Positions 1 to 64,000 of a stretch of 64,000 nt of DNA are shown piece after piece. Origin of the DNA: Antiquaquibacter metalliresistens. GTDB taxonomy: Bacteria; Actinomycetota; Actinomycetes; Actinomycetales; Microbacteriaceae. How positions within the stretch are numbered: the stretch's first letter is position 1; every line of letters starts with the position of its first letter. The translations under genes and the position numbers were made by a program. The DNA is taken from positions 1 through 64,000 of the forward strand of contig NZ_JARGEM010000007.1 in the NCBI RefSeq assembly GCF_029211225.1, written 5' to 3'. Below the pieces are notes generated by a model. That model had not been told where the DNA came from and did no database searches. It was given only the letters and a program-made list of their open reading frames with translations.

Positions 1-209
1 TTTGTCGGTTCTCACCTGACCATCGCACGATGGCTCACCACGTCCACGACGTGACACTCGAGCCCGAGAACTACACCACCCCATGGGACGTCACCCTGCT
101 CAGCGGGGGCCCACCCCAGCGCGCACGGCCGCCAAGCCGGCGTTGCCGGCTCGCCGGAACCGGCGGCTGTGGGCCCACGTACAGGTTCTCGTCCGAGCCG
201 GAGACGCGG

Positions 210-251
210 AATGCGAGAGGGCCGCGACTGTCGCCGCGGCCCTCTCGCATT
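210..251. terminator. Long perfect hairpin in the left repeat unit
   Basis: A perfect 17-bp stem (210-226 with 235-251) closes an 8-nt loop. It occupies the same relative place in the left repeat unit as the tRNA terminator hairpin in the right unit, but the stem sequence differs while pairing is kept. It could act as a second terminator for leftward transcription. No strong T tract follows. Confidence 0.5.
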
Positions 252-369
252 TCGGTGCCCCCAGCAGGATTCGACTCCCCAGCGCGCACGGCCGTCACGC
301 CGCTGCGCGGCGCGCCGGAACCGGCGGCTGTGGGCCCACGTACAGGTTCTCGTCCGAACCAGGAGCAGA

Positions 370-412
370 AATGAGCGAGAGGCCCCGACTGCGTCGGAAC
401 CTCTCGCTCATT
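370..412 (-). terminator. Probable terminator of tRNA-Arg
   Basis: Immediately after the tRNA 3' end, reading leftward, lies a hairpin of 13 perfect base pairs (400-412 with 370-382), a small mismatch and four further pairs around a five-base loop. On the minus strand it ends in ATTTCTG, a short T-rich stretch. Position and strength fit an intrinsic terminator of the tRNA gene. Confidence 0.6.
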
Positions 413-486
413 GGTGCCCCCAGCAGGATTCGAACCTGCGCCCCTGCCTCCGGAGGGCAGTGCTCTATCCCCTGAGCTATGGGGGC
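412..486 (-). tRNA. tRNA-Arg (anticodon CCG)
   Basis: The minus strand folds into a complete cloverleaf of 75 nt including an encoded CCA end. The acceptor stem is GCCCCCA pairing with TGGGGGC, the anticodon stem CTGCC/GGCAG encloses the loop CTCCGGA, so the anticodon is CCG and reads CGG, and the T-loop is the usual GTTCGAATC. The gene stands alone and is transcribed leftward, away from the transglutaminase-like gene. The arginyl-tRNA synthetase gene lies 1.5 kb away on the other strand. The 3' end is partly duplicated at 255-275. Confidence 0.95.
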
Positions 487-501
487 CGGGGATCGTTGTC
501 A

Positions 502-510
502 AGGGTAGCA
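502..510 (-). promoter_or_regulatory. Candidate extended -10 promoter of tRNA-Arg
   Basis: On the minus strand TGC-TACCCT (an extended -10) ends 15 nt before the first tRNA base, which would start transcription about 9-10 nt upstream of the mature tRNA. I see no good -35 hexamer. This is a motif-based inference. Confidence 0.35.
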
Positions 511-553
511 GCGCCGAGAGGCACTCGCCCGCCTCACGTGACAGGATCGGCTC

Positions 554-1348
554 ATGCTGCGCACCGTGACCGCCCGACTCGACCTCGCGATCGATGGGCG
601 CACGAACATGGTGTTCGCGATCGCCGCGGCGCAGGGCAGCCAGGTCACCTCCGAGCGGCTCTCGTTCGTGCTCGACGGCGCACCCCAACAGGCGACGGAG
701 CTCACCGACATGCACGGCACGCGCCTGCACCAGTTCGTGAGCGGCCCGGGGCGGATGATCGTGGAGTACGAGGCCGAGATCGCGGGCCGGGCCATCCCGG
801 CACCCGGCATCGATCTGGACTTCGTGACGTACCTGCGGCCGAGCCGCTATTGCGAGTCCGACAGTCTCACCCCCACGGCGCGCTGGGAGTTCGCGGGACT
901 CAGCGGGCACGAGCTGCTCACCGCCGTCACGCTGTGGGTCTGGGACCGCCTGCGTTACGTGCCCGGCTCCAGCCAGCCCACCGACGGCGCCGAGCAGACG
1001 CTGCTCGCCCGGCGCGGTGTCTGCCGCGACTACGCGCACCTGGTGATCGCCCTGCTGCGTGCGCTCGACGTCCCCGCGCGCATGGTCGCGGTCTACGCTC
1101 CGGGCCTCGACCCGATGGACTTCCACGCGGTCGCCGAGGCCTGGGTCGACGGTGCCTGGTGGGTCGTGGATGCCACGCGCCTGGCCCCCCGGCAGTCGAT
1201 GCTGCGCATCTCCACCGGCCGTGACGCGGCCGACACGGCGTTCCTCACCAACCACTGGGCCGATCTCACGCTCGAGCGGCTCGAGGTGCTCGCGATCGTC
1301 GACGACTTCCCGCTCGACGACCCGGCGGAGCTCGTGCAGCTCGGCTAG
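554..1348 (+). CDS. Transglutaminase-like cysteine peptidase family protein
   Basis: This 264-residue protein carries a transglutaminase-core fold in its second half. The catalytic Cys is in RRGVCRDYAHL (about residue 158), the His in MDFHAVAEAW and the Asp in VVDATRL, in the family's order. The N-terminal half looks like the beta-sandwich found in the bacterial SCP1201-type transglutaminase-like group. No signal peptide or membrane segment is seen, so it should be cytoplasmic, and its substrate is unknown. ATG 554 follows CAGGA. Its TAG stop shares the tetranucleotide CTAG (1345-1348) with the stop of the opposing lipoprotein gene. Confidence 0.85.
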   Translation: MLRTVTARLDLAIDGRTNMVFAIAAAQGSQVTSERLSFVLDGAPQQATELTDMHGTRLHQFVSGPGRMIVEYEAEIAGRAIPAPGIDLDFVTYLRPSRYCESDSLTPTARWEFAGLSGHELLTAVTLWVWDRLRYVPGSSQPTDGAEQTLLARRGVCRDYAHLVIALLRALDVPARMVAVYAPGLDPMDFHAVAEAWVDGAWWVVDATRLAPRQSMLRISTGRDAADTAFLTNHWADLTLERLEVLAIVDDFPLDDPAELVQLG

Positions 1349-1896
1349 GGCAGCGCGTTCACCGCGATCTCGACGAGCGGGGCGGCATCCTGATCCGAGA
1401 GCAGTTCGTCGGAGGTGACGGTCACCCAGTAGGCGCCGTCGAACGCCTGCGCGCTGTGGCCGTCGAAGTAGCCGTCGAAGGCGGACGCCGAGGCGCCCGC
1501 CGCGCCGCGCAGGGATTCGAGCGTCTGCGGACTCGGGGTGGCCACGCTGAACTCGATCGTCACGCCGCTCGAGGTGTTCACCCACACGCAGGCGATGCCA
1601 CCGCTCGCGAGCGCCTGCGCCGCCAGGGCCCCGGAGGGGGCGGTGTCGACCTCCGCGAAGATGCTGTTGTAGTCGTACATCTCCTGGGGCGTCACGAAGT
1701 CGTCGCAGCCGAAGGTGATCGGTTCCGCCGCCGGGTCCGGCGTTCCGCTCGGGGCCGGTGTCGCGGTGGCCGTGCCCGTCGGGGTTGATGAGGCGCTCGG
1801 GGTCGGGGCGCCGCTCGGGTCGACCGACTGGGGCACGCAGCCGGCGAGGGCCAGGAGCAGCACGGCACCGATGGGCAGCATCACGGTTGGCTTCAC
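1345..1896 (-). CDS. Putative lipoprotein of unknown function
   Basis: A short hydrophobic leader ends in the lipobox LALAGC, so the mature protein should be lipid-anchored on the outer face of the membrane. A Pro/Ser/Thr/Ala-rich linker follows ([20 protein letters not shown]) and then a globular part of about 130 residues with two cysteines. I recognise no family. GTG 1896 preceded by GGGCGG is preferred; GTG 1911 (188 residues) is possible. It converges on the transglutaminase-like gene and diverges from argS. Confidence 0.75.
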
Positions 1897-1994
1897 CCGC
1901 CCATTGTCCACCGCGATCGGCTCGCACCCGCACGGGCTCTCCGCGCGCCGACGGATGCCTCGGCGATTTCCCCCGGACGGTACGCTTGAGCATC

Positions 1995-3650
1995 GTGAAT
2001 CCCGCCGACCTCTCCGCCGCCCTGCTCACCGTCGTGAACGGCATCGTGGCCCGCCGCGGCGGCACCCCGGTCGGCATCGAGGATGTCCTCCTCGAGCGCC
2101 CTCGAAACCGCGAGCACGGCGACTGGGCCTCCAACATCGCGATGAAGCTCGCCAAGCCGCTCGGCGTCAACCCGCGCGAGCTCGCGGACGAGATCGCCTC
2201 CCAGGTCGGTGAGCTCGAGGGCGTGGCATCCGCCGCGGTCGCCGGCCCCGGTTTCATCAACATCACCCTCGACGCCGCAGCCGCGGGTGCGCTGGCTCGC
2301 ACCATCGTCGAGACCGGTGCCGCCTACGGCAACGGCGACCTCTACGCGGGCGTGCCGATCAACCTCGAGTTCGTCTCCGCAAACCCCACCGGGCCGCTGC
2401 ACATCGGTGGCGTGCGATGGGCCGCCGTGGGTGACAGCCTCGCCCGCATCTTCATCGCGCAGGGCGGGCTCGTCACGCGCGAGTACTACTTCAACGACCA
2501 CGGCGCGCAGATCGACCGCTTCGCCCGCAGCCTGCTCGCGAGCTGGCTCGACGAGCCCGCGCCCGAAGACGGCTACGGCGGCGCCTACATCGCCGACATC
2601 GCCGCGCGGGTCATCGCGATCTACCCGGGCGACCTCTTCCACATCCCGCGCGACGAGCAGCAGGAGGTGTTCCGTTCCATCGGCGTCGAGCTCATGTTCG
2701 GCGACATCAAGGCGAGCCTGCACGACTTCGGCGTCGACTTCGACGTGTACTTCCATGAGAACGCCGTGCACGAGTCGGGTGCCGTCGCCCGCGCGGTCGC
2801 GCGGCTGCGCGAGCTCGGCCACGTCTACGAGCAGGACGGCGCGACCTGGTTGCGCACCACCGAGTTCGGCGACGACAAAGACCGCGTGATCATCAAGTCC
2901 GACGGCGAGGCCGCCTACATCGCCGGCGACCTCGCGTACTACCTCGACAAGCGCGAGCGCGGCTTCGAGCGCAACATCATCATGCTCGGTGCCGACCACC
3001 ACGGCTACGTCAAGCGCCTCATGGCCATGTGCGCCGCGTTCGGCGACGTGCCCTACGTCAACCTCGAGATCCTGATCGGCCAGCTCGTCAACCTCGTGCG
3101 CGACGGGGAACCGCTGCGCATGTCCAAGCGAGCCGGCACCGTCGTGACCCTCGAAGACCTCGTCGAGGCCGTCGGGGTGGATGCCGGACGCTACGCACTC
3201 GTGCGCTCGTCCATCGACTCCCAGGTCGACATCGACCTCGACCTCTGGGGCAAGCGCACCAACGACAACCCCGTGTACTACGTGCAGTACGCCCATGCGC
3301 GCACCCACCAGGTGGCGCGGAACGCGGCATCCTTCGGTGTGGATCGCAGCGTGTTCGACGCGAGCCTGCTCGACCACGAGACGGAGAGCGTGCTGCTGGG
3401 CATCCTCGCGGAGTTCCCGCGCGTGGTGCGGCAGGCCGCCGAACTGCGTGAGCCGCACCGCGTCGCCCGCTACAGCGAGGAACTCGCCGGCGCCTACCAC
3501 CGTTGGTACGACAACTGCCGGGTCACCCCCCAGGGCGACGAGGAGATCACCGACCTGCACCGCACCCGCCTGTGGCTGAACGATGCGGTCGGCCAGGTGC
3601 TGCGCAACGGCCTCGGTCTGCTCGGCGTCAGCGCCCCCGAGAGGATGTAG
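1995..3650 (+). CDS. argS: Arginyl-tRNA synthetase
   Basis: A class I aminoacyl-tRNA synthetase of 551 residues that charges tRNA-Arg. An N-terminal tRNA-binding (Arg_tRNA_synt_N) domain of about 100 residues is followed by the catalytic Rossmann domain with the HIGH-type signature ([18 protein letters not shown]), the KMSKS-type loop MSKRAG, and the helical DALR anticodon-binding domain at the C terminus. Start GTG 1995 ([11 protein letters not shown]) is chosen because family homology begins there; TACGCT eight bases upstream suggests a very short leader. It heads an operon: the next gene starts inside the stop codon (TAGTG). Confidence 0.95.
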
Positions 3651-4492
3651 TGGCCGAGTCGAAGCAACCCGCGGCGGTCGAACCCGTCGAGACGTCGGTG
3701 GTCGAGTTCGTCGAGACCCCGCGCAAGAAGCGACGCCTGGGCTGGATCATCGCCCTCGCGATCGTGGTCGTCGTGCTGGTTGCCGGCTTCTTCGTCGCCG
3801 ACGCGATCGTGCGCCAGATCGCGACGGGCTACGTTCGCGACCGCATCGTCTCGGTGCTCGCACTCGACCCGGCGACGCCGATCGACGTGGACCTCGGCTC
3901 GGGGTCGATCCTGCTGCAGGCCGCGGGCGGATCCCTCGACGAGCTCAGCGTGCACGCGGACGCGATCACGCTCGGCGAGATCACCGGGGAGGTCGAGCTC
4001 ACCGCCACGAAGGTGCCGCTCGACGCGGGCACCCCGTTGAGCACCCTCGGCGTCACCGTCACGGTCACCGAGCAGAACGTGCGCAAGCTCGCGTCGTTCC
4101 TCAGCGCCTCCGAGCTCAAGTCGATCGACCTGCGCGACGGCATGGTGCGTGTGGGCACCGAGTTCGACCTGATCTTCTTCACCCTGCCGGTATCCGTCGA
4201 CCTGCTGCCGTCCGCGGTGCAGGGCGGCATCGCGTTCGACCCGCAGACGATCCTGCTCGGCGATCAGGAGATCTCGGTGCAAGACCTGCGCGACAGTCCT
4301 GAGTTCAGCGCCTTCGCCGGCGACCTGCTCGCCTCACGCGACTTCTGCGTCGCGGGCTACCTGCCGGCGGCACTCACGATCGCCGACGTCGACGTGATCG
4401 GCAGCGACCTCGTCGTCGTGATCAACGGCGACGGCATCGCGCTCGGCGATCCCGCCCTCGCCGCGGTCGGCACCTGTCCCGGGGAGGGATGA
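3650..4492 (+). CDS. LmeA-like (DUF2993) phospholipid-binding protein
   Basis: A 280-residue membrane-anchored protein: a charged N terminus, one transmembrane segment (LGWIIALAIVVVVLVAGFFV, about residues 27-46), then an extracytoplasmic beta-rich domain typical of DUF2993. The family member LmeA of mycobacteria acts in cell-envelope lipoglycan (lipomannan) maturation; a related envelope role here is inferred. GTG 3650 uses the last G of the argS stop (TAGTG) and the gene's TGA overlaps the lysA ATG, so translation is probably coupled. Codons 10-23 (VEPVETSVVEFVET) derive from a DNA repeat described separately. Confidence 0.75.
   Translation: MAESKQPAAVEPVETSVVEFVETPRKKRRLGWIIALAIVVVVLVAGFFVADAIVRQIATGYVRDRIVSVLALDPATPIDVDLGSGSILLQAAGGSLDELSVHADAITLGEITGEVELTATKVPLDAGTPLSTLGVTVTVTEQNVRKLASFLSASELKSIDLRDGMVRVGTEFDLIFFTLPVSVDLLPSAVQGGIAFDPQTILLGDQEISVQDLRDSPEFSAFAGDLLASRDFCVAGYLPAALTIADVDVIGSDLVVVINGDGIALGDPALAAVGTCPGEG
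3676..3718. repeat. GGTCGA-NNN-GTCGAGAC repeat pair inside a gene
   Basis: Two imperfect copies (3676-3693 and 3700-3718) of GGTCGARYYCGTCGAGAC are joined by GTCGGT. They encode the peptide VEPVETS VVEFVETP in the cytoplasmic tail of the LmeA-like protein. The inverted form GTTCGACGAGCTCGACCACC recurs between atpA and atpG. It looks like a small dispersed repeat that is tolerated in a disordered protein end. Confidence 0.6.
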
Positions 4493-5895
4493 GCGTGGAC
4501 AACCCACTCGCACCGTCCTGGCTGCTCGCGCCCGACGACGCCAACGCGCTCCCGCCGTCCGTGTGGTCGATGAACGCCGCCCGCAACGCGCACGGCGAAC
4601 TCGAGATCGCCGGGGTGGCCGCGACGCAGCTGGTGCGCGAGTTCGGCACGCCGGTGTACGTGGTGGACGAGGCCGACGCCAGGGCGCGGGCCCGCGGCAT
4701 CCGGGCGGCCTTCGATCGCGAGTTCGCGCGAGTCGGCTCCAGTGCGAAGGTCTACTACGCGGGCAAGGCGTTCCTGTGCACCGAGGTCGCCCGTTGGGTC
4801 ACGGGGGAGGGACTGAACATCGACGTCGCCTCCGGTGGCGAACTCGCGGTCGCGCTCGCCGCGGGGGTGGATGCCGCCCGCCTCGGCCTGCACGGCAACA
4901 ACAAGTCCCTCGCCGAGATCGAACGTGCCGTCTCGGTCGGCGTCGGCGCCATCATCGTGGATTCGCCGATCGAGATCGAGCGCGTCGCCGAGGCCGCGCA
5001 GCGGCACGGCCGGGTGCAGCCGGTGCGCCTGCGCATCAACTCCGGCGTGCACGCCTCCACCCACGAGTATCTGGCGACGGCGCGCGAGGACCAGAAGTTC
5101 GGCATCCCGCTGACGGATGCCCCCGCCGTCGTCGCGCGCATCCGCGAGCACGGCTCGCTCGAGTTCCTCGGGCTGCACTCCCACATCGGCTCGCAGATCT
5201 TCGAGTCAGACGGTTTCGCCGAGGCCGCGCGGCGACTGTTCGCGCTGCACGCCGAACTGCTGGCGGGCGGCCCGGTGCCCGAGCTGAACCTCGGCGGCGG
5301 TTTCGGCATCGCCTACACCGATGTGGATCGTCCGTTGGCCGTCGACGAGATCGCCGCGCGCTTCGCCGACATCGTCGCGCAGGGTGCCGCGGAGCTCGAC
5401 ATCCCGGTGCCGATCGTCGCGATCGAACCGGGGCGCTCGGTGATCGGCCCCTCGACGACCACCCTCTACACGGTCGGCACCATCAAGGACGTCGCGGTCT
5501 CGGCGGGCTCGACCACCGGCTCCGCCACGCGCAAGTACGTCAGCGTCGACGGCGGGATGAGCGACAACATCCGCCCGGCGCTGTACAAGGCCGACTACTC
5601 GGCCCGCATCGTCGATCGGGTCTCGGATGCACCGGCGGCGCTCGTGCGCGTCGCCGGCAAGCACTGCGAGTCCGGTGACATCCTGGTGCACGCCGACTAC
5701 CTGCCCGGGGACGTGCGTCCGGGCGACGTGCTCGGCATCCCGGCGACGGGGGCATACGGCTGGGCGATGGCCAGCAACTACAACTACCTGACGCGGCCGC
5801 CCGTGGTCGCCGTGCTGGACGGGCAGGCGCGGGTGATCGTGCGCGGCGAGACCGAAGACGACCTGCTGCGCCGGGATACTGGAGTGAACCCATGA
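4489..5895 (+). CDS. lysA: Diaminopimelate decarboxylase
   Basis: This PLP enzyme of 468 residues makes L-lysine from meso-diaminopimelate, the last step of lysine synthesis. A TIM-barrel domain with the PLP lysine in VYYAGKAF (about K93), GGGFGIAY and EPGRSVIGPS is followed by a beta domain with CESGDIL and the substrate-binding GAYGWAMASNYN. ATG 4489 overlaps the previous stop (ATGA) and follows GGGGAGGG. It is coupled to hom by another ATGA overlap, so lysine and threonine genes form one unit. Confidence 0.95.
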   Translation: MSVDNPLAPSWLLAPDDANALPPSVWSMNAARNAHGELEIAGVAATQLVREFGTPVYVVDEADARARARGIRAAFDREFARVGSSAKVYYAGKAFLCTEVARWVTGEGLNIDVASGGELAVALAAGVDAARLGLHGNNKSLAEIERAVSVGVGAIIVDSPIEIERVAEAAQRHGRVQPVRLRINSGVHASTHEYLATAREDQKFGIPLTDAPAVVARIREHGSLEFLGLHSHIGSQIFESDGFAEAARRLFALHAELLAGGPVPELNLGGGFGIAYTDVDRPLAVDEIAARFADIVAQGAAELDIPVPIVAIEPGRSVIGPSTTTLYTVGTIKDVAVSAGSTTGSATRKYVSVDGGMSDNIRPALYKADYSARIVDRVSDAPAALVRVAGKHCESGDILVHADYLPGDVRPGDVLGIPATGAYGWAMASNYNYLTRPPVVAVLDGQARVIVRGETEDDLLRRDTGVNP

Positions 5896-7220
5896 TCGAG
5901 TACCGCAACCTCCGCATCGCCGTGCTGGGCGGCGGCAGTGTCGGCTCCCAGGTGGCGGGTCTGCTGCTGCGTCACGGTCCCGAGCTCGCGGCGCGCGCGG
6001 GAGCGGGGCTGGAGCTCGTCGGCGTGGCCGTGCGGGACCTCGCAGCCAAGCGCGACACCGACATCCCGCGCGAGCTGCTCACCACCGACCCGGACGAACT
6101 CGTGCTGCGCGCCGACATCGTGATCGAGCTCATGGGCGGCATCGAGCCGGCGCGTCGGCTCATCCTGAAGGCGCTCGAGTCGGGCGCCGACGTGATCACC
6201 GCCAACAAGGCGCTGCTGGCCGCGCACGGGCCGGAGCTGTTCCGGGTCGCCGAACAGGTGGGCGCCCAGTTGTTCTACGAGGCCGCGGTCGGTGGCGCCA
6301 TCCCGATCATCCGGCCGCTGCGCGACAGCCTCGCCGGGGATCGCGTCACGCGCATCCTGGGCATCGTCAACGGCACCACCAACTACATCCTCGACCGCAT
6401 GGACACCACGGGCGACAGCTTCGAGAACGCGCTCGCCGAGGCCACCCGGCTCGGCTATGCGGAGGCCGACCCCACCGCCGACGTCGAGGGTTTCGACGCC
6501 GCGGCGAAGGCCGCGATCCTCGCCGGCCTCGCCTTCCACACCGTCGTGCCGCTCGACGCGGTCCACCGCGAGGGCATGACCGGCATCACGGGGGAGCAGG
6601 TCGCCGCGGCCCGCAAAGCCGGCTACGTCGTCAAGCTCCTGGCCATCTGCGAGCGGATCGTGGATGCCGCCACCGGCGTCGAGGGCGTCAGCGCCCGAGT
6701 GCACCCGGCCCTCGTGCCCCGAGACCACCCGCTCGCGGCCGTGCACGGAGCCAACAACGCCGTCTTCGTGGAGGCCGAGGCGGCTGGCAGCCTGATGTTC
6801 TACGGCGCGGGCGCCGGCGGCATCCAGACGGCCTCCGCGGTGCTCGGCGACCTGGTGTCGGCGGCGCGACGGCACGTCGCCGGCGGGCCGGGTGTCGCCG
6901 AGTCCACTCGCGCCAACCTGCCGATGCTGCCGATGTCGAGCGTCGTCACCCGCTACCAGGTCACGTTGCGCGTCGCCGATCGCCCGGGCGTGCTCGCCGC
7001 GATCGCGGGCATCTTCAGCGACCACCACGTGTCCGTGGAGACCGTGGCGCAATCCCCGATCCAACAGGCGGCCGGGGCCGGGGACCAGGCCAGCACCGCT
7101 AGCCTGGTGATCGTCACGCACGAGGCGCCGGAATCCGCGCTAGCCGCCACGGTCGCCGCCATCGCCGCCAACCCCGTCGTGTCCGAAGTCGTATCCGTTC
7201 TGAGAGTCGAGGGACTGTAG
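5892..7220 (+). CDS. hom: Homoserine dehydrogenase
   Basis: This 442-residue enzyme reduces aspartate semialdehyde to homoserine at the entry to Thr and Met synthesis. It has an N-terminal NAD(P)-binding domain with GGGSVGSQVAGLL, a catalytic dimerisation domain (GIVNGTTNYILDRM, LGYAEADPTADVEGFDA), and a C-terminal ACT domain (LRVADRPGVLAAIAGIFSDH) that in this family can give threonine feedback inhibition. The start ATGA overlaps the lysA stop. thrC begins two bases after the stop. Confidence 0.95.
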   Translation: MIEYRNLRIAVLGGGSVGSQVAGLLLRHGPELAARAGAGLELVGVAVRDLAAKRDTDIPRELLTTDPDELVLRADIVIELMGGIEPARRLILKALESGADVITANKALLAAHGPELFRVAEQVGAQLFYEAAVGGAIPIIRPLRDSLAGDRVTRILGIVNGTTNYILDRMDTTGDSFENALAEATRLGYAEADPTADVEGFDAAAKAAILAGLAFHTVVPLDAVHREGMTGITGEQVAAARKAGYVVKLLAICERIVDAATGVEGVSARVHPALVPRDHPLAAVHGANNAVFVEAEAAGSLMFYGAGAGGIQTASAVLGDLVSAARRHVAGGPGVAESTRANLPMLPMSSVVTRYQVTLRVADRPGVLAAIAGIFSDHHVSVETVAQSPIQQAAGAGDQASTASLVIVTHEAPESALAATVAAIAANPVVSEVVSVLRVEGL

Positions 7221-7222
7221 CA

Positions 7223-8299
7223 GTGGCCCACCAATGGCGCGGAGTCCTCCGCGAGTACGCCGACCGTCTCGATGTGACGGAGGCCACCCCCATCGTCACG
7301 CTCGGTGAGGGCGGAACCCCGCTCATCCCCGCCGACGCGCTCTCGCGCCGCACCGGCGCGCGGGTCTGGGTCAAGTTCGAGGGCATGAATCCCACCGGCT
7401 CGTTCAAGGACCGCGGTATGACGATGGCCGTCTCCAAGGCCGTCGAGCACGGCGCGAAGGCCATCATCTGCGCCTCCACCGGCAACACCTCGGCCAGCGC
7501 CGCCGCCTACGCGGCGCAGGCCGGCATCACCGCCGCGGTGCTCGTGCCGGAGGGCAAGATCGCCATGGGCAAGCTCAGCCAGGCGATCGCGCACGGCGGG
7601 CAGCTCATCCAGCTGCGCGGCAACTTCGACGACTGCCTCGAGATCGCGCGCGAGGTGGCCGAGTCCTACCCCGTGCACCTGGTCAACTCGGTGAACAACG
7701 ACCGCATCGAGGGCCAGAAGACCGCGGCCTTCGAGGTCGTCGAGGTGCTCGGGGATGCCCCGGACTTCCACTTCGTGCCCGTCGGCAACGCCGGCAACTA
7801 CACCGCGTACCACCGCGGCTACGGCGAGGAGCTCGCGATCGGCGCGACCACCCGCATGCCTCGCATGTTCGGATTCCAGGCCGCGGGCAGCGCGCCCATC
7901 GTGCTCGGTCACGTCGTGAAAGACCCGGAGACGATCGCCTCCGCCATCCGCATCGGCAACCCGGCATCCTGGGAGCTCGCGATCGCCGCGCGTGAGGACA
8001 GCGACGGCTACTTCGGTGCGATCGACGACGAGAAGATCCTCGAGGCGCACCGCATCCTCTCCCGCGAGGTCGGCGTGTTCGTCGAGCCCGCGTCGGCGAT
8101 CAGCGTCGCGGGGCTTCTGGAGCGCGCCGAGGCGGGGGCCATCCCGCGCGATGCGACCGTCGTGCTCACCGTGACCGGCCACGGCCTCAAGGACCCGCAG
8201 TGGGCGCTGCGCACCGCGGACGGCTCGGAGGTGCAGCCCACCATCGTCGGCGCCGACACCGCCGAGGTCGCCGACGTGCTGGGCCTGGCCACGGCATGA
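7223..8299 (+). CDS. thrC: Threonine synthase
   Basis: A 358-residue PLP enzyme of fold type II that converts O-phosphohomoserine to threonine. The PLP lysine lies in PTGSFKDRGM (about K62), followed by ASTGNTSASAAAYAA and the phosphate-cradle sequence GNAGNYTAYHRGY. The length and lack of a long N-terminal extension match the short actinobacterial form. GTG 7223 lies two bases after hom, and the TGA stop overlaps thrB (ATGA). Confidence 0.95.
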   Translation: MAHQWRGVLREYADRLDVTEATPIVTLGEGGTPLIPADALSRRTGARVWVKFEGMNPTGSFKDRGMTMAVSKAVEHGAKAIICASTGNTSASAAAYAAQAGITAAVLVPEGKIAMGKLSQAIAHGGQLIQLRGNFDDCLEIAREVAESYPVHLVNSVNNDRIEGQKTAAFEVVEVLGDAPDFHFVPVGNAGNYTAYHRGYGEELAIGATTRMPRMFGFQAAGSAPIVLGHVVKDPETIASAIRIGNPASWELAIAAREDSDGYFGAIDDEKILEAHRILSREVGVFVEPASAISVAGLLERAEAGAIPRDATVVLTVTGHGLKDPQWALRTADGSEVQPTIVGADTAEVADVLGLATA

Positions 8300-9231
8300 G
8301 CCTCGTCGGACGCTCCGTCACGGTACGGGTGCCCGCCACCTCAGCCAACCTCGGCCCGGGCTTCGACACGCTGGGGCTCGCGCTCGCGCTCTACGACGAG
8401 CTCACCGTCACGGCGGTGCCCGAACCGGGTGCGTACGTCGAGATCACCGGTGTCGGTGCGGGGGAGGTGCCGACGGATGCCTCGAACCTCGTCGTCACCG
8501 CGATCGCCCACGCGTTCGCGCACGCCGCCCGCCCGTTGCCCGGCCTGCACCTGGCCGCCAACAACGTCATCCCGCACGGCCGCGGACTCGGCTCCTCCGC
8601 CGCTGCGATCGTCTCCGGCATCCTCGCGGCGAAGGGGCTGCTCGAGGGCGACGTCGACCTCGACCTCGAGACCATGCTCGCGCTCGCGACCGAGTTGGAG
8701 GGGCATCCGGACAACGTCGCCCCCGCGCTCTACGGCGGTCTGACGATCGCGTGGACGACCGCCGACGGTCCGCGCGCCAAGAAGCTCATCGTGCACCGCG
8801 GCGTCTCGCCCCTGGTCTGCGTGCCCGAGCACAGCGTGTCCACGAAGCTGGCCCGCAGCCTGCAGCCCAGTTCGGTGCCCGTCGAGGATGCCGTCTTCAA
8901 CCTCTCACGTTCCGCGCTGCTCATCGCCGCCCTCATCCAGAGCCCCGAGCTGCTGCTGCAGGCGACGGAGGATCGCCTGCACCAGAACTACCGCGCCAGT
9001 GCGATGCCGGAGACGCACGAGCTCATCGGGATGCTGCGCGAGCACGGCATGGCCGCGGTCGTCTCCGGGGCCGGGCCCTCCATCCTCGTGCTGGCGAGCG
9101 ATCCCGAGCAGCGGCTCGCCGCCGCGCGGCTCGTGGCCGAACACGCCGCCTCGCCGTGGCGCTCGCTCATGCTGGCCGTCGACTTCAAAGGTGCTACAGT
9201 GAGTTCGCACCAGGTAGAGACGACGGCCTAG
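8296..9231 (+). CDS. thrB: Homoserine kinase
   Basis: A GHMP-family kinase of 311 residues that makes O-phosphohomoserine, the ThrC substrate. Visible motifs are the N-terminal VPATSANLGPGFDTLGLAL, the ATP-binding loop PHGRGLGSSAAA and the C-terminal GAGPSILVLA. ATG 8296 overlaps the thrC stop. The last codons lie in a 7-bp hairpin (9221-9237), and the end of the gene carries the candidate rho promoter. Confidence 0.95.
   Translation: MSLVGRSVTVRVPATSANLGPGFDTLGLALALYDELTVTAVPEPGAYVEITGVGAGEVPTDASNLVVTAIAHAFAHAARPLPGLHLAANNVIPHGRGLGSSAAAIVSGILAAKGLLEGDVDLDLETMLALATELEGHPDNVAPALYGGLTIAWTTADGPRAKKLIVHRGVSPLVCVPEHSVSTKLARSLQPSSVPVEDAVFNLSRSALLIAALIQSPELLLQATEDRLHQNYRASAMPETHELIGMLREHGMAAVVSGAGPSILVLASDPEQRLAAARLVAEHAASPWRSLMLAVDFKGATVSSHQVETTA
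9192..9200 (+). promoter_or_regulatory. Candidate extended -10 promoter for rho
   Basis: TG-C-TACAGT (9192-9200) lies inside the 3' end of thrB. A start about 7 nt downstream would give a rho leader of roughly 155 nt. No convincing -35 hexamer is visible, which is common for extended -10 promoters. Motif-based inference. Confidence 0.4.
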
Positions 9232-9362
9232 CCGTCGAGTTCCCCGGGGCACCATCACCCTCACCCTCAGCCAGATTCCCGCACATCCGTGCGGACAGGC
9301 GGGGTGATCAGCTCTCCGTCACGGTGCATTCTGTCGTGGCAGGGGAAAGGAATCCCAAGCAA
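9221..9362 (+). promoter_or_regulatory. Structured 5' leader of rho
   Basis: The gap between thrB and rho can fold extensively. Helices seen by eye are CGACGGC/GCCGTCG (9221-9227 with 9231-9237, spanning the thrB stop), GCACC/GGTGC (9249-9253 with 9323-9327), ATCACCC/GGGTGAT (9254-9260 with 9302-9308) and CCGCAC/GTGCGG (9279-9284 with 9289-9294). The ribosome site AGGGGAAAGG follows. Rho genes are often autoregulated through their leaders; that this leader does so is inference. Confidence 0.4.
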
Positions 9363-11303
9363 GTGACAGACGTCAGCATCCGCGCCAACGGCGCGGAGAC
9401 CCGCACTGACCTGGCCGCCCTCACCGTCGCCGAGCTGCAAGCGCTCGCGGCGGAGCGCGGTATCAGCGGTGCATCAAAACTTCGTAAAGGAGAACTCGTG
9501 GACGCGATCACCGAGAAGCAGGCCGACGAACAGGTGGCACAGCCCGCCGCGCAGCCCGTGAGCGAACAGTCGGCACCGGCCGCCGAGCCGGCCGAGTCCG
9601 CGGGCATCCCGGTGCGCAAGCGCACCTCCCGCCGGGCCACGAGCGCCGATGTGGACCCCAACGCCGTGATCCCCGCCGGGGCACCCGTCGTCGAACCGCG
9701 TGCCGAGACCGCGTCCCGCGCGGAGACCGAGCCTCGTGCGGAGACCCAGCCCCGCTCCGCCTCCGCACACGTCGCCCAGGCCGAGAGCGGTCTCGAGGCA
9801 CCGACGCAGCACCCCACCGAAGACCCGACGCCCGCGGACGTGCGCGTCGGCGAGACCCCCGCCGAGGGCGAGGGCGAGGCCGAGTCGGAGTCCGGGGGCG
9901 GGCGCAACTCCCGCAACCGCAACCGCAACCGCGGCGGTGGCAACGGCAACGGCAACAACAACAATGCCAACAACGATGGCCAGCGTCAGCAGAACAACCG
10001 CCAGCAGGGCGGCCAGCAGCAACAGCAGCAGCAGCGTGCCGACGAGGGCGACGAGAACTCCGAGCGCGGCGGCCGCAACCGCTACCGCGACCGTCGCCGC
10101 GGCCGTGGCCCGGTCGGGGACGACTTCGAGCCCGAGATCACCGAGGATGACGTGCTCATCCCGGTCGCCGGCATCCTCGACGTGCTCGACAACTACGCCT
10201 TCGTGCGCACCTCCGGCTACCTGCCGGGCAACAACGACGTCTACGTCTCGCTCGGCCAGGTCAAGAAGTACAACCTGCGCAAGGGCGACGCCGTGGTCGG
10301 CGCGATCCGCCAGCCTCGCGAGGGCGACCAGGGTCAGACGCGGCAGAAGTACAACGCGCTCGTGAAGATCGACTCGATCAACGGCCTGCCGGTCGAAGAG
10401 GCGGCCAACCGCGTCGAGTTCGGCAAGCTCACCCCGCTGTACCCGCAGGAGCGACTGCGTCTGGAGACGGACTCGGCCAAGCTGTCGACCCGCATCATCG
10501 ACCTCGTGTCGCCGATCGGCAAGGGCCAGCGCGGCCTGATCGTCTCGCCGCCGAAGGCGGGCAAGACGCTCGTGCTGCAGGCCATCGCCAACGCGATCTC
10601 CAAGAACAACCCCGAGGTGCACCTCATGGTCGTGCTCGTCGACGAGCGCCCCGAAGAGGTCACCGACATGCAGCGCACGGTGAAGGGCGAGGTCATCGCC
10701 TCGACCTTCGACCGCCCGGCCGAAGACCACACGACGGTCGCCGAGCTCGCCATCGAGCGCGCCAAGCGTCTCGTCGAGCTCGGTCACGACGTCGTCGTGC
10801 TGCTCGACTCGATCACGCGCCTCGGTCGTGCCTACAACCTCTCGGCTCCGGCATCCGGCCGCGTGCTCTCGGGCGGCGTCGACTCCTCGGCGCTCTACCC
10901 GCCGAAGCGCTTCTTCGGTGCCGCGCGCAACATCGAGGAGGGCGGCTCGCTCACCATCATCGCGACCGCGCTCGTCGAGACCGGTTCCAAGATGGACGAG
11001 GTCATCTTCGAGGAGTTCAAGGGCACCGGCAACATGGAGCTTCGCCTCTCGCGCCAGCTGGCCGACAAGCGGATCTTCCCGGCGGTGGACGTCAATGCGT
11101 CCGGCACCCGTCGCGAGGAGATGCTCATGGGCGCCGACGAGGTCAAGGTCACCTGGAAGCTGCGTCGTGCCCTCGCCGGTCTCGACCAGCAGCAGGCGCT
11201 CGAGATCGTGCTCGGCAAGCTCAAGGAGACCTCCTCGAACGTCGAGTTCCTCATGCAGATCCAGAAGTCGATGCCCACCGCGGGCGGCGGCGACAAGGAG
11301 TAG
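9363..11303 (+). CDS. rho: Transcription termination factor Rho
   Basis: A hexameric RNA-dependent ATPase/helicase of 646 residues. The start GTG 9363 follows AGGGGAAAGG. In order: a SAP-like Rho_N helix-turn-helix ([20 protein letters not shown]), a long disordered insertion rich in Glu/Ala and then Asn, Arg, Gly and Gln (about residues 60-250), the cold-shock RNA-binding domain ([19 protein letters not shown]), and the RecA-like core with Walker [13 protein letters not shown] and Walker [17 protein letters not shown]. The Arg/Asn-rich insertion is typical of high-GC actinobacterial Rho and probably adds RNA affinity. prfA follows after two bases. Confidence 0.95.
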
Positions 11304-11305
11304 CC

Positions 11306-12379
11306 ATGTTCGAGTCAGTGCAATCGCTGCTGGCCGAACACGACGAGCTCCAGGGTCAGCTGGCCGACCCGGAACTCCACTCGGATCCGGCCAGGTCGAA
11401 GCGCGTCAACCGACGCTACGCCGAGCTCTCGCGCATCGTCGCCGCCTACAACGACTGGCGGCAGCTCACCGACGATCTTGCGGCAGCGCAAGAGATGGCG
11501 TCCGAGGACGCCTCGATCGCCGACGAGATCCCCGGGATGACCGAGGCGCTCGATGCCGCCCAGGAGAAACTGCGCCGCCTGCTCATCCCGCGCGATCCCA
11601 ACGATGCCCGTGACGTGATCATGGAGATCAAGATGGGGGAGGGCGGCGCCGAGTCGGCGCTGTTCGCGGGCGATCTGCTGCGCATGTACCTGCACTACGC
11701 GGAGTCCAAGAAGTGGAAGACCGAGATCATCGAGCAGACCTCGAGCGACCTCGGCGGCATCAAAGACGTGCAGGTCGCGTTCAAGGGCAACTCCACGGAT
11801 CCCGCGGAGGGCGTGTGGGCGCACCTGAAGTATGAGGGCGGCGTGCACCGCGTGCAGCGCGTGCCCGCGACCGAGTCGCAGGGGCGCATCCACACCTCGG
11901 CGGCGGGCGTGCTCGTCTTCCCGGAGGTCGACGAGCCCGAAGAGGTCGAGATCAACCCCAACGACCTCAAGATCGACGTCTACCGCTCGAGCGGGCCCGG
12001 CGGCCAGTCCGTCAACACGACGGACTCGGCGGTGCGCATCACGCACATCCCGACGGGCATCGTCGTGGCCATGCAGAACGAGAAATCGCAGTTGCAGAAC
12101 CGCGAGGCCGGCATGCGCGTGCTGCGCGCGCGCATCCTGGCCCACCACCAGGAGATCGCGGATGCCGAGGCCAGCGAGTTTCGCAAGGGTCAGATCCGCA
12201 CGATGGACCGCTCGGAGCGCATCCGCACCTACAACTTCCCCGAGAACCGCATCGCCGACCACCGCACGGGCTACAAGGCCTACAACCTCGATGCCGTGAT
12301 GAACGGGGCGCTCGAGCCGGTCATCCAGTCGTGCATCATCGCGGATGAGGAAGCGCGGCTCGCGGAGGTCGGCTCGTAG
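11306..12379 (+). CDS. prfA: Peptide chain release factor 1
   Basis: RF-1 (357 residues) recognises UAA and UAG and triggers peptide release on the ribosome. The codon-recognition tripeptide PAT is in [15 protein letters not shown], and the catalytic GGQ (residues 232-234) is in [17 protein letters not shown]. It sits directly behind rho and ahead of prmC, which methylates the GGQ glutamine, a widely conserved pairing. A long perfect hairpin separates it from prmC. Confidence 0.97.
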
Positions 12380-12390
12380 CAGCGGCGGTC

Positions 12391-12461
12391 GCGGGCGGAT
12401 CGATGCGGGCTTCCGCCCAAAGATGCCCCCCGAACCCCGAAGCCCGCATCGATCCGCCCGC
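12391..12461. terminator. Perfect 23-bp hairpin between prfA and prmC
   Basis: Bases 12391-12413 are the exact reverse complement of 12439-12461, with a 25-nt loop. The stem begins GCGGGCGGATCGATGCGGG. There is no T run after it. It could terminate or pause transcription after prfA, protect the mRNA 3' end, or be a mobile palindromic repeat. The ribosome site of prmC (GAAGAAGAGA) lies about 30 nt beyond. Confidence 0.6.
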
Positions 12462-12501
12462 TCCGATCGCGCACCGACCGACCACCACGCGAAGAAGAGA
12501 T

Positions 12502-13383
12502 ATGAACGCCACCACTGATCTCGAGCCGCGTCGCGTCGCGGCGGTGCTCGAGCGCGCCGTAGCGGTGCTCGAAGGGGCCCGGGTGCCGAGCCCGAGGCCG
12601 GACGCCGAGCTGCTCGTCGGGCACGTGCTGGGCATCGGTCGGGGCGAAGTGCAGGCGAAGGCGGCCATCGACGCCGAGCTCGAGGCGGCGCAGGTCGCCG
12701 CGGTGCTCGAGCTCGTCGAGCGGCGCGCGGCGCGCGAGCCGCTGCAGCACATCACCGGCCGCGCAGCCTTCCGGCGCCTCGAACTGGCGGTGGGCCCAGG
12801 CGTGTTCGTTCCGCGACCGGAGACCGAGTTCGTGGCGCAGTTCGCCATCGACGCCCTCGCGGCCACGGCATCCCCGGCCCCGATCGGTGTGGACCTCGGC
12901 ACCGGCAGCGGCGCGATCGCGCTCGCGATGGCCACGGAGGTGCCGCACGCGAGCGTCGTGGGTGTGGAGGTCTCGCCGCTGGCCTTCGTGTGGACGCGCC
13001 AGAACTTCCGCGAGGTCGGTGCGGCCAATGCCCGCCCGGTGTTCGCGGATCTGGCCAATGCACTGCCCGAACTCGACGGCGCCGTCGACGTCGTGATCTC
13101 GAACCCGCCGTACATCCCCGTCGGTGCCATACCCCGCGACCCCGAGGTGCGCCTGTTCGATCCGGAGATCGCGCTCTACGGCGGCGAGGACGGTCTAGAT
13201 GTCGTGCGCCAGGTCTCCGCGACCGCTCGCCGCTTGCTGCGCCCGGGCGGCACCCTCGTGCTCGAGCACGGCGAACTGCAGGCGGCCCCGATCGCCGCGC
13301 TACTGACGCAGGACGGCTGGCGCGCCGTCGCCCACCACCGCGACCTGCTCGGTCGCGACCGCGCGACGACCGCCCTGCGCTAG
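12502..13383 (+). CDS. prmC: Peptide chain release factor N5-glutamine methyltransferase
   Basis: This SAM-dependent enzyme of 293 residues methylates the glutamine of the GGQ motif in release factors 1 and 2. A helical N-terminal domain binds the release factor; the Rossmann domain carries the SAM motif GVDLGTGSGAIALAM and the substrate-binding NPPY (N201, in ISNPPYIPVG). ATG 12502 follows GAAGAAGAGA. Its TAG stop shares CTAG (13380-13383) with the stop of the opposing HAD gene. Confidence 0.93.
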   Translation: MNATTDLEPRRVAAVLERAVAVLEGARVPSPRPDAELLVGHVLGIGRGEVQAKAAIDAELEAAQVAAVLELVERRAAREPLQHITGRAAFRRLELAVGPGVFVPRPETEFVAQFAIDALAATASPAPIGVDLGTGSGAIALAMATEVPHASVVGVEVSPLAFVWTRQNFREVGAANARPVFADLANALPELDGAVDVVISNPPYIPVGAIPRDPEVRLFDPEIALYGGEDGLDVVRQVSATARRLLRPGGTLVLEHGELQAAPIAALLTQDGWRAVAHHRDLLGRDRATTALR

Positions 13384-13991
13384 CGGTCCGCGGCGAACGC
13401 CTCGATGGCCGCGAGCAGCCCCTCCGCGGTGCCGTAGAGGTAGCCCGTGATGCCGAGGCTCTGCGCGCCGGCAACGTTCTCCGGCAGGTCGTCGGCGAAG
13501 AACGCCTCCCCGGCCGTGACGCCGTAGGAATCCAGCACTCGCTGGAACACGACCGGGTCGGGCTTGCGCGCCCCGTAGTCGCTCGAGGTGAACCGGTGGT
13601 CGCCGAACACCTCGATGAGCTCGGGCGCGAGCGTCGCGAGATGCTTGGAGGCGAGGGCCCCGTTGTTGGTCAACAGCGTGACCTGTCCGAGCTCGGATGC
13701 CCGCCGCACCGCCGCGAGTGCCGCGGGCCGCGCGGTCATCGCCTCGCCGCGCACCCGCACCCATTCGGCCTCGTCCACCGGCACCCCGAGCGCCGACTCG
13801 AGCGCCCGGATGTAGTCCTCGGGTGTCGCGAAGATGCCCGCCTCGGCGGCCCACTCGCCCTCGTCGTGCCACCAGCGGCGGCGCAGCTCGGCGAGCGGCA
13901 GGCCGGTCAGCCGCGTCATCCCCGCCATTCGGGCGCGCCAGTCGTAGTCGTAGAGCACGTCGTCCATGTCGAAGATGAAGAGCAGACTCAC
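13380..13991 (-). CDS. HAD superfamily hydrolase (copy 1)
   Basis: A 203-residue HAD-IA-type phosphatase or phosphatase-like protein. Motif I is FIFDMDDVLYDYDW with the nucleophile and acid/base Asp pair, motif II is LLTNNG, motif III is the lysine in GARKPDPVVF, and motif IV is FFADDLPENVAGA. The cap is short and helical. GTG 13991 overlaps the stop of the upstream paralogue (GTGA). Substrate unknown. The pair lies antisense between prmC and the Sua5 gene. Confidence 0.85.
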   Translation of the reverse strand: MSLLFIFDMDDVLYDYDWRARMAGMTRLTGLPLAELRRRWWHDEGEWAAEAGIFATPEDYIRALESALGVPVDEAEWVRVRGEAMTARPAALAAVRRASELGQVTLLTNNGALASKHLATLAPELIEVFGDHRFTSSDYGARKPDPVVFQRVLDSYGVTAGEAFFADDLPENVAGAQSLGITGYLYGTAEGLLAAIEAFAADR

Positions 13992-14620
13992 CGCGCGCGC
14001 CCCGCGAACGCCTCGATCGTCTCGATCAGGCCGTCGGTCTGCGGCACGCCGTCGACCCACTCGAGCCGCACGGCCGTCAGTCCGACCGCGCGCGCGCCCG
14101 CGATGTTGTCGGCGTTGTCGTCGAGCAGAAAGGCGTCAGCGGGTCGCGCCCCGAAGTGCGCGACCGCCCGCTCGTAGAGCGCGGCATCGGGTTTGCGCGA
14201 GCCGAGCATGCAGCTGAACAGCGCGTTCGGCCCGACGATGGCGGCGACATCCGGCGCGATGACGGGCAGGGATGCGGCGGTCGCCGGGGGATTGTTCGAC
14301 AGCAGCGCGACCGTGCCCAGCTCGGCCGCGCGCGAGAGGGCGGCCACGCTCGCGTCGATGCGGGTCATCGCGCCCTTGCGCACCAGCGCCCACTGCTCGA
14401 GCGTGAGCCGCCGACCACCGGTCACCGCGGCGAACTCGTCGAGATAGGCATCGGGAGTGGGCCACTCGCCGACCTCCGCGCGCGTCTCGTAGCCGTCGGC
14501 CCACCAGGCGCGGGCGAGACGGTACTGGCTGACCCCGCTGAGCCGCGCGAGCTCGGGGAGGCGACGGCGGAAATCGTACGCATAGAGCGTCTTGTCGAGG
14601 TCGAAGAAATAGAGGTTCAC
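13988..14620 (-). CDS. HAD superfamily hydrolase (copy 2)
   Basis: About 210 residues, clearly paralogous to the gene it overlaps downstream: motif I YFFDLDKTLYAYDF, motif II LLSNNP, motif III GSRKPDAALYE, motif IV FLLDDNADNIAGA, in the same spacing. The family includes small phosphatases for sugar phosphates and nucleotides; the substrate cannot be told. GTG 14620 is preferred; TTG 14623 is possible. No clear Shine-Dalgarno sequence is seen. It diverges from the Sua5 gene. Confidence 0.83.
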   Translation of the reverse strand: MNLYFFDLDKTLYAYDFRRRLPELARLSGVSQYRLARAWWADGYETRAEVGEWPTPDAYLDEFAAVTGGRRLTLEQWALVRKGAMTRIDASVAALSRAAELGTVALLSNNPPATAASLPVIAPDVAAIVGPNALFSCMLGSRKPDAALYERAVAHFGARPADAFLLDDNADNIAGARAVGLTAVRLEWVDGVPQTDGLIETIEAFAGRAR

Positions 14621-14651
14621 CAACGCACAAGTCTGTCATCGATCTCGCGGG

Positions 14652-14657
14652 TACGAT
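14652..14657 (+). promoter_or_regulatory. Candidate -10 element of the Sua5-wecA unit
   Basis: TACGAT ends 9 nt before the ATG at 14667, so the transcript leader would be only a few bases. No clear -35 hexamer. Low-confidence motif call. Confidence 0.3.
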
Positions 14658-14666
14658 GGTCAGGCC

Positions 14667-15323
14667 ATGGCCCCCACCTACGACTGCTCGGTCGAAGCAG
14701 AGCTGCTGACCGGCATGCGTCTCGCACGCACGGCCATCGGACGCGGCGACCTCGTCGTGCTCCCGACCGACACCGTGTACGGCATCGCCGCCGACGCCTT
14801 CAACCCGACGGCCGTGCAGAGGCTCATCGACGCGAAGGGGCGCACCCGGCAGTCCCCGCCCCCGGTGCTCATTCCGGGCATCCCAACGCTCGACGCGCTG
14901 GCCGAGAGCGTGCCGGACGAGGTGCGCGAACTGGTCGCGACCTACTGGCCGGGTGCGCTGACCGTCATCCTGCCCGCTCAGTCGTCGCTGGCCTGGGATC
15001 TCGGCGAGACTCGCGGCACGGTCGCCCTGCGGATGCCCGCCAACCGCATCGCCCTCGAGTTGCTCTCCGAGACCGGCCCCCTCGCCGTCTCCAGCGCCAA
15101 CCTCACCGGACAGCCGGCCGCGACGACCGCGGCCGAGGCCGAGGCGATGCTCGGCGATTCGGTGAGCATCTACCTCGACGGGGGCCCGGGCGGCACCGTG
15201 GCATCGACGATCGTGGATGCCACGGCCCTCGGCCTGCCGGAGGGCAAGCTGCGCATCGTGCGCGAGGGCGCCATCGCGTCCGAGGACCTGCGCGCCCTCC
15301 TCGGGGCGGAGCGCTTCGCGTGA
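14667..15323 (+). CDS. L-threonylcarbamoyladenylate synthase (Sua5/YciO/YrdC family)
   Basis: A 218-residue YrdC-fold enzyme that makes threonylcarbamoyl-AMP from threonine, bicarbonate and ATP for the t6A modification of ANN-decoding tRNAs. Family motifs are VVLPTDTVYGIAADA, the KGR-containing DAKGRTRQSPPP, and SSANLTGQPAATT. There is no extra C-terminal Sua5 domain, so it is the short TsaC-like form. It normally follows prmC in this phylum; here two antisense HAD genes intervene. The next gene overlaps it by GTGA. Confidence 0.9.
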   Translation: MAPTYDCSVEAELLTGMRLARTAIGRGDLVVLPTDTVYGIAADAFNPTAVQRLIDAKGRTRQSPPPVLIPGIPTLDALAESVPDEVRELVATYWPGALTVILPAQSSLAWDLGETRGTVALRMPANRIALELLSETGPLAVSSANLTGQPAATTAAEAEAMLGDSVSIYLDGGPGGTVASTIVDATALGLPEGKLRIVREGAIASEDLRALLGAERFA

Positions 15324-16543
15324 GGTACTACGTGCTCGTCGCGGGCATCTCGGCGCTCGTGACCTTCGGACTGTCGTTCGTGATCTTCAAGCTCAGCATC
15401 AAGTACCGGCTCTATCCGAAGATCCGCGAGCGCGACGTGCATTCGCGGCCCACGCCGCGGCTGGGCGGCGTCGCGATGTTCCTCGGCATCGCTCTGGCCA
15501 TCCTCGTCGCGTCGCAGCTGAGCAACTTCCACATCGTCTTCGGTGAGCCGCATGCGGTGATCGGCATCGCGGCCGCCGCGCTCGTGATCGTGCTGATCGG
15601 CGTCGCGGACGACATCTGGGATCTGGACTGGCTCACCAAGCTCGCCGGCCAGATCATCGCCGCGGGCCTGATCGCCTGGCAAGGCGTGCAGATCTCGACG
15701 CTGCCGATCGGCGGGCAAACGATCGTCTCGCCCTACGTCTCCTTGATCCTCACCGTGCTGGCCATCGTGCTGGTGATGAACGCGATCAACTTCATCGACG
15801 GCCTCGATGGTCTCGTCGCCGGTGTCGCCCTCATCGCCAACGGCGTGTTCTTCATCTACGTGTACTTCCTGCAGCAGCAGGCGCAGACCGAGTACTACAA
15901 CATCGCATCCCTGCTGACGGCGGCGGTCATCGGGGCCTGCGTCGGATTCCTGCCGCTGAACTTCCACCCAGCGAAGCTGTTCATGGGGGATGCCGGGGCG
16001 CTGTTGATCGGCCTGCTCATGGCCGCGTCCGCCATCTCCGTCACCGGACAGGTCGACGCCGGCGCCTTCGACAACCCTGGCGTGTTCACCGGCGCGCTGC
16101 TGCCGGCGTTCATCCCGATCCTGCTGCCGTTCGCCGTGCTCATCGTGCCCCTGCTGGACTTCGGCCTGGCGGTGATCCGTCGGCTGCGGGCGGGCAAGTC
16201 GCCGTTCACCGCCGACCGCAAGCACCTGCACCATCGCCTGCTCGACATGGGGCACTCGCACCTGCACGCCGTGCTGATCTTCTACGCCTGGACGCTCGTC
16301 GTCTCGGTCGGCACCCTGCTCTACATGTTCATCCCGGCCATCTGGGCCACCCTCATCATCGCCGTGGGGCTGCTCGCGTGCACCGCGGTGACCCTGCTGC
16401 CGCTGAGTCGACGCAAGGCGCTCGAGGCGGCCGCGCAATCGGCGGACGAGGCGAATCCGGCCGACCCGGAGCTCGCACGCTTCGACGGACTGGACGCGGC
16501 GGGCGAGGATCCCGAGATCATCGAAGGAGAGGCCGTCCGATGA
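15320..16543 (+). CDS. Undecaprenyl-phosphate sugar-1-phosphate transferase (WecA/TagO/MraY family)
   Basis: A polytopic membrane enzyme of 407 residues with about 11 hydrophobic segments. It transfers a sugar-1-phosphate (usually GlcNAc-1-P) from a UDP-sugar to undecaprenyl phosphate, starting a cell-wall glycopolymer. Motifs: the cytoplasmic RPTPRLGG, GVADDIWDLDWLTK, the Asp-rich INFIDGLDGLVAG, and the His motif HLHHRLLDMGHSH. A charged C-terminal tail (about 45 residues) is rich in Ala, Asp and Glu. GTG 15320 overlaps the Sua5 stop; the TGA overlaps the next ATG. Confidence 0.88.
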   Translation: MRYYVLVAGISALVTFGLSFVIFKLSIKYRLYPKIRERDVHSRPTPRLGGVAMFLGIALAILVASQLSNFHIVFGEPHAVIGIAAAALVIVLIGVADDIWDLDWLTKLAGQIIAAGLIAWQGVQISTLPIGGQTIVSPYVSLILTVLAIVLVMNAINFIDGLDGLVAGVALIANGVFFIYVYFLQQQAQTEYYNIASLLTAAVIGACVGFLPLNFHPAKLFMGDAGALLIGLLMAASAISVTGQVDAGAFDNPGVFTGALLPAFIPILLPFAVLIVPLLDFGLAVIRRLRAGKSPFTADRKHLHHRLLDMGHSHLHAVLIFYAWTLVVSVGTLLYMFIPAIWATLIIAVGLLACTAVTLLPLSRRKALEAAAQSADEANPADPELARFDGLDAAGEDPEIIEGEAVR

Positions 16544-17001
16544 CTGCTGCCACCATTCTCAAGCGCGTGCTCGTCTACGGCGGCCTGCTCGCCGCTGCGA
16601 TCGCGATCGTCGGCGGTGCGGTCGGCTACGCCGTGGTGGGCCCGCGCGGGCTCGTGAGCGCGCTCATCGGCACCGCGATGGCCTTCGTCTTCCTCGCGGT
16701 CACGGCCGGGAGCATCCTGCTGGCCAATCGCACGAGCAGGTCTGACGTGCTGAATCCGGCGTTCTTCGGCATCGTGCTCGGGGGATGGCTGCTGAAGTTC
16801 GTGGTCTTCCTCGTGCTCGTCTTCGTGCTCAAGGACCAGCCGTGGATCGACAACACAGTGCTGTTCCTCAGCATCGTCGCCGGCGTGGTCGGCAGCCTCG
16901 TCGTCGACCTGTTGGTGGTGGCGAGATCGCGCATGCCGTACGTCTCAGATATCTCGATGCCGAGAGACTCCGGCAATCCGGACACCGAGCCCCGGCAGTA
17001 A
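16540..17001 (+). CDS. AtpI-like membrane protein ahead of the ATP synthase genes
   Basis: A 153-residue protein with four hydrophobic segments (starting about residues 8, 37, 74 and 103) and a polar C-terminal tail. Its place between wecA and atpB is where actinobacteria keep a small AtpI/Atp-operon membrane protein, thought to help c-ring assembly or Mg transport. Sequence alone does not prove that role. ATG 16540 overlaps the wecA stop. Confidence 0.65.
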   Translation: MTAATILKRVLVYGGLLAAAIAIVGGAVGYAVVGPRGLVSALIGTAMAFVFLAVTAGSILLANRTSRSDVLNPAFFGIVLGGWLLKFVVFLVLVFVLKDQPWIDNTVLFLSIVAGVVGSLVVDLLVVARSRMPYVSDISMPRDSGNPDTEPRQ

Positions 17002-17017
17002 TGACCGCCGGTAATAG

Positions 17018-17040
17018 GGATTCGGAGTAATGCCGAATCC
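17018..17040 (+). terminator. Hairpin ahead of atpB
   Basis: GGATTCGG (17018-17025) pairs with CCGAATCC (17033-17040) around a seven-base loop, followed by TTGATAGTGTTT. It may terminate or attenuate transcripts from wecA/atpI before the ATP synthase genes, or regulate entry into them. Confidence 0.45.
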
Positions 17041-17087
17041 TTGATAGTGTTTGAGGCGATCGCCCCCCCACTTCCATCGCCGCGTGG

Positions 17088-18220
<1,133 letters not shown>

Positions 18221-18229
18221 GGACTTCCC

Positions 18230-18799
18230 ATGCTGCACGTGCTCTTCACGGCGACAGAGGAGGCGGCGACGCCGAATCCGCTGATCCCGGCGGTCTACGA
18301 CATCGTGTGGTCGATCGTGCCGTTCCTGATCATCCTCGTGCTGTTCTGGCGCGTGGTGCTGCCGGCGATGCAGAAGACGCTGGATGCCCGCGCCGAGCTC
18401 ATCGAGGGTGGCATCACGAAGGCGGAGAAGGCCCAGGCCGAAGCCGCCGCCGCGCTCGAGCAGTACCAGGCGCAGCTCGCCGAGGGGCGTGCCGAGGCCG
18501 CGAAGATCCGTGAGCAGGCTCGTCTGGATGGCACGGCGATGGTCAACGAGGCCAAGGAGCAGGCCGCGGCCGAGGCCGCGCGCGTCACCGCGAACGCGCT
18601 CGCCACGATCGAGGCCGAGCGTCAGGCCGCATTGGTCTCGCTGCGTTCCGAGGTCGGCTCACTCGCGATCGACCTCGCCTCCGGCGTGATCGGCCAGAGC
18701 CTCACCGATGACAAGAAGGCCTCCGCGATGGTCGACCAGTTCCTGGCCGACCTCGAGGCCTCCGAGAAGTCCGGCACCGACAAGAAGGCGACCAAGTAG
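18230..18799 (+). CDS. atpF: F1Fo ATP synthase subunit b
   Basis: The peripheral-stalk subunit, 189 residues. One membrane segment (IVWSIVPFLIILVLFWRVVL, about residues 25-44) is followed by a long Ala/Glu/Lys-rich coiled coil that links Fo to the delta subunit. The C terminus is highly charged (SGTDKKATK). ATG 18230 lies nine bases after atpE and two bases separate it from atpH. Confidence 0.95.
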   Translation: MLHVLFTATEEAATPNPLIPAVYDIVWSIVPFLIILVLFWRVVLPAMQKTLDARAELIEGGITKAEKAQAEAAAALEQYQAQLAEGRAEAAKIREQARLDGTAMVNEAKEQAAAEAARVTANALATIEAERQAALVSLRSEVGSLAIDLASGVIGQSLTDDKKASAMVDQFLADLEASEKSGTDKKATK

Positions 18800-18801
18800 C
18801 C

Positions 18802-19596
18802 ATGGGTTCAGCGACGAGTCAGGCCTTGGCGGGCGCCCGTGCGGCGCTTGCCGGGCTCGGCGGCAAGGACGGTCTCGCCACCGGCGAGCAGCTGTTCGAG
18901 GCCGTGCGGGTGATCGGCGACTCCGCGCAGCTGCGCAGCGCCCTCGCCGACTCGTCCGCCGACCCGGCGGCGAAGCAGGCGCTCGTCGCCACCGTCTTCG
19001 CCTCGCTCGGCGCCTCGGCGAAGTCGCTGCTCACCTCCATCGCCGCGAGCCGCTGGTCCAGCCAGGACGACCTGCTCGCTGGCATCGAGGAGATCGGCAT
19101 CCGCGCCGTCGCTGGGTCCGCGAAGTCGGGCGTTTCGATCGTCGATGAGCTCATGGCCTTCCAGGCCGCGGTCGACTCCGACTCCGAGCTCGAACTCGCG
19201 GTCGGCAGCAAGCTCGGCTCGCCCGACGCCAAGGGAGCCCTCGTGGCCTCACTGCTGTCGAAGAAGGCGAGCGCCCAGACCGTCGCGATCGTCGACCAGC
19301 TCGTTCGCCAGCCACGTGGTCGGCGCATCGGTCAGCTGCTCTCGACGGCCGCGGACATCGTCGCGGACGAGGCGGGGCTCGCGGTCGCGACCGTCGTCAC
19401 GGCCGCCCCGCTCAGCGCGGCCCAGCTCGAGCGGCTGCGCGCCGGCCTCGCGAAGAGCTACGGGCGGGATCTCAAGCTCAACCACGTGATCGATCCCGCG
19501 ATCATCGGCGGCGTGCGGGTGCAGGTCGGCGACGACGTCATCGACGGCAGCGTGTCCACCCGCCTCACCGACCTCAGGCTTCAGCTCGCTGGCTAG
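18802..19596 (+). CDS. atpH: F1Fo ATP synthase subunit delta
   Basis: The delta subunit (264 residues) joins the peripheral stalk to the top of F1. It has the helical N-terminal OSCP fold and the family's C-terminal block ending [22 protein letters not shown] followed by [10 protein letters not shown]. At 264 residues it is longer than the 180 of Escherichia coli; actinobacterial delta subunits commonly are. Gene order and spacing fit the atp operon. Confidence 0.93.
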
Positions 19597-19629
19597 CGGG
19601 CCAGATACATCCACCAGAAGGAACCGAAA

Positions 19630-21273
19630 ATGGCAGAACTCACGATCAGCGCAGACGAGATCCGCGGCGCGCTCAAGGACTTCGTCAAGTCCTACGAGCC
19701 CGGCAAGGCGGGCAAGTCCGAGGTCGGAACCGTCGTGGATGCCGCGGACGGCATCGCCCACGTCGAGGGTCTCCCCGGCGTGATGGCCAACGAGCTCATC
19801 CGCTTCGCCGACGGCACCGCGGGCCTCGCGCTCAACCTCGACGAGAACGAGATCGGCGCGATCGTGCTCGGCGAGTTCACCGGCATCGTGGAGGGCCAGG
19901 AGGTCACCCGCACCGGCGACGTGCTCTCGGTTCCGGTCGGCGACGCGTTCCTCGGTCGTGTGGTCGACCCGCTCGGCGCCCCGATCGACGGCCTCGGCGA
20001 GATCAAGGCCGAGGCGCGTCGCGCGCTCGAGCTCCAGGCGCCCGGCGTCATGCAGCGCAAGAGCGTGCACGAGCCGATGCAGACCGGCATCAAGGCCATC
20101 GACGCGATGATCCCGATCGGCCGCGGCCAGCGCCAGCTCATCATCGGCGACCGCCAGACCGGCAAGACGGCCATCGCGATCGACACGATCATCAACCAGA
20201 AGGCCAACTGGGACTCCGGCGACGTCAACAAGCAGGTGCGCTGCATCTACGTCGCCATCGGTCAGAAGGGCTCCACGATCGCGGCCGTCAAGGGTGCGCT
20301 CGAGGATGCCGGCGCCATGGAGTACACCACCATCGTGGCCGCTCCCGCCTCCGACCCGGCCGGCTTCAAGTACCTCGCCCCCTACACCGGCTCGGCCATC
20401 GGTCAGCACTGGATGTACGGCGGCAAGCACGTGCTGATCATCTTCGACGACCTGTCGAAGCAGGCCGAGGCCTACCGCGCCGTGTCGCTGCTGCTGCGTC
20501 GTCCGCCGGGACGCGAGGCCTACCCCGGTGACGTGTTCTACCTGCACTCCCGTCTGCTCGAGCGTTGCGCCAAGCTCTCCGACGAGCTGGGCGCCGGCTC
20601 GATGACCGGCCTGCCGATCATCGAGACCAAGGCCAACGACGTCTCGGCCTACATCCCGACCAACGTGATCTCGATCACCGACGGCCAGATCTTCCTGCAG
20701 TCCGACCTGTTCAACGCCAACCAGCGCCCGGCCGTCGACGTCGGTATCTCGGTCTCGCGTGTCGGTGGTGACGCCCAGGTCAAGTCCATCAAGAAGGTCT
20801 CGGGAACGCTCAAGCTCGAGCTGGCCCAGTACCGTTCGCTCGAGGCCTTCGCGATGTTCGCGAGCGACCTGGATGCAACGTCCCGCCGTCAGCTCGCGCG
20901 CGGCGCTCGCCTCACCGAGCTGCTGCGCCAGCCGCAGTACTCCCCGTTCCCCGTCGAGAAGCAGGTCGTCTCGATCTGGGCCGGCACGAACGGCAAGCTC
21001 GACGAGGTGCCGGTGGAGGACATCCTGCGTTTCGAGGCGGAGCTGCACGACTACCTCGCGCGCAACACCAAGGTGCTCGACACCCTGCGCGAGACCAACG
21101 TGCTCGACGACGACACCACCGCTGCGCTCGACGCGGCCGTGGACAAGTTCAAGCTCGAGTTCCAGACCGGCGACGGCAAGCCGCTCAACGGCCCCGGCTC
21201 CGAGCAGTTCAAGGAGATCGAGCCCGAGGAGATCGAGCAAGAGGTCATCGTCAAGCAGAAGCGCGGCAAGTAG
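19630..21273 (+). CDS. atpA: F1Fo ATP synthase subunit alpha
   Basis: The 547-residue alpha subunit forms the non-catalytic nucleotide sites of F1. The P-loop is [13 protein letters not shown], and the signature [17 protein letters not shown] is present. A C-terminal extension of about 35 residues, rich in Glu and Lys ([19 protein letters not shown]), matches the extended alpha subunit known from actinobacteria, where it limits ATP hydrolysis. ATG 19630 follows AAGGAA. Confidence 0.97.
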
Positions 21274-21280
21274 CGCTCGC

Positions 21281-21302
21281 GTTCGACGAGCTCGACCACC
21301 GA
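21281..21302. repeat. Dispersed repeat between atpA and atpG
   Basis: GTTCGACGAGCTCGACCACC (21281-21300) is the inverted form of the motif found twice within the LmeA-like gene (3676-3718). It lies in the only gap over 50 bp in the F1 part of the operon. Function unknown. Confidence 0.5.
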
Positions 21303-21335
21303 ATCATCATCACGAAACCAGGGAAGTAAAGGCAC

Positions 21336-23715
<2,380 letters not shown>

Positions 23716-23717
23716 TC

Positions 23718-23978
23718 ATGGCCGACCTGAAGGTCAGCATCGTCTCGGCCGATCACGAGGTGTGGTCCGGTCTGGCGAAGCAGATCGTCGCGCGCACCAC
23801 CGAGGGCGAGATCGGCATCCTGCCCGGCCACGAGCCGATTCTCGCCATTCTCGGCGCCGGCGAGGTGCGCGTCACCTCGCCGAACGGTGAGGTGTTCACG
23901 GCGAACGCGGACGACGGTTTTCTTTCGGTGGAACACGACACGGTCACGGTCGTCGCACGAAACGCGGAACTGGTCTAA
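23718..23978 (+). CDS. atpC: F1Fo ATP synthase subunit epsilon
   Basis: Only 86 residues: the N-terminal beta-sandwich of epsilon (SIVSADHEVWSGLAKQIVAR, GEIGILPGHEPILAIL) is complete, but the C-terminal helical hairpin is missing. Short epsilon subunits without the inhibitory hairpin are known in actinobacteria; inhibition is then expected from the alpha extension. Last gene of the operon; stop TAA. Confidence 0.93.
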   Translation: MADLKVSIVSADHEVWSGLAKQIVARTTEGEIGILPGHEPILAILGAGEVRVTSPNGEVFTANADDGFLSVEHDTVTVVARNAELV

Positions 23979-23987
23979 GTTCGAGGC

Positions 23988-24506
23988 ATGCTCATCGTGA
24001 TGGCCGGGCTCCCCGGCGCAGGCAAGTCGACGATCGGGCAGGTGCTGGGCTCCAGGCTGGACATCCGTGTGGTGTCGGTGGACCCGATCGAGTCGGCCAT
24101 CCTGCGCGCAGGCATCGACGCGGATCAGCCGACCGGTCTCGCGGCATATCTGGTCGCCGAAATGCACGCCGAAGGCGCGCTCGAGTCCGGACGCAGCGTG
24201 ATCGTGGATGCCGTGAACGCGGTCGATCCGGCGCGCGAGCAGTGGGTCAATCTGGCCGCGCGCGAGAAGGAGCAGCTGAAGTTCATCGAGGTGATCTGCT
24301 CAGACACCGAACTGCACCGCCAGCGCATCGAGGCCAGGGAGCGGCGCCTGCCGCACCTCGAACTCACCTGGAACGCGGTCGAGCAGAGCCTCGAGGAGTA
24401 CGCCGAGTGGAGCGGTCCGAGTGCTGCGGTGGCGCGCATCACCCTCGACTCCGTCGAGCCGCTCGGCGTGAACGTCGAGCGCGCGCTGGCCTTCATCGGC
24501 TCGTAG
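23988..24506 (+). CDS. P-loop kinase-like ATP-binding protein
   Basis: A 172-residue AAA_33/zeta-toxin-like nucleotide-binding protein. The P-loop GLPGAGKST lies at residues 7-15, followed by VVSVDPIESAIL and IVDAVNAVDPAREQWVNLA. Such proteins are often small-molecule kinases; the substrate is unknown. It starts nine bases after atpC and so may be read through from the atp operon. The next gene begins in its stop codon (TAGTG). Confidence 0.75.
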   Translation: MLIVMAGLPGAGKSTIGQVLGSRLDIRVVSVDPIESAILRAGIDADQPTGLAAYLVAEMHAEGALESGRSVIVDAVNAVDPAREQWVNLAAREKEQLKFIEVICSDTELHRQRIEARERRLPHLELTWNAVEQSLEEYAEWSGPSAAVARITLDSVEPLGVNVERALAFIGS

Positions 24507-25246
24507 TGCTGCTGCTGCTTCCGCCGTCCGAGACCAAACGCGACGGCGGCGAGGATGCCACTGCCCTCGATCTCGCCGCCCTCTCGTTCCCGGAACTGAC
24601 CGCGCAGCGGCGGGCGGCGATCGCGGCCCTGCGCCGCGTGTCCCGGAACGTCGCCGAGGCGACCGCGGCACTCGGCCTCGGCGCGACGCAGCGCTTCGAG
24701 ATCGACCGCAACCGGGCGCTCACGGTCTCGCCGACGATGCCCGCGCTCGAGCGCTACACGGGCGTGCTCTACGACGGCATCGGGACCGAGGCGCTCACCC
24801 AAGCCGAGCGCGCGTTCGCGGGGGAGCACCTCGTCATCCACTCGGCCCTGTTCGGGCCGGTGCTGGCCGGCGATCCGATTCCGGCCTACCGTTGCTCGCA
24901 CGACTCTCGGCTGCCGGGGCTCTCGCTGCGCAGACACTGGCGCACCGCGGCGAGTGCGAGCCTCGCCGGGCACGCCGGCCTCGTGCTCGACCTGCGGTCC
25001 GAGCCGTACGCCGCGCTCGGTCCGGCGCCGCAGGCGGTGACGATTCGCGTGGTCTCGGAGAACGGCGCCGGACGGCGCGTCGCGATCAGCCATGCCAACA
25101 AGCACGCGAAGGGTGCGTTCGTGGGCGAGGTCGTCCGTGCCGGTATCGTGCACGAGTCGACGGACTCGCTGCTGGCGTGGGCGGCCGATCGCGGCATCCG
25201 CCTCGAACGGGCGACTCCGGGAGTGCTCAAGCTCGTCGAGGGCTGA
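24506..25246 (+). CDS. yaaA: YaaA family (DUF328) peroxide-stress protein
   Basis: A 246-residue protein of the YaaA/UPF0246 group. Hallmarks are the N-terminal LLLLPPSETKRDGG, YTGVLYDGIG, and the C-terminal ISHANKHAKGAFVGEVVRAG. In Escherichia coli YaaA lowers free iron during peroxide stress and binds DNA. GTG 24506 overlaps the preceding TAG by one base, so the two are translationally linked. It converges with the DNA-repair gene at 25248. Confidence 0.85.
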   Translation: MLLLLPPSETKRDGGEDATALDLAALSFPELTAQRRAAIAALRRVSRNVAEATAALGLGATQRFEIDRNRALTVSPTMPALERYTGVLYDGIGTEALTQAERAFAGEHLVIHSALFGPVLAGDPIPAYRCSHDSRLPGLSLRRHWRTAASASLAGHAGLVLDLRSEPYAALGPAPQAVTIRVVSENGAGRRVAISHANKHAKGAFVGEVVRAGIVHESTDSLLAWAADRGIRLERATPGVLKLVEG

Positions 25247-25247
25247 C

Positions 25248-25838
25248 TCAGGTCGCGCGCCAGCATCCCTCGAGGTGGTCGTCCACCATGCCGGCCGATT
25301 GCATGAGGGCGTACATGGTGGTGGGGCCGACGAAGCGGAATCCCCGCGACTTCAACGCCTTGCTCATCGCGGTCGATTCCGCCGTGACCGCATCGAGTTC
25401 CGCGAAGCTGCGCAGTCGTCGAGCGCGCGGTGCGGGGGCGAATCCCCACAGCAGTGCGTCGAGGGCACCGGGCGCACCGTCGGTCAACTCGAGCGTCGCG
25501 CGCGCATTGCCGATGGTCGCCTCGATCTTCGCGCGATTGCGGATGATGCGGGCGTCCGCCATGAGTCGCTCGACCTCCTCGGGGCCGTACTGCGCGACGC
25601 GGTGCGGATCGAAGTCGTCGAAGGCCTCTCGGAAGCCGGGCCGGCGCCGCAGGATGGTGATCCACGAGAGCCCCGCCTGGAATCCTTCAAGGCTGAGCTT
25701 CTCGAACAGCGGGCGGTCGCCGTGCAGCGGCGTGCCCCACTCCTCGTCGTGGTAGCGCCGGTATTCGGCGTCGTCGCCGACCCAGCCGCAGCGCGGCAGC
25801 CCATCCTCGGCAACGGCGATCTCGGTGCGTGGGCTCAT
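25248..25838 (-). CDS. tag: DNA-3-methyladenine glycosylase I
   Basis: A 196-residue helix-hairpin-helix glycosylase that removes 3-methyladenine from alkylated DNA. The zinc-site residues typical of Tag are present: Cys in RCGWVG, His in YHDEEWG, and the C-terminal His and Cys in VDDHLEGCW. The substrate pocket signature EGFQAGLSWITIL is clear. ATG 25838 overlaps the stop of ogt (ATGA), giving an alkylation-repair operon. Confidence 0.93.
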   Translation of the reverse strand: MSPRTEIAVAEDGLPRCGWVGDDAEYRRYHDEEWGTPLHGDRPLFEKLSLEGFQAGLSWITILRRRPGFREAFDDFDPHRVAQYGPEEVERLMADARIIRNRAKIEATIGNARATLELTDGAPGALDALLWGFAPAPRARRLRSFAELDAVTAESTAMSKALKSRGFRFVGPTTMYALMQSAGMVDDHLEGCWRAT

Positions 25839-26341
25839 CGGTGCTCGATGCCCTCGTGGTCGAGCAGCCAGACCTTGGTCGGGATGCCCTCGCCGCCGGA
25901 ATACCCGGTGATGCGACCGTCCGCGGCGAGCACGCGATGGCAGGGCACGATGATCGGCACCGGATTGGCCCCCACCGCGCCGCCGACGGCCCGCCCTGCG
26001 GTCGCCCGGCCCGTGGCGTGGCCGAGCTCCCCGTAGGAGATCACCGCGCCGAACGGGAGCTCGGTGAGGCGGTGCCACACCGACTGCTGGAAGTCGGTGC
26101 CCTGCAGCGCGACCGGCACATCGAAGTCGTGCCGTTCACCGGCGAAGTACTCCTGCAGCTGGAGCACGGCGTGCTCGAGCACCTCGTCGCTGCGCTCGGC
26201 CTCGTGCTGCCACGGCAGCTCGCCGCCGCGTTCGATCGCGAGCGCGATCACCGCGTCGCCGTTGCCGACGAGTTCGAGTCGGCCGATGGGAGACTGCATG
26301 CGGCGAAGGGAGGTGGGGGAGGAGGTCGTGCGACTCGGCAT
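25835..26341 (-). CDS. ogt: Methylated-DNA-protein cysteine methyltransferase
   Basis: A 168-residue suicide enzyme that repairs O6-methylguanine by moving the methyl group to its own cysteine. The active site is IIVPCHRVL (about C133), with the helix-turn-helix region FQQSVWHRLTELPFGAVISY before it and the Asn hinge in GANPVP. ATG 26341 (MPSRTTSS) is used; ATG 26299 (MQSPIGRLEL) would also give a full domain. First gene of the ogt-tag operon, divergent from the aldo/keto reductase. Confidence 0.92.
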   Translation of the reverse strand: MPSRTTSSPTSLRRMQSPIGRLELVGNGDAVIALAIERGGELPWQHEAERSDEVLEHAVLQLQEYFAGERHDFDVPVALQGTDFQQSVWHRLTELPFGAVISYGELGHATGRATAGRAVGGAVGANPVPIIVPCHRVLAADGRITGYSGGEGIPTKVWLLDHEGIEHR

Positions 26342-26433
26342 GCTCCGACTGTAGCCGCGGCATCCGACCCTCACTGGCGGGATTCGGACCTTGGGGACCA
26401 GCGCCGCGCCCGCGGGGAGTGCAGGATGGGAGC

Positions 26434-27390
26434 ATGACGGCGATTGAGTACCGCACCCTCGGCGCGAACGGCCCGCTGGTGTCCACGATCGGGCTGGGAT
26501 GCAACAACTTCGGCAGACCCGGAGCCCGCACCGAAGACCAGGAGGGCACGACGGCGGTCGTCGACGAGGCGATCGAGCGCGGCGTGACCCTGTTCGACAC
26601 GGCCGACATGTACGGTCGCACCGCGAGCGAGACGTTCCTGGGCGTCGCACTGCGCGGGCGCCGCGACCGCGTGGTGATCGCCACGAAGTTCGGCCACTCC
26701 GGCTACGACATGGGCATCGCGCCCGGCGCACCGAAGGGATCGCGCGAGTACATCCGCACCGCGGTGGAGGGTTCGCTCACGCGCTTGCAGACCGACCACA
26801 TCGACCTCTACCAGCAGCACACGCCCGACCCGGCGACCCCGATCGCGGAGACGATCGGGGCGCTCGAGGAGCTCGTCGCGGAGGGCCGCATCCGGTACTA
26901 CGGCCACTCGAACTTCTCGGCCGAGCAGATGGTGGAGGCACAGGACGCGGCCGCGCACGCCGGCGCTACCGGCTTCGTCTCCGCGCAGGACGAGTACAGC
27001 CTCGTCGCGCGCGGGGTCGAGCGCGAGATCCTCCCGACGGCGCAGCGGCTCGGGCTCGGGTTCCTGCCATACTTCCCACTCGCGAACGGCCTCCTCACCG
27101 GCAAGTTCACCCGTACCGAGCGGCCCGCGGACACCCGCATCGCACGTCAGCGGCCCGAGGTCGCCGACGATGCGCCGTGGGATGCGATCGAGGCCTACGC
27201 GCGCTTCTGCGCCGAACGCGGACGAACCATGTTGGAGGCCACCTTCGCCTGGTTGCTCGCGCAGCCGGCGGTCACGAGCGTGATCGCGGGTGCGACGACG
27301 CCGGAGCAGGTCGCGCAGAACGCTGCGGCATCCGTGGCCTGGAAGCCGAGCGCGGATGACGTGGCCCGGATCGGTGCGATCTTCGGCTGA
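26434..27390 (+). CDS. Aldo/keto reductase
   Basis: A 318-residue TIM-barrel NADP-dependent oxidoreductase. The catalytic Asp/Tyr are in FDTADMYGRTASE, the Lys in VVIATKFGHSG, the His in DLYQQHTPDP, and the cofactor-binding C-terminal sequence is SVIAGATTPEQVAQNA. It resembles the YajO/IolS-like general stress AKRs; the substrate is not predictable. ATG 26434 follows GGATGGGA. The gap to ogt (92 bp) must hold promoters for both. Confidence 0.88.
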   Translation: MTAIEYRTLGANGPLVSTIGLGCNNFGRPGARTEDQEGTTAVVDEAIERGVTLFDTADMYGRTASETFLGVALRGRRDRVVIATKFGHSGYDMGIAPGAPKGSREYIRTAVEGSLTRLQTDHIDLYQQHTPDPATPIAETIGALEELVAEGRIRYYGHSNFSAEQMVEAQDAAAHAGATGFVSAQDEYSLVARGVEREILPTAQRLGLGFLPYFPLANGLLTGKFTRTERPADTRIARQRPEVADDAPWDAIEAYARFCAERGRTMLEATFAWLLAQPAVTSVIAGATTPEQVAQNAAASVAWKPSADDVARIGAIFG

Positions 27391-27395
27391 CGCCG

Positions 27396-27425
27396 TTGCG
27401 GAGTGAGTGCTCACTCAGTTAGCAT
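27396..27425 (+). promoter_or_regulatory. Promoter of the TetR-ABC operon with embedded operator
   Basis: TTGCGG (27396-27401), an 18-bp spacer and TAGCAT (27420-27425) form a plausible sigma-A promoter. The spacer holds GAGTGAG-TG-CTCACTC (27401-27416), a perfect palindrome with 7-bp arms of the TGAGTG/CACTCA type bound by many TetR regulators. The GTG start codon is six bases after the -10, so the mRNA should be leaderless. A repressor bound here would block RNA polymerase, giving autoregulation. Confidence 0.7.
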
Positions 27426-27431
27426 CGGCGA

Positions 27432-28022
27432 GTGATCGAGACCCGCCGTGCCGCCCCGATGGGGCTCGAGGCGCGCCAGGACATGATCATCGCCGCGGTC
27501 ACGCCGCTGCTGCTCGAGCACGGCGCGAGCGTCACGTCCCGCCAGATCGCCGAGGCCGCCGGCATCGCCGAGGGCACCGTCTTCCGTGCCTTCGGCGACA
27601 AGGAGAGCCTGATCGCCGCGGCGGTCGAGCGCTACCTCGATCCTCTGGCGTTGCACTCCGCCCTGCGCTCGATCGACCCCGACCTGCCGCTCGACGACAA
27701 GCTCCGTGCGATCTTCGGCTTGCTCCGGGAGCGCTTTCGCGGGGTCATCCGCATGTTCGCGATGTTGCCGCAGAGCCAGCACGAGCCTCGGGAGCCAGGC
27801 CCGGCGTTCGGAGCGATCATCGCGGAGCTGCTGGAGCCGCATCGCGACCAGTTGCGTGTGCAGCCCCAGGACGTCGCCCACTACGCCCGATTGGTCGCGT
27901 TCGCGTCCGCGATCCCGGTCTTCGGCGAGAGCCTGCCGATCGGCGACGACCAGATCGTCGACTTCCTCATGTACGGCGTGAAGCATCCCACCACCACGAG
28001 CATCACCGAAGGGAAGCCGTGA
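27432..28022 (+). CDS. TetR family transcriptional regulator
   Basis: A 196-residue one-component repressor. The N-terminal helix-turn-helix is SVTSRQIAEAAGIAEGTVFR followed by AFGDKESL; the C-terminal ligand domain is helical. It lies one base ahead of the two ABC exporter genes and behind a palindromic operator, so it most likely represses itself and the exporter until a ligand binds. GTG 27432 is the start. Confidence 0.9.
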   Translation: MIETRRAAPMGLEARQDMIIAAVTPLLLEHGASVTSRQIAEAAGIAEGTVFRAFGDKESLIAAAVERYLDPLALHSALRSIDPDLPLDDKLRAIFGLLRERFRGVIRMFAMLPQSQHEPREPGPAFGAIIAELLEPHRDQLRVQPQDVAHYARLVAFASAIPVFGESLPIGDDQIVDFLMYGVKHPTTTSITEGKP

Positions 28023-28023
28023 C

Positions 28024-29757
28024 GTGCTCCTGAAACTCATCATCCGATTCGTCAAGCCGCACTGGCCCCTGATCGTCGGAGTCGTCGTGTTCCAGCTCGC
28101 GCAGTCGATCGCGAGCCTCTATCTGCCCAGCCTGAACGCCGACATCATCGACAACGGCGTCGCCACGGGCGACACCGCCTACATCCTGATGATCGGCTCC
28201 GTGATGCTCGGCGTCACCGTCGTGCAGATCGTCGCTGCGATCGTGGCGGTCTACTTCGGAGCCAAGGCGGCGATGGGACTGGGTCGCGACCTTCGCGAGG
28301 CGATCTTCGTGCAAGTCGCCGCCTTCTCCGAGCGTGAGGTCTCGAAGTTCGGCGCCCCCTCGCTCATCACCCGCACCACGAACGACGTGCAGCAGGTGCA
28401 GATGCTCGTGCTCGTCACGTGCACGCTGCTCGTCTCCGCGCCGATCCTCGCGATCGGCGGCGTCATCATGGCGCTGCAGCAGGACCTCGAGCTGTCGTGG
28501 CTCATGGTCGTCGCCATCCCGGTGCTACTCGTCGCGATCGGCGCGATCATCTGGCGCATGGTGCCGCTGTTCCAGCTGATGCAAGCTCGCATCGACCAGG
28601 TGAACCGCGTGCTGCGGGAACAGCTGACCGGCATCCGCGTCGTCCGCGCGTTCGTGCGCGAACGACTCGAGACCGCGCGATTCGAGCAGGCCAATGCGGA
28701 TGTCACGGCCACCGCGTTGAGCGCCGGCCGTCTGTTCGCCCTGGTGTTCCCCGTCGTGATGCTCGTCATGAACGTCGCGAGCGTGGCAGTGCTGTGGTTC
28801 GGGGCGTACCGCATCGACGACGGCTCGATGCAGGTCGGCTCGCTGACGGCGTTCCTGACCTATCTGATCCAGATCCTGATGGCGGTGATGATGGCGACCT
28901 TCATGGCGATCCTGATCCCGCGCGCGGCGGTGGCGGCGGATCGCATCGGCGACGTGCTCGCGACGCCGACGTCGGTGGTGCTCGCCGAGCATCCCGTCAC
29001 CGAGCTGGAGGACCGGGGCGTGATCGAGTTCGACGACGTGTCGTTCGCCTACCCGGGCGCCGACCAGCCCGTGTTGCGCAGCGTCAGCTTCGTCGCGCGA
29101 CCGGGGCAGACCACGGCCATCATCGGCAGTACGGGTGCGGGCAAGACCACACTGGTCAACCTGATGCCGAGGCTCTTCGACGTTACCGGCGGCGCGGTGC
29201 GTCTGGACGGGGTCGACGTTCGCGAGCTCGACGCCGACGTGCTCTGGGGGCGCATCGGGCTCGTGCCGCAGAAGGCGTACCTGTTCTCCGGCACCGTTGC
29301 GAGCAACCTGCGCTATGGCAAGCCCGACGCCACCGACGAGGAGCTCTGGGCCGCGCTCGAGACGGCGCAGGCGAAGGAGTTCGTGCTCGCGATGCCGGGT
29401 GGCCTCGAGGCGCCGATCGCGCAGGGCGGCACGAACGTCTCGGGCGGTCAGCGGCAACGACTGGCGATCGCCCGTGCACTCGTCAAGCGCAGCCAGGTCA
29501 CGGTGTTCGACGACTCCTTCTCGGCCCTCGACACCGCGACGGATGCCCGGCTCAGGCGAGCGCTCGCGCGAGCGAACCGGGGCGCCACCACCATCATCGT
29601 CGCGCAACGCGTCGCCACGATCGTCGATGCGGACCAGATCCTCGTGCTCGAGGACGGGGAGATCGTCGACCGCGGCACGCACGACGAGCTGCTCGCGTCC
29701 TCGGCGACCTATCGCGAGATCGTCGACAGCCAGCTGAAAGCCGAGGAGGCAGCGTGA
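28024..29757 (+). CDS. Heterodimeric ABC exporter, subunit 1 (permease-ATPase)
   Basis: A 577-residue half-transporter: six membrane helices (about residues 1-320) then a nucleotide-binding domain. Walker A is [11 protein letters not shown], the signature is [15 protein letters not shown], and Walker B is [12 protein letters not shown]. The usual catalytic Glu after Walker B is Asp here, as in the degenerate site of asymmetric exporters such as BmrCD or TM287/288. Partner encoded immediately downstream (GTGA overlap). Probable drug, lipid or peptide export under TetR control. Confidence 0.9.
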
Positions 29758-31715
29758 GCACCGCAACCGCACGACCGGCACCGCGCCGTGGCCCCGGAGG
29801 TGGTGGCCCCTTCGGCCAGGCGGGCATGCCGGTCGAGAAGTCGATGAACTTCGGGCCTTCCGCGAAGCGCCTGCTGGGTCGTATGCGTCCGCATCGTGCC
29901 GCGCTCGTGCTCGCGCTGCTGTTCTCGGTGGCGAGCGTCACGCTCAGCGTCATCGGTCCGAAGCTGCTCGGCGACGGCACGAACATCATCTTCTCGGGGG
30001 TCGTCTCGAGCCAGCTGCCGTCCGGGATGACGCAGAAGCAGCTCATCGAGCAGCTCCGCGCTTCGGGGGATGATCAGCGGGCCGACTTCCTCAGCGGCAT
30101 GACGTTGACGCCGGGCGCCGGCATCGACTTCTCCGCGCTGCACATGGTGCTCGGGCTGGTGCTGATCATCTACGTGCTCGCATCCGTGTTCTCCTGGCTG
30201 CAGGCCTACATCCTCAACGGCATCGTGCAGCGCACGGTCTACCGCCTCCGCGAGGACATCGAGCGCAAGATCAACGTGCTGCCGCTGAAGTACTTCGACG
30301 GGATGCAGCGCGGCGAGCTGCTCAGCCGCGTCACGAACGACGTGGACAACATCGGCCAATCGCTGCAGCAGACGCTCAGCCAGGTGATCACCAGCCTGCT
30401 GACGGTGATCGGCGTGCTCACGATGATGTTCGTCATCTCGCCGATCCTGGCCCTGATCGCACTCGTCACGATCCCGCTCACCCTGCTCATCACGGCGGTG
30501 ATCGCCAAGCGCTCGCAGAAGCTCTTCGTCGCCCAGTGGACCCACACCGGCGCGCTCAACGGTCAGGTGGAGGAGGCGTACTCCGGTCACGCACTGGTGA
30601 AGGTGTTCGGCCGTCACCGCGAGGTCGCGGCGCGATTCCAGGAGAAGAACGCCGAGCTCTACGAGGCGAGCTTCGGCGCCCAGTTCGTCAGCGGCATCAT
30701 CATGCCCGCGATGATGTTCGTGGGAAACCTCGTCTATGTGGCCATCGCGGTCGTCGGCGGGTTGTTCATCGCGAACGGCTCGATGAGCCTCGGGAATGTG
30801 CAGGCCTTCATCCAGTACTCCCGGCAGTTCACCCAGCCGCTGAGCCAGCTCGGCTCGATGGCCAACCTGCTGCAGTCGGGCGTGGCATCCGCCGAGCGCG
30901 TCTTCGAACTCCTGGATGCCCCGGAGCAGAGCCCAGACCCCGAACCGGCCACCCGGCTCGAGCGCACCGAGGGGCGGCTCGCCTTCGAGCACGTCTCCTT
31001 CCGCTATCGGCAGGACGAACCGCTCATCGACGATCTCTCGCTGATCGCCGAGCCGGGCCAGACGGTCGCGATCGTCGGGCCCACCGGCGCCGGCAAGACC
31101 ACCCTGGTCAACCTCATCATGCGCTTCTACGAACTCGACGGCGGTCGCATCACGCTCGACGGCGTGGACATCGCGACCATGAGCCGAGACGACCTGCGCT
31201 CGCGCCTGGGGATGGTGCTGCAGGACACCTGGCTGTTCGCGGGCACCATCCGCGACAACATCCTCTACGGCCGACCCGATGCGTCGGAGGACGAGATGAT
31301 CGAGGCCGCCCGTGCCGCGTACGTCGACCGATTCGTGCACACCCTCCCGGACGGCTACGACACGGTGCTCGAAGACGAGGGTGCCAACATCAGCGCGGGT
31401 GAGAAGCAACTGCTGACCATCGCGCGCGCCTTCCTGGCCCGGCCGAGCGTGCTCATCCTCGATGAGGCGACGAGCTCGGTCGACACCCGCACCGAGGTGC
31501 TCGTGCAGCACGCGATGCGGGCGCTGCAGTCCGATCGCACGAGCTTCGTGATCGCGCATCGTCTGTCGACTATCCGCGACGCGGACCTCATCCTCGTGAT
31601 GGAGGCGGGTGCGATCGTCGAACAGGGCACGCACGCCGAGCTGCTTGCCAAGAACGGCGCGTACAGTGCGCTCTACGCGGCGCAGTTCGCGGCCGCCGTC
31701 GGCGACGACGACTAG
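29754..31715 (+). CDS. Heterodimeric ABC exporter, subunit 2 (permease-ATPase)
   Basis: 653 residues: a Gly/Pro/Arg-rich cytoplasmic leader of about 40 residues, six membrane helices with a long first external loop (about residues 80-120), and an ATPase domain. Walker A is [11 protein letters not shown], Walker [13 protein letters not shown] has the catalytic Glu, but the signature reads ISAGEKQLL instead of SGGQ. With subunit 1 this gives one consensus and one degenerate ATP site. Its TAG stop shares CTAG (31712-31715) with the opposing gene. Confidence 0.9.
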
Positions 31716-32749
31716 GGGTCGATGCCCGACTCCGGCCGCGGGGCGATGTTGATGCTCTGGTTGAGCTCGTCGACCTGCGCGTTGAGGTCGTCGAGCTCGG
31801 CCACCAGCGCGTCGTACTCGGTGACCCGCGCGTCGATCGACACGTAGAGCGCGTCGAGGTCGGCCTGGCGGGACATCAGTTCGCTGCGTTCGCGATTGAA
31901 CTGGCCGTAGCTGTCGAAGTCGCCGGCCTCGGCGCGGGCGTTGAAGTCCAGGATGTTGGCGTTCAGCTCGTCGTATCCCGCGTTGTAGGCGGCGTAGTCC
32001 GCCTCGATCGACGCATGGAGTTCGTCGAGCCGGGCAACGAGGGCGTCGATCGCGGCACGCTGCTCGACGAACACCGCGTTCGAGCGGTCGTGCAGCGCGA
32101 CGAGCTCGCCTCGGTCGGCGAAGTAGGCCGCGTAGTGGGCCTCCAACTCCTCGCCCAGGTCGGCGTACTCCGTGCCCAGTATGGAGTGCAGCTCGTTCGC
32201 GCGCTGACCGGGCTCGGCTTCGGCGTAGAAGGCGAGCGTGTCGGCGAGCTCCGTGTCGTCGGCGCGAGCGGCGACCTCCGCCTCGAGCAGCGCGGTGATG
32301 CGCCGGCGCTCCTCGGTGCCCATCCGGTCCCACACGGCGTGCAGCATCTCGTGGGCGGCGACGACCTCCTCGATGCCGTCGAGGCGATCGTCGGTGACAT
32401 CGAACAGGTGGATGCGCTTGGTGGAGTGCACGTAGCATCCGAGCACGCCGACGTCTTCGACGTGGGCCGCGCAGATCTCGTCGAACGCGTCGTCGGATTC
32501 CACCTTGGGGCGACTCGCATAGAACATGAAGCGGCCCTCGTCGGTCATGCTCGACCGGTCGGCGTACGAGGTGATGGCGGCGCTCGGCTCGTACTGCCAC
32601 ACCGCGATCTGATCGATGAGTCTCTGCGGATTGAACGCGACGAAGGCGATCACCGCAAGCAGTGCGACGTTGAGCAGTGCGGCGAGCACGATCGCGACCG
32701 CCCGGCCGACGCTCAGTCGCTCTCGCGGTGCATCCGGCTCATCACTCAC
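31712..32749 (-). CDS. Membrane-anchored HExxH protein with coiled-coil tail
   Basis: A 345-residue protein with one N-terminal membrane segment (about residues 16-40) and an outward domain. It has the zinc-peptidase motif AHEMLHAVW (H133, E134, H137) and, 49 residues on, [11 protein letters not shown] (N185, E186), which could supply the gluzincin-type third ligand. The last 130 residues are a heptad-like, Asp/Glu-rich coiled coil. I recognise no characterised family. GTG 32749 starts it; it converges with the ABC exporter. Confidence 0.7.
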
Positions 32750-32835
32750 GGCTGGAACTCTAGTGGGTCGATCTGTGATCTCTGCTCAGGCTTCCTGTGG
32801 TTCGTGCACGGCGTCGTTCATGGCACCGGATCGCG

Positions 32836-33234
32836 TCACGGCCCACCGCGGACGAGTCGTCCGCACGAGTAGATGAAGTCGAATCCGTATCGGATGAAGC
32901 AGTAGTCCAGCGTTGCGGGGTCGACGATGTGCACCTCGACGGATGCATCCTCACCGATACCGGCCACGAGATGTCCGTGCGGGGTCATCGCGGCATGCAC
33001 CGGTTCGGTCGCCTCGGTGCCGCCGACGGCGAAGGTGAGGTCGCCGTCGAAGACCGTGCCGTCGTCAGCCGACGTGGTGACCACCATCTCGACGATCCCA
33101 TTGCCCTCGTCGTCGGCGGCGCCGGTCCACGCCCCCACGAGCTCCAGCTCGGCGTGGCCGACCGGCGGGGCGGCTGTGCAAGCAGTCAGCGCGAGGGTGG
33201 TGACCGCGAGCACCGCGATCGGGCGCTCGATCAT
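32836..33234 (-). CDS. Small putative lipoprotein
   Basis: A 132-residue protein with signal peptide and lipobox LALTAC, so the mature part is anchored outside the membrane. The remainder is beta-rich with two cysteines near the C terminus (DYCFIRYGFDFIYSCG) that may pair. No family recognised. It starts four bases after the CMD gene on the same strand and may be the last gene of the leftward operon. Confidence 0.7.
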   Translation of the reverse strand: MIERPIAVLAVTTLALTACTAAPPVGHAELELVGAWTGAADDEGNGIVEMVVTTSADDGTVFDGDLTFAVGGTEATEPVHAAMTPHGHLVAGIGEDASVEVHIVDPATLDYCFIRYGFDFIYSCGRLVRGGP

Positions 33235-33238
33235 CTGC

Positions 33239-33991
33239 TCATGCTTCCGGCGCGAGTTCTCGAAGGATCGCGGCGCCCACCGTGACCGTATTGATACCGA
33301 TCAGGCTCGCGATCTCCATCACCTCGAGAATCTCATGCACGCTCGCGCCGTAGCCGAGCGCGTTCTCGATGTGCAACTTCAGGCCCACGCGGTAGAGGTG
33401 CGTCGACGAGGTGTCGAACGCAATGTAGATGAACTCGCGCATCTTCGGTGAGAGCGAGCCGTGGCGCCAGGGATGCGACGAGAAGGCGGTGTAGGCCTCG
33501 AACAGCGCGGGGTCCAGCTCCAGCATCTCGTCCCAGGTCGCGTTCCAGTACCCGCGGTCGCGGGTGAACTCCGCCTTGATGCGCTCCTGCTCGGCGTCGA
33601 GCGGTGCCGGCGCTGTACGGATGCCCCGTTCGCCGAGCACCTCGACGAGCACCGGCACTCCGAGATTCATCGCATGGATGCCGAGTGTGGCCGTGCACTC
33701 GAGCACCTCCATGATCTCGGCGCGCGATGCTCCGGCGGCGAGAGCAGCCTCGATGTGACGTCGCACGCCGGGCGCATGGAGGTTGGTCGTGGCAGCATCC
33801 ACGGTGAGAGCGACGAACGCCTGCGCCTTGGCGTCGAGGTGACGCTGACGTCGAGGCACCGACGCGAACCCGGTATAGGTTGCGAGGAACTCAGGATCGA
33901 TCTCGAGGATGCTCTGCCAGCCGTCATCCCAGGTTGCCTGGGAACGCTCGAACTCGTCCTTGATCTCCTGCTGGCGGGGGGTGAGCGGCAT
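33239..33991 (-). CDS. Double-domain carboxymuconolactone decarboxylase-like protein (left copy)
   Basis: 250 residues made of two related AhpD/CMD-fold domains (about 1-120 and 130-250). Each carries the core pattern H-(x)n-HIExAL..GAS..EI.EVxE (TTNLHAPGVRRHIEAALAAG and STHLYRVGLKLHIENALGYG). The CxxC pair of AhpD peroxidases is absent, so a decarboxylase/hydrolase-like or binding role is more likely. A close paralogue lies at 44904-45671. It follows the lactonase-like gene in the leftward operon. Confidence 0.8.
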   Translation of the reverse strand: MPLTPRQQEIKDEFERSQATWDDGWQSILEIDPEFLATYTGFASVPRRQRHLDAKAQAFVALTVDAATTNLHAPGVRRHIEAALAAGASRAEIMEVLECTATLGIHAMNLGVPVLVEVLGERGIRTAPAPLDAEQERIKAEFTRDRGYWNATWDEMLELDPALFEAYTAFSSHPWRHGSLSPKMREFIYIAFDTSSTHLYRVGLKLHIENALGYGASVHEILEVMEIASLIGINTVTVGAAILRELAPEA

Positions 33992-34000
33992 CGACTCGCC

Positions 34001-34798
34001 TCAGGCCAGGACGGTGGCGATCTCGCCGGCTGCCCCGGGCGCTGCCGGGAAGCGCTCGCGGGTGCGTCCGTCGTGACCGGGCACGACGGTGGCGCCGGTC
34101 TGCTTGGCGAGCGCCGTGATGAAGGCGAGTCCGGCCTTCATCTCATCGAGATCGGTGAAGGCGAAGAAGGGCCACTCGTGGTCGACCTGCTCATAGAAGT
34201 GAGCGGCGTCGACACTGAGGATGATGCCGCCCGACGCGGTGTCGATGCGGGTGAGCAGTTCGCCGGGGCAGTGGCCGCCGATCGGGTAGACGGTGATGCC
34301 GGGGTAGACCTCGGTCTCCTCGTCAATGAGGATCAGCCGGCCCTCCTCTTCGGCACGGTGTACCGGGGCGAGGTCGTCGACAGTGGAGAACTCGCCCTCC
34401 AACTGGCCCGCCGCCTCCTTGCCGAACCAGTAGTCGCGCTCGGCTCGGCCGGAGACCACCTTCGCGTTCGTGAAGAGACCCAAGTACCCGATGTGGTCGT
34501 AGTGGTAGTGGCTCGTGATCACCATGTCCACGTCCGCGGGATCGATACCGAGGATCTCCAACGCCTTCGGCGTCGGCGTCACGCTGATCTCGCCGAGCCA
34601 GTCGTGCTTCGGGATGTCGTACCCGGTGTCGACGAGGATGATCTGCTCGCCGTCGCGAACCACCCAGAAGTTGTAGTCCATGTCCAGGTCCCCATCGGGA
34701 AGTCCGTACTGGGTGTAGTCGTGGAACACGTCGGCCTTGCGCACGACCCGCTCACCGTACTTCACAGACCAGACCGAGAGCCCGCGTGCATCGGACAT
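34001..34798 (-). CDS. N-acyl homoserine lactonase-like metallo-beta-lactamase-fold hydrolase (left copy)
   Basis: A 265-residue metallo-hydrolase. The dinuclear metal motif HYHYDH spans H97-H102; further ligands are His in GGHCPGE and Asp in ILSVDAAHF, with a late His in VVPGHDGR. This is the arrangement of the AiiA/AttM lactonase group, which opens lactone rings. ATG 34798 follows AAGGAG. It is the first gene of the leftward operon, controlled by the palindrome at 34863. Confidence 0.83.
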   Translation of the reverse strand: MSDARGLSVWSVKYGERVVRKADVFHDYTQYGLPDGDLDMDYNFWVVRDGEQIILVDTGYDIPKHDWLGEISVTPTPKALEILGIDPADVDMVITSHYHYDHIGYLGLFTNAKVVSGRAERDYWFGKEAAGQLEGEFSTVDDLAPVHRAEEEGRLILIDEETEVYPGITVYPIGGHCPGELLTRIDTASGGIILSVDAAHFYEQVDHEWPFFAFTDLDEMKAGLAFITALAKQTGATVVPGHDGRTRERFPAAPGAAGEIATVLA

Positions 34799-34854
34799 AG
34801 AGAAACTCCTTCGTTTGCCTACTCCGGGTCCTGCTTCAGGAACCGATTGGCACG

Positions 34855-34884
34855 ACTATATGATTGTCGGACAATGCTGGTCAA
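34855..34884 (-). promoter_or_regulatory. Leftward promoter of the lactonase-CMD operon
   Basis: On the minus strand TTGACC (34884-34879), an 18-bp spacer and TATAGT (34860-34855) form a strong sigma-A promoter. The spacer is almost filled by the palindrome at 34863-34875, so a bound repressor would exclude RNA polymerase. Confidence 0.75.
34863..34875. promoter_or_regulatory. GntR-type operator 1
   Basis: ATTGTC-G-GACAAT is a perfect 13-bp palindrome. It fits the TNGTNNNACNA consensus of FadR/FCD-type GntR regulators, and such a regulator is encoded at 44113-44814. It sits between the -35 and -10 of the leftward promoter. Confidence 0.75.
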
Positions 34885-34921
34885 GCCGGGGTGCGATTCG
34901 GCCGGATTTACCCCGGATCGG

Positions 34922-34950
34922 TTGACACGGCGGGGGTTCGCGGGCACCAT
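34922..34950 (+). promoter_or_regulatory. Rightward promoter of the Liv-catabolic operon
   Basis: A consensus TTGACA (34922-34927), a 17-bp spacer and a weak CACCAT (34945-34950). Operator 2 starts nine bases downstream, over the expected transcription start. The -10 is poor, so this call rests on the -35 and the operator position. Confidence 0.5.
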
Positions 34951-34958
34951 GGTCCAAG

Positions 34959-34971
34959 ATTGTCCGACAAT
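34959..34971. promoter_or_regulatory. GntR-type operator 2
   Basis: ATTGTC-C-GACAAT differs from operator 1 only in the central base and lies 96 bp from it. It would cover the start of the rightward transcript. Two sites in one divergent region allow joint control, possibly with looping. Confidence 0.75.
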
Positions 34972-35058
34972 CAGACAGTAATTCAAAGCTAAGCACGACA
35001 CTCCCACTCACGCGGGACGGCGGTGAAGCCGCCCGCAGACAACAGCAAGGGGTTTGCA

Positions 35059-36243
35059 ATGAAGCGAATCATCCCAGTCGCCACCGCGATCGCGGCGGCG
35101 ACGGCGCTCACCCTCGCCGGCTGCGCCGGCGGCGGCGGAACATCCTCCGACGAGAAGATCATGATCGGCGGCATCGCCGGTACCACCGGTGCCTACGGTG
35201 CGGTCGGTATCGCTGTGATCAACGGCACGCAGATGGCGGTCGATGAGATCAACGAGGCCGGCGGCATCGATGGTCGTCAGATCGAGTTCGTCTGGGACGA
35301 CGACGCAGCCGATGCGACGAAGTCCTCGCAGCTCTTCCAGCAGTTCGTGAGCGACGGAGCCGTGGCGATCCTCGGTTCGCCCGACACGGGGCCGACCACG
35401 GCGGCACTCGGCGACCAGATGCAGATCCCGGTGCTCGGCGCCGTCGATGACGGCGGCCTCACCGTGTACCCGAACGGCCCGGACGAGCCGCCGTTCGCGT
35501 GGACCTTCAGCACGTCGCTCAACACCTTCGCGTGGGGCGGCAAGCTCGCCGAGTGGTCGATCGACAACTGCCCGAACGGTCTCGCGATGCTCCACGACCC
35601 GACCACCTACGGACTCGGCGGGCTCGCCGGGTTCGAGATGGTGTTCGAGGAGACTGGACACGACTTCGCCTACGTCGAGTCGATCACCGAGAACTGGGGC
35701 AGTGGTGCCACGGTCAACCTCGACGCCGAGATCCAGAAGATCGTGGACTCCGGTGCGAGTTGTGTCGAGGTCTGGCTCACCCCGGGCGACGAGGCCGCAT
35801 TCATGCAAGAGATCGCCTCCCTCGGCATCGACGACCTGATCGTGCTGGGCAACGACGTCACGAACGCCGACGCCACCTTCACCGACCTCGCCGGTCCGGA
35901 GGGCAACGGCATGATCTCCGCGCTGCTGACCTCCGATGTCTACCCGAACGATCGACTCCTCGAGTGGCAGCAGCAGTACCGCGACCTCTTCGACGGCCTC
36001 GAGCCGGGTCCGTTCGCCGAGCTCAGCTACGACGCCGTGTACATCCTGAAGCAGGTCATCGAGGATGCAGACGGCAAGACCGACCCGGAATCGATCCGCG
36101 CCGGCCTCAACGAGCTGACCGACTTCGAGGGCCTCACGGGCAGCCTCTCCTTCACGGAGCAGATCCACACGACCATCAACAAGGAGCAGCTCACGATGGT
36201 GCAGTGGAACTACGAGACCAAGAAGTGGGAGCCGATCGAGTAG
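35059..36243 (+). CDS. ABC importer substrate-binding lipoprotein (LivK/Peripla_BP_6 type)
   Basis: 394 residues with signal peptide and lipobox LTLAGC, then the two-lobed type I periplasmic-binding fold (GIAGTTGAYGAVGIAVINGT near the start of the mature part). This family binds branched-chain amino acids, aromatic acids, amides or urea; the ligand here is not predictable. ATG 35059 follows AAGGGG. It leads the rightward operon behind two GntR-type operators and is followed by a very strong hairpin before the permease genes. Confidence 0.88.
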   Translation: MKRIIPVATAIAAATALTLAGCAGGGGTSSDEKIMIGGIAGTTGAYGAVGIAVINGTQMAVDEINEAGGIDGRQIEFVWDDDAADATKSSQLFQQFVSDGAVAILGSPDTGPTTAALGDQMQIPVLGAVDDGGLTVYPNGPDEPPFAWTFSTSLNTFAWGGKLAEWSIDNCPNGLAMLHDPTTYGLGGLAGFEMVFEETGHDFAYVESITENWGSGATVNLDAEIQKIVDSGASCVEVWLTPGDEAAFMQEIASLGIDDLIVLGNDVTNADATFTDLAGPEGNGMISALLTSDVYPNDRLLEWQQQYRDLFDGLEPGPFAELSYDAVYILKQVIEDADGKTDPESIRAGLNELTDFEGLTGSLSFTEQIHTTINKEQLTMVQWNYETKKWEPIE

Positions 36244-36256
36244 CGGCACTCTTCAT

Positions 36257-36291
36257 GATCCTCGGCAGGGCGACGCGCCCTGCCGAGGATC
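36257..36291 (+). terminator. Strong hairpin after the binding-protein gene
   Basis: GATCCTCGGCAGGGCG (36257-36272) pairs perfectly with 36276-36291 around a three-base loop. Downstream is pyrimidine-rich without a T run. It probably lowers read-through or stabilises the binding-protein mRNA, so that the lipoprotein is made in excess over the permease. Confidence 0.65.
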
Positions 36292-36340
36292 CCCTCCCTC
36301 CCCGGGATTCCGGGCTCCCGAACCATCCGAAGAGGACTCG

Positions 36341-37252
36341 ATGCTCCAAGTGCTGCTCTCCGGCCTCGCGGTCGGCACCATCTACGGTCTCGTGGCGATG
36401 GCGTTCGCCGTCGTGTTCTACGTGACCAAGGTGATCAACTTTGCCACCGGCCAACTCCTCATGGTCTCCATCCTTCTGGCGGCTGGACTGGTCAAGGCAG
36501 GCGTGCCCGAATGGCTCGGGATCATCATCGCGCTGCTGGCCTCAACCGTGCTCGGCGTCGTGATCTACTTCATCGCCGTACGGCCGGTGCTCAAGTTCGA
36601 CCGATTCAGCTTTGCGTGGCTCGTGAGCACGCTCGGCATCGCGATCGTGATTCAGGCGACCTTCGCCATCATCTACGGCCCCGCATCGCAGCCCTTCCCG
36701 CGCGGCCTGCACCAGTATCCGGTGCACTTGCCCGGCGCCACTATCACCGTGCAGGAGATCCTCACCCTCGCGATCGGCGCGCTGGCGATCGTCGGCTGGG
36801 AGCTCCTGCGCCGCAAGACCCTTCTCGGCAAGCTCGGCATGGCGATCTCGACGGATCCCGAGATCGCCTCGACGGTCGGCGCGAACGTCACCGCGTTCGC
36901 GGTCGGCGCGTTCGCGGTCGGGGGATTCCTCGCCGGTCTCGCCGGCATCCTGGTCGGGCCCATCACGTACGGGAACCCATACCTCGGTGACACCTACGGC
37001 ATCTTCGGGTTCATCGCCCTGATGATCGGCGGTATCCAGCGCCCCGCCGCCGCGATGGGCGGGGGACTCATTCTCGGCGTGCTGTCGATCGCCGCAAACT
37101 CGTACATCGGTGCTCAGGCCTCGGACTGGTTCCCCTTCGTGCTGGTGCTCCTGGTACTGCTGCTCGCGCCCAACGGCGTCTTCGCCTCGGGCGACTCGCT
37201 GCGCAAGCTGTTCCGTCGTCGTCGCAGCTTCACGGTCGGAGGCCGGGCATGA
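36341..37252 (+). CDS. Branched-chain-type ABC permease, LivH-like
   Basis: A 303-residue inner-membrane permease with about eight hydrophobic segments. The N terminus LLSGLAVGTIYGLVAMAFAV and the GA-rich EAA-like loop are typical of LivH. ATG 36341 follows GAGGACTCG; the stop overlaps the next start (ATGA). Confidence 0.88.
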   Translation: MLQVLLSGLAVGTIYGLVAMAFAVVFYVTKVINFATGQLLMVSILLAAGLVKAGVPEWLGIIIALLASTVLGVVIYFIAVRPVLKFDRFSFAWLVSTLGIAIVIQATFAIIYGPASQPFPRGLHQYPVHLPGATITVQEILTLAIGALAIVGWELLRRKTLLGKLGMAISTDPEIASTVGANVTAFAVGAFAVGGFLAGLAGILVGPITYGNPYLGDTYGIFGFIALMIGGIQRPAAAMGGGLILGVLSIAANSYIGAQASDWFPFVLVLLVLLLAPNGVFASGDSLRKLFRRRRSFTVGGRA

Positions 37253-39069
37253 TCGCCGCACTGCAGAATCGCCGTTGGGTCGGCACCGTCATCCTTATCG
37301 CCGCATTCGTCGCGGCGACCTGGGGCGCGGCGACCGCGAACTTCGGGCTTCAGAGCATCGTGACCGTCACCGCCGTCTTCGTGGTGCTCGCGGTGAGCCT
37401 CGACCTGGTCGCCGGCGCCGTCGGACTGTACTCACTCGGACACGCGGGCCTGTTCGCCATCGGCGCCTACGGCACGACGTTGCTGAGCCGCAATCTCGAC
37501 CTCGATGTCTTCGTGCTCCTGCCGATCGTGATGCTCGGCGCGGGACTCGTGGGCGCCTTGCTCGGCGCGCTCTCGTTGCGGGTGAGCGGACTCTACTTCT
37601 CGATCACCACGTTCATCTTCACCATCATCGTGTACGTGCTGCTGAGCAACTCCTCGTGGACGATGGGGCTGCAGGGCCTACCGGGGCCGATCTTCCCGAA
37701 CTTCCCCGTCGACGTGCAGGATGTGCTGGGCCGCTCCGTGGTCTGGGCGGTGGCCGCCGTGGTCTTCATTGCGATCGTCATCGTGTGGAGCATCCGTGGT
37801 TCGGCCTTCTACCCCGTGCTGCTGGCCGTGCGCGACGCGGAGCCGTACGCGCGTGCGAACGGTGTTCGCACCTCGCTCGTCAAGGTCGGGATCTTCGCGC
37901 TCTCCGCCGGACTCGCGGGCATGGCCGGATGGGCCTTCTCCTTTCTCGTGTACCAGTCGCCGGGTCAGTTCGGGTGGGTGCAGTCGGTCAACCTCCTCGT
38001 GATGGTGATCATCGGCGGCATGAACACCCGGGTCGGCCCGATTCTCGGCGCCGTACTGGTCAGCATCTTCCCGTTCGTGGTGAAGATCGACCCGTTCCTG
38101 CAGGAAGTCGTCTTCGGTGCCGTGTTCGTCGCGGTCGTCGTGTTCTTCCCGCGTGGCATCACCGGACTCGTCGACCTCGCACGCCGGAAGATCCGCGCCG
38201 CGCTCGGCCGCGACCGCGGCGTGCCGTTGGAGTCGACGGTGGCGCCCGTGATCGAGCCCGTTCTCGCCGGATCGTCCGCGTCGACGCAGGTGCGCGGTGG
38301 CGACGTCGCACTCGCCGCACGGGGCATCGAGTTCAGCTACGTGCCCGGGGTGCCCGTGCTCCGCGAGATCGACATGGTCGTGCGGCGGGGAACGATCCAC
38401 GGTTTGATCGGGCCGAACGGCTCCGGCAAATCGACCCTGGTCAACCTGATCTCCGGCGAGTTGCGTCCCATCGCGGGAGAGATCGAGCTCAACGGAGATC
38501 GCGTCGAACGGCTCTCGGCGCCGTCGCGCCCGTCGCACGGCCTCATGCGGACCTTCCAGAGCGCCGTGCTCGTGCGCGAGTTGTCGATCCTCGAGAACAC
38601 GACCGTCGGTCTGTACAGCACCGTCAAGCGCATCGCCGCGCGTTCGGTGATCTGGCCGCTGCTGCACGGCGCGCGACGCGACTCGCGTCAGATGCGCGCC
38701 ACGTCGGCGACGGCCCTCGAGTCCGTCGGACTGGAGAAGTCCTGGCACTCGGCTGCCGTGGGCGATGTACCGCACGGTATCGAGCAGTTGACCCAGCTGG
38801 CCGCGTCGATCGTCTCCGAACCGTCGGTGCTCGTGCTCGATGAGCCCCTCGCCGGCCTCTCCGGCGCCGAAGTCAGTCACGTCGCGCAGATCCTGCATCG
38901 ATTGCGCGAGCGGGGTGTGACCGTCATCGTGATCGAACACCAGACGCGATTCATCTTCGACAACTGCGACGATGTCACGGTGCTCGCCGCGGGAGAGCTC
39001 GTCACGAGCGGTCCCGCGGCCGAGGTCAGAGAGAACGCGCGCGTACGAGAGGTCTACCTGGGGCAATGA
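37249..39069 (+). CDS. Fused LivM-like permease and LivG-like ATPase
   Basis: 606 residues combine a LivM permease (about 1-315, including SLDLVAGAVGLYSLGHAGLF) with a LivG ATPase (about 340-606). Walker A GPNGSGKSTLVN begins near residue 388, Walker B is VLVLDEPLAGLSG, and the switch His is in VIVIEHQTRF. The signature region (VPHGIEQLTQLAASI) departs from LSGGQ and even from the usual LivG form. Coupled at both ends by 4-nt overlaps. Confidence 0.87.
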   Translation: MIAALQNRRWVGTVILIAAFVAATWGAATANFGLQSIVTVTAVFVVLAVSLDLVAGAVGLYSLGHAGLFAIGAYGTTLLSRNLDLDVFVLLPIVMLGAGLVGALLGALSLRVSGLYFSITTFIFTIIVYVLLSNSSWTMGLQGLPGPIFPNFPVDVQDVLGRSVVWAVAAVVFIAIVIVWSIRGSAFYPVLLAVRDAEPYARANGVRTSLVKVGIFALSAGLAGMAGWAFSFLVYQSPGQFGWVQSVNLLVMVIIGGMNTRVGPILGAVLVSIFPFVVKIDPFLQEVVFGAVFVAVVVFFPRGITGLVDLARRKIRAALGRDRGVPLESTVAPVIEPVLAGSSASTQVRGGDVALAARGIEFSYVPGVPVLREIDMVVRRGTIHGLIGPNGSGKSTLVNLISGELRPIAGEIELNGDRVERLSAPSRPSHGLMRTFQSAVLVRELSILENTTVGLYSTVKRIAARSVIWPLLHGARRDSRQMRATSATALESVGLEKSWHSAAVGDVPHGIEQLTQLAASIVSEPSVLVLDEPLAGLSGAEVSHVAQILHRLRERGVTVIVIEHQTRFIFDNCDDVTVLAAGELVTSGPAAEVRENARVREVYLGQ

Positions 39070-39791
39070 GCGACATCACCGATACCCTCGTAGTGGACGG
39101 GCTGAGCGGCGGATACGACCGCTTCGACGTCATTCACGACATCTCCTTCCGGGTCGCCAAAGGCGAAGCGGTCGCGCTGCTCGGACCGAACGGTGCGGGC
39201 AAGACCACCGTGCTGCGCGCGATCATGGGGCTGCTCAAGCACCGCCGCGGCACGATCGCGATCGACGGCACCGATGTGATCGGTCTTCCGCCGCACCGAA
39301 TCTCCCGCGGGCTTGCGTCGATGGTGCCCGAAGGCCGGCGTCTCTTCGTCGGGCAGTCGGTCGAGGACAACCTCAGGCTCGGCGGGATACGTCTGCGCCA
39401 TGACCGAGCCCGCACAGACGAGTTGTTGCAGAGCGTCTTCGACCTCTTCCCGGTCGTCGAGCGACACCGCGCGCGCGAGGCGACCGCGCTGAGCGGAGGC
39501 GAGCAGCAGATGGTCGCGATCGGACGGATGATGATGGGCGATCCATCGCTCATGCTGCTCGATGAGCCATCGCTCGGCCTCGCGCCGCTGGCGATCGCCG
39601 ACCTCACTGTGGCATTGCAGCGTCTGCGCGAGCGCAACAGCTCGATTCTGCTGGTCGAGCAGCGCGTCGATATCGCACTCGAGGTGTGCGACCGCATCTA
39701 CGTGCTGACCGGGGGCAGGATCGTTGACGAGGGTCGTGCCTCGGATATCGGAGCCGAGGGGCGGGCACTCATCGATGCCTACCTGGGATGA
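39066..39791 (+). CDS. Branched-chain-type ABC ATPase, LivF-like
   Basis: A 241-residue ATPase, partner of the LivG domain. Walker A is GPNGAGKTTVLRA, the signature is LSGGEQQMVAIGRMM, Walker B is LMLLDEPSLGLAP, and SILLVEQRVD is the LivF-type switch region. ATG 39066 overlaps the previous stop. It completes a full importer of four proteins-equivalents in three genes. Confidence 0.9.
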   Translation: MSDITDTLVVDGLSGGYDRFDVIHDISFRVAKGEAVALLGPNGAGKTTVLRAIMGLLKHRRGTIAIDGTDVIGLPPHRISRGLASMVPEGRRLFVGQSVEDNLRLGGIRLRHDRARTDELLQSVFDLFPVVERHRAREATALSGGEQQMVAIGRMMMGDPSLMLLDEPSLGLAPLAIADLTVALQRLRERNSSILLVEQRVDIALEVCDRIYVLTGGRIVDEGRASDIGAEGRALIDAYLG

Positions 39792-39798
39792 GGGTCAG

Positions 39799-40623
39799 AT
39801 GACGGATGCAGCCGACGACCGCTACGAAGTGGTGATCATCAAGTACGGAACGCGCGAGACGGTGCGCAGCGAGGTCTACCTGAACTACGGGCTGTACCAC
39901 GAGCCGGACGGCCCGATCGGCATGGACTACTTCGTGTGGGTCATCCGCAATCGGGCGCGCACGATCCTCGTGGACACCGGCTTCTCGCCGACCGGCGGTG
40001 CCCGGCGCAGTCGGACCACGCTCGTGACGCCGCCCGACGCGTGGTCGGCGCTCGGCATCCACCCGGAATCGTCGCCGTTGATCGTGCTCACGCACGCGCA
40101 CTACGACCACACCGGCAACCTCGCGCACTTTCCGAACTCCCAGATCGTCATGGCGGAGGCGGAGTTGGACTTCTGGGCCGGGCCGCAGGCGCACCGCGTG
40201 CTGTTCCACCATTCCGTCGAGGACGAGGATCTGGAACTGCTGCGGCGGGCGCGTGCCGCGGGGCGGGTGATCACCTTCGAAGACGACTACGCGCCGGCAC
40301 CGGGTGTTCGAGTGCTGCGCATCGGGGGGCACACGCCGGGGCAGAGCGTCGTCGTCGTACAGACGCACGACGGGCCGGTGCTGCTCGCTTCGGATGCCGT
40401 GCACTATTTCGAGGAGCTCGATCGTGCGATGCCGTTCATGTCGGTCGCGGACCTCGTGGCCATGTACGCAGGATTCGATCGCATCGCCGACATGCTCGCA
40501 GACGGGTCGGTCGTCGCGATGGTCCCGGGGCACGATCCGCAGACCCTGAGCCGATTCACGCCGCTGAGCGACGCGCTGCTCGGTCTCGCGGCGACCGTCG
40601 GTACCACCGGGGTGTCGGCATGA
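39799..40623 (+). CDS. N-acyl homoserine lactonase-like metallo-beta-lactamase-fold hydrolase (right copy)
   Basis: 274 residues, related to the gene at 34001-34798 over the N terminus (KYGTRETVRSEVYLNYGLYH against KYGERVVRKADVFHDYTQYG) and the fold. The metal motif HAHYDH is H99-H104, followed by GGHTPGQS, ASDAVHYFEE and VPGHD. A lactonase or related hydrolase is likely; the substrate is unknown. ATG 39799 is taken; ATG 39775 would overlap livF. Confidence 0.83.
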   Translation: MTDAADDRYEVVIIKYGTRETVRSEVYLNYGLYHEPDGPIGMDYFVWVIRNRARTILVDTGFSPTGGARRSRTTLVTPPDAWSALGIHPESSPLIVLTHAHYDHTGNLAHFPNSQIVMAEAELDFWAGPQAHRVLFHHSVEDEDLELLRRARAAGRVITFEDDYAPAPGVRVLRIGGHTPGQSVVVVQTHDGPVLLASDAVHYFEELDRAMPFMSVADLVAMYAGFDRIADMLADGSVVAMVPGHDPQTLSRFTPLSDALLGLAATVGTTGVSA

Positions 40624-41477
40624 GCGGGCGCTTCGAGGGCAAGGTGGCTCTCGTGACGGGTGCCGCGAGCGGACTCGGTCGTGCCTCGGCGCAGCGGCTC
40701 TCGAGCGAGGGCGCGAGCGTGGTGCTCATCGACCTCGACGGCGACAAGGCGCGGGATGCCGCAGCGGAACTCGCCGGCGAGACGCTCGTGGTGCAGGCTG
40801 ACGTCTCGGACGAGTCGGCCATCGATGCGGCGGTCGCCAGCGCGGTGGAGCGGTTCGGTCGGGTCGACCACCACCATCTCAATGCCGGCATCTTCGGCAG
40901 CTTCGTGCCGCTGCCCGATCTGAGCGTGCAGGAGTTCGAACGGGTCATGGCCGTCAACGTCCGTGGCGCGTTTCTCGGCACGCGCGCCGCGTTCCGTCAG
41001 TTCAGCGCCCAGGGCACCCCTGGCTCCATCGTCGTCACGGCCTCGATTGCGAGCCTGACGGGTGCAGCCGATCTGCTGGCATACCACACGTCGAAGCACG
41101 CGGTGGTGGGGCTCGTGCACGCGGCGGCGGTCTACGGTGGCCCGCTCGGCATTCGAGTCAACGCGGTCGCGCCGGGGATCGTGCCGACCGAGCTCTTCGC
41201 GGCGGCGGCGACCGCATCCGGCGGCAAGAACGACATGGAGCACCGCGCATCGACGACGCCGATGCGCCGCGCGGGCACCACCGAGGAGATCGCCGGCGTC
41301 GCCGCGTTCCTGCTCAGCGACGACGCGGGCTACGTCACGGGTCAGATCGTGAGCGCGGACGGCGGAGCGACGATAGTCAACACCGTGCGCCCCTCCGGCG
41401 GCGCAGGGGCGTGGGACACCCGGGCGGTCGACGACCCGATGTATCGCGGAAGCGGGAACTGGAGCACGCAGCAATGA
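40620..41477 (+). CDS. Short-chain dehydrogenase/reductase
   Basis: A 285-residue SDR. The cofactor motif is TGAASGLG, the acidic residue in LIDLDGDKA suggests NAD preference, the usual NNAG reads LNAG, and the catalytic YHTSK is Y155/K159. The C-terminal tail of about 35 residues beyond the fold (VDDPMYRGSGNWSTQQ) is unusual. It would oxidise a hydroxyl group released in the pathway. Overlaps its neighbours by 4 nt on both sides. Confidence 0.87.
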   Translation: MSGRFEGKVALVTGAASGLGRASAQRLSSEGASVVLIDLDGDKARDAAAELAGETLVVQADVSDESAIDAAVASAVERFGRVDHHHLNAGIFGSFVPLPDLSVQEFERVMAVNVRGAFLGTRAAFRQFSAQGTPGSIVVTASIASLTGAADLLAYHTSKHAVVGLVHAAAVYGGPLGIRVNAVAPGIVPTELFAAAATASGGKNDMEHRASTTPMRRAGTTEEIAGVAAFLLSDDAGYVTGQIVSADGGATIVNTVRPSGGAGAWDTRAVDDPMYRGSGNWSTQQ

Positions 41478-42376
41478 GCACATCGATCGGGTTCATCGGA
41501 CTCGGCAACATGGGCGGCAGGATGACGCGTCGCATCGTCGACGCGGGCATCGAGGTGCTCGGATTCGACGCGAGAGCCGAGAGCATCGCGGCGGCCGGCG
41601 CGGTCGCCGCGTCGAGCGCGGCCGAGGTCGCGGAACACAGCGACATCGTGTTCCTCTCATTGCCGGACAGCCACGTTGTCGAGGCGGTGGTACTCGGCGA
41701 CGGTGGGGTCGCCGCCCACGTGCGACCGGGAAGCATCGTCGTCGACCTCAGCACCTCGTCTCCGGCATCGACTCGCCGGATCCACGAGGAGCTCACCGGT
41801 CGCGAAGCCTCGTATCTCGATGCCGGGATCTCGGGCGGTGCCGCGGCCGCGGAGGCGGGCACGCTCACGCTGATGGTCGGCGGCGAGGCAGAGGCGCTCG
41901 CGACGGTGCAGCCCTACCTGGCGCCGTTCGCCAGCAAGGTGTTCCACGTCGGCGCCTCGGGTGCCGGGCACATCACCAAGCTGCTGAACAACTTCCTCAA
42001 TGCGATAGCGCTCTCGGCGACCGCGGAGGTCATGGTCGCGGGCAAGAAGGCGGGGCTGGACTTGGCGGTGCTGCTCGATGTGCTCAACGCGAGCTCGGGC
42101 GTCAACTTCGCCACGATCAACCGTTTCCCGAAGATCATTGCCGGCGACTACCTCAAGGGCGGTCTGACCAACACTCTGATGCTCAAGGATGTCGTGCTCT
42201 ACACCGAGCTCATCGCCGAGTTGGGGGTCGCGGGCTTGAACGCGCCAGGACCGCTCGCCGCGTTCGGGTTGGCTCGCCAGCTCGGTTATGCGGACGAGAT
42301 CAGCAACACCGTGGTCGACGCGATCGGAGACATCTCCGGCGGCGTGCGGCTGCACGAGTCGGGAGGGGATCGATGA
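41474..42376 (+). CDS. Beta-hydroxyacid dehydrogenase, 3-hydroxyisobutyrate dehydrogenase-like (copy 1)
   Basis: A 300-residue NAD(P)-dependent enzyme. The Rossmann motif is GFIGLGNMGGRM, the substrate loop DAGISGGAAAAEAGTL, and the catalytic Lys lies in GAGHITKLLNNFLN. The family also includes tartronate semialdehyde reductases and gamma-hydroxybutyrate dehydrogenases. It oxidises a short hydroxyacid to a semialdehyde or the reverse. Coupled to the SDR gene (ATGA). Confidence 0.86.
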   Translation: MSTSIGFIGLGNMGGRMTRRIVDAGIEVLGFDARAESIAAAGAVAASSAAEVAEHSDIVFLSLPDSHVVEAVVLGDGGVAAHVRPGSIVVDLSTSSPASTRRIHEELTGREASYLDAGISGGAAAAEAGTLTLMVGGEAEALATVQPYLAPFASKVFHVGASGAGHITKLLNNFLNAIALSATAEVMVAGKKAGLDLAVLLDVLNASSGVNFATINRFPKIIAGDYLKGGLTNTLMLKDVVLYTELIAELGVAGLNAPGPLAAFGLARQLGYADEISNTVVDAIGDISGGVRLHESGGDR

Positions 42377-42780
42377 TCATCCGCCACGCCAACACCGAGC
42401 CGCAACCACCGGGGAAGGCATCGCAGTTCACCGGAAAAGCCGTCGGAGACGCGATCCTGCCGGCAACGGACGGGGTGGTGATCAACACCGTCACGTTCGA
42501 GCCGGGAGCGCGCACCCACTGGCACGCTCACGAGCGAGGGCAGCTCCTGTTCGTCGTCGCCGGCTACGGCCTCATCTGCACGGCGGGCCAGGCGCCCGCA
42601 CCGTTGCGCGCCGGGGATTGGGTGTGGATCCCACCGGGGGAGCGCCACTGGCACGGCGCCTCGCCGACGACCTTCTTGACCCACACCGCGATCTCGTTGG
42701 GTGCCACGCAGTGGGCCGACGAGGTCTCGGCCGACGACTACGCCTCAACCCCTCACCCATTCGAAGGACAACCAGAATGA
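42373..42780 (+). CDS. Single-domain cupin protein
   Basis: A 135-residue cupin. Motif 1 is GARTHWHAHERGQLLFVVAG with the metal-binding His-x-His and Glu-like pattern, and motif 2 is PPGERHWHGA. It resembles the cupins that accompany PcaC-like proteins in catabolic operons. It may be an isomerase or a metal-dependent enzyme; no assigned reaction. Overlaps on both sides (ATGA). Confidence 0.83.
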   Translation: MIIRHANTEPQPPGKASQFTGKAVGDAILPATDGVVINTVTFEPGARTHWHAHERGQLLFVVAGYGLICTAGQAPAPLRAGDWVWIPPGERHWHGASPTTFLTHTAISLGATQWADEVSADDYASTPHPFEGQPE

Positions 42781-43172
42781 CCAGCGAAAACACCCACAGC
42801 GAGACCTTCGAGCAGGGGATGCGAGTGCGCCGAGAGGTGCTCGGCGACGCTCACGTCGACCGCTCGCTCTCCCAGGTGAGCGACTTCTCTCGCCCGATCC
42901 AGGAGCTCGTCACCGAGTACTGCTGGGGTGAGGTCTGGTCGCGCGAAGGTCTGCCGAGAACGACGCGCAGCCTCATCAACATCGCCATGCTGACCGCGCT
43001 CAATCGTGGCCACGAACTCGGCGTGCACGTGCGCGGCGCGATCAACAACGGCGTGACCGAGCAGGAGATCCAGGAGGTGCTGATCCAGACCGCGATCTAC
43101 GTGGGCGTGCCAGCATCCCTCGAGTCGTTCCGCATCGCCGAGGGTGTGCTCAAAGAGATGCGCGGCGCATGA
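42777..43172 (+). CDS. 4-Carboxymuconolactone decarboxylase-like protein
   Basis: A 131-residue single-domain CMD-family protein, close to PcaC over its length (VDRSLSQVSDFSRPIQELVT, GHELGVHVRGAINNGVT, EVLIQTAIYVGVPASLESFR). PcaC decarboxylates a gamma-lactone in the protocatechuate pathway, but no other pca gene is nearby, so the substrate is more likely another lactone or hydroxyacid. ATG 42777. Confidence 0.83.
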   Translation: MTSENTHSETFEQGMRVRREVLGDAHVDRSLSQVSDFSRPIQELVTEYCWGEVWSREGLPRTTRSLINIAMLTALNRGHELGVHVRGAINNGVTEQEIQEVLIQTAIYVGVPASLESFRIAEGVLKEMRGA

Positions 43173-44050
43173 GTGAGATCGCCGCGATCGGGTTCGTCGG
43201 ACTCGGCAACATGGGGATGCCGATCGTCAAGCGTCTGCTTGCCGCCGGATATCAGGTCACCGGGTTCGATGTGGCACCCGAAGCGCGCGCGGCGCTCGCC
43301 GCCGCCGGTGGGCGGACCGTCGAGACGCTCGGCGAGGTCGTCGAAGGCGCCGACGCGCTGATCCTCATGCTGCCGGACTCCACCGTCGTAGGTCGCGTGA
43401 TGTCGGACCCGGCCCTGCGTGCCGGCCTGCGGCCGGGGCTCCTCGTCGTCGACATGGGTTCCTCGGAGCCGGTGAAGACGCGCGCGCTCGCCGCCGATCT
43501 CGACGCGCTCGGGGTCGGGCTCGTCGACGCACCGGTGTCCGGAGGTGTCTCGGGCGCGGTGCAGGGTGCGCTGACGGTCATGGTCGGCGGAGGATCGGAG
43601 GCGGTCTCGCGGGTCACACCCGTGCTGGAACACCTCGGCAGGGTGCGCCATGCCGGACCGGTGGGTTCCGGGCATGCGATCAAGGCGCTGAACAATCTCA
43701 TCTCGGCGACGCACCTGTGGATCACGTCGGAAGCGATGCTCGCGGGGCAGCGGTTCGGCCTCCAGCCCGAGGTGATGCTCGAGATCATCAACGGCTCAAG
43801 CGGTCGAAGCGGTTCGAGCGAGAACAAGTGGCCGAACTTCATCCTGCCCGGCACGTTCGACTCTGGATTCGGACTGCGGCTGATGCTCAAGGACATGCGC
43901 ACCGCCACCGACCTCGCCGCGCAGCTCGGCATTCCGATCGAGCTCGGCGACGCTGCGGTGAACCGCTGGAGCGAGGCCGCCCAGGCCCTGCCGCCGACGG
44001 CGGATCACACTGAAGTGGCGAAATGGCTCGCCGAGGAGCGGGAGGTTTAG
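43169..44050 (+). CDS. Beta-hydroxyacid dehydrogenase, 3-hydroxyisobutyrate dehydrogenase-like (copy 2)
   Basis: 293 residues, paralogous to copy 1: GFVGLGNMGMPIVKRL, DAPVSGGVSGAVQGALT, and GSGHAIKALNNLIS with the catalytic Lys. Sequence identity to copy 1 looks moderate, so the two probably act on different intermediates or with different cofactors. Ends the tightly overlapped stretch of the operon; gntR follows after 62 bp. Confidence 0.86.
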   Translation: MSEIAAIGFVGLGNMGMPIVKRLLAAGYQVTGFDVAPEARAALAAAGGRTVETLGEVVEGADALILMLPDSTVVGRVMSDPALRAGLRPGLLVVDMGSSEPVKTRALAADLDALGVGLVDAPVSGGVSGAVQGALTVMVGGGSEAVSRVTPVLEHLGRVRHAGPVGSGHAIKALNNLISATHLWITSEAMLAGQRFGLQPEVMLEIINGSSGRSGSSENKWPNFILPGTFDSGFGLRLMLKDMRTATDLAAQLGIPIELGDAAVNRWSEAAQALPPTADHTEVAKWLAEEREV

Positions 44051-44112
44051 GATGACGACATAGATTCCCGATCGTATGACGGGGATACATCACCGATCCG
44101 CGGAGCGAGAAC

Positions 44113-44814
44113 ATGGCACGACCGAACTCACTCGCCGAATCCTGGACGGCGGAACCCGTCGGAAGGATCGCTGCGCCGCTTCGCGAGCAGGTGATCACCG
44201 CGCTGCGCCAGGCCATCCTCGACTTCAAGTTGAAGCCGGGGCAGCGGTTGGTCGAGCGCGAGCTCATCGAGCAGCTCGGGGTCTCGCGCACGACGATCCG
44301 GGAGGCGCTCCGTGAACTCACCTCGGAAGGCCTGGTGACCGTGGTGCCGCAGAAGGGCGCCGTGGTCGCGACACCGACACTGGACGACGCGATCGACCTC
44401 TACGAGGTGCGAGCGGCACTGGAATCCCTCGTCGTACAACGCTTCGTCGAGCGCGCCAGCAATGCGCAAGTCGAGCGGTTGCGGGCGGCCGTGGAGCGTT
44501 TCCACGATGCCACCATTCGAACCGCGGACATCCGGCAGATCCTCGCGGCCAAAGATCTCTTCTACGACGTGCTCATCGAGGGCGCCGCGAGTGCAGCGCT
44601 CCAGCAGCTGCTGGAGGGCATCCAGGCTCGCGTTCAGGTTCTTCGGGCTACCTCGCTCTCAGAGGACGGGAGGACGTTCGCCGCGGTTCGTGAGCTGCGC
44701 GCCGTCGTGGATGCGATCGAGGCGCGAGACGCCCGACTCGCCGCGCGCCTGACCACCGAACACATCCGTGCGGCCTCGAAGACCGCCCTGCTGCACATGC
44801 GGTCGGGCGAATAG
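44113..44814 (+). CDS. GntR family regulator, FCD subgroup
   Basis: A 233-residue one-component regulator. The winged helix-turn-helix (about residues 20-85) contains RLVERELIEQLGVSRTTIRE and GLVTVVPQKGAVVATP. The helical FCD effector domain follows. Of the usual metal ligands, FH reads FY (KDLFYDV) and the second His is Leu (VRELRAVVDAIE); only the last His (TTEHIRAA) is kept. It probably binds the ATTGTCNGACAAT operators at 34863 and 34959 and controls both operons. Confidence 0.88.
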   Translation: MARPNSLAESWTAEPVGRIAAPLREQVITALRQAILDFKLKPGQRLVERELIEQLGVSRTTIREALRELTSEGLVTVVPQKGAVVATPTLDDAIDLYEVRAALESLVVQRFVERASNAQVERLRAAVERFHDATIRTADIRQILAAKDLFYDVLIEGAASAALQQLLEGIQARVQVLRATSLSEDGRTFAAVRELRAVVDAIEARDARLAARLTTEHIRAASKTALLHMRSGE

Positions 44815-44849
44815 CGAAACCTGCACTCCCCCTTTTCCTTCTCTTCCAC

Positions 44850-44867
44850 CCCGCGCAGGCGCGCGGG
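44850..44867. terminator. Hairpin between gntR and the second CMD gene
   Basis: CCCGCGC (44850-44856) pairs with GCGCGGG (44861-44867) around a four-base loop, preceded by a pyrimidine-rich stretch. It could be a partial terminator that lowers expression of the last two genes, or a processing site. Confidence 0.4.
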
Positions 44868-44903
44868 TCGATCGATCGCGCGCCCCACGAAACGGACACT
44901 TCG

Positions 44904-45671
44904 ATGACTCTCACCGAACGCCAACAGCAGATCAAGGACGCCTACATCGCCGCACAAGGAGAGTGGGGTGAGCCATGGGAGACGGTGCTCGCGGTCGATC
45001 CGGAGTTCGTCGCCGCCTACCTCGGCCTTTACCAGGTGCCGTGGGAGAAGAACCAGTTGAGCGACAAGTTCAAGGAGCTCTGCTACATCTCGATCAATGC
45101 CGCGGCGACGCACCTGCACGTGCCCGGCATCCGGCCTCACATCCGCCGGGCATTGGAGTTCGGTGCAACCGCGCACGAGATCATCGAGGTGCTCGAGCTG
45201 GCATCCACGCTCGGCATCCATGCGATGAACATCGGGGTTCCGCTATTGGTCGAGGTGCTGGAGGAGCGCGGCCGCACCGAGGCCGAGCCCCTCAACGAGT
45301 ATCAGGAGACGCTCAAGAAGCAGTTCACGCAGACGCGCGGCTACTGGCACGATTTCTGGAACGAGATGCTGGAGCTCGATCCGGAGATGTTCGCCGCCTA
45401 CACCGAGTTCTCGTCGGTGCCCTGGCGCACCGGCACGCTCACTCCCGCGGAGAAGGAGCTCATCTACATCTCCTACGACATCGCGGCGACGCACCTGTAC
45501 GTGCCGGGGACGAAGCTGCACATCCGGAACGCGCTCAACCACGGCGCCACGGTCGGAGAGATCCTCGAGGTGATGGAGATCGCGAGCGTGATCGGCATTC
45601 ATGCCGTGACGACGGCCGTACCCATCCTCGCCGAAGAGTTGGCTGCGCTCGACCGGAACGTCAACTCGTGA
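44904..45671 (+). CDS. Double-domain carboxymuconolactone decarboxylase-like protein (right copy)
   Basis: 255 residues in two CMD-type repeats, collinear with the left copy (33239-33991): both start with a Gln-rich TxRQQxIKD helix and keep ELDPExFxAYxxFSSxPWR. Core sequences are THLHVPGIRPHIRRALEFGA and THLYVPGTKLHIRNALNHGA. No CxxC pair is present. It is coupled to the aldehyde dehydrogenase by GTGA, which suggests joint action late in the pathway. Confidence 0.82.
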   Translation: MTLTERQQQIKDAYIAAQGEWGEPWETVLAVDPEFVAAYLGLYQVPWEKNQLSDKFKELCYISINAAATHLHVPGIRPHIRRALEFGATAHEIIEVLELASTLGIHAMNIGVPLLVEVLEERGRTEAEPLNEYQETLKKQFTQTRGYWHDFWNEMLELDPEMFAAYTEFSSVPWRTGTLTPAEKELIYISYDIAATHLYVPGTKLHIRNALNHGATVGEILEVMEIASVIGIHAVTTAVPILAEELAALDRNVNS

Positions 45672-47143
45672 GTACCCGGGAAGCCGAGCAGTCCGTGCTC
45701 GCCGCCGTGCCTCGCGGCCTGATGCTCGGTGGTGTCTGGACCGCCGCGTCCGCGGGCGCCGAGTTCGAAGTGCTCGATCCCTCGTCGGCCGAGCCGATCG
45801 CACTCGTCGCGGATGCAACACACGACGACGCGCTCGCAGCGATGAGCATCGCCGCCGAGCACCAGGCCCAATGGGCGGCGACCGCACCTCGTGTGCGAGG
45901 CGAGATCCTGCGCAGAGCCTACGAACTCATGACGGAGCGCATCGAACCGCTCGCCCTGCTGATGACCCTCGAGATGGGCAAGCCGCTCTCGGAGTCGCGT
46001 GCCGAGGTGGCGTACGCCGCCGACTTCTTCCGGTGGTTCGCCGAGGAGGCGGTACGGATGACCGGCACCTGGTCAATCGCGCCGGACGGGGCATCCCGCA
46101 TCTGGACCATGCGGCAACCGGTAGGCCCGTGCCTGCTCGTGACGCCGTGGAACTTCCCGCTCGCGATGGGCACCCGCAAGCTCGGACCCGCGCTCGCCGC
46201 GGGGTGCACCGCGATCGTGAAGCCCGCGAAACAGACGCCGCTGTCGATGCTCGCGCTCGCCGGCATCCTGATGGAGGCCGGGCTGCCGAAGGGGGTGCTC
46301 TCTGTGCTGCCGACGACCGATTCGAGCGGGATCGTCGCCCTGCTCATGAGGGACCCGCGGTTGCGCAAGCTCTCGTTCACCGGTTCCACCGAGGTCGGGC
46401 AGGCACTTGTGCGCCAGTCCGCGGACCGCATGCTGCGTCTGTCGATGGAGCTCGGCGGCAATGGTCCGTTCGTCGTCTTCGAGGACGCAGACCTCGACCG
46501 CGCCGTGGACGAGGCGATGCGCGCGAAGCTCCGCAACAACGGCGAGGCCTGCACGGCCGCCAACCGCTTCTACGTGCACGATTCGGTGCGGGAGACCTTC
46601 GTCACCAAGTTGAGCGCACGGTTCGCGCAGATCCGTGTGGGGCGCGGCACCGACGAAGGCACGACGCTGGGCCCCCTGATCGACCGGAACGCCGTGGAGA
46701 AGGTCGCCGATCTGGTAGCCGCAGCGACGAGCAATGGAGCCGTGGTCGCGTACTCCGGTGAGGTTCCGCAGAATGCCGGCTACTACTCGCCGCCGATGAT
46801 CGTCGATCGGGTGCCCGCCGACTCCCGACTGGTCACCGAGGAGATCTTCGGCCCGGTGGCACCGGTCGTCGGTTTCGAGACCGAGGAGCAGGTACTCGGC
46901 TGGGTGAATGCCTCCGACTACGGCCTCGCCTCCTACGTCTTCACGACCGACCTGAACCGGGCTTTGCGCATGGCGGAACGCCTGGAGGCCGGGATGATCG
47001 GGCTCAACCGAGGCGTGCTCTCAAACGTCGCGGCGCCGTTCGGCGGCGTCAAGATGAGCGGGTACGGCAGGGAGGGCGGCGCCGAGGGCATCGACGAGTA
47101 CGTCGAGACCAAGTACGTCGCGGTCGACGTGAATGCCCTGTGA
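45668..47143 (+). CDS. Aldehyde dehydrogenase, succinate-semialdehyde dehydrogenase-like
   Basis: A 491-residue NAD(P)-dependent aldehyde dehydrogenase. The catalytic Cys is C295 in NNGEACTAANRF, the general base Glu in SMELGGNGP, and the cofactor Asn/Lys in TPWNFPLAMG and VKPAKQTPLS. The C-terminal MSGYGREGG is typical of GabD-like enzymes, which oxidise succinic semialdehyde. As last gene of the operon it could complete conversion of the imported compound to a TCA-cycle acid. Confidence 0.88.
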   Translation: MSTREAEQSVLAAVPRGLMLGGVWTAASAGAEFEVLDPSSAEPIALVADATHDDALAAMSIAAEHQAQWAATAPRVRGEILRRAYELMTERIEPLALLMTLEMGKPLSESRAEVAYAADFFRWFAEEAVRMTGTWSIAPDGASRIWTMRQPVGPCLLVTPWNFPLAMGTRKLGPALAAGCTAIVKPAKQTPLSMLALAGILMEAGLPKGVLSVLPTTDSSGIVALLMRDPRLRKLSFTGSTEVGQALVRQSADRMLRLSMELGGNGPFVVFEDADLDRAVDEAMRAKLRNNGEACTAANRFYVHDSVRETFVTKLSARFAQIRVGRGTDEGTTLGPLIDRNAVEKVADLVAAATSNGAVVAYSGEVPQNAGYYSPPMIVDRVPADSRLVTEEIFGPVAPVVGFETEEQVLGWVNASDYGLASYVFTTDLNRALRMAERLEAGMIGLNRGVLSNVAAPFGGVKMSGYGREGGAEGIDEYVETKYVAVDVNAL

Positions 47144-47151
47144 GCACCCAC

Positions 47152-47209
47152 GTCGACCGCGGCCGGTCGACAGGCGCCTCGATGCCCGTCGCGCGATCAT
47201 CGAGGCGCC
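47152..47209. terminator. Bidirectional terminator between converging genes
   Basis: Two hairpins lie between the converging aldehyde dehydrogenase and yceI genes. GTCGACCG/CGGTCGAC (47152-47159 with 47164-47171) and a 12-bp perfect stem GGCGCCTCGATG (47173-47184 with 47198-47209). Placement supports termination from both sides. Confidence 0.65.
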
Positions 47210-47216
47210 CGCGGTG

Positions 47217-47780
47217 CTACTTCTGCAGCACGACCTGCAGGTCGAGGTTCACCGTCACGTCGTCACCGAGCGTGACACCGCCGGCCTCGAGCGCGGCGTT
47301 CCAGCTCACCCCGAAGTCCTGGCGGTTGATCTTCGTGCTGGCGGATGCCCCAGCACGGGTATTGCCGTAGGCGTCCTGAATCACGCCGCCGAACTCGCCC
47401 TTCAGCACGATCGGCTTCGTCACGCCGCGCAGGGTGAGGTCGCCCTTCACCGTGAACTCGCCGGACTCCGGGTCGCCCTCGATCGAGGTGGACACGAAGG
47501 TCATGGCCGGGTGCTCCTCGGCCAGGAAGAAGTCGCTCGAGCGAAGGTGGTTGTCGCGGGCCTCGACCCCGGTGTTCACCGATGCCACGTCGATGGTCGC
47601 CTCGATGCTCGAGTCCTCGGGCTTGTCGGCGGTCACGATCGTGACGTCGAAGTCCTCGAACGTGCCACGCACCTTCGTGATCATCAGGTGCTTGACCGTG
47701 AACGAGACCTCGGAGTGCGAGAGGTCGAGCTTCCAGGTGCCGGTGACGTAGTCGGGATGGGTTGCCGTTGTAGTTGTCAT
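47217..47780 (-). CDS. YceI family protein
   Basis: A 187-residue lipocalin-like beta-barrel protein of the YceI/TTHA0802 family, which binds isoprenoid-type lipids. Conserved blocks are WKLDLSHSEVSFTVKHLM, SSIEATIDVASVNTG and VKGDLTLRGVTKPI. No signal peptide is seen, so it is cytoplasmic here, as in many actinobacteria. ATG 47780 (MTTTTATHP) is preferred over the upstream extension. Confidence 0.9.
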   Translation of the reverse strand: MTTTTATHPDYVTGTWKLDLSHSEVSFTVKHLMITKVRGTFEDFDVTIVTADKPEDSSIEATIDVASVNTGVEARDNHLRSSDFFLAEEHPAMTFVSTSIEGDPESGEFTVKGDLTLRGVTKPIVLKGEFGGVIQDAYGNTRAGASASTKINRQDFGVSWNAALEAGGVTLGDDVTVNLDLQVVLQK

Positions 47781-47827
47781 GACAACAACAATGATCGCGC
47801 GCGCCGAGGCATTCCGCATTTCGTGGA

Positions 47828-47848
47828 CAGGTCAACATTGTTTACCTG
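47828..47848. promoter_or_regulatory. Palindromic operator-like site upstream of yceI
   Basis: A 21-bp inverted repeat with arms CAGGTCAACA and TGTTTACCTG around one central T, with a single arm mismatch. On the minus strand it includes TTGACC, a possible -35 of yceI, although I find no matching -10. A repressor site is plausible. Confidence 0.4.
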
Positions 47849-47864
47849 CGCGTAACACTCGGCG

Positions 47865-49235
47865 TCAGTGTCCGGTCAAGCGGCCCATGAGTCTTGCGGC
47901 GAGCGAGGGGCGCCGCGTCATCCGTTCCTCCGCGTCGGCGACCGTCATCGCGAGCAGTCCGGCGTTGGCGCCCAGAAAGCGCAGCGGTTCCGATTCCCAG
48001 GAGGGCGAGCGGTGTCCCACCCAAGGCAGACGCACGAGCTCGGAGTCGGTGTCGGTCAGCAGATCGCCCAGCGTGCGGCCGGCGAGGTTGGTGGTGCTCA
48101 AGCCGTCGCCGACGTACCCGCCCGCGGCGGCGATGCCCGTGCCGCGGTCGTAGCCGACCGAGGCGTGCCAGTCACGCGGAACGCCGAGCGGCCCGCCCCA
48201 GCGATGGGTGATCTCGACGTCTCCGATCACGGGGAACATCTCGGTCAGGGTGCGCCTGAGGTGCTCGAACACCCCGGGCACCCGGTCGTACTCGGGCCGG
48301 ATCGCGCTGCCCCAGTGATAGCGTGCCCCGCGGCCGCCGAAGGCCAAGCGATCGTCGGCGGTGCGCTGACCGTAGACGATGAGATGACGGTGATCGGTGA
48401 AGGTCTGACCGTGCTCGATGCCGATCGCCTGCCAGACGTGCTCGGGCAGGGGTGCGGTCGCGATCATGAGCGAGTACAACGGCAGCACGCGCCGGCGGGT
48501 CGGCGGCAGCGTCGCACCGTAGCCCTCGGTGGCGACCACCAGGCGGTCGCAGCGCACCGTGCCGGCGGCGGTGACGACCGAGTGCGGTGCGTAGTCGAGC
48601 ACCTCGGTGCGTTCGAAGATGCGCACCCCGCGCCGCTCGAGCGCTCGCGCGAGTCCGCGCACGAGCTTGGCGGGATGGATGCGCGCGCAGTTCGGATCGA
48701 ACGTCGCCGCGAGCGACCCGGCCGCCGACTGCGGCCCGAGCAATTCGAGCGGATCGACCCCGAACCCGGCCGCCTCGGCGACCTCGGCGCGGGCGGCCGC
48801 GAGCTGCACGGGGGAGCGCGCGAAGGCGAGTGTGCCGCCCTTGGCGTAATCGATGTCGAGTCCGGCGGATGCCGCGGCTCGCCCCACCTCGTCGACGGTC
48901 TCGATCATCGCCCGCCGCATGGCGAGCGCCGCATCCCGGCCGTGCTCGCGGGCCAGCGACGCCGTCGACCTCGGAAACAGCGCGCTCACCCAACCGCCGT
49001 TGCGCCCGGATGCACCGAACCCGGCGATCTCCTTCTCCAGCACCACGACGCGCAGCGTCGGGTCGCGCTCCAGGAGGTACCACGCGGTCCACAGCCCGGT
49101 GAGGCCGCCGCCGATGATCGCGACGTCGGCATCCGTCTCGCTGGGCAGCGCGGGGCGCGGGCTCAGATCGTCCGGTACCGTGTCGTGCCAGAAGGAGAGC
49201 CCGCGGTAGTCGCGCTCCGTCAGAGCCTCGACCAT
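47865..49235 (-). CDS. FAD-dependent amine oxidase (DAO family, PuuB-like)
   Basis: A 456-residue flavoprotein. The FAD-binding motif is VAIIGGGLTGLWTAWYLL; GFGASGRNGGW and the C-terminal GGYVGDGLSTTNLAGRTLGD fit the gamma-glutamylputrescine oxidase/glycine oxidase group. It would oxidise an amine to an aldehyde with release of ammonia and peroxide. Its start overlaps the aminotransferase by 16 bases. Beside an aminobutyraldehyde-type dehydrogenase it suggests polyamine breakdown. Confidence 0.85.
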   Translation of the reverse strand: MVEALTERDYRGLSFWHDTVPDDLSPRPALPSETDADVAIIGGGLTGLWTAWYLLERDPTLRVVVLEKEIAGFGASGRNGGWVSALFPRSTASLAREHGRDAALAMRRAMIETVDEVGRAAASAGLDIDYAKGGTLAFARSPVQLAAARAEVAEAAGFGVDPLELLGPQSAAGSLAATFDPNCARIHPAKLVRGLARALERRGVRIFERTEVLDYAPHSVVTAAGTVRCDRLVVATEGYGATLPPTRRRVLPLYSLMIATAPLPEHVWQAIGIEHGQTFTDHRHLIVYGQRTADDRLAFGGRGARYHWGSAIRPEYDRVPGVFEHLRRTLTEMFPVIGDVEITHRWGGPLGVPRDWHASVGYDRGTGIAAAGGYVGDGLSTTNLAGRTLGDLLTDTDSELVRLPWVGHRSPSWESEPLRFLGANAGLLAMTVADAEERMTRRPSLAARLMGRLTGH

Positions 49236-50599
49236 GCCTCGGTCAGCACTCCGCGCAGGATCGACTCGATCTCGTCGAACTCCTTCGGGCCGATGGTCAG
49301 CGGCGGCGCGAGCTGGATGACAGGGTCGCCGCGGTCGTCCGCGCGGCAGTACAGGCCCGCCTCGAACAGCGCCTTCGACAGGAACCCGCGCAGCAGCCGC
49401 TCCGACTCGTCGTCGTCGAAGGTCTCGCGCGTGGTCTTGTCCTTGACGAGCTCGATGCCGAAGAAGTAGCCGTCGCCGCGCACGTCGCCGACGATCGGCA
49501 GATCCTTGAGCTTCTCGAGCGTCTGCCGGAACACGGGCGAGTTCTCGCGCACGTTCGCGTTGAGCTTCTCCTCCTCGAAGATGTCGAGGTTCGCGAGGGC
49601 GACCGCGGAGGAGACCGGGTGCCCGCCGAAGGTGTACCCGTGATAGAACGCCGTGGTGCCGTGCCGGAAGGGCTCGTAGATGCGGTCGCTGACGATCGTC
49701 GCCCCGATGGGGGAGTAGCCGCTGGTCATGCCCTTCGCGCACGTGATCATGTCGGGCTGGAAGCCGTAGGTCGTCGAGGCGAACATGTTGCCGATGCGTC
49801 CGAACGCGGTGATGACCTCGTCGGCCACGAGCAGCACGTCGTACTGGTCGCAGATCTCGCGCACGCGCTGGAAGTAGCCGGGCGGGGGCGGGAAGCATCC
49901 ACCCGAGTTCTGCACCGGCTCGAGGAAGACCGCGGCGACCGTCTCCGGTCCCTCGAACAGGATCATCTCCTCGATGCGGTTGGCGGCCCACAGGCCGAAG
50001 GCCTCCAGGTCGCCGGTCGGCGCGCCCATCTCGTGCGCGCGGTAGAAGTTCGTGTTCGGCACCCGGAAGCCGCCGGGGGTCACCGGCTCGAACATCTCCT
50101 TCATGGCGGGGATGCCAGTGATCGCGAGCGCGCCCTGCGGCGTGCCGTGATAGGCCACCGCCCGCGAGATCACCTTGTGCTTGGTGGGCCGGCCCTGCAG
50201 CTTCCAGTAGTACTTCGCGAGCTTGAACGCGGTCTCCACCGCCTCGCCGCCGCCCGTGGAGAAGAACACCCGGTTGAGGTCGCCGGGCGCGTAGTCGGCG
50301 AGCCGGTCGGCGAGTTCGATGGCGGCCGGATGCGCGTACGACCAGATCGGGAAGAACGCGAGCTCCTCGGCCTGCTTCGCCGCGACCTCCGCGAGTCGCT
50401 TGCGGCCGTGGCCGGCGTTGACCACGAAGAGGCCGGAGAGGCCATCGAAGTACTTGCGTCCCTTCGAGTCCCAGATGTGGTGACCATCACCCTTCACGAT
50501 GATGGGGGCGCCGTGCTCCTCGAGCACGGACTGCCGGGAGAAGTGCATCCACAGGTGGTCTTTCGCCTTCTGCTGCAGATCGGCTTCGTCGAACGTCAT
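49220..50599 (-). CDS. Class III PLP aminotransferase (putrescine/omega-amino acid type)
   Basis: A 459-residue fold-type I enzyme. The PLP lysine is in ITCAKGMTSGYSP, the Asp in VLLVADEVITAFGR, and STGGGEAVETAFKLA contacts the cofactor phosphate. Overall layout resembles putrescine-pyruvate aminotransferase SpuC and omega-amino acid transaminases. Lying between an Lrp regulator and an amine oxidase, with an aldehyde dehydrogenase divergent, it probably acts on putrescine, cadaverine or GABA. Confidence 0.87.
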   Translation of the reverse strand: MTFDEADLQQKAKDHLWMHFSRQSVLEEHGAPIIVKGDGHHIWDSKGRKYFDGLSGLFVVNAGHGRKRLAEVAAKQAEELAFFPIWSYAHPAAIELADRLADYAPGDLNRVFFSTGGGEAVETAFKLAKYYWKLQGRPTKHKVISRAVAYHGTPQGALAITGIPAMKEMFEPVTPGGFRVPNTNFYRAHEMGAPTGDLEAFGLWAANRIEEMILFEGPETVAAVFLEPVQNSGGCFPPPPGYFQRVREICDQYDVLLVADEVITAFGRIGNMFASTTYGFQPDMITCAKGMTSGYSPIGATIVSDRIYEPFRHGTTAFYHGYTFGGHPVSSAVALANLDIFEEEKLNANVRENSPVFRQTLEKLKDLPIVGDVRGDGYFFGIELVKDKTTRETFDDDESERLLRGFLSKALFEAGLYCRADDRGDPVIQLAPPLTIGPKEFDEIESILRGVLTEAWSRL

Positions 50600-50607
50600 G
50601 ATCTTCC

Positions 50608-51090
50608 TTACCTGGTTCCCCAGTTGTAGAACTGCTTGTGCAGTCGCAGATAGACGAAGGTCTCGGTGGACTGCACCCCGTCGATCCCGCGGATCTGCTT
50701 GTTGAGCAACTCGATGAGGTCCTCGTCGTTCTCGCACACGACCTCCGCGAGGATGTCGAAACTGCCCGCGGTGAGCACGACATAGTCGATCTCCGGCAGC
50801 GCGCTCAACCGGTCGGCCACCGTCGTGGTGTCGCCGGCGACCCGGATGCCGATCATCGCCTGGCGGTAGAAGCCCAGTTGCATCGGATCGGTCACCGCCA
50901 CCACCTGCATCACGCCGGAGTCGGTGAGCTTCTGCACGCGCTGGCGCACGGCGGCCTCGCTGAGCCCCACCGCCTTGCCGATCTCCGCGTACGACCGGCG
51001 ACCGTCCCGCTGGAGCTGCTCGATGATCTTCTTGGAGACCTCGTCCAGCTGCACCGGTTTGGCGCCGACGGGGCGCGGGGAGGCACTCAT
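50608..51090 (-). CDS. Lrp/AsnC family transcriptional regulator
   Basis: 160 residues: an N-terminal helix-turn-helix (RRSYAEIGKAVGLSEAAVRQ) and a C-terminal RAM ligand-binding domain (IDYVVLTAGSFDILAEVVCE). Such regulators sense an amino acid or amine. It is divergent from the dehydrogenase gene and eight bases upstream of the aminotransferase, so it likely controls both directions through the 111-bp gap. Confidence 0.9.
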   Translation of the reverse strand: MSASPRPVGAKPVQLDEVSKKIIEQLQRDGRRSYAEIGKAVGLSEAAVRQRVQKLTDSGVMQVVAVTDPMQLGFYRQAMIGIRVAGDTTTVADRLSALPEIDYVVLTAGSFDILAEVVCENDEDLIELLNKQIRGIDGVQSTETFVYLRLHKQFYNWGTR

Positions 51091-51109
51091 GCATCGATTC
51101 TGTCAGTGT

Positions 51110-51142
51110 GCATGATCACTCACAAGCGAATCCGCATCATGC
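51110..51142. promoter_or_regulatory. Candidate Lrp-type site in the divergent region
   Basis: GCATGAT (51110-51116) and ATCATGC (51136-51142) are inverted, 26 bp apart start to start; a second overlapping pair is CGAATC (51127-51132) and GATTCG (51149-51154). Spaced inverted half-sites in a divergent region beside an lrp gene are suggestive only. Confidence 0.35.
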
Positions 51143-51166
51143 GACCGCGATTCGTGACGGAATCGG

Positions 51167-51196
51167 TGGCACAACCGGGCCACCCTCGCTAGATTG
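51167..51196 (+). promoter_or_regulatory. Promoter of the dehydrogenase gene, probably leaderless
   Basis: TGGCAC (51167-51172), an 18-bp spacer and TAGATT (51191-51196). The ATG is only five bases past the -10 and no Shine-Dalgarno sequence precedes it, so transcription would begin at the start codon. Confidence 0.5.
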
Positions 51197-51201
51197 GCTT
51201 C

Positions 51202-52629
51202 ATGGCTGAACTGCGCAACTTCATCAATGGCGAGTACGTCTCGGCGAAGGCCGATGCGAGCTTCGAGGTCATCGACCCCGCGACCGAGCAGGGATACGCC
51301 TCGTCGCCCGTCTCCGGCAAGGCCGACGTGGATGCCGCGTTCAAGGCCGCCGCGGACGCCTTCGAGACCTGGGGCGAAACGACCCCGTCCGAGCGGCAGC
51401 TCGCCCTGTTCCGCATCGCGGATGCCATGGAGGCCCGCGCGGAGGAGTTCGCGGACCTGGAGTCGAAGGACACCGGCAAGCCGCGGGCATCCCTCGTCGA
51501 CGACGAGATCATGCTCTCGGTCGACCAGATCCGCTTCTTCGCGGGTGAGGCCCGCCACTTGAGCGGCATGGCCACGGCCGAGTACATGAAGGATCACACC
51601 TCGTCGATCCGCCGCGAACCGATCGGCGTGATCGGCCAGGTGACGCCCTGGAACTACCCGCTGAACATGGCGGTCTGGAAGTTCGCGCCCGCGATCGCGG
51701 CGGGCAACACGACCGTGCTCAAGCCCAGCGACACGACACCGTCGTCCACACTGCTGCTCGCCGAGGTCGCCGCCGAGTTCCTGCCCCCGGGCGTGCTCAA
51801 CGTCATCACGGGCGACCGCACGACCGGCGGGCTCATGATCGACCACAAGACGCCGCAGATGGTGTCGATCACCGGCTCGGTGCGCGCCGGCATGGAGGTG
51901 GCGAAGGCCGCGGCATCCGACCTCAAGCGCGTGCACCTCGAGCTCGGCGGCAAGGCGCCGGTGATCGTCTTCGACGATGCCGACATCGCCTCCGCTGTCG
52001 AGGGCATCGGCATCGCCGGGTACTTCAATGCCGGGCAGGACTGCACCGCGGCGACGCGCGTGCTCGTGCACAAGAACGTGCACGACGAGTTCGTCGCCGC
52101 GATGGTGGCCTGGGCCAAGGAGAACGCGAAGACCGGTGCGCCGGATCGGGACGACATCCTCTTCGGCCCCGTCAACAACGCCAGTCAGCTCGAGCGCGTC
52201 TCGGGCATCATCGATGCGCTGCCCTCGAACGCGCAGATCGCCCTCGGCGGCCATCGGCAGGGCGACAAGGGCTACTTCTACGAGGCCACGATCGTCACTG
52301 GACTCAAGCAGACGGATGACGCGATCCAGAACGAGATCTTCGGCCCCGTGATCACGGTGCAGTCGTTCACCGACGAGAAGCAGGCGCTCGAGTGGGCCAA
52401 CGGGGTGCAGTACGGACTCTCCTCGAGCGTCTGGACGAAGGACCACTCCCGTGCGATGCGCTTCGCCAAGCACCTCGATTTCGGCTGCGTGTGGATCAAC
52501 ACCCACATCCCGCTCGTCGCCGAGATGCCGCACGGCGGCTTCAAGCACTCCGGCTACGGCAAGGACCTCTCGACCTACGGCTTCGAGGACTACACGCGCA
52601 TCAAGCACGTCATGAGCTTCATCGGCTGA
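51202..52629 (+). CDS. Gamma-aminobutyraldehyde dehydrogenase-like enzyme
   Basis: A 475-residue NAD-dependent aldehyde dehydrogenase, the length of Escherichia coli PatD/YdcW. The catalytic Cys is C281 in NAGQDCTAATRV, the Glu in HLELGGKAP, and the cofactor region is TPWNYPLNMAVWK. It should oxidise 4-aminobutyraldehyde (or a homologue) to GABA. Divergent from the Lrp-aminotransferase-oxidase genes, it completes a putrescine-to-GABA route. Confidence 0.88.
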   Translation: MAELRNFINGEYVSAKADASFEVIDPATEQGYASSPVSGKADVDAAFKAAADAFETWGETTPSERQLALFRIADAMEARAEEFADLESKDTGKPRASLVDDEIMLSVDQIRFFAGEARHLSGMATAEYMKDHTSSIRREPIGVIGQVTPWNYPLNMAVWKFAPAIAAGNTTVLKPSDTTPSSTLLLAEVAAEFLPPGVLNVITGDRTTGGLMIDHKTPQMVSITGSVRAGMEVAKAAASDLKRVHLELGGKAPVIVFDDADIASAVEGIGIAGYFNAGQDCTAATRVLVHKNVHDEFVAAMVAWAKENAKTGAPDRDDILFGPVNNASQLERVSGIIDALPSNAQIALGGHRQGDKGYFYEATIVTGLKQTDDAIQNEIFGPVITVQSFTDEKQALEWANGVQYGLSSSVWTKDHSRAMRFAKHLDFGCVWINTHIPLVAEMPHGGFKHSGYGKDLSTYGFEDYTRIKHVMSFIG

Positions 52630-52704
52630 GGCATCCGGTCGTTTCCGGAGGGCGTTGTCTCCTCGGCGGCGGGAGTTCGCACCGGTTCGGCGGGAGTCGC
52701 TCAC

Positions 52705-52734
52705 GAGTGGCGGGGGTTGTACCTCCCGCCACTC
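52705..52734. terminator. Hairpin between converging dehydrogenase and MFS genes
   Basis: GAGTGGCGGG (52705-52714) pairs with CCCGCCACTC (52725-52734), with GGT/ACC extending into the loop. It lies in the 169-bp gap between converging genes, which also contains two copies of GGCGGGAGTYCGC; otherwise I see nothing in that gap. Confidence 0.55.
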
Positions 52735-52798
52735 GAGGTTTGCCCCCGCCGCAACGCCCGGTTCGCGACCGCGGCGAGCAACGGATGCCCCACCGCTC

Positions 52799-54124
52799 TC
52801 ACTCGGCGGCGGGCGCCTCGGCGTCCTTCGCAGTACCGGACGCCGCGCTCGCCGCACGGATCGCGCGTCGACCGGAGGGCACGAGCACGGCGACGGCGAT
52901 CACGACGAACATGATCACCCCCGCGATCACGAGCAGGGATTCGACGCTGACGACGTCGGCGAGCGGTCCGAAGGCCACCATGCCGATCGGCATCGCGACG
53001 GCCATCACGATGCCGAGGAAGCCGAAGACGCGCCCCTGACGCTCTGGCTCGACGGTCTCTTGCAGCAGGGTCATCGACGGGGTCGAGAAGAACGGCACCG
53101 CCAGACCCACGACGCCCATGAGGACGAAGAACACGATGAGGTTCGTCGTGAAGCCCATCGCGATGGAGAGCACGCCGAACAGCGCCGACGCGATCACGAT
53201 CATCGCGACGCGGTTCTTGGTGCCGCCCCAGACGGCGATCACGACGCCCCCGATCACCATGCCGACGCTGAAGGAGAGCTCGAGCACCGTGAGCTTCCAC
53301 ACCTCGTCGCCGAACGAGCGCGCCACCATGAGCGGCGTGAGGTAGGAGGGCGCGACGGCGAGCAGGAACACGATGCCGAACAGCACGAGCAGCCAGCGCA
53401 CGAAGGCGTGGTGCGCCACGTAGCGCACCCCCTCGACGAGGTCCGTGAAGTAGCCGGTCTTCTCGGCGCGGACGATGGTGGGGATGGCCAGGGTCGCGAT
53501 GAGCCCGATGCCGATGACGGCGGTGACGACATCCACGAAGAAGATCGAGACGATCGAGAGGCTCGCGTACAGGATGCCCGCCACGGCCGGGGCGATGAGC
53601 GCCATGGCCGACTGGATGGAGCCGAGGACGCCGTTGACGCGCATGAGGTGCTCGGTCGGCGTGATCTGCGGGATCAGCGCGGAGACGGCGGGCATCTGGA
53701 TGCCCGCTCCCGTCGACCGGATCGCGAGCGTCAGGAAGATGAGCCAGAGCGCGTCGACGCCGGAGAGCATGAGCAAGGCGAGCACGAGGGTGCTGGCGGC
53801 GATGGTGGCATCCGCGATGATGATGAGCATCTTGCGGTTGACGCGGTCGGCCCAGACCCCGCCGAAGATCGAGACGATCGCCTGCGGCAGGAATCCGAAC
53901 ACGGCGGCGAGCGCCAGCACGACGCCGGACTTCGTGGTGAGCGTGAGGTGCCACATGATCGCGTACTGCACGAGCATCGATCCGAACAGCGACACGGTCT
54001 GCCCGGAGAGGAAGACGACGACGTCGCGCTTCCAGTGCGGTCGTGCGGGGGCGGGCGCCTCGGGGTCAGTGGCCTCGGGGTCAGTGGCCTCGGGCTCGAT
54101 GGACTCGGGGGCGGGGGTGGTCAT
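52799..54124 (-). CDS. MFS transporter (EntS/MFS_3-like exporter)
   Basis: A 441-residue protein with 12 predicted membrane segments. The motif A-like loop GGVWADRVNRKMLIIIADA between helices 2 and 3 and the second-half FSTPSMTLLQETVEPERQGR are typical of MFS_3 exporters of siderophores or macrolides. The N-terminal tail repeats EATDPEATDPEA. ATG 54124 follows GGAGATCG. A palindrome (54140-54155) covers its promoter region, so it is probably inducible; no regulator gene adjoins it. Confidence 0.88.
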   Translation of the reverse strand: MTTPAPESIEPEATDPEATDPEAPAPARPHWKRDVVVFLSGQTVSLFGSMLVQYAIMWHLTLTTKSGVVLALAAVFGFLPQAIVSIFGGVWADRVNRKMLIIIADATIAASTLVLALLMLSGVDALWLIFLTLAIRSTGAGIQMPAVSALIPQITPTEHLMRVNGVLGSIQSAMALIAPAVAGILYASLSIVSIFFVDVVTAVIGIGLIATLAIPTIVRAEKTGYFTDLVEGVRYVAHHAFVRWLLVLFGIVFLLAVAPSYLTPLMVARSFGDEVWKLTVLELSFSVGMVIGGVVIAVWGGTKNRVAMIVIASALFGVLSIAMGFTTNLIVFFVLMGVVGLAVPFFSTPSMTLLQETVEPERQGRVFGFLGIVMAVAMPIGMVAFGPLADVVSVESLLVIAGVIMFVVIAVAVLVPSGRRAIRAASAASGTAKDAEAPAAE

Positions 54125-54139
54125 GGCACGATCTCCGGT

Positions 54140-54155
54140 TCGCGATATATCTCGA
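54140..54155. promoter_or_regulatory. Palindromic operator upstream of the MFS gene
   Basis: TCGCGATATATCTCGA reads TCG-n-GATA/TATC-n-CGA, perfect except one pair of positions. It lies 16 bp upstream of the MFS start and includes the AT-rich core likely used as -10 (TATATC on the minus strand). The GATATATC core resembles operators of PadR-type repressors. Confidence 0.5.
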
Positions 54156-54189
54156 AATGTCGACAGCGTAGCACGTCGCCGACGACGCC

Positions 54190-54195
54190 TAGGCT
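54190..54195 (+). promoter_or_regulatory. Candidate -10 of the FHA-PP2C unit
   Basis: TAGGCT ends six bases before the GTG at 54202, with no Shine-Dalgarno sequence between, as expected for a leaderless transcript. No convincing -35. Confidence 0.35.
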
Positions 54196-54201
54196 TGGTG
54201 C

Positions 54202-54732
54202 GTGGGCGACGACCTGGATGACACGGTGATCGCCCCGGCGCGCCCGGCTCCCGCCCCGGCCGACCCCGATCTCGACGACACGATCGTCGTGGCCGAGCGC
54301 ACTCCCGCGCCCGCGGTCGCGGCACCCCGGGAGCTCGGGTCGTCCCGCGCCGAACGTGCCACCTATGCCTTCCGCATCGGCGAGTCCGAGCCGATCGACC
54401 TCGACCGCCCGAGCTACATCGGCCGTCGCCCGAGCGTCCCGAGGATCCCGCACGACGAGGTGCCCCGGCTCGTGCGCGTGGCATCCCCACGCAGGGAGGT
54501 CTCCGCCACGCACCTCGAGGTGCGTCAGCTCGGTGGTACCGTCGTGGTCACCGACCTGCGCTCGACGAACGGCTCGATCGTGATGCTGCCCGGCAGCGTG
54601 CCCCGGAAACTGCGTCAGGGTGAGTCGATCGTGGTGCAGCCGGGCACCCTGGTGGATATTGGTGACGACAACGTCGTTCAGATACTGCCCATGCAACGCA
54701 CAGGCACGCAGCGCACAGAGAGGCAGCAGTGA
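54202..54732 (+). CDS. FHA domain protein
   Basis: A 176-residue protein: an acidic N-terminal tail with two DLDDT motifs (LDDTVIAPA, LDDTIVVAE), which may be kinase targets, then an FHA domain (YIGRRPSVP, EVSATHLEV, DLRSTNGS) that binds phosphothreonine. It would read out the Ser/Thr kinase encoded 1.5 kb downstream. The TGA overlaps the phosphatase start (GTGA). Confidence 0.87.
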   Translation: MGDDLDDTVIAPARPAPAPADPDLDDTIVVAERTPAPAVAAPRELGSSRAERATYAFRIGESEPIDLDRPSYIGRRPSVPRIPHDEVPRLVRVASPRREVSATHLEVRQLGGTVVVTDLRSTNGSIVMLPGSVPRKLRQGESIVVQPGTLVDIGDDNVVQILPMQRTGTQRTERQQ

Positions 54733-55556
54733 CCGAGATCGGTGCCAACAGCGCGGGTCGCACGATCCAGATTCCCGGTCGCGCGGAGACCATCACCCTC
54801 GCGTGGGGCGCCGCGACCGATCGGGGCCGTCGCCGCGCCGCCAACGAGGACAGCGTCGTCGCGGTCTCCCCGCTCTTCGCCGTCGCCGACGGGATGGGCG
54901 GGCACAGCGCCGGCGATCTGGCCAGCGCCGCGGTGGTCGAGCGGCTCGCCGAGGCGATCGCCTCCGACTTCCTCGCACCGCGGGCGATCGAGCGCGCGCT
55001 GGAGCGAGCGACCGCCGACATCACGGAGATCGCCGGCGACAGTGAACTCGGCGTCGGCACCACCGTCACCGGCGCGGCGCTGACGCTCGAGAACGACGAG
55101 CCGTACTTCGCCGTCTTCAACATCGGCGACAGTCGCGTCTACGCGTTCGAGCGCAACGAGCTCACGCAGGTGACCGTCGACCACTCGGTCGTGCAGGAGA
55201 TGGTCGAGGCCGGGGCGATCACGCGCGACCAGGCGGAGCAGCATCCCGACTCGAACATCATCACGCGCGCGGTCGGCTTCAATGCGCGACCGCAGCCGGA
55301 CTTCTGGATGCTGGCGCTGCACCCCGGCATGCGCCTGCTGCTGTGCTCCGACGGCCTGACCAAAGAGCTGTCGGACGAGCGGATCCGGCTGCACATGGCC
55401 GCCGGACTCACCCCGGCGGAGACCGCCGCGGCCCTGGTGGATGCCGCGCTCGCCGCGGGCGGGCGGGACAACATCACGACCGTCGTCGTCGACGTCGTCG
55501 ACGCCCCCGAGGGTGCTTCGCTGGACGACACCGCGCCGAAGGTGCCGCGCCGGTAG
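54729..55556 (+). CDS. PP2C-type Ser/Thr protein phosphatase
   Basis: A 275-residue metal-dependent phosphatase. All main motifs are present: TDRGRRRAANEDS, ADGMGGHSAGDLAS, GTTVTGAAL, NIGDSRVYAF, LLLCSDGLTKEL and GGRDNITTVVVD. No membrane segment, so it works in the cytoplasm, presumably reversing the neighbouring kinase. GTG 54729 overlaps the FHA gene. A small hairpin follows the stop. Confidence 0.93.
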   Translation: MTEIGANSAGRTIQIPGRAETITLAWGAATDRGRRRAANEDSVVAVSPLFAVADGMGGHSAGDLASAAVVERLAEAIASDFLAPRAIERALERATADITEIAGDSELGVGTTVTGAALTLENDEPYFAVFNIGDSRVYAFERNELTQVTVDHSVVQEMVEAGAITRDQAEQHPDSNIITRAVGFNARPQPDFWMLALHPGMRLLLCSDGLTKELSDERIRLHMAAGLTPAETAAALVDAALAAGGRDNITTVVVDVVDAPEGASLDDTAPKVPRR

Positions 55557-55595
55557 CACGTCTCGGGCGTCCGCGAAAGGGGCGTCGAGAACATG

Positions 55596-55610
55596 GCCCC
55601 CGTTGGGGGC
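55596..55610 (+). terminator. Small hairpin after the phosphatase gene
   Basis: GCCCCC-GTT-GGGGGC followed by ACAAAA. A short GC-rich stem in the phosphatase-kinase gap; weak terminator at best. Confidence 0.35.
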
Positions 55611-55641
55611 ACAAAACCCGGTGGCGTCGTTGGGCTCTGCC

Positions 55642-55647
55642 TACAAT
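55642..55647 (+). promoter_or_regulatory. Candidate -10 of the kinase operon
   Basis: TACAAT lies 32 nt before the GTG at 55680, giving a short leader with the ribosome site GAGGGGG. The -35 region shows no clear hexamer at the normal distance. It suggests the kinase, surface protein and MoxR genes can be transcribed apart from FHA-PP2C. Confidence 0.45.
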
Positions 55648-55679
55648 GATGCATCCGCTGACCGAGTGAGGGGGTTCTC

Positions 55680-57101
55680 GTGGCGCGTCGTCTGCCCTCG
55701 CGACCCCCGACGCTCCCCGGATTCTCGCACGTGCGCGCTCTGGGCTCCGGCGGCTTCGCCGACGTCTTCCTCTATGAGCAGAACATGCCAAGACGGCAGG
55801 TCGCGGTCAAGGTGATGCTGAGCGAGGTCGTCAACGACCAGGTGCGCCAGATGTTCCAGGCCGAGGCGAACCTCATGGCGCAGTTGAGTTCGCATCCCTC
55901 GATCCTCACGGTCTACCAGGCGAGCGTGTCGTCCGATGGGCGGCCGTATCTCGTGATGGAGCTGTGCTCGTCGGCGCTGAGCACCCGCTACCGCGCCGAG
56001 CGCATTCCCGTGCCCGAGGTGCTGCGCATCGCGGTCAAGATCGGCAGCGCGATCGAGACGGCGCATCGCCAGGGGGTGCTGCATCGCGACATCAAGCCCT
56101 CCAACATCCTGCTCACGGCCTACGGGCATCCCGTGCTCAGCGATTTCGGCATCGCCTCGACGCTCGGCGAGTCGGAGAGTCTGGGAGCGGTGGGCATGTC
56201 GATCCCGTGGTCGGCCCCCGAGGTGCTCATGGATGAGACGGCGGGCACGATCGCGAGCGAGGTGTGGGCCTACGCGGCGACGGTGTACTCCCTGCTCGCG
56301 GGGCGATCCCCGTTCGAGGTTCCGGGCGAGTCGAACAAGTCCGCGGATCTGATCGCGCGCATCAACCGAGCCAAGCCCCAGCCGATCGGCCGGGGCGACG
56401 TGCCCGCGAGCCTCGAGCGCGCGCTCGCGAGGGCGATGTCGCGCCGTCCGGAGCAGCGCCAGGGCAGCGTGCTCGAGCTCGTGCGCGAGCTGCAGGCTGT
56501 GGAGTCGGAACTGGGCGTGCCGCAGACCCCGATCGAGCTCGCGATGGACGACTGGGCGCTCGCGACGGTCGCGGACCTCGAGGAGCGCACGCGCATCCGT
56601 GGCGGGGTGAGCAACAGCGCCTCGGTCTCGCAGCGCCGGCGCCGGCGACGGGGCACGGATGGCGAGTACAGCGGGGTGGGCACGGTGCTGCGGGAGAGCC
56701 GGAACCCCCGCAGCTCAACCGGAACCTCGGGCGTGCAGACCGAGCGGATGCGGCTGTTGGGTTGGGTGCTGCTCGCCTCGTCCGCGGTCGTCATCGTGCT
56801 GGGGGCCGTCACCACCCTCGTGCTCGTTCGCTCCGGCGCCGGCGGCATTCCGACGGTCTCCGACATCGCCTCCCGCGTGACCGACGACACGGTGACCTTC
56901 TCCTGGTCCGATCCGGGGCTCGCGGTCGGCGACAGCTACCAGATCAGCACCGACGACGGGTCGGCACCCGTGCAGCAGCGGGAGGCGAGCTTCACGGTGG
57001 ACTCGGAGCCCGGTGAGCGCGTGTGCATCACGGTGGCCGTCAACCGCGAGGGCAAGATCGGCGCCGTCAGCGGCGAGAAGTGCGCGGACATCCCCGGATG
57101 A
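55680..57101 (+). CDS. Membrane Ser/Thr protein kinase with FN3-like extracellular domain
   Basis: 473 residues. The Hanks-type kinase domain (about 15-275) has the Gly loop GSGGFADVF, catalytic Lys in VAVKVM, HRDIKPSN, DFG in SDFGIAS and APE in SAPEVL, so it should be active. A basic, Ser/Arg-rich juxtamembrane stretch precedes one membrane helix (about 357-383), and the outer part of about 85 residues is FN3-like (TVSDIASRVTDDTVTFSWSD) instead of PASTA repeats. Its stop overlaps the giant surface protein gene. Confidence 0.92.
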   Translation: MARRLPSRPPTLPGFSHVRALGSGGFADVFLYEQNMPRRQVAVKVMLSEVVNDQVRQMFQAEANLMAQLSSHPSILTVYQASVSSDGRPYLVMELCSSALSTRYRAERIPVPEVLRIAVKIGSAIETAHRQGVLHRDIKPSNILLTAYGHPVLSDFGIASTLGESESLGAVGMSIPWSAPEVLMDETAGTIASEVWAYAATVYSLLAGRSPFEVPGESNKSADLIARINRAKPQPIGRGDVPASLERALARAMSRRPEQRQGSVLELVRELQAVESELGVPQTPIELAMDDWALATVADLEERTRIRGGVSNSASVSQRRRRRRGTDGEYSGVGTVLRESRNPRSSTGTSGVQTERMRLLGWVLLASSAVVIVLGAVTTLVLVRSGAGGIPTVSDIASRVTDDTVTFSWSDPGLAVGDSYQISTDDGSAPVQQREASFTVDSEPGERVCITVAVNREGKIGAVSGEKCADIPG

Positions 57102-60100
57102 GGGTGTGGCTTCGCAAGCACCGCTCCGCCGTCGTGAGCATCACGAGCGGAGTGCTCATCGCCGCGCTGATCACGACGGTCGCGATCGTCTCGACCGGGT
57201 ACACGGCGCAGCGGCTCGACCTCGGCGACGGTTCCGTGTGGGTGGCCAACGGTCAACGGCAGGCCCTGGGTCGAGCCAACACGGAGGTGCTGGAGCTCAA
57301 CTCCGTCGTGCGGGCGACCGGCAACGATCTCGAGGTGCTGCAGCAGGGGCAGACCGTGCTGCTGTTCGATCGCACCGAGAACGCCCTCGACATCGTCGAC
57401 CCGGCCACGAGCGAGGTCGTCGACTCGGTGGCGCTGCCGCCGAACCGGCCCGAGCTGTTCCTGGCCGGCGACCGGCTCATCGTGCACGAGGCGGGCACCG
57501 GCGAGGTGTGGATCGTGCCCGTCGACGATCTGGCGGGGTTCGACGCCGAGTCCGAGGCATCCCTGAGTCTGGGCACCGGTGCGGTGCTCAGCGTGGCCGA
57601 TGACGGACTGCTCTTCGCGGTGTCCCCGGCGAGCGGGCAGGTGCTGCGGGTGGACACGGCGCGTTCGGATGCCGTCGAGTCGTCGCAGAACGTGGACGTG
57701 CCGACCGACGGCGAGCTGTCGATCACATCGGTGGCCGGGCGCTGGGCGGTGCTCGACGCCGAGTCGCGCCGGCTCTGGCTCGAGAGCGGCACCGTGGATC
57801 TCGCCGGGCTCGTCGAGGCGGTGCCGGCACCGGCGCTGCAGCTGCCCAGTGTCGACGGCGACCGGGTGCTCGTGGCGCACGGCCGTGGGCTGGTCGGCGT
57901 GCCGATCGCCGGTGGTGGCGAGGCCGCCCCGCTGGTCGCCGGAACCTCGGGCACGCCGGCGCGCCCCCTCGCGCTGGGCGGCTGCGAGTACTCGGCGTGG
58001 ACCGACGGCCGACAATGGCGGCACTGCGACACGCAGGAGCAGGATCGCACCACCGATCTCACGGGCATGCCCGGCACCGCGCAGCTCGCGTTCGCGAAGA
58101 ACGGCACTCGCGCGGTGCTCAACGACGCGCGCTCGGGGCGCACCTGGGCGGTGCAGCGCGAGGGCGAGCTCATCGACAACTGGGACGACCTGATCGTCGT
58201 CGACGACGACCAACCGCAGGAGCAGCAGAACGATCAGGATCTCCCGCCGGAAGTGGAGCGGGTGCAGCAGCCACCGATCGCGGTCGACGATGCCTTCGGG
58301 GCGCGCCCCGGCAGGGCCACCGTGCTGCCCGTGCTGCTCAACGACTTCGATCCGAACGGCGACGTGCTCGTGATCGAAGAGCTCGCACCGATCGACGAGG
58401 CCGTCGGCCGCCTCGATCTGATCAACCAGCGACAGCAGGTGCAGCTGACCCTCGCCCCCGGCGCCGGTGGACAGGTTCGGTTCGGCTACACGATCAGCGA
58501 CGGGCGAGGCGGCAGCGCGAGCGCGGAGGTCGTCGTCACGGTGCGCGGGCCGGACGAGAACTCGCCTCCGCAGCAGGTGCGATCCACCAGGATCACGGTG
58601 GCCGACGGCGGGAGGGTGACGACACAGGTGCTCGGCGACTGGGTCGACCCGGATGGCGACGCCTTCTACCTCACGAGCGCGCTCGTGGCGCCCCCGGACC
58701 AGGTCACCTCCAAGCCCGCCGGATCCGTCGTCTACTCCGATTCGGGCTCCGGTGGCGATCTCAAGGTGATCACGCTCGTCGTCTCCGACGGCTCGGCCGA
58801 GTCCTCCGGCAGCGTGAGCGTCTCGGTGCGGCCCGCCGGCGAGGTGCCGATCGTCGCTGACCCCTTCGTCGTGCTCGCACCCGCCGGGCAGGAGGTGACG
58901 ATCGAGCCTCTGCTCCATGTACGCGGCGGCACCGGCACGGTGCGGCTCAACAGCGTTCCCGCGAAGGCCGACGTGACCATCGTGCCGAGCTACGAGACCG
59001 GCACGTTCCGGTTCACCAGCACCCTGGTGCGAAGCCACTACCTGGAGTACGTCGTCACCGACGGCACGCTCACCGTGACCGGGCTCGTTCGCGTGGATGT
59101 CACGGCCCCGGCCGACGCGAACGCCAAGCCGATCACGGTGCCCAAGACGGTCTTCGTGCAGACGCTGCGCAACGAACGGGTGGATGTCGCCGCCACCGAC
59201 GTGGACCCGGCGGGCGGCGTGCTGCTCGTGACCGGCGTGATGAACCTGCCGCCGGCCTCCGGTGTCCGTGCCGAGGTGCTCGGCCAGCGCATCGTTCGCG
59301 TCAGTCTCGAGAAGCCGCTCGACGACGGCCCCGTGATCTTCAACTACCGCATCTCCAACGGCCTCGCCGAGTCCGAGGGCGTCATCACCGTCATCGAGAT
59401 CCCGGCACCGGCCAGGGTGCAGCCGCCGATCGCGTACGACGACAGCATCACGGTTCGGGTCGGGGACGCCATCGACATCCCGGTGCTGCGCAACGACGAG
59501 CATCCCGACGGCCTCGAGCTCACGCTCAGCCCGAAGCTCGACCAGCAGCTGCCCGATGACGCCGGGCTGCTCTTCGCCTCCGGCGATCTGCTGCGTTACC
59601 TGGCCCCCGACAAGACCGGCAATTTCACGGCGGCGTATCGGGTGAGCGGCCCGGACGGGCAGTCGGCGACCGCGCTCGTGCGCATCGCCGTGCGGGAGGC
59701 GGATGCCGCCACCAACAACGCGCCCGTGCCCGAGACGGTCACCGCCCGCGTGCTCGCCGGCGAGTCCGTGCGCATCAGGATCCCGCTGTCGGGCACCGAT
59801 CCGGACGGCGACTCGGTGCAGTTGCTCGGACAGTCCACGAACCCGCAGAAGGGCTCCGTCGTCGAGGTCGACGGCGACACCGTCGTCTACCGGGCCGGGG
59901 ACTACTCGGCGGGCACGGACATCCTCACCTACTCGGTCATCGACGCACTCGGTGCGCGAGCCGAGGGCACCATTCGGGTGGGCATCAGCGCGCGGCTCGA
60001 GGGGGCGCGCAACCCCGTCGCCATCGTCGACGAGGTCACCGTGCGGCCCGGAGTGACCGTCTCGGTGCAGGTGCTCGCCAACGACTCCGACCCCGACGGC

Positions 60101-62920
60101 AGCCCGCTGACCATCGTGTCGGCCGAGCCGAACGACGCGCAGACCACGGCGGAGATCGTCGGCGACGTGGTGCGGGTCACGCCGCCGAGCACACCCGGTG
60201 ATTACGGCGTGATCTATCAGATCGAGAACGAGACCGGCGGATCCAGCCAGAACTTCATCCGGGTCACGGTCGACCCGGATGCCGAACTCGCCTACCCGGT
60301 CGCCGAGGACGCCGTGCTCACCCTCACCGACATCATCGATCGCGATGTCGTGACGGTCGACGTGCTCGCGAACGTGTTCTTCGCCGACGGGGATGCGCGC
60401 GATCTGGGGCTCTCGATCCATCCCGGGTACAACGCGAACGCCACCGTGACCTCCGACAAGCGCGTCGATGTCACCATCACCGCGCGCAGTCAGATCATCC
60501 CGTTCAAGCTCACCCACCCCGACGACCCGGAGGTGTTCGGCTACGCGTTCATCAGGGTGCCCGGAACGGATGACGCGCTGCCGCAACTGGATCGGCGGGC
60601 ACCGGCGCTGCGTGTCAACAGCGAGGACCAGTTGCGCATCGAGCTCAACGAGCAGGTCATCGCGGTCGGCGGCGACGTGCGGCTGACGGATTCCAGCACC
60701 GTGCGTGCCACCCACTCCAACGGCGACGAGCTCGTCGTCGACGACGACACCCTCGTCTACACCTCGGCGGACAAGTACTTCGGCCCGGCGTCGATCTCCT
60801 TCGAGGTGGTCGATCCCGACGGTCGCCGCGCCGTGCTGGTGCTGCCGATCACCGTGCGGCCGCGCGAGAATCAGCCTCCGGTGTTCGGCGGCGGCGTGAT
60901 CGAGTTCGAGCCGGGTCAGGAGAAGGTGCTCGACCTGGTGCGTCTGACGACGTATCCCTACCCGGACGACCTGGACGAGCTGGCGTACACGGTGCTGACC
61001 CCGGCGCCCACCGGGTTCACCTACGCGCTCAACGGCACCGAGCTCTCGTTGCGCGCCAATCCCGGCACCGCGAAGGGGTCGGTGACCACGATCACGCTCG
61101 GCGTGCGCGACGATCTCACCGAGGGCAAGGCCGGGCGCATCGAACTGCACGTCGTGCCGTCGACGAAGCCGCGGGTGCAGCCGGCCGCCGACAGCGCGAT
61201 CGCCAAGCGCGGCGAGACGACGACGATCGATGTGCTCGCCAACGACCAGGCGACGAATCCGTTCCCCGGCGAGCCGCTGACGGTGCTCGCCATTCGCGGG
61301 CTCGACGGCGCCGACCTGCCCGAGGGTGTCGCGATCGAGCCGAGCGCGGACAACCGCAGGCTCACCGTCACGGTCAGCCCCACTGCGGCGCCCGGCGACG
61401 TGAACCTGCAATACCAGGTGGTGGATGCCACGGGCGACCCCGATCGCGCGGTCTGGGGCACCGTCGTGGTCTCGGTGCAGGACCGGCCGGATCCGGTGCA
61501 GAACCTGGCCCCGAGCGGCTACGGCGATCGCACGATCACCATGCGCTGGAATGCCGGTCAGGCCAACAACTCGCCGATCACGGGCTACACGGTGACGACG
61601 AGCCGCAGCGGCACCGTACTCGACAGCACCACCTGCACGGGCACGACGTGCACCATCGCCACGCCGGGCAACGGTCCCGCCGAGGCGGTCACGGTGACCG
61701 TGACGGCGACGAACGCGATCGGGGTCTCGGACCCCGTGGTGCTCGCCACGCCGGTCTGGTCGGATGTCATCCCCGCCGCACCCGGCGGTCTGGGCGCCGC
61801 GCCGCTCGACGGCGGGCTCCTGCTCACCTGGGCCGCGGTCGCGAATCCGGTCGGCGGCACCCCGGTCGACCGGTACCGCGTCACCTTCGGCGCGTACTCG
61901 ACGGATGTCGACGCGAGCGTCTGCAGCGGCGGCACCTGCTCGCTCGACACCCGCGGCGTCGGCCCGCTCACCAACGGCGTCGCGGTGACGTTCACCGTCA
62001 GCGCGAGAAACGCGGCGTTCCCGGCGCTCTCGACCTGGAACACGAGCGAGCCGGCCTCGGGCATCCCCGCGGGCCCGCCGATCGCCGGCCCGGCGCCCCT
62101 GGCGACCGCGCTGAACGACACGACCGTGCAGCTGGACTGGTCCGGCGTGTTCGCCGACAACGGCCGCCCCATCACGAACTACTCCGCGGTGAGCTTCGCG
62201 GGCTCGCCCCCGGCCTGCTCGGCCACCGGCGGCACCGCCACGAGCACCCAGTTCAACGGCCTGCAGGCCGGCACCGAGTACCGTTTCGTGGTCTTCGCCG
62301 CGAACTCCCAGGGATGCACCTCCAGCGCCGTGGTCGTCGCACGCACCCCACCCGCCGTCGTGACGGCGCTCTCCACGAGCCTGGTGGAGAACGACGGCCG
62401 CTGGGACTTCGTGGTCACGGGCGGCACGCTCGGCGGCGCGGCGCTGAGCAGCGATTACACGCTCTACTACACCCTGTCGACCGGCGGCGGCGAGCAGGGG
62501 CCGATCGCGCTCGGCCAGCCCCTGCTCGGTGTCGGTTTCGATCACTACGGGCTCGACACCGCGGTGAGCGTGCGCGCGTGCCGCGACTACGGGTCGGGCC
62601 CGCTGTGCCAGCCGGCGTCATCCGTCTCCATTCCGCTGGGCGTGCCGGTCGATGCGCGCGTCGACGGTCTCCGCTGGACGCCCGACGGCATCGTCGGCGG
62701 CGCATTCGACTGGACCGGATGGCCCAGCGGCGCCTACGAGTCGGTGCAGTACCGCTGCAGCACGAGCCCTGGCGGCGGTGGCGCGAGCTTCGTGCCCGCC
62801 GACACGACGGCGCCCGGGCACTGCGACGTCTCCGGTCTGACGCTGCTCGGGGCATACTTGACGATCCGCGTGCTCGCCAACGGCAACCAGACCTACGACT
62901 ACACGTACCGCTCGAACTGA
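57098..62920 (+). CDS. Giant membrane-anchored Ig-like/FN3 repeat protein
   Basis: A 1940-residue protein with an N-terminal membrane anchor (about residues 14-34) and everything else outside. Residues 35-370 look like a beta-propeller. From about 395 to 1460 come at least eight cadherin/Ig-like repeats marked by VxVLxNDxDPDG (for example VLLNDFDPNGD, VLANDSDPDGS, VLANDQATN). Three FN3 domains follow (from about 1466, 1560 and 1665), then a Cys-containing end without a sorting signal. It is coupled to the kinase (ATGA), suggesting a surface adhesin or sensor under phospho-control. Confidence 0.88.
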   Translation: MRVWLRKHRSAVVSITSGVLIAALITTVAIVSTGYTAQRLDLGDGSVWVANGQRQALGRANTEVLELNSVVRATGNDLEVLQQGQTVLLFDRTENALDIVDPATSEVVDSVALPPNRPELFLAGDRLIVHEAGTGEVWIVPVDDLAGFDAESEASLSLGTGAVLSVADDGLLFAVSPASGQVLRVDTARSDAVESSQNVDVPTDGELSITSVAGRWAVLDAESRRLWLESGTVDLAGLVEAVPAPALQLPSVDGDRVLVAHGRGLVGVPIAGGGEAAPLVAGTSGTPARPLALGGCEYSAWTDGRQWRHCDTQEQDRTTDLTGMPGTAQLAFAKNGTRAVLNDARSGRTWAVQREGELIDNWDDLIVVDDDQPQEQQNDQDLPPEVERVQQPPIAVDDAFGARPGRATVLPVLLNDFDPNGDVLVIEELAPIDEAVGRLDLINQRQQVQLTLAPGAGGQVRFGYTISDGRGGSASAEVVVTVRGPDENSPPQQVRSTRITVADGGRVTTQVLGDWVDPDGDAFYLTSALVAPPDQVTSKPAGSVVYSDSGSGGDLKVITLVVSDGSAESSGSVSVSVRPAGEVPIVADPFVVLAPAGQEVTIEPLLHVRGGTGTVRLNSVPAKADVTIVPSYETGTFRFTSTLVRSHYLEYVVTDGTLTVTGLVRVDVTAPADANAKPITVPKTVFVQTLRNERVDVAATDVDPAGGVLLVTGVMNLPPASGVRAEVLGQRIVRVSLEKPLDDGPVIFNYRISNGLAESEGVITVIEIPAPARVQPPIAYDDSITVRVGDAIDIPVLRNDEHPDGLELTLSPKLDQQLPDDAGLLFASGDLLRYLAPDKTGNFTAAYRVSGPDGQSATALVRIAVREADAATNNAPVPETVTARVLAGESVRIRIPLSGTDPDGDSVQLLGQSTNPQKGSVVEVDGDTVVYRAGDYSAGTDILTYSVIDALGARAEGTIRVGISARLEGARNPVAIVDEVTVRPGVTVSVQVLANDSDPDGSPLTIVSAEPNDAQTTAEIVGDVVRVTPPSTPGDYGVIYQIENETGGSSQNFIRVTVDPDAELAYPVAEDAVLTLTDIIDRDVVTVDVLANVFFADGDARDLGLSIHPGYNANATVTSDKRVDVTITARSQIIPFKLTHPDDPEVFGYAFIRVPGTDDALPQLDRRAPALRVNSEDQLRIELNEQVIAVGGDVRLTDSSTVRATHSNGDELVVDDDTLVYTSADKYFGPASISFEVVDPDGRRAVLVLPITVRPRENQPPVFGGGVIEFEPGQEKVLDLVRLTTYPYPDDLDELAYTVLTPAPTGFTYALNGTELSLRANPGTAKGSVTTITLGVRDDLTEGKAGRIELHVVPSTKPRVQPAADSAIAKRGETTTIDVLANDQATNPFPGEPLTVLAIRGLDGADLPEGVAIEPSADNRRLTVTVSPTAAPGDVNLQYQVVDATGDPDRAVWGTVVVSVQDRPDPVQNLAPSGYGDRTITMRWNAGQANNSPITGYTVTTSRSGTVLDSTTCTGTTCTIATPGNGPAEAVTVTVTATNAIGVSDPVVLATPVWSDVIPAAPGGLGAAPLDGGLLLTWAAVANPVGGTPVDRYRVTFGAYSTDVDASVCSGGTCSLDTRGVGPLTNGVAVTFTVSARNAAFPALSTWNTSEPASGIPAGPPIAGPAPLATALNDTTVQLDWSGVFADNGRPITNYSAVSFAGSPPACSATGGTATSTQFNGLQAGTEYRFVVFAANSQGCTSSAVVVARTPPAVVTALSTSLVENDGRWDFVVTGGTLGGAALSSDYTLYYTLSTGGGEQGPIALGQPLLGVGFDHYGLDTAVSVRACRDYGSGPLCQPASSVSIPLGVPVDARVDGLRWTPDGIVGGAFDWTGWPSGAYESVQYRCSTSPGGGGASFVPADTTAPGHCDVSGLTLLGAYLTIRVLANGNQTYDYTYRSN

Positions 62921-62936
62921 TGAGGAGTCCCTCCGC

Positions 62937-63907
<971 letters not shown>

Positions 63908-63908
<1 letters not shown>

Positions 63909-64000
63909 TGGCACGAACCGAGCGGTCGGGGCGGTGGACGACGCGCGCGGCGACGCGCGCGAGTTCGGCGACCTCGGCGGCGCGGTTCGACCCGCACACC
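63908..64000 (+). CDS. Start of a probable DUF58 protein (cut by the window)
   Basis: Only 31 codons are visible, beginning MARTERSGRWTTRAATRA. ATG 63908 shares its first base with the MoxR stop. The visible part is a basic, Ala/Arg/Thr-rich leader with no diagnostic motif. The identification as DUF58 rests solely on the usual MoxR-DUF58-transglutaminase gene order in actinobacteria. Confidence 0.45.

Follow-up and report, generated by a model that had tools for sequence, protein, structure and literature searches.

Organization of the locus

The locus lies at positions 32836 to 47143 of the window, by which we mean the whole 64,000-nucleotide stretch of Antiquaquibacter metalliresistens DNA analyzed here. 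A check of the open reading frames found all genes open at their places, and a Pfam search confirmed their families (Table 1). As the initial annotation had proposed, they form two divergent operons encoding a Liv importer, two lactonase-like hydrolases (MBL1 and MBL2), an SDR, two HIBADH-type dehydrogenases (HIB1 and HIB2), a cupin, a PcaC-type protein, two double CMD proteins (CMDd1 and CMDd2), an aldehyde dehydrogenase (ALDH) and a GntR regulator. The last gene of the minus operon encodes a lipoprotein-like protein.

After having checked the start codons, we read the gene overlaps from the coordinates. Overlaps of 4 nt join LivH/LivM-LivG, LivM-LivG/LivF, MBL2/SDR, SDR/HIB1, HIB1/cupin, cupin/PcaC, PcaC/HIB2 and CMDd2/ALDH, which bears out the tight overlaps described earlier from LivH through HIB2; the gap between LivF and MBL2, given there as 8 nt, measures 7 nt (39792-39798). 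The GntR gene is separated from HIB2 by 62 nt and from CMDd2 by 89 nt. No Rfam family was found at gathering score between 30000 and 50000.

Table 1. Genes and predicted operators of the locus (window coordinates)
Feature	Position	Strand	Remarks
Lipoprotein-like gene, 132 aa	32836-33234	-	No Pfam match; relatives 60% in L035, 69% in L049
CMDd1, double CMD protein	33239-33991	-	PF02627, two stretches
MBL1, lactonase-like metallo-hydrolase	34001-34798	-	PF00753; zinc set invariant, 9 sequences
Predicted GntR operator 1, ATTGTCGGACAAT	34863-34875		Within spacer of promoter-like site 34884-34855 (minus operon; such sites not above chance)
Predicted GntR operator 2, ATTGTCCGACAAT	34959-34971		About 37 bases past TTGACA at 34922-34927
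SBP, Liv-type importer	35059-36243	+	PF13458
LivH permease	36341-37252	+	PF02653
LivM-LivG fusion	37249-39069	+	PF02653 + PF00005
LivF ATPase	39066-39791	+	PF00005
MBL2, lactonase-like metallo-hydrolase	39799-40623	+	PF00753; zinc set invariant, 15 sequences
SDR	40620-41477	+	PF13561
HIB1, HIBADH-type dehydrogenase	41474-42376	+	PF03446, PF14833
Cupin	42373-42780	+	PF07883; H51, H53, Q57, H92 invariant, 7 sequences
PcaC-type CMD protein	42777-43172	+	TIGR02425, 167.3 vs 155.7
HIB2, HIBADH-type dehydrogenase	43169-44050	+	PF03446, PF14833
GntR/FCD regulator	44113-44814	+	PF00392, PF07729
CMDd2, double CMD protein	44904-45671	+	PF02627, two stretches
Aldehyde dehydrogenase (ALDH)	45668-47143	+	PF00171; GTG start 45668

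According to Pfam, the importer has a complete Liv/HAAT architecture, with a binding protein (SBP, likely starting at ATG 35059), two permease domains and two ATPase domains. It thus shares its domain set with known Liv/HAAT ABC importers but differs from them in that LivM and LivG are a single 606-aa protein and that the SBP scores far below the leucine-type model. Indeed, with 51.4 bits against a cut-off of 477 (NF011933), assignment of the SBP to the leucine or branched-chain amino acid type was rejected. The structure model of the SBP, built from six sequences, had a mean pLDDT of 55.9.

Enzyme families and comparison with known routes

In both metallo-hydrolases, HxHxDH and the later H, D and H are invariant (9 MBL1 and 15 MBL2 sequences), a pattern that we take to be the AHL-lactonase-like MBL-fold motif. 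Such lactonase-like hydrolases could belong to a quorum-quenching or detoxifying system, in which they would inactivate signal or toxic lactones while the remaining genes clear the products. The best NCBIfam models of both proteins are quorum-quenching lactonases, and their relatives are annotated as N-acyl homoserine lactonase family. However, no AHL lactonase model reached its cut-off: scores for the AHL lactonase models (AiiA, AidB, AhlS and YtnP) and for 4-pyridoxolactonase did not exceed 63.3 bits, with cut-offs ranging from 325 to 475, and membership of MBL1 and MBL2 among the AHL lactonases was rejected. Furthermore, enzymes that act on acyl chains, such as CoA ligases, are absent from the families of the block, and an importer with several dehydrogenases better suits carbon use. 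We consider this explanation improbable.

The initial annotation had likened the locus to gamma-butyrolactone degradation in Agrobacterium. According to the published description, BlcABC (AttKLM) comprises a lactonase, a hydroxyacid dehydrogenase and a semialdehyde dehydrogenase under a repressor, a logic that the block shares (PMC5924552). Unlike BlcABC, the block contains additional CMD, cupin, SDR and importer genes and a GntR/FCD regulator, and the lactonase and SSADH models remain below cut-off. The AttM-type lactonase model NF045700 gave 59.0 bits for MBL1 and 54.1 bits for MBL2 (cut-off, 390), and the ALDH fell below the SSADH cut-offs of TIGR01780 (529.4 versus 646.35) and PRK11241 (478.7 versus 828), so membership in the gamma-butyrolactone route was rejected. 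BlcR is a repressor of the IclR family, whereas the regulator found here, with PF00392 and PF07729, is not of the BlcR type. With these cut-offs missed, dehydrogenases of the HIBADH type and a regulator of another family, the proposed likeness is not supported.

A BlcABC-like gamma-butyrolactone/GHB route could still be assembled from nonhomologous parts, the MBL protein opening the ring, a HIBADH-type enzyme producing succinic semialdehyde and the ALDH converting it to succinate. All three kinds of protein are there, the ALDH being SSADH-like, with SSADH as its best model (529 bits). Yet besides missing the curated AttM and SSADH cut-offs, this route leaves no task for PcaC, the cupin, the SDR and the second dehydrogenase, and the ALDH is present in only 6 of the 20 host-family loci described below. 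We give it little chance.

The PcaC-type protein passes the PcaC equivalog model TIGR02425. The block might therefore serve a route for acids derived from aromatic compounds or heterocycles, in which PcaC would act on a carboxylactone and the MBL protein as an enol-lactonase, with ring attack by upper-pathway enzymes encoded elsewhere. In favor of such a route, genes for flavin-type enzymes, hydantoinase and amidohydrolase are found near predicted operators in two other core-bearing genomes. However, the block in the window encodes no ring-attacking enzyme, and the genome (97.7% complete) contained no match to the intradiol dioxygenase family PF00775, a search that was positive in 4 of 14 controls. 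PcaC therefore hardly serves protocatechuate, which was rejected as the substrate route, and the locus differs in this missing enzyme from the beta-ketoadipate pathway. Overall, we regard an aromatic acid route as rather unlikely.

In both HIB1 and HIB2, the sequence reads Asp at the end of beta-2, the residue that by rule indicates NAD+. For the cupin, the best and only NCBIfam model was that of (R)-mandelonitrile lyase (NF049940), but its 123.4 bits lie below the cut-off of 140 and nothing in the block points to nitriles. Proteins of the MBL fold and of the CMD and HIBADH types are functionally diverse.

Conservation of the core block

HIB1 was found in 20 of 249 genomes of the host family, its own included (E 1e-90). 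Adjoining it were MBL2, PcaC and HIB2 at all 20 loci, the SDR at 19, and the cupin, GntR and CMDd at 17 each. HIB1 was not found in 393 other genomes of the class (E 1e-70; about six candidates scored per listed genome). Horizontal transfer was considered and rejected: none of four genomes of the same genus has HIB1, yet the G+C content of the block (0.668) lies inside the range of 4-kb segments of the window (0.657 to 0.711).

Relatives were taken from the best 80 of 497. Linkage was counted without L045 and L156, two loci that have no HIB1. L050 was taken as the same contig as L154 on its length of 195162; it was tabulated for linkage but excluded from the counts, and it was absent from the operator search outside the discovery set. 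Rearranged versions of the core are present in Proteobacteria. Among 14 loci, most of them proteobacterial, 13 had no SDR at a threshold of 50%. Pairwise distances of six core proteins were correlated, with r of 0.53 to 0.79 over 18 to 23 actinobacterial loci and 0.49 to 0.90 over 25 to 32 loci, and none of 500 permutations reached any of the 30 values; vertical descent alone could produce such correlations.

The importer adjoins HIB1 at only 5 of the 20 host-family loci. Relatives of the SBP (E 1e-60) occur in 5 of the 249 genomes, in all five at this block and nowhere else. The importer, initially called dedicated, is optional. The grouping of the genes goes beyond chance, given these counts (20 of 249 genomes; SBP, 5 of 249). 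Judged from this conservation, MBL2, SDR, HIB1, cupin, PcaC, HIB2 and GntR are a real co-occurring block, with the Liv importer as an accessory that can be exchanged.

The GntR regulator and its predicted operators

The regulator combines a GntR helix-turn-helix domain (PF00392) with an FCD domain (PF07729) and is of the FadR type. FadR-type GntR regulators bind a palindrome of the TNGTNNNACNA type. A discovery set of 22 loci, this locus among them and L038 left out for its broken frames (also in the distance correlation), yielded the FadR-type palindrome ATTGTCNGACAAT. It fits the TNGTNNNACNA type and sits at the divergent promoters, its binding by GntR being a prediction. In the 3.07-Mb genome it occurs exactly twice without mismatch, each time between the divergent promoters (34799-35058), and 100 shuffles of the window contained none.

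Outside the discovery set, the exact palindrome also lies upstream of the cluster in Paraburkholderia and Acidiphilium. Loci outside that set with an exact site 75 to 89 bp upstream of their PcaC-type gene are L058, L129 and L131. Within the host family, 9 of the 20 core-bearing genomes have an exact operator compared to 16 of the 229 others, an enrichment that is partly circular because the discovery loci include this one. In one of these nine (G205), the exact copies are about 16 to 18 kb away from HIB1; the other 11 core-bearing genomes lack an exact copy. L051 encodes a GntR of 70% identity but has no operator within two mismatches, no operator was found at L053, L057, L062 and L076, and neither operator nor GntR was found at L052, L060, L064 and L065 at the threshold used. 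Since predicted palindromes lie in the divergent gap and ahead of the cluster in nondiscovery genomes, GntR likely controls both operons through these sites, as proposed initially, although some core loci lack a site.

A proposed pathway and its significance

We lean toward the view that the locus serves uptake and catabolism under the control of a repressor and is organized around a shared lower pathway that processes a lactone or beta-hydroxy acid, with exchangeable importers and upper pathways. The Liv importer would take up a small oxygenated compound, and an MBL hydrolase would open a lactone or a related ester. Next, the SDR and both HIBADH-type enzymes would oxidize hydroxyls beta to a carboxyl to oxo groups with NAD+, and PcaC, the double CMD proteins and the cupin would decarboxylate or tautomerize the beta-oxo acids. 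Finally, the ALDH would yield an acid entering central metabolism. GntR would occupy both predicted operators between the divergent operons and block transcription of the two until released on binding a pathway compound. Judged from the families, a lactone substrate is plausible.

Other bacteria combine the core with different importers and oxidases, so that it is probably a lower pathway on which the breakdown of several parent compounds converges. A lactonase-family protein, HIB1, a cupin, CMD proteins and GntR are also brought together in clusters on Sodalis praecaptivus pHS1 and Acidiphilium cryptum pACRY02. These differ in having an MFS carrier in place of Liv, a NIPSNAP protein and another gene order, and the annotation consulted names no pathway for them. 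We tentatively put forward a further possibility, about which we have considerable doubt: MBL2, SDR, HIB1, cupin, PcaC, HIB2, CMDd and GntR may constitute an undescribed central funnel of Actinobacteria and Proteobacteria, fed with one common lactone or beta-hydroxy-acid intermediate by upper pathways that are unrelated to one another (flavin monooxygenase-like, GMC oxidase, hydantoinase, amidohydrolase) and work with several kinds of importer.

No description of this block was found in the literature searched, a weak absence given that subscription journals lay mostly outside its scope; to this extent, the system can still be called undescribed. If our reading is true, distant bacterial groups would have in common a catabolic route whose substrate has yet to be named, made of families (CMD, cupin, lactonase-like MBL and HIBADH) that are often annotated just generically. 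The predicted operator, together with an SBP seen only at this block, would make the question of its substrate directly testable.

Gene content and organization of the block

All the genes placed at 32836-47143 by the initial annotation were found there, and the guessed families agreed with Pfam. That observation is right. The minus operon comprises MBL1 (a lactonase-like metallo-hydrolase), CMDd1 (a double CMD protein) and a small gene resembling those of lipoproteins. In the plus operon, the gene order is SBP (binding protein of the Liv-type importer), LivH, a LivM-LivG fusion, LivF, MBL2 (the second metallo-hydrolase), SDR, HIB1, cupin, PcaC, HIB2, GntR, CMDd2 and an aldehyde dehydrogenase (ALDH). 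Coordinates and starts bore out the tight spacing claimed for it, with 4-nt overlaps at eight junctions; the gap ahead of MBL2 is 7 nt, not 8. We found no description of this gene set in the literature, which is a weak negative. Adjoining the block, ORFs at window 47865-51094 resemble by eye an FAD-dependent oxidoreductase and an aminotransferase, perhaps of a polyamine or GABA route, and a similar FAD ORF adjoins the block at locus L049.

Conservation of the gene set

HIB1 (E 1e-90, at most nine best candidates scored per genome) was present in 20 of 249 Microbacteriaceae genomes, own included. Searching around it, as had been suggested, we found MBL2, PcaC and HIB2 at 20/20 loci, SDR at 19/20, cupin, GntR and CMDd at 17/20 each, MBL1 at 9/20, ALDH at 6/20, and SBP and LivH at 5/20 each; these counts cover about 20 kb per locus (one contig has only 10 kb) at identity thresholds of our choosing. 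MBL1 at ≥74% identity occurred in 9/249 genomes (own included), and all eight others carried an MBL2-type match close by on the same contig. The block is patchy, since HIB1 was absent from four other genomes of the genus and from 393 other genomes sampled class-wide.

Among the best 80 of 497 relatives (GTDB loci), HIB1 was matched at 59-86% in 19 (L049-L066, L070), the remainder being brought in by 33-45% matches. The 19 hosts include Rhodoglobus, Herbiconiux, Tersicoccus, Acrocarpospora, Streptomyces and Micromonospora, as well as Pseudomonas, Paraburkholderia, Caballeronia, Bordetella and [Erwinia] mediterraneensis. At eight distinct actinobacterial loci (L050 left out), MBL2, SDR, cupin, PcaC and HIB2 were each found in 7/8, CMDd in 4/8 and GntR in 3/8. 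Another fourteen loci, some of them short and most of them proteobacterial, had cupin (14/14), MBL2 (12/14, ≥31% identity), PcaC (11/14), HIB2, GntR and ALDH (9/14 each), CMDd (8/14) and SDR (1/14). Similar sets lie on the annotated plasmids Acidiphilium pACRY02 and Sodalis pHS1, where they are accompanied by an MFS carrier and a NIPSNAP protein. Pairwise distances of six core proteins correlate, the observed value being reached by 0/500 permutations for any pair; shared vertical descent could explain this too.

Some loci carry additional genes. A 447-464-aa protein lies between an SDR and a HIB2-type gene in Pseudomonas (L055:13730-15124; MmgE/PrpD by Pfam) and Caballeronia (L054:13745-15088; by likeness only). 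Two large FAD-type proteins adjoin the core at both L043:10411-17372 and L044:10603-14956; Pfam identifies one of the L043 pair as a GMC oxidoreductase, and the others were judged by eye.

Enzymes and proposed route

Both MBL1 and MBL2 keep the zinc set. HIB1 and HIB2 are HIBADH-type, and their sequences have at the end of beta-2 an Asp, which favours NAD+. PcaC reaches its model's cut-off; no intradiol dioxygenase was found in the own genome, where PcaC and the two double-CMD proteins make up 5/6 CMD matches. Cupin H51, H53, Q57 and H92 are invariant in seven sequences, as in cupin mandelonitrile lyases. In the simplest order, a lactone would be opened, beta-hydroxyls oxidised, the product decarboxylated and the aldehyde oxidised.

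As described in PMC5924552, the Agrobacterium operon BlcABC breaks down gamma-butyrolactone via gamma-hydroxybutyrate and succinic semialdehyde under BlcR. The block has this logic in common, but the window failed the lactonase, succinic semialdehyde dehydrogenase and regulator tests, and the proposed kinship with gamma-butyrolactone degradation is not supported.

Predicted operator

ATTGTC-N-GACAAT was the one outstanding palindrome in intergenic gaps of 22 actinobacterial loci, with perfect arms in five gaps versus at most two in 20 base shuffles. The window holds two exact copies versus none in 100 shuffles, and no further exact copy was found in the own genome, whose single one-mismatch match lies on another contig (G000:C1:57199-57211).

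Predicted GntR operators in the window
Feature	Position	Location	Match
Predicted operator 1	34863-34875	between MBL1 and SBP	exact copy
Predicted operator 2	34959-34971	between MBL1 and SBP	exact copy

The minus operon has a promoter-like site whose spacer contains operator 1; such sites were not above chance (2 versus a shuffle mean of 1.0). Over 42 loci we counted 61 sites with ≤2 mismatches; of these, 38 precede a block gene by ≤250 bp and 1 falls within such a gene. Proteobacterial loci took no part in the discovery, and three (L058, L129, L131) have exact sites 75-89 bp before the PcaC-type gene. Exact sites occurred in 9/20 core-bearing family genomes versus 16/229 others (Fisher p 2e-5, though the test is partly circular); those of G205 lie ~16-18 kb from HIB1. 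No site was found at L051, despite a GntR at 70%, or at L053, L057, L062 and L076; L052, L060, L064 and L065 showed neither site nor GntR. With two exact predicted operators between the divergent operons, the suggested GntR control is likely.

Importers and possible upper pathways

SBP (E 1e-60, at most seven best candidates scored per genome) occurred in 5/249 family genomes, always at the block. Elsewhere, the block neighbours a ribose-type importer whose SBP and ATPase were identified with Pfam, an MFS carrier (best model a metabolite:H+ symporter, score under cut-off), or polyamine-type and sulfonate-type importers recognised by eye. The Liv importer is therefore tied to the block yet exchangeable. 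When SBP is aligned with 4gnr, a leucine-type protein, one of its invariant Asp residues stands opposite a Thr; if that Thr is the carboxylate ligand, this weakly hints at a different ligand for SBP.

Two genomes that carry the core, both from one genus group, have exact sites preceding a Peripla_BP_4 importer adjoining a hydantoinase A/B pair, and also an amidohydrolase beside acyl-CoA-dehydrogenase-like proteins, which we read as flavin monooxygenases. At L170, a 2-mismatch site precedes a hydantoinase pair. The same locus encodes (11598-12743) a flavin reductase domain fused to FCD, the domain with which GntR regulators bind their ligands; the product is possibly a reductase turned on by the pathway substrate. 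A further genome (L153) has two exact sites, flanked by an MFS carrier on one side and an Ldh_2 dehydrogenase on the other. Upstream of the core in Tersicoccus are an FMO-like protein, DUF6282 proteins and a putative cyclase, and no operator site was found at the locus. These look like different upper pathways feeding one lower pathway.
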